A stretch of DNA of 27,929 nucleotides, from the IMG/VR virus record IMGVR_UViG_3300020392_000064, positions 1 through 27,929 of that record, one strand, 5' to 3'. This DNA is from a virus. Shown piece by piece: positions 1 through 27,929 of the stretch (the stretch's first letter is position 1; every line of letters starts with the position of its first letter). The translations under genes were made by a program, and so were the position numbers. The notes below the pieces were generated by a model, which was not told where the DNA came from, ran no database searches, and saw nothing but the letters and a program-made list of their open reading frames with translations.

Positions 1-273
1 AATGGCACAAACCTTACGTTTACAGAAGCCCCATCAACTGGCACAGGTAATATCTTTGTTATTTATCTTGGTGCAACGGATACAAGTATTACGATACCCA
101 CACAGAACAAAGGCAACTTTAAAAATGGTGGTATGTTTAGAGTTAACTCACAAACTGTAGATGTGGATACAACCATAGAAGCAACAGAGAATGCAACAGC
201 AACTGGGCCTTTGACAGTATCTTCTGGCATAACTATCACAGTAAACTCTGGAGGTAATCTAGCAATCATATGA
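1..273 (+). CDS. Tail-fibre protein, C-terminal fragment (5' end outside window)
   Basis: The frame is open from the first base of the window to a TGA at 271-273, giving the last 90 residues of a protein whose start lies to the left. The end of the protein (TGPLTVSSGITITV and a few more residues) matches the beta-rich terminal motif G-P-x-T-V-x-x-G-x-T-x-T-V common at the end of marine phage tail-fibre proteins. The same motif ends the gene at 2779-3240, so the two share a C-terminal module. Its stop overlaps the next start as ATGA, suggesting translational coupling. Function as a virion surface or host-recognition protein is inferred from this motif and the neighbours. Confidence 0.75.
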   Translation, partial: NGTNLTFTEAPSTGTGNIFVIYLGATDTSITIPTQNKGNFKNGGMFRVNSQTVDVDTTIEATENATATGPLTVSSGITITVNSGGNLAII

Positions 274-791
274 GTAACCTTTTAGTACAGAATATAAAGC
301 ATACAAATGGCACTACGGCTATGACTATAAACAGTAGTGGATTAGCGTTACCAAAAAAACCAGCTTTTCAAGCTACTTTGAGTGCTAATCAAACTTTTAG
401 TGATAACTCTAACACAAAAATAAATTTCAATACTGTTTCTTTTGATACAAGTAGTTCCTTTGATACTTCTAATTATAGATATGAAGCTCCTGTTTCTGGT
501 TATTATTGGTTTAGTTTAAAGATATATTTTGGAACAACTAGTGTGGATACAAACAGATTTATTTTATACATAGGTAAAAATGGGTCAATAAGCGCACCCT
601 CTAGAGTGCATGATGAAGATACATACGATAATACTCAAAATTCTTTTCAAATACGACAGGGTGGTTTGATGTACCAAGCTGCTGCTAATGATTATTTTGA
701 GGCATGGGTATATATGGATACTGTATCAGGGGATGGTACAGTACGGGCTGACCATACTCAGTTTGAAGGTTTTTTGGTTTCAGCAACGTAA
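270..791 (+). CDS. Tail-fibre/adhesin protein with C1q-like domain
   Basis: 173 residues. Residues 1-25 form the anchor motif (L-x-V-x-x-I-K-H, then G-T, then T-I-x-S-S-G) that recurs in the genes at 3761 and 4851. Residues from about 30 to the end have the layout of a C1q/TNF-like jelly roll: an early aromatic-rich strand, a Y-x-A-P-V-S-G-Y-Y-W-F turn near the middle, a K-N-G turn, an A-N-D-Y-F-E-A strand and a final F-E-G-F-L strand. C1q domains normally trimerise, which suits a fibre tip. The start overlaps the upstream stop by four bases. Host-receptor binding is inferred from the domain and position; no catalytic residues are visible. Confidence 0.7.
   Translation: MSNLLVQNIKHTNGTTAMTINSSGLALPKKPAFQATLSANQTFSDNSNTKINFNTVSFDTSSSFDTSNYRYEAPVSGYYWFSLKIYFGTTSVDTNRFILYIGKNGSISAPSRVHDEDTYDNTQNSFQIRQGGLMYQAAANDYFEAWVYMDTVSGDGTVRADHTQFEGFLVSAT
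297..341 (+). repeat. Anchor-motif repeat, copy A
   Basis: A 45-base stretch encoding K-H-T-N-G-T-T-A-M-T-I-N-S-S-G. It aligns without gaps to copy B at 3791-3835 with 33 of 45 identical bases by hand count, so similarity is kept at the DNA level as well as in protein. Confidence 0.6.
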
Positions 792-802
792 TAGGATAAA
801 CA

Positions 803-1270
803 ATGAGTACATTAAGAGTAGACAACTTACGAGGACAGACAGCAGGTACGAATAGGTATGTGGTTCAGGTTGTAGAGGGGAGTATTACTTCAAGAATATC
901 TACGTCATCTACAAGTCTTACTACAACTGGATTAGAAACAACAATTACACCTTCCTCTACCTCTAATAGGGTTCTAATTTCAGTAGCTCTTAATGGTATT
1001 CTAAGTCCAGAAACAGATTATGTGGTTTTTCATATATACAAAGATGATGCAAACCATCACTCTATTTCTACTAATGTTGGGCAAAATGGTGAGAGTGACT
1101 CAAGTAGCGTGGTACATTTTTATTTAGACTCTCCTTCTACAACAAGTGCTACAAAGTATACTGTTTATTACAGAAGTGGTAATGGAGGTGCTATACAGCT
1201 TAATAACTATGGCATAGGAGGAGATGGAAGCACAAGGAGTACGATATTGTTACAGGAGATTGCCCAATGA
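803..1270 (+). CDS. Tail-fibre/adhesin protein, second beta-rich class
   Basis: 155 residues. It opens with a short version of the shared anchor (M-S-T-L-R-V-D-N-L) and continues into a domain unlike the C1q class. Landmarks are a T-T-T-G-L-E-T-T-I-T-P-S-S segment near residue 40, S-N-R-V-L-I-S-V-A strands, Y-L-D-S-P-S-T-T-S-A-T-K-Y in the second half and a terminal R-S-T-I-L-L-Q-E-I-A-Q. The genes at 1267 and 3237 share this layout. I recall the pattern from marine phage fibre genes but cannot name a Pfam family. Its last four bases overlap the next start (ATGA). Receptor binding is inferred from context. Confidence 0.65.
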   Translation: MSTLRVDNLRGQTAGTNRYVVQVVEGSITSRISTSSTSLTTTGLETTITPSSTSNRVLISVALNGILSPETDYVVFHIYKDDANHHSISTNVGQNGESDSSSVVHFYLDSPSTTSATKYTVYYRSGNGGAIQLNNYGIGGDGSTRSTILLQEIAQ

Positions 1271-1755
1271 GTACGCTTTCAGTAGACACAATACAGGGTA
1301 AGACCACAGCAGGAACAGTGGCTATGCCAGCAGGAGCTATGTTACAAGTAGTGCAAACTCATGTAACAGCTTATACGCAAACATCTAGCAGTTCAAATTC
1401 AAGCACAGGCTTGACTGTCGCAATTACTCCTAAGTTTTCATCTAGCAAAGTATTAATCACAGGAAATATTAATGGATGTTATAGTAATGCCGCGACTAGA
1501 TATGCAAGATATGAGTTGTTCAAAGGCGGTTCATTTCTAGTATATATTCATGCTTTAGTAGGATATGACCAAAATGAAGTAATTTATAATACAGATTGGA
1601 GTTTTAGTTATTTAGATTCGCCAAACACAACATCAGCAACAACATATGACCTTCAATGGTCAGCACACAATGGTGGTATTTCTCATTTTAATAACTATGG
1701 TTCTTCAAATAACACAACAAGGTCAACAATAACAGCTTATGAGATAGCAGGATAA
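1267..1755 (+). CDS. Tail-fibre/adhesin protein, second beta-rich class
   Basis: 162 residues, a paralogue of the preceding gene. The N-terminus is M-S-T-L-S-V-D-T-I-Q-G-K-T, followed by a M-P-A-G hinge also present in the gene at 3237. The body carries S-T-G-L-T-V-A-I-T-P-K-F-S-S-S-K-V-L, then F-S-Y-L-D-S-P-N-T-T-S-A-T-T-Y, a H-N-G-G-I turn, an N-N-Y-G loop and the terminal R-S-T-I-T-A-Y-E-I-A-G. The strong match at both ends with a divergent middle suggests duplication followed by divergence of the exposed loops. The start overlaps the preceding stop by four bases. Its exact place in the tail is not shown by the sequence. Confidence 0.65.
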   Translation: MSTLSVDTIQGKTTAGTVAMPAGAMLQVVQTHVTAYTQTSSSSNSSTGLTVAITPKFSSSKVLITGNINGCYSNAATRYARYELFKGGSFLVYIHALVGYDQNEVIYNTDWSFSYLDSPNTTSATTYDLQWSAHNGGISHFNNYGSSNNTTRSTITAYEIAG

Positions 1756-1765
1756 GGAGAAAACA

Positions 1766-2179
1766 ATGACAACAATATCACAAGCATTAACGAGTTTAGG
1801 AGTTACAGAGTGGGTTCTTAGAGGAGAGCCTACAAATGAAGAAGAGTTCAACCAGATGTTTCGTAAGGTTACTGGAGCCGATAAAAATGGTTCAGCTATA
1901 GAAAGTGCAGACCCAAAGGACTGGGGTGTGAATTATGCACAAGTAGCAGGTGAAAAGACATTACTGCAAAGCCGTGAGCCAATGCGATTGCTTCGTGTAG
2001 AACGAGACAGATTACTGGCAGAAACAGATTGGACTGCGTTAGGTGATGTGACCATGTCGAGTTCTATGAAAACCTATAGACAACAGCTTAGAGACTTACC
2101 TGCGAGTTCTGATCCAAAGTTAGACAGTAATGGTGGATTAGACATGAGTAGTGTAAAGTTTCCAACAAAACCAAGCTAG
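1766..2179 (+). CDS. Phage tail assembly chaperone-like protein
   Basis: 137 residues, preceded by a good Shine-Dalgarno sequence (AAGGAG) about seven bases before the ATG. The C-terminal third has the pattern R-L-L-R-V-E-R-D-R-L-L-A-E-T-D-W-T followed by Y-R-Q-Q-L-R-D-L-P. This is the signature of the Phage_tail_APC (tail assembly chaperone, DUF4376-like) C-terminal domain found beside many tail-fibre genes. The N-terminal part (V-T-E-W-V-L-R-G-E-P-T) is a typical short lead-in. Members are thought to help fibre folding or attachment. Its location among the fibre genes fits that role. It could instead be a minor structural protein. Confidence 0.65.
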   Translation: MTTISQALTSLGVTEWVLRGEPTNEEEFNQMFRKVTGADKNGSAIESADPKDWGVNYAQVAGEKTLLQSREPMRLLRVERDRLLAETDWTALGDVTMSSSMKTYRQQLRDLPASSDPKLDSNGGLDMSSVKFPTKPS

Positions 2180-2187
2180 GAGTAAGT

Positions 2188-2769
2188 ATGCCTTTAACAA
2201 AAGTCAGATCAGGTGGGGTAGAGTCAGTAGCTACGAGTTTATTAACAGGAACTACATTACCAACATCCATATCTGGTCTTGGCACAGCGACTACATCTTT
2301 ATCTGGGTCAATGCCAAAGACGCTCACAGTTCCGTCTGGTTGCAGAAATTTTACAATAGCAGTAAACGATTGGTCTTATACAGGAAGTGGTAACCCAGAT
2401 TTTGGTTTTCATATTGGCACAGGTGGTAGCCTTTCAACATCTGGATACATGGGTCAGATTGCGTATATTTACAATCAAGGCAGTGATAGTAATGACGTTG
2501 AAACAACAAAAATACGAAGTGTAGGCAACTGGGGGGCTGATTCAAAGCATAATGGGATAGCTCATTTTTACCTAACAGCATCTAATACTTGGGTAATATC
2601 TACTCAGTTTAATGTTGATAATAGTGGTAGTTATTCAAATGGTGGGATTATATGGTCGCCTACAAGAATAGCACTTGGAGGAGAGTGTAATATAGTTGGG
2701 TGGGTAGATTTTACTTCAACAGGTGGTGTTACTGGTGACAGTGGCAATATGACAGCGTATTTTTATTAG
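2188..2769 (+). CDS. Putative tail-fibre protein, distinct class
   Basis: 193 residues. The opening M-P-L-T-K-V-R-S-G-G-V-E-S followed by T-T-L-P-T-S-I-S-G-L-G-T-A-T-T is the kind of lead-in often seen on marine phage fibre and decoration proteins. The rest is rich in Gly, Ser, Thr and aromatic residues, with S-G-S-Y-S-N-G-G-I and a glycine-rich end, consistent with a beta-sandwich. It lacks the anchor motif of its neighbours and is neither C1q-like nor of the second class. A GGAG ribosome site lies just before the start. The assignment rests mainly on composition and position between fibre genes. Confidence 0.55.
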   Translation: MPLTKVRSGGVESVATSLLTGTTLPTSISGLGTATTSLSGSMPKTLTVPSGCRNFTIAVNDWSYTGSGNPDFGFHIGTGGSLSTSGYMGQIAYIYNQGSDSNDVETTKIRSVGNWGADSKHNGIAHFYLTASNTWVISTQFNVDNSGSYSNGGIIWSPTRIALGGECNIVGWVDFTSTGGVTGDSGNMTAYFY

Positions 2770-2778
2770 GAGAATAAT

Positions 2779-3240
2779 ATGCCCTATATAGGAAAAGCAC
2801 CCAACCAAGGCGTTAGAACACGCTTCATATACCAAGCTACGGCAAGTCAAACGTCTTTTAGTGGTTCAGATGCCAATGCAAACGTATTAAGCTACAGTGA
2901 TGGTGAGTATGTGGATGTCTATCAGAATGGTGTTTTACTGAAACCTGCAACAGATTACACCTCTACATCTGGTACAACGGTGGTGCTAGTAACAGGAGCA
3001 TCTCTTAATGATGTAGTAGAGATTATAGTGTATGACGCTTTTTCTATAGCCAACAGTTATACCAAAGCAGAATCAGATACACGCTATCCTTTTCTTGGAA
3101 ACGACAGTATAATACGAACCAACGGTAATAGTATCACGGCAGATATAACAATACCCAGTGGTACAAATGGATTGTCAGCAGGACCTATAACAGTTACAAA
3201 TGCTACAATTACAGTTAACGGAGTGTATACAATAGTATGA
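2779..3240 (+). CDS. Tail-fibre protein, T7-gp17-like connector with C-terminal beta motif
   Basis: 153 residues. It starts M-P-Y-I-G-K-A-P. Its first hundred residues hold V-D-V-Y-Q-N-G-V-L-L-K-P-A-T-D-Y-T and D-V-V-E-I-I-V-Y-D, a pattern seen at the N-terminus of many cyanophage and pelagiphage fibre proteins and resembling the virion-attachment part of T7-type fibres. Y-T-K-A-E-S-D-T-R-Y near residue 95 is a widespread tail-fibre motif. The end repeats the G-P-I-T-V-x-N-x-T-I-T-V pattern of the fragment at the left edge. At 153 residues it is much shorter than one-piece T7 fibres. The stop overlaps the next start as ATGA. Confidence 0.7.
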   Translation: MPYIGKAPNQGVRTRFIYQATASQTSFSGSDANANVLSYSDGEYVDVYQNGVLLKPATDYTSTSGTTVVLVTGASLNDVVEIIVYDAFSIANSYTKAESDTRYPFLGNDSIIRTNGNSITADITIPSGTNGLSAGPITVTNATITVNGVYTIV

Positions 3241-3761
3241 CCAGTAGATTATTAGTAGATAAGATTGAGGGTAAGACAACATCTGGAAATATTCAGATGC
3301 CAGCAGGTCATATTGTTCAGACACAAACGGCTCAAGCCTTAACAACAACTTCTATAAGTAGCACTACTTTTGCTGATGTTACTGGAATGTCCATATCTTT
3401 TACAAGCAAATTTAGTTCTTCAAAATTACTTATGATTGCTCAAGTTCATTGTTATGTAGAAAATAGTTCTAGTGGAACTTGGTTAGGTGTAGATTTTAGA
3501 TTTTTAGAAGATAGTACAGTCATTCGCTCTCCAGTTGCTTCTGGGAATGGATATGGAATAGCTCATGCAGGAGGAAATGATGCTACTACTAGAATTATGG
3601 ATTATGCTATGTTTACACACGAACATTCCTCACCAGATACTTCTGCTCATACATATAAATTACAAGTGCATACAACAGAGGGAAAAACTCCTAATGCTGA
3701 AATAAATAATAATACTTATGGTGGTGGTGGTAGATTAATAATAATGGAGATAGCTCAATAA
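3237..3761 (+). CDS. Tail-fibre/adhesin protein, second beta-rich class
   Basis: 174 residues, third member of the class at 803 and 1267. The anchor is M-T-S-R-L-L-V-D-K-I-E-G-K-T-T-S-G, followed by an M-P-A-G hinge nearly identical to the 1267 gene. The body has D-V-T-G-M-S-I-S-F-T-S-K-F-S-S-S-K-L-L, a histidine-rich segment (E-H-S-S-P-D-T-S-A-H-T-Y) where relatives have L-D-S-P-x-T-T-S-A-T, and the terminal G-G-G-R-L-I-I-M-E-I-A-Q. Start and stop both overlap neighbours. A surface, host-contacting role is inferred. Confidence 0.65.
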   Translation: MTSRLLVDKIEGKTTSGNIQMPAGHIVQTQTAQALTTTSISSTTFADVTGMSISFTSKFSSSKLLMIAQVHCYVENSSSGTWLGVDFRFLEDSTVIRSPVASGNGYGIAHAGGNDATTRIMDYAMFTHEHSSPDTSAHTYKLQVHTTEGKTPNAEINNNTYGGGGRLIIMEIAQ

Positions 3762-4318
3762 TGGCAAGTGAACTTCATGTAGATTCAATAAAACATTCTG
3801 GTGGCACAAGTGCCATGACGATAGATAGTAGTGGAAGAATTACAACTTCAACAGCAAGACCTCATATGTTTTGTTTAGGTTTTTCAACTACATCAGATAA
3901 CGCAAGTAGTGGTACAACTATAAATGGGTTGACACTGGATGGCACTTGGAAACTTATAAGAAATTTTGAGCAAGTTTTAGAAAATTACGGAAATCATTAC
4001 GATAATTCAACTGGAATATTTACTGTTCCAATATCTGGCATTTATATGCTTAGTTTAGGTGTTGGTTATGTTGAAGCTACTAGCGATTATATAGGATTAG
4101 GTATTATTACTGGTGACAGTGAGGATAGTAATACTGGACTAAGAACAATGTGGGATTACGCTGATTATCTAGATACACCTATGCACATGAGTTTTTGTAA
4201 ATATCTTGTAGCAGGAAAATCAGTTGCAGCTTGCATGAGACAGGAAGCAGATAATGTTACCTCTCCAAATGATTCTCATCAGAAATATTTTCATTGGAAT
4301 GTAACTTTTTTAGGATAA
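3761..4318 (+). CDS. Tail-fibre/adhesin protein with C1q-like domain
   Basis: 185 residues. The anchor (L-H-V-D-S-I-K-H-S-G-G-T-S-A-M-T-I-D-S-S-G-R) fills residues 5-26. A C1q-like domain follows, with N-F-E-Q-V-L-E-N-Y-G-N-H-Y, then T-G-I-F-T-V-P-I-S-G-I-Y-M-L-S-L, and a final hydrophobic strand W-N-V-T-F-L-G. These match the early strand, the central F-x-A-P-x-x-G-x-Y turn and the last strand of the C1q fold. There are several Cys and Met residues, unlike the neighbours. The ATG shares its first A with the preceding stop (TAATG). A role in receptor binding is inferred. Confidence 0.65.
   Translation: MASELHVDSIKHSGGTSAMTIDSSGRITTSTARPHMFCLGFSTTSDNASSGTTINGLTLDGTWKLIRNFEQVLENYGNHYDNSTGIFTVPISGIYMLSLGVGYVEATSDYIGLGIITGDSEDSNTGLRTMWDYADYLDTPMHMSFCKYLVAGKSVAACMRQEADNVTSPNDSHQKYFHWNVTFLG
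3791..3835 (+). repeat. Anchor-motif repeat, copy B
   Basis: A 45-base stretch encoding K-H-S-G-G-T-S-A-M-T-I-D-S-S-G. By hand count it shares 33 of 45 bases with copy A at 297-341 and 33 of 45 with copy C at 4920-4964. Confidence 0.6.
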
Positions 4319-4321
4319 ATC

Positions 4322-4846
4322 ATGGCATCAATACTTAAAGTAAATACCATACAAGACGCAACGAACTCTAATACGGCTATTTCTGTGGACAGTAGTGGTC
4401 GAGTGACAACTCCTGCTAGACCTTTTTTTCATGTGTATGTAGACAATGGTGGTAGTAATGTTACCAGTGGATCAGGAACAGATTTAGTGCAGTTTGATGG
4501 AGTTGTAAGTAATGTTGGTTCACATTTTAACGCCACCAGTTCAGGAAACGGCTACAGTTTCACAGCACCAGTAGCAGGTATTTATCAATTTAATTGGAAT
4601 TTATCTATTTATGGTATTAGTTCTGGTAATTGGCTTAGACAACGAGTCTATAAAAATGGCAGTTCTTTGCAAATACATGGGTATCTGGATATCCAAACGA
4701 CAGATGACCAAAATATAAATTCTGCTTTTTCTCTTTTGCTTTCAGCCAACGATTACATTCAATTTTATGCAAACTCGCAAGTTAGTACATTTTATTATTC
4801 AGCAGGAACGACATGGAACACTTGCACAGGATATTTAGTAGGATAA
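4322..4846 (+). CDS. Tail-fibre/adhesin protein with C1q-like domain
   Basis: 174 residues. It has a degenerate anchor, M-A-S-I-L-K-V-N-T-I-Q ending in I-S-V-D-S-S-G-R, so the last part of the motif is better kept than the K-H-x-G-G-T core. The C1q-like part is clear: F-D-G-V-V-S-N-V-G-S-H-F-N-A, then Y-S-F-T-A-P-V-A-G-I-Y-Q-F-N, a Y-K-N-G-S-S turn, L-S-A-N-D-Y-I-Q-F and a final C-T-G-Y-L-V-G. There is a three-base gap to the preceding stop. Trimer formation at a fibre tip is known for C1q folds; its use here is inferred. Confidence 0.7.
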   Translation: MASILKVNTIQDATNSNTAISVDSSGRVTTPARPFFHVYVDNGGSNVTSGSGTDLVQFDGVVSNVGSHFNATSSGNGYSFTAPVAGIYQFNWNLSIYGISSGNWLRQRVYKNGSSLQIHGYLDIQTTDDQNINSAFSLLLSANDYIQFYANSQVSTFYYSAGTTWNTCTGYLVG

Positions 4847-4850
4847 CACC

Positions 4851-5390
4851 ATGAGCAAAGCAGCAGAATTAGCAAAATTTATAGCAGATGGCACTTTAGG
4901 ATCAGACGTTACAGCAATTAAACACTCTGGGGGTACAAGTGGGTTAACTATTGATAGTTCTGGTCGTATATTATTTCCTAACAAACCTGCTTTTTCAGCA
5001 AGTCGTGATGCAGGTCATGTTACCGTAGGAAATTTTATTGTGTTTGATGATGTAAGAGTAAATATAGGCAGTCATTATAATGCGTCAGATGGAAAATTTA
5101 CGGCTCCAGTTGCAGGTAATTATGCGTTCTTCTTTTACGCTATGTCAAATCACTCTTTAAACAATGTTAATATTGCTATAGAGTTTTGGAAAAATGGTAG
5201 TTATTTAGGTGATGCAAGTCCTTTAGGTAGACAAAGTAGTGATTATAGTCACGGTCAAATAAGTGGGCATATAATTTTAACTCTAGCGGCAAGTGATTAC
5301 ATACAAGTAAAAAATGCAGGAGGCACTGACTCTACATTATACATGACTGGAAACGCACATAATGAGTTTAGTGGATTTTTAATAGGATAA
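4851..5390 (+). CDS. Tail-fibre/adhesin protein with C1q-like domain
   Basis: 179 residues. An extra leader (A-A-E-L-A-K-F-I-A-D-G-T) precedes the anchor I-K-H-S-G-G-T-S-G-L-T-I-D-S-S-G-R. This leader is itself a common opening of marine phage fibre proteins. The C1q-like domain is the most canonical of the set: F-D-D-V-R-V-N-I-G-S-H-Y-N-A-S-D-G-K-F-T-A-P-V-A-G, then Y-A-F-F-F, a W-K-N-G turn, L-A-A-S-D-Y-I-Q-V and E-F-S-G-F-L-I-G at the end. Spacing to both neighbours is three to four bases. It is probably a virion surface protein. Confidence 0.75.
   Translation: MSKAAELAKFIADGTLGSDVTAIKHSGGTSGLTIDSSGRILFPNKPAFSASRDAGHVTVGNFIVFDDVRVNIGSHYNASDGKFTAPVAGNYAFFFYAMSNHSLNNVNIAIEFWKNGSYLGDASPLGRQSSDYSHGQISGHIILTLAASDYIQVKNAGGTDSTLYMTGNAHNEFSGFLIG
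4920..4964 (+). repeat. Anchor-motif repeat, copy C
   Basis: A 45-base stretch encoding K-H-S-G-G-T-S-G-L-T-I-D-S-S-G, collinear with copies A and B and matching copy B at 33 of 45 bases by hand count. Confidence 0.6.
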
Positions 5391-5393
5391 AAT

Positions 5394-5753
5394 ATGCTTG
5401 GCTTTAATGCCATATCAGAAGTCTCTATTGCAGAACTACCAGGTGCTTTTGTACCAGTAAGTGGACAGGTAGGAACGTCAGCTTTAGGTAGCGTTGGTAT
5501 TACAAGTTTTGGTGCTGCCGATGCTATAGGCGTGTCAGCCACGATGGCTTTAGGTGAGATATCCGTTACAGGAACAGCTAACATATCAATAACAGGATTA
5601 TCAGCTATAGGTGAACTAGGAAACGAAACAGTATGGGGATTAGTGGTAGCAGGTGTAGACAACACATATACGAACATAACAACAGGTGCTTCACAGACAT
5701 GGACAGAGATAAACACAGAAGCATCTCAAACATGGACAGATGTTATACAATAG
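5394..5753 (+). CDS. Repetitive beta-rich tail protein
   Basis: 119 residues built almost wholly of degenerate short repeats. Units of the type A-x-G-x-x-x-V-T-G-x-A-x-I-x-x-T-G-L-S-A run through residues 25-75. The C-terminus has an 11-residue tandem repeat (A-S-Q-T-W-T-E-I-N-T-E, then A-S-Q-T-W-T-D-V). Similar proteins with a run of such units ending in W-containing repeats occur next to fibre genes in marine phages. The composition, without Lys or Arg and very rich in Gly, Ala, Ser and Thr, suggests a beta-solenoid or fibrous structural piece. No specific function can be read from it. Confidence 0.6.
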   Translation: MLGFNAISEVSIAELPGAFVPVSGQVGTSALGSVGITSFGAADAIGVSATMALGEISVTGTANISITGLSAIGELGNETVWGLVVAGVDNTYTNITTGASQTWTEINTEASQTWTDVIQ

Positions 5754-5787
5754 ATTATAAAGGTTAAATAAGATTTAAGGAGAAGCA

Positions 5788-7059
5788 ATGCCAAGTACAT
5801 ATACAGACAATGGTGGTATAGAAAAGATTGGTCTTGGTGAAAAGGCAGGAGCTTGGGGAACCACCACAAATAACAACTTTGATATTATAGACAGGCTGAC
5901 CAACGGAGTTGGAGCCATAACACTTTCTGGAACAACACATACATTAACAACATCAGACGGAAGTTTGTCTGATGGTATGTTTAAGGTTTTGGTTTTAGGA
6001 GGGTCACCTTCTGGAACAAATACAATAACAATAAGCCCTAACGATGCAGACAAGCTATACTTTGTACAAAATAACTCTGGTCAAACAGCCACATTTACAC
6101 AAGGCTCTGGTGCTGACGTAAGTGTAGCAACAGGTGAGGCAGCTATAATATTTGCAGATGGTGCAGGATCAGGGGCAGCCGTAACAGACTTGTCAGCGTT
6201 GTTTCCTTTGAAGTCTGGAGTGGCAGCATCATTCACAACAATAACGGCAGGCACATCAATATTGCCTGACACATCTGGTGGGGCAGACATAGGCTCTGCA
6301 TCTGCTGAGTTTGGAGACATATACATAGCTGACGATAAGAAGATTAAATTTGGCTCTGACCAAGATATAACGATGGAATACGATGAAGATGGCACAGACA
6401 GCTTATTAATATCAGGTGGTGATGTAACCATAGCTGATGACAAAAAGTTATTCTTTGGCACAGATAAAGACGTAAGCATAGAGTATGATGAGGATGGCAA
6501 CAACACTATGCTAGTCACAGGTGATGTAGTTTTTGCCGATGGATCAACATCTGTGGATATTAAGTCACATGATTTAAGTGCTAACGGACTAAAGCTAGAC
6601 GGCACTTTGGTTACAGCTAGTGCAGCCGAACTCAACCATTGTGATGGCGTTACCAGTAATATTCAAACACAGTTAAACACAAAAGTAACATCTTCAGGAG
6701 TTACCTCTGTGGCAACAGGTACTGGGCTAACTGGAGGAACGATAACAAGCACTGGAACTATAAGCGTAAACACAGGCATAGGAGAAGTGGGAACTTATGC
6801 TTTTTTGGCAAGACAGGGATACTCAACTATTGTAGCAGGACAGACTTACACAAACTCTGGAAGTGGGGCGACCAACAATAGTGCAAATTTAGTTTATGCA
6901 GGGTTTCTTAGTGAAGGAGATAACAATTTTGATGACGATACTGCACTTGACTCAACTGGCTCTTCGACAACCACAGGTTTGACTGGGGTTTGGAGAGCAA
7001 TGGGAAGTGCTGATGCTGGAAGTCGTGTTGCAGCCACCCTCTTTCTAAGAATATCGTAA
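5788..7059 (+). CDS. Tail-fibre protein with 35-residue tandem repeats
   Basis: 423 residues with a strong ribosome site (AAGGAG, six bases before ATG). The N-terminus (Y-T-D-N-G-G-I-E-K-I-G-L-G-E-K-A-G-A-W-G-T-T and N-F-D-I-I-D-R-L) is a recurring marine phage fibre lead-in. Residues 182-250 hold two 35-residue repeats with E-Y-D-E-D-G. Near residue 279 A-A-E-L-N-H-C-D-G-V-T-S-N-I-Q-T-Q-L is a classic fibre motif, probably a coiled connector. The C-terminus has G-V-W-R-A-M-G and ends L-F-L-R-I-S, like many phage proteins that close with T-W-R-C-M-G and L-W-L-R-I-S. It is the longest fibre gene here and may be a central fibre to which the small ones attach; that last point is inference. Confidence 0.75.
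   Translation: MPSTYTDNGGIEKIGLGEKAGAWGTTTNNNFDIIDRLTNGVGAITLSGTTHTLTTSDGSLSDGMFKVLVLGGSPSGTNTITISPNDADKLYFVQNNSGQTATFTQGSGADVSVATGEAAIIFADGAGSGAAVTDLSALFPLKSGVAASFTTITAGTSILPDTSGGADIGSASAEFGDIYIADDKKIKFGSDQDITMEYDEDGTDSLLISGGDVTIADDKKLFFGTDKDVSIEYDEDGNNTMLVTGDVVFADGSTSVDIKSHDLSANGLKLDGTLVTASAAELNHCDGVTSNIQTQLNTKVTSSGVTSVATGTGLTGGTITSTGTISVNTGIGEVGTYAFLARQGYSTIVAGQTYTNSGSGATNNSANLVYAGFLSEGDNNFDDDTALDSTGSSTTTGLTGVWRAMGSADAGSRVAATLFLRIS
6331..6540 (+). repeat. Two 105-base in-frame tandem repeats within the fibre gene
   Basis: Copy 1 starts at 6331 and copy 2 at 6436, exactly 105 bases (35 codons) apart. Both encode D-D-K-K, an F-G-(S/T)-D-(Q/K)-D core and E-Y-D-E-D-G. The second copy drifts after the E-Y-D-E-D-G. 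Such repeats usually form stacked beta units in fibre shafts. Confidence 0.7.
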
Positions 7060-9176
7060 TGCCATTACAAAAACTACAGTTCAGAGCAGGTATAAACAGA
7101 GACTCTACATCATATACCAACGAGGGTGGATGGTTTGATGGAGACAAAGTACGTTTTAGAAATGGCTTGCCTGAGAAGATAGGTGGTTGGACAAAATATT
7201 CTGATACACAGTTTGTAGGAACCTGTCGTGCCTTGCACACATGGACAGCATTAGATAACACAAACTTTATAGGCATAGGCACAAGTCAAAAGTATTACCT
7301 CAACGCAGGTGGTACTTATTACGACATAACACCTCTTAGACTTACTACAGGTGGTGGTGATGTTACATTCTCTGCAACAAACGGAAGCTCTACCATAACT
7401 GTGACCGACACAGATCATGGAGCAAACCTAAATGACTTTGTTACATTTACAAACGCAGGAACATTAGGTGGCAACATAACGGCAGATGTTCTCAATCAAG
7501 AATATCAAATATCATCTGTTACAGCGTCAAACACCTACACAATAAATGCAAAAGATACCAGTGGTAATGGTGTGTCAGCAAACAGTTCAGACACAGGTAA
7601 CGGTGGTAGTTCTACAGTGGGAGCGTATCAAATAAACGTAGGACTAGACGATAACTCATACGGAACAGGTTGGGGTGCAGGAATATTTGGTGGTATATCT
7701 GGATCAGCAGCAACCACAGCCGTAAACGATGGAAGTGGCATGACAGCTTCAGCCACTAGCGTAACAGTTGATTCATCAGCTAACTTTGAAACAACAGGAT
7801 ACTTGTTAATAGACAGTGAGATAATTCAGTACACAGGAAAAACATCTACCACATTTACAGGACTACTGAGAGGGTTGTTTGGAACAACGGCAGCCACTCA
7901 TGCCGATGATGCCACAGTCACAGAGGCACTAGGTGGTTGGGGTATGCCTGCAACGACAAACGTAGCAGGAGCTTTGTTGAGACATTGGTCACACGATAAT
8001 TTTGGTGAAGACCTAGTTATGAATGTTAGAGATGGTGCAATATATTATTGGGATAAATCAGGTGGTACATCCACAAGAGCCGTAGAGATTACAACACTAG
8101 CAGGGTCTACCAACGCACCAACAATAGCAAAGAAGGTAATAGTCTCTGAAAGAGACAGACACGTTTTAGCCTTTGGTTGTGATAGCGAGACAGCAAGTGG
8201 CACACAAGACCCATTGCTAATTAGATTTGCCTCACAGGAAAGCCTTACGGAATGGAACGCTCTTCCTACGAACACGGCAGGTGAGTTGCGTATTGGTACA
8301 GGATCAGAGATTGTTACAGCCGTACAGACAAAGCAACAGACACTTGTTATTACAGATGTGTCCGTACACGCTTTGCAGTTTATTGGCCCTCCGTTTACTT
8401 TTGGTATTACAGAGGTTGGTAGAAACACCACAATAATATCTGAGAATGCTGCTGTTGCTATAGAGGAATCCGTATACTGGATGGGATACAGAGAGTTCTA
8501 TGTTTATAATGGTCGAACACAAAAGCTCGTATGTCCTGTACAGGACTTTGTGTTTAGTGATTTAAACAGAGATCAAGATACTAAGATAGTAGCAGGTCAG
8601 AACAGTGCATACTCTGAGGTATGGTGGTTCTACCCATCATCAAATGCAACAGCCAACGACAGATATGTGGTGTACAACTACGAACAAAACATTTGGTATT
8701 ATGGCACTCTAGCAAGAACAGCGTGGGTAGACAGAGGTGTTTTGTTGTATCCTATAGCTGCCTCAACAGATAACTATCTATACTATCAGGAGTTTGGTTT
8801 AGACGATGGATCGCAGTCACCTGCATCAGGAATTACATCGTTTATAGAATCAAGTCAGGTTACCATAGGAGATGGAGACAAGTTCTTCTTTGCAAATAAA
8901 GTTATACCAGACATAACATTTAGAGAGAGTACAAACGAAACACCACAGGTCAACTTGACGTTAAAGGCAAGACGGTTCCCTGGGACTACATACAATCAGA
9001 CAGAGACAAGTGCAGTTACACAGTCAGCAAGTACGCCTATAGAGTTATTCACTGAGAAGGCTGATATACGCCTCAGAGGGCGTTCTTTTGCTCTTAGGCT
9101 AGAAAGTACAGCAACAGGCGTTTCATGGCGTTTAGGAACCACTAGAATTGATCTGAGGCAGGATGGTAGGCGATAA
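7059..9176 (+). CDS. Packaged-DNA stabilisation protein, P22 gp10-like
   Basis: 705 residues. The N-terminus has G-I-N-R-D-S-T, G-G-W-F-D-G-D-K-V-R-F-R-N-G and G-G-W (residues 11-44), the opening shared by phage stabilisation proteins of the P22 gp10 type. The middle (about 367-480) carries R-H-V-L-A-F-G, R-F-A-S-Q-E-S-L-T-E-W and W-M-G-Y-R-E-F-Y-V-Y-N-G, consistent with the beta-propeller-like body. In P22, gp10 plugs the portal and adaptor stack and holds the packaged genome. At 705 residues this protein is longer than the roughly 470 of P22, with an insert near residues 100-300 that could be an extra beta domain. Its position beside the fibre genes fits a tail-hub role. Confidence 0.7.
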   Translation: MPLQKLQFRAGINRDSTSYTNEGGWFDGDKVRFRNGLPEKIGGWTKYSDTQFVGTCRALHTWTALDNTNFIGIGTSQKYYLNAGGTYYDITPLRLTTGGGDVTFSATNGSSTITVTDTDHGANLNDFVTFTNAGTLGGNITADVLNQEYQISSVTASNTYTINAKDTSGNGVSANSSDTGNGGSSTVGAYQINVGLDDNSYGTGWGAGIFGGISGSAATTAVNDGSGMTASATSVTVDSSANFETTGYLLIDSEIIQYTGKTSTTFTGLLRGLFGTTAATHADDATVTEALGGWGMPATTNVAGALLRHWSHDNFGEDLVMNVRDGAIYYWDKSGGTSTRAVEITTLAGSTNAPTIAKKVIVSERDRHVLAFGCDSETASGTQDPLLIRFASQESLTEWNALPTNTAGELRIGTGSEIVTAVQTKQQTLVITDVSVHALQFIGPPFTFGITEVGRNTTIISENAAVAIEESVYWMGYREFYVYNGRTQKLVCPVQDFVFSDLNRDQDTKIVAGQNSAYSEVWWFYPSSNATANDRYVVYNYEQNIWYYGTLARTAWVDRGVLLYPIAASTDNYLYYQEFGLDDGSQSPASGITSFIESSQVTIGDGDKFFFANKVIPDITFRESTNETPQVNLTLKARRFPGTTYNQTETSAVTQSASTPIELFTEKADIRLRGRSFALRLESTATGVSWRLGTTRIDLRQDGRR

Positions 9177-9472
9177 TGTCCACAAAAGTACCCATACCGT
9201 TCTTTCCATCTGCTCCAAGCGAGTATGATGCAAACTACATGGCACAGATCGTAAGAGCCTTTGCGATATATGCAGAACAGCAAAACGCAGGGGGAGAGGG
9301 CAGAAACACAGGTCTAGTCTTAACTAATCTACAGGCACATGACGATAACCTAGAAGTTGGGTCATTGTTTGACCACGATGGTTTTGTGAAGATAAGTAGA
9401 GTAGATAGACCACATCCAAGAGGCAGTTTGGGAACGACAGGACTAGGGTCGGTAACCGTAACATTACCATAA
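9176..9472 (+). CDS. Small conserved-looking phage protein, unknown
   Basis: 98 residues. It starts with a proline-rich stretch (V-P-I-P-F-F-P-S-A-P), then Y-M-A-Q-I-V-R-A-F-A-I-Y-A-E-Q-Q-N, a probable amphipathic helix, and a Gly/Thr-rich end. There are no transmembrane helices or recognisable catalytic motifs. The start shares its A with the stop of the gp10-like gene, so the two are probably translated together and this may be a small tail-hub or tail-tube companion. That role is inferred from position only. Confidence 0.55.
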   Translation: MSTKVPIPFFPSAPSEYDANYMAQIVRAFAIYAEQQNAGGEGRNTGLVLTNLQAHDDNLEVGSLFDHDGFVKISRVDRPHPRGSLGTTGLGSVTVTLP

Positions 9473-9473
9473 A

Positions 9474-10031
9474 ATGGGCAAAAGAAGTAACTTTGAGCGT
9501 GTAGAGAAAGACTATTATCCGACTCCACTAGAGGCTGTGCATCCTCTTATTCCTCACATACTTGGTCACATCAAGACATTTGCTGAACCATGTGCAGGTG
9601 ATGGCTCCCTGATACGTCATATAGAATATCTTACAAATAACCTTTTTGATATTGACTATATTAGGTGCAACTATGCCTGTGATATAGAGCCAAAGGATGA
9701 TGGTATACACGAAAAGAATGTGTTTAATCTTCTTCCCAAAGACATAGAAACATCAGACGTAATTATAACAAATCCACCGTGGAGCCGTGAGATACTACAC
9801 AGGGTAATCTATCACTGCACCTCAATAAAACCTACATGGTTGCTGTTTGATGCCGACTGGATGCACACCAAACAAAGTACACATTACCGTGATATGTTGA
9901 AAAAGATTGTAAGTGTTGGTAGAGTGGAGTGGATTAAAGGAAGTAAAAACACTGGTAAAGATAATTGTTGTTGGTATTATTTTGATAAAGACAACAAGGA
10001 ACAGACACAGTTTTTTGGTAGACAGACATGA
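9474..10031 (+). CDS. DNA adenine methyltransferase-like protein
   Basis: 185 residues. A D-Y-Y-P-T-P opening (13-18) is followed by motif I F-A-E-P-C-A-G-D-G-S-L (36-46), the S-adenosylmethionine-binding loop. Motif IV N-P-P-W (100-103) follows V-I-I-T, the catalytic signature of N6-adenine methyltransferases. A D-I-E at 70-72 fits the acidic residue after strand two. Short phage methyltransferases of this type lack a large target-recognition domain. No restriction endonuclease lies nearby, so it is an orphan enzyme, perhaps protecting phage DNA from host restriction or marking it. The stop overlaps the next ATG. Target sequence unknown. Confidence 0.75.
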   Translation: MGKRSNFERVEKDYYPTPLEAVHPLIPHILGHIKTFAEPCAGDGSLIRHIEYLTNNLFDIDYIRCNYACDIEPKDDGIHEKNVFNLLPKDIETSDVIITNPPWSREILHRVIYHCTSIKPTWLLFDADWMHTKQSTHYRDMLKKIVSVGRVEWIKGSKNTGKDNCCWYYFDKDNKEQTQFFGRQT

Positions 10032-10363
10032 AACAAAAGAAACTAGAAAAAGGCTCCGTGTGGGAAAAAGCTGACGCAAACGGTGACGGTGTAGTTACAG
10101 ATCAAGAGATGGCTATGCGAGAGCGTATGGTTCTTTTGGAGAATAGAGACAAGAAAGAGGATCAACAAAGATATCTTGTTTGGTTTTCGGCACTGACTGT
10201 AACAGTGTTTATTGTTGTATTAATGACACCACTTGTGCCTATAGATAGAATTTCACACCTCTCAGGTATCGCTGAAATTTGGGTATTATCAAACATGGGA
10301 GTTATCGGTAGTTTTATAGGGTTTAATCAGCTTGCCAGAAGAGCAGACAAAGGAGAAAAATAA
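10028..10363 (+). CDS. EF-hand membrane protein
   Basis: 111 residues. Residues 16-27 (D-A-N-G-D-G-V-V-T-D-Q-E) match the 12-residue EF-hand calcium loop, with Asp/Asn/Asp at positions 1, 3 and 5, Gly at 6, a hydrophobic at 8 and Glu at 12. A charged helix follows, then two hydrophobic segments at about 49-71 and 84-103, and a basic tail. A soluble calcium-binding head on a two-helix membrane anchor is the simplest reading. It lies 1 kb upstream of the holin in the lysis region, so it could be a second holin-like or regulatory protein. That is inference, and a single EF-hand loop may be structural only. Confidence 0.65.
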   Translation: MKQKKLEKGSVWEKADANGDGVVTDQEMAMRERMVLLENRDKKEDQQRYLVWFSALTVTVFIVVLMTPLVPIDRISHLSGIAEIWVLSNMGVIGSFIGFNQLARRADKGEK

Positions 10364-10662
10364 TGCCACACGCAACACCTAAAACAAAAAGAACAGTAAA
10401 GAAGGTGATAAAAGGTTTAAAGAAAGCTTCTAAAACACACGCAGGTCAGGCTAAAGCCTTGTCAGCCATAAAGCTAAAGGAGGGTGGTAAAACAAAATCT
10501 CGTGTAAATGAGGCAGGTAACTATACCAAGCCTACCATGAGAAAAAACTTATTTAATAAGATCAAGGCAGGTTCTAAGGGGGGCAAACCAGGTCAGTGGT
10601 CAGCACGAAAGGCACAGTTGCTAGCATCTGAGTACAAGAAGAAAGGTGGAGGTTACAAATAA
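10363..10662 (+). CDS. Small lysine-rich protein, conserved phage type
   Basis: 99 residues, strongly basic. Residues 9-30 form a Lys-rich helix (K-K-V-I-K-G-L-K-K-A-S-K). The C-terminal half has T-K-P-T-M-R-K-N-L-F and K-A-G-S-K-G-G-K-P-G-Q-W-S-A-R-K-A-Q-L-L-A, ending Y-K-K-K-G-G-G-Y. The G-x-W-S-A-R-K-A-Q-x-x-A-x-x-Y-K motif recurs in small marine virus proteins; I recall it under a DUF name (possibly DUF5872) but am not certain. Charge suggests nucleic-acid or cell-wall contact. The start overlaps the upstream stop by one base. Confidence 0.65.
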   Translation: MPHATPKTKRTVKKVIKGLKKASKTHAGQAKALSAIKLKEGGKTKSRVNEAGNYTKPTMRKNLFNKIKAGSKGGKPGQWSARKAQLLASEYKKKGGGYK

Positions 10663-10663
10663 A

Positions 10664-10801
10664 ATGCACGTTAAAAGAGTTAAGAAGGTAATTAAAGGTC
10701 TTAAAAAAGCTTCTAAGTTACACGCCAAACAAGCCAAATCTTTAGGCACTTTAGTTAAAAACAAAAAGTTTAAGGATTATGGTAAAAAGAAAAGATCCTA
10801 A
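10664..10801 (+). CDS. 45-residue basic mini-protein, partial paralogue of preceding gene
   Basis: A 45-codon frame beginning one base after the preceding stop. Residues 4-26 repeat the N-terminal helix of the upstream gene: K-K-V-I-K-G-L-K-K-A-S-K is identical, and H-A-x-Q-A-K follows in both. Over 33 matching bases (10402-10434 against 10685-10717) 27 are identical by hand count. It has no counterpart of the W-S-A-R-K-A-Q half. It ends inside the next gene, overlapping it by 23 bases in another frame. It is either a real mini-gene arisen by partial duplication or a remnant of one. The intact start, stop and spacing favour expression. Confidence 0.5.
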   Translation: MHVKRVKKVIKGLKKASKLHAKQAKSLGTLVKNKKFKDYGKKKRS

Positions 10802-11081
10802 AACAGGAACAGGAAAGAAACCGAAAGGTTCTGGAAGGAGGTTATATACCGATGAAAACCCCAAAGATACAGTCTCTATTAAATTTGCCACTGTGGCAGA
10901 TGCCCAAGCAACTGCTCGTAAGGTTAAGCGTATTAATAAGCCGTTTGCTAGGAAAATCCAAATCCTCACCGTCCTCGAACAAAGAGCCAAAGTTGCAGGT
11001 AAAAACAAGCAAGCCCAAATCGCAAAAAAAGCCAAAGAAGACATTAGAGCCAAACACAAAACCAAAACGAGGAAGACCTAG
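10779..11081 (+). CDS. Small basic protein, conserved phage type
   Basis: 100 residues. G-S-G-R-R-L-Y-T-D-E-N-P-K-D-T-V-S-I-K-F-A-T is a well-conserved block in small marine virus proteins, followed by K-V-K-R-I-N-K-P-F-A-R-K-I-Q-I-L-T-V-x-E-Q-R-A-K, probably a two-helix unit. I recall the block from uncultured marine phages, where it is uncharacterised. The start lies inside the preceding mini-gene. The protein is very rich in Lys and Arg throughout. A second frame (10852-11118) overlaps most of it; see the findings. DNA binding is plausible from charge but not shown. Confidence 0.65.
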   Translation: MVKRKDPKTGTGKKPKGSGRRLYTDENPKDTVSIKFATVADAQATARKVKRINKPFARKIQILTVLEQRAKVAGKNKQAQIAKKAKEDIRAKHKTKTRKT

Positions 11082-11086
11082 AAAAG

Positions 11087-11326
11087 ATGCCCCTAAAAAA
11101 GTCACAAAAAAGTCTTAAGAACTGGTCTAAACAAAAATGGCGTACAAAGAGTGGTAAGCCTAGTGCTAAGACAGGTGAACGCTATTTACCTGAGAAAGCT
11201 ATAAAGGCACTATCTCCACAGGAATACGCAGCCACAACACGAGCTAAACGCAAGGGTACAAAGGCAGGCAAGCAGTTTGTCAAACAGCCCAAGAGTATAG
11301 CTAAAAAAACAAGGAAATATAGATAA
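11087..11326 (+). CDS. Small basic protein, conserved phage type
   Basis: 79 residues. W-R-T-K-S-G-K-P-S-A-K-T-G-E-R-Y-L-P-E-K-A-I-K-A-L (18-42) and E-Y-A-A-T-T-R-A-K-R-K-G-T-K-A-G-K-Q-F-V (46-65) are blocks I recognise from small proteins of marine phages, ending K-K-T-R-K-Y-R. The function of the family is unknown to me. It follows the previous gene by five bases and its stop shares a base with the holin start, so expression is probably tied to lysis or late timing. Confidence 0.65.
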   Translation: MPLKKSQKSLKNWSKQKWRTKSGKPSAKTGERYLPEKAIKALSPQEYAATTRAKRKGTKAGKQFVKQPKSIAKKTRKYR

Positions 11327-11724
11327 TGGTTATACAAAGTCTGATAGCACCTGTAACAGGGTTGCTAGATAAGTTTATTGAAGACAAGGATCAAAAGGCA
11401 GCTCTCGCCCACGAGATAGCCACTATGAGCCAGAAACACGCTCAGGAATTGAACCTTTCTCAAATAGAGGTTAACAAGGCTGAAGCGCAGTCAGGGTCAT
11501 TGTTTAAGGGTGGTTGGCGACCTGCTGTCGGCTGGGTCTGTGCGATTGCCTTCCTATATCATTTTCTCTTAAAAGACATAATTATCTTTGTATGTGCCTT
11601 TGCAGGTGTAGATGTGCCAGACCTACCAGAGTTTGACATGAGTACATTGCTTACAGTTTTAGGTGGTATGCTTGGGATTGGTGGACTCCGTACATATGAA
11701 AAGCAGAAAGGATTAACAAAATGA
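11326..11724 (+). CDS. Holin, three transmembrane segments
   Basis: 132 residues. An amphipathic N-terminal region with a long helix (21-55, charged) leads to G-G-W-R-P-A-V-G-W (62-70), the hallmark of the three-helix phage holin family (Holin_3TM, also in gene transfer agents). Hydrophobic segments lie at about 64-82, 83-95 and 106-121, with a Lys/Arg-rich C-terminal tail. Holins form inner-membrane lesions that release the endolysin. The endolysin gene lies 314 bases downstream with only two zinc-ribbon mini-genes between them, which supports the call. Confidence 0.8.
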   Translation: MVIQSLIAPVTGLLDKFIEDKDQKAALAHEIATMSQKHAQELNLSQIEVNKAEAQSGSLFKGGWRPAVGWVCAIAFLYHFLLKDIIIFVCAFAGVDVPDLPEFDMSTLLTVLGGMLGIGGLRTYEKQKGLTK

Positions 11725-11903
11725 AATGTTGGCATTGCGACACTGATTTAATATGGGGTGGTGATCACGATGTTGAGGATAGTGATGACTTCTCAATGGT
11801 TACGAACCTTTCTTGCCCAAGCTGTGATTGCTATGTGGAAGTATTTCTTCCCAAAGATAAAGAGTTCTTCAAAGAACTGAATGAATCAGAACTCGTCAAC
11901 TAG
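11721..11903 (+). CDS. Zinc-ribbon mini-protein
   Basis: 60 residues. Cys3-W-H-Cys6 and Cys32-P-S-Cys35 make a CxxC...CxxC zinc ribbon, with an acidic loop (D-V-E-D-S-D-D) between the two knuckles. Similar small ribbons opening C-W-H-C-x-x-x-L-I-W-G-G-D-H-D are common in phages and uncharacterised. Its ATG overlaps the holin stop, so it is coupled to the lysis genes. Protein or nucleic-acid binding is inferred from the fold. Confidence 0.7.
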   Translation: MKCWHCDTDLIWGGDHDVEDSDDFSMVTNLSCPSCDCYVEVFLPKDKEFFKELNESELVN

Positions 11904-12048
11904 CTGTGAAATTTGTGGTCATGACATGGAGAACGTAGATGGAAGTTTACGTTGTAAATACTGTCAATACTTTTATGATATGCACAAGGAATGGATAAAT
12001 TTTGTTCGTAAGAAATCAAATGTAAAGGAGGAAAACGATGAAAGATAA
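11881..12048 (+). CDS. Second zinc-ribbon mini-protein, 55 residues
   Basis: The ATG lies inside the end of the preceding gene in another frame and the TAA inside the start of the endolysin gene. The 55-residue product has Cys9-E-I-Cys12 and Cys25-K-Y-Cys28, a compact zinc ribbon, followed by an aromatic and basic helix (Y-F-Y-D-M-H-K-E-W-I-N-F-V-R-K-K). Two properly spaced CxxC pairs in so short a frame, filling the gap between two real genes, are unlikely by chance. The AAAGGAGG that serves the endolysin lies within its last codons. Function unknown; perhaps works with the first ribbon protein. Confidence 0.65.
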   Translation: MNQNSSTSCEICGHDMENVDGSLRCKYCQYFYDMHKEWINFVRKKSNVKEENDER

Positions 12049-12550
12049 TTTTGATGAATGCCTTAAAATGTTACTACATCACGAAGGAGGCTATGTGAAT
12101 CATCCCAGCGATCCCGGGGGCGAAACTAACCTTGGAGTCACAAAGAAAGTATATCAGGAATGGGGTGGTACAAAGGATATGAAAGACCTCACGGTTGAGG
12201 ATGTTGCCCCTATATATAAGAAAAACTACTGGGATCGCTGTAAATGTGATGACCTAGAATCTGGCGTTGACTGGGTAGTTTTCGACTGGGCTGTGAACAG
12301 CGGCACTGGCAGGTCAGCTAAGGCTATACAAAAGATATGTGGAGCAACACAGGATGGAGCCATAGGGCCAAAGACACTGGCGTTGATAGGCACACAGAAT
12401 ACGCAGTATGTCATAGAGGAGTTTGGCAAGATACGACAAGACTTCTATGAATCTTTGAAAACATTTGATACATTTGGTAAGGGATGGACAAGACGTAACA
12501 AGGAAACCACTGAAAAAGCCTTGGAGATGATAGAGGAAGATGACGACTAA
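12038..12550 (+). CDS. Endolysin, GH108 family with C-terminal peptidoglycan-binding part
   Basis: 170 residues. H-E-G-G-Y (15-19) carries the catalytic Glu16 of glycoside hydrolase family 108. D-P-G-G-E-T-N-L-G-V-T (25-35) and F-D-W-A-V-N-S-G (82-89) are the other family motifs. D-G-A-I-G-P-K-T-L (106-114) opens the usual PG_binding_3 segment. The enzyme cleaves glycan strands of peptidoglycan, as in Gram-negative hosts. No signal peptide is seen, so export depends on the holin at 11326. The start has an exceptionally strong ribosome site, AAAGGAGG at about 12023-12032, eight or so bases before the ATG. Confidence 0.9.
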   Translation: MKDNFDECLKMLLHHEGGYVNHPSDPGGETNLGVTKKVYQEWGGTKDMKDLTVEDVAPIYKKNYWDRCKCDDLESGVDWVVFDWAVNSGTGRSAKAIQKICGATQDGAIGPKTLALIGTQNTQYVIEEFGKIRQDFYESLKTFDTFGKGWTRRNKETTEKALEMIEEDDD

Positions 12551-12848
12551 AAAAGACCCACGATTAGCTAGAGCAGGTGTATCAGGATATAATAAGCCGA
12601 AGAGAACACCTAGCCACCCAAAGAAGTCACACATTGTTGTGGCTAAAGAGGGTGACAAGATTAAAACCATACGGTTTGGTCAGCAAGGCAAGAAAGTGGG
12701 TACGGTTAGTGGTACAGCAGGCAAGCCAAAGGCAGGCGAATCAAGGCGTATGAAGATGAAACGTAAGAGTTTCAAGGCTAGACACGGCAAGAATATAGCC
12801 AAGGGTAAGATGTCAGCAGCCTACTGGGCTGACAAGGTTAAGTGGTAG
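12540..12848 (+). CDS. Small basic protein, DUF6321-like
   Basis: 102 residues, highly basic. K-S-H-I-V-V-A-K-E-G-D-K-I-K-T-I-R-F-G-Q-Q-G (28-50) and R-K-S-F-K-A-R-H-G-K-N-I-A-K-G-K-M-S-A-A-Y-W-A-D-K-V-K-W at the end form a conserved pattern in many phage and some cellular small proteins. From memory this is close to DUF6321; function unknown. The start overlaps the endolysin end by 11 bases. The stop overlaps, tail to tail, the minus-strand gene that follows. It belongs with the cluster of basic proteins at 10363-11326. Confidence 0.7.
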   Translation: MTTKKDPRLARAGVSGYNKPKRTPSHPKKSHIVVAKEGDKIKTIRFGQQGKKVGTVSGTAGKPKAGESRRMKMKRKSFKARHGKNIAKGKMSAAYWADKVKW

Positions 12849-13116
12849 AATCATCTATAGCTTCGGCTGTAGCTCCTGCATACCCCGCTATGTCAATCCA
12901 AGTATCTTCGTGGTGCATATCTTCCTTTGATCTAGCTATTTTGGCTAACATAAACAAGACACCAACATCATACACAGATATGTCTTTTTCAAGGTGGCAT
13001 GACCATAGTTTTGCTATACGGCTAAAGTTTTGATAAGGCGTACCATAGCTATTGCCACGCTTGCCTACAATCTCTTGTGCCTTGCCAATGATTTCTTCTT
13101 TCTTTGTTTGCTTCAT
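12838..13116 (-). CDS. DUF6378-like phage protein on the opposite strand
   Basis: 92 residues. V-G-K-R-G-N-S-Y-G-T-P-Y-Q-N-F-S-R-I-A-K-L-W (17-38), V-G-V-L-F-M-L-A-K-I-A-R and D-T-W-I-D-I-A-G-Y-A-G match the all-helical DUF6378 pattern (RGxxYGxPxxNFxRIAxLW ... KIAR ... DIAGY). It resembles all-alpha nucleotide pyrophosphatases of the MazG type; enzymatic activity is not established. AAGGAAA lies on the minus strand just before the ATG. It is the only minus-strand gene between two plus-strand blocks and overlaps its left neighbour at the stop codons. Early-type expression separate from the late genes is likely. Confidence 0.75.
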   Translation of the reverse strand: MKQTKKEEIIGKAQEIVGKRGNSYGTPYQNFSRIAKLWSCHLEKDISVYDVGVLFMLAKIARSKEDMHHEDTWIDIAGYAGATAEAIDDSTT

Positions 13117-13142
13117 GATGATTTCCTTTTATAAATTTTTAT

Positions 13143-13171
13143 TTGATGTATATAGGTAAACGATATATTAT
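13143..13171 (+). promoter_or_regulatory. Sigma-70-like promoter candidate before the ejection-protein operon
   Basis: TTGATG at 13143-13148 and TATTAT at 13166-13171 are separated by 17 bases, close to the bacterial consensus, and lie 37 bases before the ATG at 13209. This 92-base stretch is the longest intergenic gap in the window and separates divergent genes, so promoters are expected here. The match is by eye in AT-rich sequence and may be chance. AAGGA at 13196-13200 is the ribosome site of the downstream gene. Confidence 0.45.
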
Positions 13172-13208
13172 ACAGATTTAATTAGGTTATGGAATAAGGA
13201 ATAACTAT

Positions 13209-14444
13209 ATGGTTCTCCCATTATTATTTGGATTAGCAGGTTCAGCTTTAGGTGGAGCAGGAGCGTTAGGCTCTTTAGGTGCGTTAGGTGCAGGTGCGTT
13301 AGGATCAGGATTAGGGAGGTTTGTAGAGACAGGTGATTTAGGAAAGGGCATAGAAACAGGGTTGACATCTTTTCTTGGAGGACAGGCACTAAGTTCTATT
13401 GGTAAGATGGCAGGCATTGAATCTTTAGCCAAGGCAGGAGAGTTGGGAACAACACCACCTGCTGTACAAACCGTTTCACCAACCATAACTGGTTTAGGTA
13501 CGTTAACAAATCCTGCTGTATTAGGTCAGGCTGCCATAGGTCAAGCATCAGCGATGTCACCACCTGAATTACCACCAGTTGCTCCTGTAGACTTTGAAAA
13601 CAGACAGGCAGGTGTTCCAGATCGTATAACACGAAGACCACCAAAGGGGTACAGACCAGGTTTTGATGGAGAGTTTGATTATGGCGTATCCCCTAACTTT
13701 GGTGTTGGATTGATGAGCCAAAATGATCCCAGATATATGGCTGTTGGTGGTTTAGTTGGATTATTAGGCAACAAGCAGTTTACAGACTTTCTTGGTGAAA
13801 TGGGTAGCTCAGGAAAAGGATTTGGTCTTCTTGGTGCTTTAGATACACCTCAAGCTAGGGCTGAGTATAATAAAATGATGACAGGTGAATACAGTCCTGA
13901 GCCACAACCAATGTCAGGTGGTGGTGAGTTAAAACCTATACCAGAGGACAACAAAGGATTGCCAAATCTACCCAAAGATGTGCGTAATAAAATGGGATTT
14001 ATGCAAGAAGGTGGAGCCGTAGAAGGTGATATGGAGGCAAACAAGGTCATAGATGACGCTGTAAACGCCATAAAAGGCTTGTCAGACAGCCCTGAGATAG
14101 CTTTGGGTGTATTTGTAGCCAAATACGGTGAAGAGGCTTTAGAAGACCTTATAGAGCGTGTCAACGATGGTGAGTTTGATCAGCCAAGAGATGATAATAT
14201 GATAGAAGGCGAAGGTGATGGCATGGATGACAAGGTTCCTGCTACCCTCGAAGGACAACAGGATGTCATGCTAAGTGATGGTGAGTTTGTCGTTCCTGCT
14301 GATGTGGTTAGTGGCATAGGCAATGGCTCATCTGATGCAGGAGCTAAAGAACTAGAGGATATGATGACACGAGTAAGACAGCTTCGTACAGGCAAGACGG
14401 AGCAACCAGAGCAAGTACCACAGGAAATGATGTTACCTGTATGA
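13209..14444 (+). CDS. Putative internal virion/ejection protein
   Basis: 411 residues. Residues 1-60 are a Gly, Ala and Leu-rich hydrophobic segment (repeated G-A-L-G-x-L-G), suggesting membrane contact. From about residue 337, G-D-G-M-D-D-K-V-P-A-T-L-E-G-Q, then L-S-D-G-E-F-V-V-P-A-D-V-V and G-N-G-S-S-D-A-G-A-K-x-L, form a motif set found in many phage internal or injected structural proteins (typical form DGMSDDIPA ... LSxGEFVIPADVVS). Domain function is unknown. It heads an operon of five coupled genes. The stop overlaps the next start. Confidence 0.6.
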   Translation: MVLPLLFGLAGSALGGAGALGSLGALGAGALGSGLGRFVETGDLGKGIETGLTSFLGGQALSSIGKMAGIESLAKAGELGTTPPAVQTVSPTITGLGTLTNPAVLGQAAIGQASAMSPPELPPVAPVDFENRQAGVPDRITRRPPKGYRPGFDGEFDYGVSPNFGVGLMSQNDPRYMAVGGLVGLLGNKQFTDFLGEMGSSGKGFGLLGALDTPQARAEYNKMMTGEYSPEPQPMSGGGELKPIPEDNKGLPNLPKDVRNKMGFMQEGGAVEGDMEANKVIDDAVNAIKGLSDSPEIALGVFVAKYGEEALEDLIERVNDGEFDQPRDDNMIEGEGDGMDDKVPATLEGQQDVMLSDGEFVVPADVVSGIGNGSSDAGAKELEDMMTRVRQLRTGKTEQPEQVPQEMMLPV

Positions 14445-14857
14445 TGTTTAGTGCCGTACCTAAGCAAGTCATAGACATTGTTTGGGATGACGTAGTAAAG
14501 ATTTTAGAGCCTGCTGTCAAAACGGCAAAAGGTAAGTTAAGTGTAAAAGACGTTTACGATTATATTAGTGAAGGTTTTTATGAGTTATGGGTTGTTATGG
14601 ATGGTAAGAAAATGATAGCTGTTATAACAACTCGTGTAATTGAGTACCCAGAACGTAGAGCATTGGCTATGGATTTTATTGGTGGAACACGAATGAAAGA
14701 ATGGTTGCCAGAGGCTCAACGCACCATAGAAAAGTTTGCAAGAGATAATGATTGCCTACACCTAGAGGGTTATGGCAGAAGAGCATGGAAGAGATGGCTT
14801 AACAAATATGGTTGGAAACCAGATTATATAGCGTATAGGATGGAATTAGATGGGTAG
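14441..14857 (+). CDS. GNAT-like acetyltransferase-fold protein
   Basis: 138 residues. A-V-I-T-T-R-V at residues 58-64 and A-L-A-M-D-F-I-G-G read as paired central strands. The C-terminal C-L-H-L-E-G-Y-G-R-R-A-W-K-R-W-L-N-K-Y-G-W-K-P is the distal motif common in phage GNAT-fold proteins. The usual acetyl-CoA loop (Q/R-x-x-G-x-G/A) is not evident after the central strand; the sequence there is G-G-T-R-M-K-E-W-L. It may therefore be a modified or inactive fold serving a structural role, since it lies among ejection-protein genes. The first ATG overlaps the upstream stop; a second ATG follows immediately. Confidence 0.6.
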   Translation: MMFSAVPKQVIDIVWDDVVKILEPAVKTAKGKLSVKDVYDYISEGFYELWVVMDGKKMIAVITTRVIEYPERRALAMDFIGGTRMKEWLPEAQRTIEKFARDNDCLHLEGYGRRAWKRWLNKYGWKPDYIAYRMELDG

Positions 14858-15740
14858 TAAAGGATCAGCACCAGTAGAAACAAAGAGAGAGGTTGTACAA
14901 ACTAACCTCCCTGACTTCATAAGACCTTATTTTGAAAGGCTTGTACAAAGAACAGAAGCCGAATCACAAAGAGATTACGAGCCATATGGTGGTCAAAGAC
15001 TAGCTGACCCATCACAAGACTTACTAACATCAGAGCAACAGGTAAGAGACTTAGTAGGTGCAGGATTACCTGGTTTAGACAAAGCTATGGGTAGAGTAGA
15101 GGAGTCGTTAGACTTTCAGCCACGTCAATTTACAGGTGAAGAAGTCGATAAGTATATGTCTCCCTATATGGATGCTGTTATTGCACGACAGAAACAAGGC
15201 GCAACTGAGGATTATTTGGCACAACTACCTAAAGGGGCAGCTCAAGCCATATCAGCAGGAGCCTTTGGTGGATCAAGAGAGGGAGTGCAAAGAGGTTTAG
15301 AGCAAAGCAAGTATCTAGACAGACTAGCAGGCATTGAAGAAAGAGGACGACAACAAGCCTTTGACAAGGCATCAGGTTTATTTCAGGCTGACAGAGGTGC
15401 TGAAATGGATGCACAGAGACTTGGCTTAGGGGCTGCAGGACAACTGGCAGGCTTGGCTACACGAGCTAGAGCAGGTGATATTGAGGCAGCCAGACTTATG
15501 GAATCAATAGGTAAAGCACAGATGGCTAGAGATCAGGCATCACTAGACATGGGATATCAAGACTTCCTAAGACAACAGGGGTATCCTGCTGAGAAACTAG
15601 GGCTATTCTCCTCTATTTTAAGAGGTATACCTATACAGCCATCAAGAACAACGGCACAGTATCAGGCAACCAATCCACTAAAAGACATAATAGGAACTGG
15701 TATATCGGCTCTTGGTGCATATAAAGGAATGGGTTACTAA
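14850..15740 (+). CDS. Putative internal virion/ejection protein
   Basis: 296 residues, rich in Ala, Gln, Gly and Arg and mostly helical. Landmarks are a short N-terminal E-V-V-Q-T-N-L-P-D-F-I-R-P-Y, Y-M-S-P-Y-M-D-A-V at about residue 105, A-I-S-A-G-A-F-G-G-S-R-E near 135, and F-L-R-Q-Q-G-Y-P-A-E-K-L-G-L-F-S-S-I-L-R-G near the end. I recall this set from uncultured marine phages, where it precedes larger internal proteins. The AGGA ribosome site lies nine bases upstream, inside the previous gene. Role in genome ejection is inferred from position and helical composition. Confidence 0.6.
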   Translation: MGSKGSAPVETKREVVQTNLPDFIRPYFERLVQRTEAESQRDYEPYGGQRLADPSQDLLTSEQQVRDLVGAGLPGLDKAMGRVEESLDFQPRQFTGEEVDKYMSPYMDAVIARQKQGATEDYLAQLPKGAAQAISAGAFGGSREGVQRGLEQSKYLDRLAGIEERGRQQAFDKASGLFQADRGAEMDAQRLGLGAAGQLAGLATRARAGDIEAARLMESIGKAQMARDQASLDMGYQDFLRQQGYPAEKLGLFSSILRGIPIQPSRTTAQYQATNPLKDIIGTGISALGAYKGMGY

Positions 15741-18160
15741 TGCTTGATGTTTTAGAGGTACAAGACCAACTAAAGAACTTCTCTCAGGAGCAACTCTTAA
15801 GAGAAATGCAGATGCCAACTGGCAATGTTCCACAGTTCCTTGTTCTTTCAGAGTTAAACAGAAGACGTACTATGTCTCAGGACTTAGCTAAACGTCAAAG
15901 TGCCGATCAACCCACAGTCAAAGAAGAGGTTGTGGCATCCTCTGGTATGCCTATGGAGAATGCCTCTATGATGGCACAGCAAATGGCTCCTAAAACATCT
16001 ATGACAGAGAACACAGGTATAGCATCAATGATGCCTAGAGAATTGCCCAGTGAAGAAGAGCCTATGAAGATGAGTTTTGGTGGTCTACTTATGGGTTCAA
16101 GAATGATGGGTCTTAGTCGTGCTGCTGCCCCACTGGTAAGCAGAATTACGCCAAGACCAGGATTAGACAGAGAAGTCACTGACATGGAGGAAACGTATCG
16201 TCCTAATCGTTTCCCTTTTCCTGCCATGCAAGGACGTTTTTCATCAGGTCTTAGTAATCTAGGGCGTGATATATCAGGGCGTGTACAGAATAGAACACAG
16301 GAAGAAGTACAGGATTTCATAGGTGAAGTTGATAATATGGCTCAGGAAAGGTTTGAGGTAAACCTATCAGAGCCTAGTCAAAGACAAAGAGATATGCAGT
16401 CTTTCTTAAGTGGTAAAGGTCAACCTCAACCTCGTATGGCTATGAAGGATGGTGGTGCTATCAAGGCTCAGAATGGTATGTTTGCTGATATTGGTAGTGC
16501 TATAGCAAGTGCTGATGGCCCTACTTTTTCAATGCCTCCTGCATTTGCCAGTATATATAATTTCATAAAAACAAACTTTCCAAATTTGTCTGATGCAGAA
16601 GTAAGAAGACAAGCTCAGGACGTAGTAGAGGCTCAACAGAACAATGAAGTGCCAAGAATAGACGCTGTTTTAAGACCTGGTTTATTTAAAGAATACGATA
16701 TGGCTAAAGAGCAAGCTGAATTAGCAACATCTGAAAAAGCATTGAGAGAGGGTTTATCTTCTGATGCAAATATACCAGATATTTCTTTTTCCACACAACA
16801 GGCAAAAAAATTAAACGCCTTGAAATCGTCTGGTGACATAAAAGCACTAAAAGATGAGCAATTAAAAAGAATTGCAGAGGCATCTGCCTCTCAACAGCCA
16901 CTATCTAACTTTACTGGTGGGGCAGAAATGAGTGATTTGGTTGATTCATTAGATTCTTCACCAACAAATGATCCAAAGGAAATATTAGCTCGTCAAGGAT
17001 TAGCATCTGACTTTAAAGAGCCTAGAAAGTTTGTATCAACAATGTTAGACCCTGTTGGAACATCTTTTAAAAACACAGATTTTCTAAAAGCTAATCAACA
17101 AGCCTCAGACCCACTTATATATAACCCAGAAATATATGGTGAATCTGCTGAATTACTAGCTGCTCAAAGAGCCTATAAAGACCCAAAAATGACTGTTACA
17201 CCTGAATCCTATCTTGATCCTAGTCAAGCACCCACAGAGTTTAAAAAATATTTGTATTCTCTTGGAAATATACCAACTGCTACAATGGGGATGTTAGAAA
17301 AAGGCACAAAGGGTACTTACGATTTTTTCGCTCGTCCTTTAGTTGACGGAAAGCCTTACGATCCATCAGCAGACCTAGCTAGATATGTAGGTCTTCCTGC
17401 TTCTATGGTTGATGATTTTAATAAAAATATATCTGAAGAATTAAGAAAACAAGATGAGCCTACTGCTAAATCTGAAAGAGATTTCAGAAAAGAGCAAGAG
17501 AAAATGATTTATGAAGAAAGCATGAAAAAATCTAACCTACTGGCAGAAGAGGAAGAAAAAGAGGAAGAAAAAAAGAAAAAGCAAAAAGAAAAAGAGGATA
17601 GCATACTAGGTGGCTTTGGTAAGGCTAGTGGTGCTTTATCTGACTTGTCGGCACAGATAGCCGATCTCAAGGAAAAAAGAGAAAAAGGTAGAGAATCAGA
17701 AAAGTGGTTTGCTTTGGCTGAGGTTGGTCTTGGTATGTTAGCCTCTCAAAGTCCTACGTTAGCAGGTGCATTAGGAGAGGGTGGATTAAAAGGTCTTAAG
17801 AGTTTTAGACAAGGCAAAAAAGATTATGACAAAGATATGCTTAGTTATCTATCTACACAGGCAAGCATAGAGAAAAGCCAAGCTGAACTTGGTGTTAAGG
17901 GTCTTGTTGCTAGAAAACAGATAGAGCAACTTAAAAACAAAAAAACAGGAACATATGGTGTTAAAGAAATATTTGATGACATAGCAAAAATAGATGAAAC
18001 ACTTCAAAAATATTCAGGTGCAGAATATACCATAAAAAGTGAAGACGATTTAAAAGAAATAAACAGATTAAGAACAAGAAGATTGCAACTATCTAATTTG
18101 TTGCCAGCAGGTCTTAGACCAATAGAAGTTGATTTAGCAACAACAGCATCCACGAGTTAA
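15740..18160 (+). CDS. Putative internal virion/ejection protein, large helical
   Basis: 806 residues. The N-terminus (F-S-Q-E-Q-L, P-Q-F-L-V-L-S-E-L-N-R-R-R, then P-T-V-K-E-E-V-V) is a motif shared by phage internal proteins. Residues near 108-135 are Met, Gly and Ala-rich and could contact membrane. A M-K-D-G-G-A-I-K segment follows near 235. Residues about 560-660 are extremely charged (Glu/Lys coiled coil). Then comes W-F-A-L-A-E-V-G-L-G-M-L-A and a helical C-terminus. It starts on the stop of the preceding gene (TAATG). Like the T7 core or P22 ejection proteins it is probably packed in the capsid and injected; this is inference. Confidence 0.6.
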   Translation: MLDVLEVQDQLKNFSQEQLLREMQMPTGNVPQFLVLSELNRRRTMSQDLAKRQSADQPTVKEEVVASSGMPMENASMMAQQMAPKTSMTENTGIASMMPRELPSEEEPMKMSFGGLLMGSRMMGLSRAAAPLVSRITPRPGLDREVTDMEETYRPNRFPFPAMQGRFSSGLSNLGRDISGRVQNRTQEEVQDFIGEVDNMAQERFEVNLSEPSQRQRDMQSFLSGKGQPQPRMAMKDGGAIKAQNGMFADIGSAIASADGPTFSMPPAFASIYNFIKTNFPNLSDAEVRRQAQDVVEAQQNNEVPRIDAVLRPGLFKEYDMAKEQAELATSEKALREGLSSDANIPDISFSTQQAKKLNALKSSGDIKALKDEQLKRIAEASASQQPLSNFTGGAEMSDLVDSLDSSPTNDPKEILARQGLASDFKEPRKFVSTMLDPVGTSFKNTDFLKANQQASDPLIYNPEIYGESAELLAAQRAYKDPKMTVTPESYLDPSQAPTEFKKYLYSLGNIPTATMGMLEKGTKGTYDFFARPLVDGKPYDPSADLARYVGLPASMVDDFNKNISEELRKQDEPTAKSERDFRKEQEKMIYEESMKKSNLLAEEEEKEEEKKKKQKEKEDSILGGFGKASGALSDLSAQIADLKEKREKGRESEKWFALAEVGLGMLASQSPTLAGALGEGGLKGLKSFRQGKKDYDKDMLSYLSTQASIEKSQAELGVKGLVARKQIEQLKNKKTGTYGVKEIFDDIAKIDETLQKYSGAEYTIKSEDDLKEINRLRTRRLQLSNLLPAGLRPIEVDLATTASTS
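17544..17598 (+). repeat. Low-complexity purine tract in the 806-residue gene
   Basis: About 55 bases with only a single pyrimidine, made of GAA, GAG and AAA codons. It encodes the charged Glu/Lys coiled-coil part of the protein and includes a run of seven A residues. Confidence 0.6.
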
Positions 18161-18163
18161 CTA

Positions 18164-21100
18164 ATGGGTGTTATAGTTGTCCAAGACCCACAGACATTAA
18201 AACCCTACAGTATTCAGATTGCAGGTGATTCTCCTACTGAAGACGAACAGAAAGAGATACAAGAATTTATACAGCAACAGAGGCAGGTAGTAGATACACC
18301 TGTGGAGCCAACTGATGATAAGTCAGGCACTGCTTTAGGTCGTGGAGCTAGTGTAGGCATAGATATGCTACAGCAAATGTATGGTAGTGCCATAGAAGGT
18401 GTTGGTAATGTCACAGGTATAGACGCTTTGAGAGACTATGGTGCGTCTGTTGTAGAAACCAATGAACAGCAAATAGCTGAAAAGCAACAAGACTTTACAA
18501 GGCGAGAGGACATAGGAAAAGATGGCTCTTATGTAGGCGATGCCTTTAGTTTCTATGGTGAAACACTAGGGCAAAACTTGCCACAGCTAGGTACATCTAT
18601 AGGTGCAGGTTTAGTTGCACAGACTGCCCTTCCATTTGCACCAGGTGTTGGATTTCTTATTGGTGCATTGGCATCAAACATACCCTTCTTCTATGGCTCA
18701 CACAGAGAGAGACAAAAGGAGGCTGTAGAGCAAGGTGTAAGAACAGAGTTAGACGAAGGCACAGCCTTCATGTATTCTTTACCTGCTGCAGCTCTTGACA
18801 CTGTTGTTGATAGGATATTGGTGGGTCTTAAGCCTCTTGGATTAGGTCTAAATAAAACAGCATTGTCGCCAACAGTTGGTGGTATTTTTACTCGTGCAGC
18901 AAAAGGAGCAGGGGCAGGTGCAACTGTAGAAATACCGACAGAAATAGGTCAACAGGTTATAGAACGCTATCAGGCAGGATTACCCATAGATAATGATGAG
19001 GCTATCAAGGAATATATAGACGTAGGGATAGCGGCAGGTCTAGTGGGTGGTACTGTAAAAGCTACAACCAGTGTTGTCACAGGTGATACTAAAGAGAACA
19101 TAGAAAAGAAAGAGGCTGCTCTAACTAAACGACAGCTAGAAATAGACAATGCCTTGCAAACGGCAGAGGCTAAGGAATTGCAACAGAACGCAGAGAAAAA
19201 CCTAGAAGAAGGTTTTGATGGCGTTTTGCCTGTGGATAGGTCTATAGAAGAGGCAACCATATTAACATCACCTACCGATCCATCTGAGGATCAAGCTCTA
19301 AGAAGACAAACTGGTGAGATTAAAGTATTTGATTTAAGACCAGAGTATAGAAACATACTTCTTCAGGAAAGACAAAAGGCAGATGTAGACGTTGATAATC
19401 CTGTTACTGACCTTCAAGAAATAAAAAGATTTTTAGAGCCTCGAACAAGACAAGGTATAACGGCAGAGATAGCCAACGAAATCAACACTATGAATGTTCC
19501 TAAGAGGTTCGAGGAAAGTCAGTACAACACTGTTGTTAATTACTTTAAGAAGAAGAGCGTTGATACAAAGGAACTAACAAGGGAGAACATAGTTGATAGG
19601 GTCAAGAAGATACTTGTTTCAGGCAAGCAGACGGATGAGGGTGGTGCTGTTACGAACACAACAGCGAGGAGAATTGTTGACCAGATGGTTCTGGATGGAC
19701 ATATAAGTCTTGCCAGACCTGAATCAAAGGGAAACGACAGAACATATGTTATTAATGAAGAAACTCTTAACGACAAAAGAAACAAAGAGTTAGAGAACGC
19801 CAGAAAGCTATTGGAGAACGCCAAGGAAAGAAAGCCTAAGATACAAGAAGAACGTGAGGAGGCATTCTCTGGAGAAGTTGATAATAGCATTCAGGCTATA
19901 CTTAACAGAAGTGACAAGCAAAGAAAGTTAGATGATGTAAATAGTGAGATTAAGAACTTAAATTCAACCATAACTAGACTTCAGAAAGAAATAAAAGAAT
20001 CTAACCCCACTTTAAATCTAAGAAGAAAAACAGCTACAGAGATTAATCCTGTACAGCAAAAAGTTAACAATGCTCTTATTACGGCAGAGCAAGCTGCTAA
20101 GTTTCGCCAAGCTGATAAAGACAAGGAAAAAGCACAGTATATCAACAAAAGAGATGACGTACTAAGATCACTGAGAAAGTACATGGCTAAATTAGGATTA
20201 GCCGATGTTGAACTTGTTGCTGAGAATGTTATTGGCACTCAAGGAAAAGACTTATCTAAGAAAGACTTCATCGTAGAGGGTGAGTTTAATGATTCGGATG
20301 GTAGACGCATAATCAGTTTAGCCATGAGCCTCTATGATAGAAATCTGTCTAACACAGAGTTTGAGCAAAGACTTCAGGGTGTTTTAAATCACGAGATTAT
20401 ACACGCTGTAAAGAGCCTTGGCTTGTTTACAGACGCTGAATATAAATCCTTAGTCAAAGCAGCCATGACAAGAAAGTATGTTGTTAAAGATGGCAAGAAA
20501 CTTATAGAGAGAAGATATACATATTTCGATAGAGCCAAAAGTTTATATCCAGATTTAAATCAAGAAGGCGTACAAGAGGAAGCCATAGCTGAGATGTTCC
20601 GTGATGCTATGGATGGCAAGCTGAAACTAGCAGGTCGTCCAAAGACATTGATGCAAAGGTTTATTGACTTCTTCAAGTCCATATTCAATGCCCACGAGGA
20701 AAACGGTTTCCAAAATGTTGACGATATATTTGAGGGCATTAGGACAGGAGACATAGGTGAGAGAGCGAGAACTGATGATCGTGAGTATTTAGATACAAAA
20801 GTATCACCTCAAGCTGAACAAGGTAAGCAATCAAGAAGAAGTTTAACCACAACACTTAATCCTGTTACAGCAAAGGAAGAGATAAGAGCCAATAAGGTTG
20901 GTGGTAAGATTACGGTTCCAGACTTACAGAATTATCTGCAAGATTTTCACATGAAAACATATGGTAGACGATTAGACTTTGCCAACTCTGAGGATAGAGC
21001 CATAGCTATAAACACTGCCGTTCCAGAGATACTTGATATGTTAAAGAGAGATGTATCAGGTAAGGGTTGGTACGATGAGGATGTTGTAAAAACATTTGAG

Positions 21101-24100
21101 ATGTTATCTCAGATACCAGACTTGGAAAGTCTAAAGAGCAATGAAAACCGTAGAGTTCTCTGGTCAGCTATTGCAGGTGTGACTTCAAACGGTAATTCTG
21201 TTCCTCTTAATGCTAAAGTATCTACGTCACAATTACTAAGGCTATTCAGAACAGGTAAACTAGATACAGTTCAACCTGTTGCAGGATCAACTGTTGAAGG
21301 CGTGGTGAATGCAGGATTTGGATCAAGAGGCCCTACTGTTGCAAAGGGTTTAGACCTTTTAAATAAACTATTAGATAAATTTGGAGAAAAAGGATTTGCT
21401 GAGTTCTGGCTTTCTCAACACACACTTAGAGAGTTGGGAGAAATAAGAAAAGAGGCAGGTTTTGGCGGCGCACCTGGTAGTCTTAGTGGTGGAATGAATA
21501 GTATGCACTTAGGTGCAAAGATTATAGGCGATAAGACAGGTAACTTTTCTTTAGCTATAAATGGCTACGATGTCTCCACAAAGGACGTTTGGTTTACTCG
21601 AATGATCCGAAGACTTGAAGGAACATTTGATACTAAAGGTCGTCACTTAGAGGGCAAAGAAAAAGGAAAAGAATTTGGACAGCCAAAGGGTGCTGTGGAC
21701 AGACAAAACATGGATGACTTCATGGCTGAACTTCAAGGCGATCCAAGGATAGCTAAGTTCAACTTGTCAAAAAGAGATTTACAGGCTATACTTTGGTACA
21801 AAGAGCAAAACTTATATACAGAGTTGGGTGTTCCATCAAGACCCCAATCTTTTAGCGAAGGGATAGAAACACTAAATGACCTCTTACCAGAAGGACAAAG
21901 ATTTCAGCGAAGCGATGATGCTGAAACTCAGGCTCAACGAGGAGCTACGCAACTCGAAGGATTTCGAGAAAGAACAGCAGGACAAGAAGCCCTCCCCACA
22001 ACCACAGGAACAGCAAAGAGATCAGTAAGGAAGTTACACAACTTCATTAGGGAAAATCCTGAAGGATTTACTATTACTTCTGACAAACTTGAACCTGTAT
22101 CTGGTGGATTTCCTGTGGCTCCTCTTAAGGACGCTGAGATTATTGTAAAGGGAGATATCACTAGAAGTGTATTAAGAGAGTATGTACAAAACGCCAGAGA
22201 TTTAGCCACTGCATTAGACAGAGAAGTGTTCTTGGGAGGGTGGCTCGACAATGAGACAAATCAGTATTACCTTGACAATGTTGTCCTACCTGATAATAGA
22301 GAAGAGGCTTTATACATAGCCGAAATAGCCGATCAAGAAGCATTTTATGATTTAAATACATTTGAAGAGGTAAGGACTCAAGATGGAATTAGACAACTCA
22401 AACAAGACGGAGCTTATCGGAGTGACATCTCAGAGCGACTTAGACGAGATCTTGAACAAGCTAGAAAACGCTTTAAAGAAGCAAGGCTTCAACGTGATAG
22501 ACGATCAAAACAATCAAGAAGAGCCACAGCAGGAGAAGTAAATCCTACTCTCTTTGATGTAGCACCACAGGAAGACCTAGATAAACTATCAGAGGCTGTA
22601 AACAGACTTGATGAACAAGTCGTAACGCCAAATGTTAAGTATTCTCGTTTAGCAACTAAGCCATCTAATCCAAACGCACTGCGTGAGATACCCATAAACT
22701 TTGAAAATGTTCCTATAGATTACAAGCGACAGCTTAGTGAGTCGGCACTGAGATACGCCTATGGCTATGTAAGAGAGCGTGGTGGTGATGTCATACCTGT
22801 AACATACACAGATGGTAACCACGTTGTTCTCAAGGATGGTCGAGAGGGTGGTTATGGTGCATGGCACATTGTAACAAGAGGACACGACAAAGAAATAAGA
22901 GATGCCACAGGTCAGGAGCCTGATCGAGTCATATACACCATGATGAACAAAATGATTCAGCAAGAGTATGGCAATGCAGGATATCAGGGAATAGATGTAA
23001 AATCTGACACTGGTAGAAGTATACAGCTAACATGGGAATCTAACAGACCAAAGGGTTACCCTCCTATAATACTGTCTTTGATGTTTCAACCAAGCACCAA
23101 GGCTTACACTGTTAGAACCATATATCCAACAAGAGAGCAAAGAAAGCCAAGGCTAACTTTTCAGACAGATAGAAACAGATCAAGAAGGCCAAGCCAAGAT
23201 AGCCCCTTTGCATCCCTTCAACAGCTTAACCTACAATCACCCGCCAGAAGGAGCGTAAGGCGGCTCAGTGTGGCTCCTACAGGCTCTCAGAGCCTATTTG
23301 GAGCAGAGGGTACGTTTGGTGAGTTAGATCAGAGACTACAGGCCACAACATACACTAATTCTCTACAGGCAATAGAGAAGGTGATTCGTGGTGGAACACT
23401 AGGGTTTGTATCCCAAGAGAAAGCCAAGAAGTTAGCCACAAGTTTTATATCTAAGTTTCAAGACAAGATGATCCCTGTGGCTATCATGCTTGATGAATTA
23501 AAAAAGAAAGGTCTTAAGTTAAGGGATGCTTTTGATCCGTATCTACAGGACGAGCTATTCTATGGTATCACTGGAAGAGAAATAACCTCCAGACAGGAGG
23601 GTATATATAACGATATTGTACAAGGTATTAAACGTCTTATAGTCACAGACAGTGATATAGATGGTCTTATAAGTGCATCTAAAGCAAACAATCCTTTACG
23701 ATCCAGTTTTGTTGACGAGCAAATAAAGGCAGGCAAAGACAAGAAGGTGGCTTTGTTTGAGGCATATCTATATGCAAAACACGCCAAAGAAAGAAACGCA
23801 TACATCCTAGACAAGACATCACAAGAAATTGATAAGATGACACCAAATGAAGTTGGCTCTGGTATGACAGACGCAGAGGCTGATGCCATAATTAACTGGT
23901 TTGACACATACGCCAATAAAACACAGGTTGAGGTTATAAATGGTCAGGTAAGGCAAGTAGTAGCCGACACTAACAGAGTAAGACAAGATGGTCAGTTGTC
24001 ACCTATATTTGATGAAGATGATGCACCTTGGAAGTCTTATGTGCCTCTCAAGGGTTCTCTTGACCCTGATGACGAAACAGCCGAACTGTCCAACAGACCA

Positions 24101-26290
24101 GTTCAAGTTAATAAACAGATAAAAGGTAAAAGAGAAGACAGGCAAGTAACAGGTAGAAGTAAGTATGCCACTGATATTATGGGTAACCTGTTTCAACAAA
24201 ACACTACAGCTATTTTACGAGCCGAAAGAAACAAGGTTGGCTTGTCTATGCTTAATCTTTTAGAGACAAATGATCCAAATGTTGTCACAACCACAGAGGC
24301 TGACCTAGCCAGAACAGACTTCGGTAGTGTCATACAGGTAACGCCTAGAAAGAAAGTTGTCGATACTCGAACAGGTGTAATAAGTCAAAGACCAGTGACA
24401 GCACAGGAAATAGCCCAAGACCCAAATGTACTCATAGTTAAAAGGCGTAACCCAGATAACGAAAAAGAAATACAGGAAGTGGCTATAGAGTTTACTGATC
24501 CACGCATAGCCTCAGCTATGAGAGGTGACAGCTTGGTGTCTCCGTCACATGGTATGAGTGGTATACGTTTCTTGGCAAGAGTGAACAGGTTCCTAGCCTC
24601 CGTTAACACTAGTTACAACCCTGCCTTTATCGTTCCTAACTTCTCTCGTGACCTTATTACAGCGTCTATAAACATAGCTCAGTATGACTTGCCAAACGTA
24701 CAGCGTGATATGCTTAAGAATGTTCCTTCATCTATGAAGGGAATAAAAAGATTTGTATTTAACAATGATAGAGAGAGAACAGATTCAGAAGGTAACTTAA
24801 CTGATGTGGGTTATTACATGGAGTTTCTTGAGGCAGGTGGTCAAAATGTTTTAAACACTGTAACAACGCTTGCTGATCAGGTAAGAGATATAAATAACAT
24901 CATGGGTAATGTAGCCAAAAGACCTATAAGAGATAGCTTTGTTGGTAAGGGTGCAAAGAAACTAGGGTCACTACTTGAGAACACAAACATCGTGGCTGAA
25001 AACGCCATGCGTGTAGCAACTTATAAAACACTCAGACAGAAAGGATTTACTCCTGCACGAGCGGCTCAAGCAGCCAGAAACGTAACAGTAAACTTTGCCA
25101 AGACAGGTGAGTATGGTCGTATCCTAAACTCTATGTATCTCTTCTACAACGCATCTATACAGGGTACGTTTGCAGCCCTACAGGCAGCCACAAAGTCAAG
25201 GAAAGTAAGAACCATGTGGGCAGGTCTTATAGCCTATGGCTTGATGCAAGACCAGTTGGCAGCTCTTTTTGGTGAAGAGGATGAAGATGGAAATCTAATA
25301 TACGACAAGATACCTGACTATACTCTTGAGCATAACTTAATATTACCTGATTTGGTTGGCGTTACAGATAGATCATTCATCACTATACCATTTCCATATG
25401 GTTTTAATATGGCATTCAACACAGGTCGATCCTTAAGTAGATGGAGCAGAGGTGCATACACAGCAGGTGAGGCAGCCAATAGCATGGAGGGAACACTGTA
25501 TGAGATTATTAATCCTCTTGGTGGTACAGAGAGTTTCTTAAACTTTGTTGCTCCTACTGTTGCCGATCCATTTATTAGTGTGGCACAGAACTTTGACTAT
25601 GCAGGAAGACCAATTTACAAGGAGCCATCACAGTTCGGTATAGGAAAGCCTGATAGTCAGTTGTACTGGAACAGCACAACAAACACAGCCAAGTTTATAG
25701 CTGAGAAGGCAAACGAATTAACAGGAGGAACCAAAGGAGTGTCAGGTGTTATTGATGTTAATCCTGCACTGATAGACTTTTGGTTTGAATACACGATTGG
25801 TGGTTTGGGAAGATTTGTAAACAATGTAGGTGACTTGGCAGTAGGTACAGTCACTGGCGATCCAAAAGGATTGCTTATAGAGGGATTTTCAGAGGAGAAT
25901 GTGAGAAGACTTCCTGTAGCTCGAAAGTTTGTTTACTCCGTATCTGAGAGAGAGGATGTAGGGGAATTTGTTGAGAAAAGAGATAGAGTTCTATTGGCAT
26001 TAAAAGAACTGAAGAGAACCATGAAACAAGGTGATAGAGAGGGTTACAAAGAAACCCAAGAAAGATTTAAAGATGAGTTAAAAATTGCAGGTCTTATAAA
26101 CGGCTACAACAATGCCAGAAATAGACTTATGCGATTAAGAAATCAGATACAGGAAAACGAAAGAATACCTGAGTCTCAAAAGGAAAAGCTAGTAGAACGA
26201 TACAACGAAATGATCCAAAACATAGTGGCTAAATCCAATATTGCAATGAGAGATATCGAAGTATCGTTCCTAGAGGACTTGTTAGACTAA
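18164..26290 (+). CDS. Giant polyvalent/ejection protein with metallopeptidase motif
   Basis: 2708 residues. Residues 1-40 have an internal-protein opening (Y-S-I-Q-I-A-G-D-S-P-T). About 130-305 is hydrophobic, containing P-T-E-I-G-Q-Q-V-I-E-R-Y-Q-A-G-L. A coiled coil lies around 540-660. HEIIH at 743-747 with E-E-A-I-A-E at 805-810 fits a zinc metallopeptidase. A segment near 1110-1250 has D-V-W-F-T-R and L-Q-A-I-L-W-Y-K-E. About 1510-1655 resembles the phage BECR nuclease group (W-H-I-V-T-R-G-H, His1568 and His1574). From about 2150 to 2360, N-P-A-F-I-V-P-N-F-S-R-D and N-V-T-V-N-F resemble LPD38. The C-terminus is helical. Such polyvalent proteins are thought to be injected with phage DNA. 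The ribosome site is weak, so translation may depend on coupling to the gene ending four bases upstream. Confidence 0.75.
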   Translation: MGVIVVQDPQTLKPYSIQIAGDSPTEDEQKEIQEFIQQQRQVVDTPVEPTDDKSGTALGRGASVGIDMLQQMYGSAIEGVGNVTGIDALRDYGASVVETNEQQIAEKQQDFTRREDIGKDGSYVGDAFSFYGETLGQNLPQLGTSIGAGLVAQTALPFAPGVGFLIGALASNIPFFYGSHRERQKEAVEQGVRTELDEGTAFMYSLPAAALDTVVDRILVGLKPLGLGLNKTALSPTVGGIFTRAAKGAGAGATVEIPTEIGQQVIERYQAGLPIDNDEAIKEYIDVGIAAGLVGGTVKATTSVVTGDTKENIEKKEAALTKRQLEIDNALQTAEAKELQQNAEKNLEEGFDGVLPVDRSIEEATILTSPTDPSEDQALRRQTGEIKVFDLRPEYRNILLQERQKADVDVDNPVTDLQEIKRFLEPRTRQGITAEIANEINTMNVPKRFEESQYNTVVNYFKKKSVDTKELTRENIVDRVKKILVSGKQTDEGGAVTNTTARRIVDQMVLDGHISLARPESKGNDRTYVINEETLNDKRNKELENARKLLENAKERKPKIQEEREEAFSGEVDNSIQAILNRSDKQRKLDDVNSEIKNLNSTITRLQKEIKESNPTLNLRRKTATEINPVQQKVNNALITAEQAAKFRQADKDKEKAQYINKRDDVLRSLRKYMAKLGLADVELVAENVIGTQGKDLSKKDFIVEGEFNDSDGRRIISLAMSLYDRNLSNTEFEQRLQGVLNHEIIHAVKSLGLFTDAEYKSLVKAAMTRKYVVKDGKKLIERRYTYFDRAKSLYPDLNQEGVQEEAIAEMFRDAMDGKLKLAGRPKTLMQRFIDFFKSIFNAHEENGFQNVDDIFEGIRTGDIGERARTDDREYLDTKVSPQAEQGKQSRRSLTTTLNPVTAKEEIRANKVGGKITVPDLQNYLQDFHMKTYGRRLDFANSEDRAIAINTAVPEILDMLKRDVSGKGWYDEDVVKTFEMLSQIPDLESLKSNENRRVLWSAIAGVTSNGNSVPLNAKVSTSQLLRLFRTGKLDTVQPVAGSTVEGVVNAGFGSRGPTVAKGLDLLNKLLDKFGEKGFAEFWLSQHTLRELGEIRKEAGFGGAPGSLSGGMNSMHLGAKIIGDKTGNFSLAINGYDVSTKDVWFTRMIRRLEGTFDTKGRHLEGKEKGKEFGQPKGAVDRQNMDDFMAELQGDPRIAKFNLSKRDLQAILWYKEQNLYTELGVPSRPQSFSEGIETLNDLLPEGQRFQRSDDAETQAQRGATQLEGFRERTAGQEALPTTTGTAKRSVRKLHNFIRENPEGFTITSDKLEPVSGGFPVAPLKDAEIIVKGDITRSVLREYVQNARDLATALDREVFLGGWLDNETNQYYLDNVVLPDNREEALYIAEIADQEAFYDLNTFEEVRTQDGIRQLKQDGAYRSDISERLRRDLEQARKRFKEARLQRDRRSKQSRRATAGEVNPTLFDVAPQEDLDKLSEAVNRLDEQVVTPNVKYSRLATKPSNPNALREIPINFENVPIDYKRQLSESALRYAYGYVRERGGDVIPVTYTDGNHVVLKDGREGGYGAWHIVTRGHDKEIRDATGQEPDRVIYTMMNKMIQQEYGNAGYQGIDVKSDTGRSIQLTWESNRPKGYPPIILSLMFQPSTKAYTVRTIYPTREQRKPRLTFQTDRNRSRRPSQDSPFASLQQLNLQSPARRSVRRLSVAPTGSQSLFGAEGTFGELDQRLQATTYTNSLQAIEKVIRGGTLGFVSQEKAKKLATSFISKFQDKMIPVAIMLDELKKKGLKLRDAFDPYLQDELFYGITGREITSRQEGIYNDIVQGIKRLIVTDSDIDGLISASKANNPLRSSFVDEQIKAGKDKKVALFEAYLYAKHAKERNAYILDKTSQEIDKMTPNEVGSGMTDAEADAIINWFDTYANKTQVEVINGQVRQVVADTNRVRQDGQLSPIFDEDDAPWKSYVPLKGSLDPDDETAELSNRPVQVNKQIKGKREDRQVTGRSKYATDIMGNLFQQNTTAILRAERNKVGLSMLNLLETNDPNVVTTTEADLARTDFGSVIQVTPRKKVVDTRTGVISQRPVTAQEIAQDPNVLIVKRRNPDNEKEIQEVAIEFTDPRIASAMRGDSLVSPSHGMSGIRFLARVNRFLASVNTSYNPAFIVPNFSRDLITASINIAQYDLPNVQRDMLKNVPSSMKGIKRFVFNNDRERTDSEGNLTDVGYYMEFLEAGGQNVLNTVTTLADQVRDINNIMGNVAKRPIRDSFVGKGAKKLGSLLENTNIVAENAMRVATYKTLRQKGFTPARAAQAARNVTVNFAKTGEYGRILNSMYLFYNASIQGTFAALQAATKSRKVRTMWAGLIAYGLMQDQLAALFGEEDEDGNLIYDKIPDYTLEHNLILPDLVGVTDRSFITIPFPYGFNMAFNTGRSLSRWSRGAYTAGEAANSMEGTLYEIINPLGGTESFLNFVAPTVADPFISVAQNFDYAGRPIYKEPSQFGIGKPDSQLYWNSTTNTAKFIAEKANELTGGTKGVSGVIDVNPALIDFWFEYTIGGLGRFVNNVGDLAVGTVTGDPKGLLIEGFSEENVRRLPVARKFVYSVSEREDVGEFVEKRDRVLLALKELKRTMKQGDREGYKETQERFKDELKIAGLINGYNNARNRLMRLRNQIQENERIPESQKEKLVERYNEMIQNIVAKSNIAMRDIEVSFLEDLLD

Positions 26291-26562
26291 TCTCGTCTGT
26301 GTGATTTAAAATCTCTTTTCTCTGACAGAGACACTTTAACAGCCCTTGCACTTTCTAATGAGTAGTCAATGTGATTAAGTTTATCATATCTTTTCTGAGC
26401 CATATCAGTCTCACGTTGAACGGCAAACTCTCTAGCTTGCTCCTTGTCTAACGCTCTGACCTTTCTGGTTCTTCTATACTTAACCTCCACGACTACATCG
26501 AAGGACTTGGCTTTATAGTAGTCCTTCGAGTGACGCTCAATCATACTAGAATGGGATATCAT
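26287..26562 (-). CDS. Small basic early protein, unknown
   Basis: 91 residues from the chosen start. The frame extends further upstream (to 26631) but that would overlap the SSB-like gene by 86 bases. The ATG at 26562 has AAGGA at a good distance and overlaps the SSB-like stop by only 17 bases. A second ATG at 26544 has no such site. The product has a central strand pair (S-F-D-V-V-V-E-V-K-Y-R-R) then a long charged helix with R-E-F-A-V-Q-R-E, and a basic end. No family recognised. Its stop overlaps the giant gene's stop. A perfect 10-base inverted repeat lies in its early codons. Confidence 0.6.
   Translation of the reverse strand: MISHSSMIERHSKDYYKAKSFDVVVEVKYRRTRKVRALDKEQAREFAVQRETDMAQKRYDKLNHIDYSLESARAVKVSLSEKRDFKSHRRD
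26498..26529. repeat. Perfect 10-bp inverted repeat with 12-base loop
   Basis: TCGAAGGACT at 26498-26507 is the exact reverse complement of AGTCCTTCGA at 26520-26529. It lies early in the coding sequence of the 91-residue gene, so its transcript could fold there. No T-run follows on either strand, so it is not a standard terminator. A match of this size could also arise by chance in 28 kb. Confidence 0.5.
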
Positions 26563-26848
26563 CTTTTTCTTCCTTCTTCTTGACGGTAATAGGACTTGCT
26601 TTGACAGAGAAGAATTGACCCTTCTTGCCATCCTTTACCCAAGCAGCAAGGGATATTCTAGGAAACCCAGTGCCTTCATCAAAGTTTATGGGAGTGCCTT
26701 TTCCGTTCACCTTGCTTTCCATTTGCTGTCGAATAGCGTCAAGAACCTCCTTCGACAAATCCAGTTCGCCTGTGTAGTCAGGTTGACTATCAGTGCTTTT
26801 ATAATTGTTGGTGTATAACGCACCACTTACGCCTCTATATTCAGCCAT
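26546..26848 (-). CDS. Single-stranded DNA-binding-like protein
   Basis: 100 residues. The extreme C-terminus E-E-K-D-D-I-P-F is the acidic tip by which SSB proteins recruit partners. The body has G-A-L-Y-T-N-N-Y-K near residue 10, P-D-Y-T-G-E-L, then I-S-L-A-A-W-V-K-D-G-K-K-G-Q-F-F-S-V-K-A, a strand pattern like short phage SSB-type OB-fold proteins (about 100 residues, shorter than the ~170 of E. coli SSB). An AGGAG ribosome site precedes the ATG. It overlaps the annealing-protein gene upstream, so the two probably act together in phage recombination and replication. Confidence 0.65.
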   Translation of the reverse strand: MAEYRGVSGALYTNNYKSTDSQPDYTGELDLSKEVLDAIRQQMESKVNGKGTPINFDEGTGFPRISLAAWVKDGKKGQFFSVKASPITVKKKEEKDDIPF

Positions 26849-27635
26849 TTATTTGCTCCTTTCTTTTTGTAAATAAATCGATGATTTTATCGTAAACATC
26901 TACAGCATTCTGCTTTAGATTCTCTAGTGTTGCCTCCTCTCTCCTGTAATAAGAGGTTAGATCGTCAACAGTTTTAATTGCAGGCAACGCAACTTTTTCG
27001 TAGACCTCTATAATCTTCTCGCCATACTCTCCGACTTCTTTGATATCGACATTAGTATCCACTTTCTTGAAACTATCCTTTTCAGGAACGTCTATAGTTA
27101 AGGTGTCTGGCTTAGAGGCTTTCTCTTCTACTTCCTTGACTTCATCTTGAACCTTTTTTAGTTCTGTTGTTTTAATTGTGTTGGCTTTTGTGTCTTTTTC
27201 TTTAGCATCATCTTTTTCCTCTTCACCAAGATTATCAGGTATTTCTGCTATGTCTTCACCAGAATAAACATGAACGCCTAGACCATGAAGAGCTACAGCT
27301 TTTGCCAAGCATCTCTGTAAAGAGGTATTTACGTCAGAACTGTCTGGATTTTTAATTGGCTTATTATAATTATTAAGAACAGGCAACATCTCTGTCACAG
27401 ACTTGCCATTTACAATCACAGTAACCTTGGTAAAACACCAACCATTTTCGTCCTTGAAGTAAGGAAAGCCTTGTTCATTGCAATGCTTTTCAAATGTGGC
27501 ATCTGGGTAAATATCACACAGTTTACTCCACGCCATCGCCCATGAAATGTAAGAATACTTACCTTTCTGTTTGACCATCTTTTCTTTTTCAACGTCTATT
27601 TTTTTTAGCTGACCCCATGCAGGATTATCTTTCAT
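26841..27635 (-). CDS. Single-strand annealing protein, DUF1071/Sak3-like
   Basis: 264 residues. K-G-K-Y-S-Y-I-S-W-A-M-A-W (24-36), the Y-P-D-A-T-F block, G-W-C-F-T-K-V-T-V and S-D-V-N-T-S-L-Q-R-C-L-A-K-A-V-A-L-H-G-L-G (about 99-119) match the DUF1071 family, related to Sak3-type recombinases. These anneal complementary single strands during phage recombination. Residues 130-190 are acidic and Lys-rich and probably disordered. The C-terminal part is helical. AAGGAG precedes the ATG. The next gene encodes an SSB-like protein, the expected partner. Confidence 0.75.
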   Translation of the reverse strand: MKDNPAWGQLKKIDVEKEKMVKQKGKYSYISWAMAWSKLCDIYPDATFEKHCNEQGFPYFKDENGWCFTKVTVIVNGKSVTEMLPVLNNYNKPIKNPDSSDVNTSLQRCLAKAVALHGLGVHVYSGEDIAEIPDNLGEEEKDDAKEKDTKANTIKTTELKKVQDEVKEVEEKASKPDTLTIDVPEKDSFKKVDTNVDIKEVGEYGEKIIEVYEKVALPAIKTVDDLTSYYRREEATLENLKQNAVDVYDKIIDLFTKRKEQING

Positions 27636-27831
27636 TTTTTTTCTCCTTGTTTTGCTTTTGTTTTTTATTGTTAAATTGATCTGTGGATATAATGCTCGTC
27701 TTCATATCCTTCTTAATTGCTTTAAGTTTCTCAATGACACTTGGTTTGAAATGTCTTACCTGTTTCATGCGTGTATCAGGCTTAACCTTCAAAGCAAATC
27801 GTTCCTCAAAATCGTTATCGTCATCACCCAT
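27625..27831 (-). CDS. Small charged early protein, unknown
   Basis: 68 residues. Acidic start (D-D-D-N-D-F-E-E), then a mostly Lys-rich body with a helix (S-V-I-E-K-L-K-A-I-K-K) and a very basic tail ending K-E-K-K-N-E-R. No family recognised. It overlaps the upstream cysteine-motif gene by eight bases and the annealing-protein gene by eleven, so it belongs to the same early operon. Although the frame is Lys-biased, its placement exactly between two coupled genes makes it credible. Confidence 0.55.
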   Translation of the reverse strand: MGDDDNDFEERFALKVKPDTRMKQVRHFKPSVIEKLKAIKKDMKTSIISTDQFNNKKQKQNKEKKNER

Positions 27832-27929
27832 TTACAGCCTCCCTTTCTTCTCTCCATTGGTGACATATGTCGGCAACTGAACAGTAGTTGCCAGTACATC
27901 TTTTTGGTTCGCCCTTCCTGTATTCGAGA
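27824..27929 (-). CDS. C-terminal end of an early protein with cysteine cluster (5' end outside window)
   Basis: On the minus strand the frame is open from the right edge to a TGA at 27824-27826, giving the last 34 residues. They contain C-T-G-N-Y-C-S-V-A-D-I-C-H-Q-W, that is C-x4-C-x5-C followed by an aromatic residue. This resembles the C-terminal iron-sulphur cluster of Cas4/RecB-type PD-(D/E)XK nucleases. Together with the adjacent annealing protein and SSB, a phage exonuclease would fit. Only the tail is visible, so another metal-binding protein is equally possible. A competing frame ending at 27832 is open too but has no such motif. Confidence 0.4.
   Translation of the reverse strand, partial: LEYRKGEPKRCTGNYCSVADICHQWREEREAVNG

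Follow-up and report, generated by a model that had tools for sequence, protein, structure and literature searches.

Organization of the locus

The window, meaning the whole stretch of viral DNA analysed here (27,929 nucleotides), begins with a series of small genes (Table 1). Positions 270-5390 hold 10 complete ORFs, all on the same strand, closely packed and in many cases with ATGA or TAATG overlaps. They comprise eight proteins made of an N-terminal anchor and a C-terminal head (slots A, B, C, D, F, G, H and I, with gene sizes of 468-582 nt), one tail-fibre assembly chaperone (P) and one conserved fibre gene that has no head (E). An earlier note on this DNA had counted about nine adhesin genes and an edge fragment. 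The count is in fact eight, since 1766-2179 encodes the chaperone and 2779-3240 is headless, and the edge fragment is Z, a headless paralogue of E. An adhesin at 1766-2179 is ruled out by matches to Phage_tail_APC (PF16778, E 5.3e-12) and to PHROG tail-fibre-assembly families. In relatives, slot E is conserved over its full length, and the complete Z gene encodes 149 aa starting MPYVGS. The array extends beyond 270-5390 in both directions, reaching the Z gene on the upstream side and slot K on the downstream side. Promoters and terminators inside the array show no excess over shuffled sequence.

Table 1 Genes of the array and the adjoining structural gene, in window coordinates
Slot	Position	Strand	Length (aa)	Product and evidence
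Z	1..273	+		C-terminal fragment; paralogue of slot E, conserved, without variable head
A	270..791	+	173	anchor MSNLLVQNIKHTNGTT and C1q head; class model; Pfam C1q E 1.7e-9, 38.4 bits
B	803..1270	+	155	anchor MSTLRVDNLRGQTAGT and head of TNF-like-lectin class; class model, class fold predicted
C	1267..1755	+	162	anchor MSTLSVDTIQGKTTAGT and head of TNF-like-lectin class; modelled by AF2
P	1766..2179	+	137	tail-fibre assembly chaperone; Pfam PF16778 and PHROG
D	2188..2769	+	193	very short anchor M(A/P)LTKVR and head of neither class
E	2779..3240	+	153	fibre/stalk-like; conserved, without variable head
F	3237..3761	+	174	anchor MTSRLLVDKIEGKTTSG and head of TNF-like-lectin class
G	3761..4318	+	185	anchor MASELHVDSIKHSGGTS and C1q head; Pfam C1q E 3.8e-8, 34 bits
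H	4322..4846	+	174	anchor MASILKVNTIQDATNS and C1q head; Pfam C1q E 3.4e-7, 31 bits; AF2 model with C1q fold
I	4851..5390	+	179	anchor MSKAAELA and C1q head; Pfam C1q E 1.3e-17, 64.6 bits
J	5394..5753	+		small tail-region gene; N-terminus conserved, rest partly variable
K	5788..7059	+	423	fibre-like; N-terminus conserved, C-terminal tip variable; PHROG 31104
T	7059..9176	+		virion structural protein, conserved; phrog_3287; used as backbone marker

Head classes and predicted folds

The heads were earlier described as C1q-like, second beta-rich and other classes in interleaved order, and this description holds: C1q heads are found in A, G, H and I and heads of a single second class in B, C and F, and the head of D matches neither. 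The four C1q heads score above the curated cut-off for PF00386 (23.7 bits), a family also matched by 68 of 86 relatives. The AF2 model of slot H, which was modelled as a monomer, has a pLDDT of 83.1 and matches C1q structures with a TM of 0.8 on the target.

B, C and F were grouped by a class model, and their heads are predicted to have a TNF-like-lectin fold. The AF2 model of slot C (pLDDT 84.7) matches a TNF-like fold (Foldseek E 5.6e-7) and aligns with PLTL (Z 15.6, rmsd 1.9, 126 residues) and with BC2L-C (Z 14.6). The C-terminus of orf22 in the published structure 9EFK also matches this class. Most slots adhere to one class in relatives, TNF-like heads being found in 160 of 164 B, C and F slots and C1q heads in 90 of 97 A and H slots; slot G takes both, with a split of 27:22.

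Slot order and N-terminal tags

A set of 73 related, non-identical viral contigs was used for comparison. The slot order is the same across them, with breaks in only 7 contigs against 555 adjacent pairs, 5 of these 7 being a single variant lineage, and all slots are filled in essentially every contig. Gene number and order, at first taken to be the unusual part, are common to all close relatives and also to the cultured phage HMO-2011.

Each slot is recognisable by its own N-terminus of 10-20 residues. Within a slot, pairwise identity is 0.82-0.98 over residues 1-10, 0.5-0.9 over residues 11-20 and 0.3-0.55 over residues 21-30, and about 0.1 beyond; in slot D it falls off earlier than in other slots. 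From about residue 30 onwards, proteins of the same slot are unrelated between phages, in contrast to the conserved genes E and Z (0.78-0.99) and P (0.58-0.89). The N-terminal values are inflated by the threshold of the anchor search, and the unbiased version comes from contigs retrieved via genes P, E or T, not via anchors. In these, the gene directly downstream of E encodes 61 distinct proteins, all of which begin MTS and run to VD at positions 7-8, and the three positions after VD are nearly as constant.

In both AF2 models (slots H and C) residues 1-20 are of low confidence (pLDDT 50-61), which is consistent with a flexible tag but is also uninformative. The first codons of slots A, B, G and H show high synonymous identity (0.86-1.0); so do those of Z and P (0.79-0.81), and no special DNA element at the anchors is claimed.

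Exchange of heads between phages and between slots

Heads are unrelated between phages even where the DNA of neighbouring genes is 91-93% identical. Such is the identity between the T gene of the window and those of contigs L003, L012, L098 and L142, yet of the 5-8 heads compared not one is common to the window and any of these contigs. No related head at all is found in 1123 of the 1407 contig pairs that share at least 4 slots, and 30 of the 1407 are mosaics, in which one slot matches at 90% identity or more while another is unrelated. Slot K has a similarly variable C-terminus in relatives, and the slot I head is swapped in most of them for one of about 365 aa. The proportion of slots with related heads is low (about 4%) and stays the same however far the conserved array genes have diverged, up to 95% DNA identity, which implies that host-recognition genotype and phage lineage are almost uncoupled. 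At the level of sequence, the clear conclusion is that the slots are fixed and tagged and their heads exchanged, wholesale replacement of heads between phages being faster than divergence of the rest of the locus. Selection on the heads themselves is purifying, with a median dN/dS of 0.25. Duplicate heads within one array were slightly fewer than expected (1 observed against 3.3 at 40% identity), a difference that is not significant.

Heads also occur outside their own slot, with 38 of 149 head clusters found in more than one. The slot H head of the window is the slot A head of contig L134 (97.9% amino-acid identity), the homology beginning inside the anchor and ending at the stop codon, and its slot G head has a counterpart of 91% identity in slot A of L108. 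In most of 19 cross-slot pairs, the DNA homology starts between nt 4 and nt 118 of the gene and stops no more than 11 nt from the stop codon. What moves between slots is thus evidently one and the same head cassette, which extends from about codon 15-30 to the stop. The earlier proposal that tips are swapped while anchors stay constant is strongly supported by the slot comparison, the head clusters and the cassette boundaries, and exchange goes further than was guessed, in that heads pass between slots as well. A fixed array without exchange in related phages had been named as evidence against that proposal; the order is indeed fixed in relatives, but the heads are exchanged, and the proposal stands.

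Proposed mechanism and alternatives

We consider it probable that this locus serves a marine phage of roughly 60 kb as a multi-slot module for host recognition, in which fixed, tagged slots receive heads that are swapped wholesale as cassettes by recombination and are docked by their tags. Each of the eight genes would encode a small two-part protein, with a slot-specific N-terminal tag of 10-20 residues, a short class-specific coupler at about residues 15-30, and a C-terminal head that in most slots would be of a trimer-type, lectin-like kind with predicted C1q or TNF-like fold. Homology for recombination between co-infecting phages may be provided by the first 45-75 nt of each gene, which are conserved, and by the conserved genes P, E and Z. 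The resemblance of some anchors to one another (C with F; A with G and H) may allow occasional transfer to another slot. Each tag would dock a putative homotrimeric head on the tail or fibre complex, at a site specific to that tag and possibly helped by the chaperone P, and one virion would thus bear several putative glycan-binding tips. Display of several tips at once by one particle is plausible. A wider version, with slightly less than an even chance of being right, is a population-wide combinatorial display, in which about eight orthogonal tags with their own docking sites draw on a shared cassette pool under a class rule, the tips being a roughly random draw and the module shared across backbones.

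Ordinary recombination is favoured, since searches of 15 relatives revealed neither a reverse transcriptase nor an invertase. A recombinase shared by all these phages was not found either, and the Sak annealing protein of the window was rejected as a general exchange engine because it is absent from a nearly complete 63-kb relative. A dedicated system, either a diversity-generating retroelement that mutates the heads or an invertase (shufflon) that switches them, is very improbable. A conserved N-terminus and variable C-terminus in adhesins is the signature of such systems too, and C1q or lectin heads are natural targets for them. However, RVT_1, serine recombinases and tyrosine recombinases are all lacking in 15 relatives, including the nearly complete 63-kb genome, which counts against a retroelement, and the lack of resolvase or integrase in these relatives and of convincing inverted repeats in the array (one chance-level pair only) counts against an invertible switch. 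Moreover, head differences are whole unrelated domains or purifying substitutions, and the array genes all lie on one strand.

It is also improbable that the exchange is only apparent, short-read metagenome assembly having fused heads of different phages at conserved anchors to give chimeric mosaics. The comparative data are almost all metagenomic, and the conservation of anchors extends over 45-75 nt. The 63-kb contig of L130 breaks off inside the slot F anchor, and L010 resembles a junction at a head common to F and C, which indicates that assemblers do stumble at such sites. Against this, the clonally isolated HMO-2011 bears the same kind of slot series, so the array itself is no assembly artefact; identical haplotypes come from different metagenomes (for example L012/L128, L098/L099/L101, L003/L093, L087/L089, L127/L004, L137/L136 and L108/L104); and one read spans an anchor and the start of its head, so that slot-head junctions are not easily chimeric. 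The purifying selection on heads also counts against chimerism. A further alternative, which we regard as unlikely, accepts the genes as real and exchanged but holds that most products do not act as receptor-binding tips at the same time, with only one or two entering the virion, or with the proteins decorating the particle for non-specific attachment to surfaces or particles. C1q-like proteins act as decorations elsewhere, and the related phages CRP-1 and CRP-9 have long fibres at the same place, so that eight tips are no general necessity. The filling of all slots in essentially every contig, the retention by every slot of its own tag, the selection on heads and the presence of a fibre chaperone inside the array argue against it.

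Modular receptor-binding proteins are already known, usually as one to four large ones per phage; the present array has at least eight small tips in fixed, tagged positions. With the proposed exchange of tips, phage populations in nature would be able to combine different grips on bacteria. The near-uncoupling of host recognition from lineage bears directly on the question of how phages in the sea keep up with hypervariable hosts, and on the failure of core genes to predict host range. The tags may also represent a natural set of short attachment peptides.

Comparison with known systems

The closest system is that of the cultured SAR116 phage HMO-2011 (Puniceispirillum phage, GU557055), which has the same kind of short fibre gene series, with Z-A-B-P..D-E-F-G..H-I-like genes in the same order as in the window. 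Shared features are two MPYIG genes, the chaperone, a D-like VALT start, MTS- and MAS-anchored genes and an MSKAAELA gene, and slot E of the window is 72% identical to its HMO-2011 counterpart. The window thus has an HMO-2011-type array, with an ordered fibre gene series, matching anchors, the E gene and the chaperone. Unlike those of the window, many HMO-2011 slots bear a third head type ending GDLA. The T gene has no HMO-2011 match among the matches listed, and capsid and polymerase lie outside the window. The HMO-2011 annotation names one C1q gene and has no slot or cassette logic; a literature search found no papers combining HMO-2011, tail fibre and C1q. No relatives of the array were found in cellular genomes.

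In metaviromic islands of marine phages, C1q-domain genes lie beside tail fibres; their N-terminus recruits reads well, and their C-terminal domain is hypervariable (Mizuno et al., 2014; PMC3909814). Those are single C1q genes, inferred from read recruitment, and lack the multi-slot array, cassette boundaries, slot-to-slot traffic and second, TNF-like class. PLTL (Photorhabdus) and the BC2L-C N-domain (Burkholderia), which bind fucosylated glycans (PMC12914763), are not phage fibres; they resemble the predicted B, C and F heads in fold, at only 8-20% identity, the comparison being one of fold.

Several receptor-binding proteins that assemble via conserved N-termini and exchange variable C-termini are found in Ackermannviridae (TSP1-4) and in Alcyoneusvirus RaK2, which has nine tail-fibre proteins (PMC11414711, PMC10253068). 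These branched complexes share with the window multiple receptor-binding genes, conserved N-terminal attachment regions and exchanged C-termini, seen here at the level of the genes. Their anchors are multi-domain and their heads large depolymerases, whereas the anchors of the present array have 10-20 residues, too short for N-terminal assembly domains of the T4 gp10-like or triple-helix kind, and carry lectin-like heads of about 130 aa that switch slots.

Gene content and order

The window is a single IMG/VR virus fragment of 27.9 kb. Its region 270-5390 contains ten complete genes on one strand, their ends overlapping or almost touching.

Genes and other features of the array and the rest of the window
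Feature	Position	Strand	Description
Slots A, B, C, D, F, G, H, I	within 270-5390		short anchor-plus-head proteins, eight in all
Z	window-edge fragment		paralogue of E
P	1766-2179		tail-fibre assembly chaperone
E	2779-3240		conserved fibre-like protein without variable head
J	downstream of array		
K	downstream of array		423 aa
T	downstream of J, K		conserved structural protein, 705 aa, phrog_3287
Holin and endolysin	downstream of array		
185-aa protein	9474-10031		amid structural gene block; matches phrog_799 (positions 201-370), annotated DNA methyltransferase
LPD38 protein	18164-26290		2708 aa; LPD38 domain close to C-terminus; N-terminus weakly similar to virion structural family
Sak-type single-strand annealing protein	26841-27635	(-)	PF06378, E 1.6e-38

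The conserved neighbours T, P and E, rather than the anchors, were used as baits for relatives, yielding 213 viral loci. The comparison set comprised 73 non-identical contigs with at least three anchored genes, this number being an upper bound on distinct arrays, as a few contigs are near-identical. The gene order across the relatives is Z-A-B-C-P-D-(D2)-E-F-G-H-I-J-K-T. Order was also read by walking downstream from E, without ever using the slot anchors. In this walk, the first gene begins MTS with VD at positions 7-8 in 61 of 61 distinct proteins, and the second, third and fourth almost always start with MASELHVD/MASEIKVD, MASILKVN/MASTLKIN and MSKAAELA, respectively, or close variants. Five contigs of one divergent lineage have an F-like anchor where B is expected; gaps in the slot table mostly represent below-threshold anchors or small insert genes, rather than lost slots. 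Mini-genes of 72 aa, similar to the chaperone's C-terminal half (..SDWTQANDSPLS..TYRQ.LR..), adjoin A/B or H/I in L118, L156, L145 and L154.

Constant anchors and replaced heads

Within a slot, pairwise identity is 0.82-0.98 over residues 1-10 and drops to a background of about 0.1 past residue 30, or earlier in slot D, whose anchor is shorter. E and Z retain identities of 0.78-0.99 over their whole length, and P 0.58-0.89. Clustering at 40% identity divides 394 heads into 149 clusters. When one slot is compared between phages, its heads are related in about 4% of cases; this share is no different at 50% than at 95% DNA identity of the conserved array genes, and climbs to 48% only above 95%. 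The T genes of the window and of L003, L012, L098 and L142 are 91-93% identical, with zero heads in common. Thirty contig pairs are clear mosaics, as illustrated by L012 and L098, with F, G, H and I identical and A and C unrelated. Purifying selection acts on the heads (median dN/dS 0.25). Those of slot D (2188-2769 in the window) vary most, and the majority belong to neither head class.

Heads also occur in different slots, 38 clusters occupying more than one. The window slot H head is 97.9% identical to the slot A head of L134, DNA identity starting at nt 51/45 of the genes, inside the anchor region, and stopping 8-9 nt past the stop codon; the neighbouring genes differ. Most of nineteen cross-slot pairs have similar boundaries.

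Wholesale assembly chimerism might produce such apparent exchange, and assemblies do break at anchors: both ends of the 63,202-base contig of L130 (L230-L233) lie within the anchor of slot F, as though assembly had been interrupted at a shared anchor. However, this contig is a nearly complete genome in which all anchored slots are read except J, the same haplotypes were recovered from separate metagenomes, and HMO-2011, which is clonal, carries the same series. These points argue against wholesale chimerism.

Head folds

The C1q-like and the second beta-rich class of heads distinguished in the earlier note are both of the C1q/TNF fold. C1q domains are found in slots A, G, H and I. No Pfam family covers the B/C/F class. 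Its model (pLDDT 84.7) resembles two TNF-like lectins, PLTL (Z 15.6) and BC2L-C (Z 14.6), and a profile of the class hits the C-terminal part of the orf22 protein in PDB 9EFK (E 1.4e-17). The structure models of the two classes both have low confidence at residues 1-20. We infer that the heads trimerise and bind glycans.

TNF-like heads are found in 160 of 164 B/C/F genes and C1q heads in 90 of 97 A/H genes, while slot G has both. The TNF-like-headed G genes have the usual G anchor followed by the G-x-V/I-x-Q element typical of the TNF-like class, so the tag, the coupler and the head seem to be separable units.

Probable mechanism of exchange

Searches of 15 relatives found neither a reverse transcriptase nor a resolvase or integrase. 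The simplest account is ordinary recombination in co-infected cells, which would be guided by the conserved anchors together with P, E and Z. The Sak protein may aid exchange in the window's own lineage; it is not universal, as the nearly complete 63-kb relative lacks it. In L010 (1-3116), slots E-F are repeated in tandem around P-D (E-F-P-D-E-F), and the junction is a head found in slot F of L175 and slot C of L008. This is the product expected of unequal crossover at a shared head, and possibly arose so, the alternative being an assembly chimera.

Comparison with known systems

The cultured SAR116 phage HMO-2011 has the same ordered gene series; its E is 72% identical and its chaperone 36%, and it also has one C1q gene. 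A third head type, with the ending GDLA, occupies five of its slots (5355-10170), and like endings occur in L007 and L038. The HMO-2011-type roseophages CRP-1 and CRP-9 have a few long fibre genes in place of its short-gene array. In the Methylophilales phage Melnitz-3, a myophage of the Kyanoviridae, a mini-array of four genes (6028-8384) has anchors of this kind, heads ending EIAQ and a chaperone 51% identical.

L087 and L092 have the same array (P, E and Z 89-95% identical) in different surroundings. L087 has no T gene, a phrog_511 internal virion protein occupying its place, and its upstream neighbour is 79% identical to that of HMO-2011 and 33% to that of L092. The array therefore acts like a module common to phages with different backbones.

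The slot-and-cassette organisation was not found described in the open-access PMC literature searched. Its ingredients are known there: marine phages have C1q genes whose C-termini are hypervariable (PMC3909814), and there are branched complexes of multiple RBPs with conserved N-termini (PMC11414711, PMC10253068).
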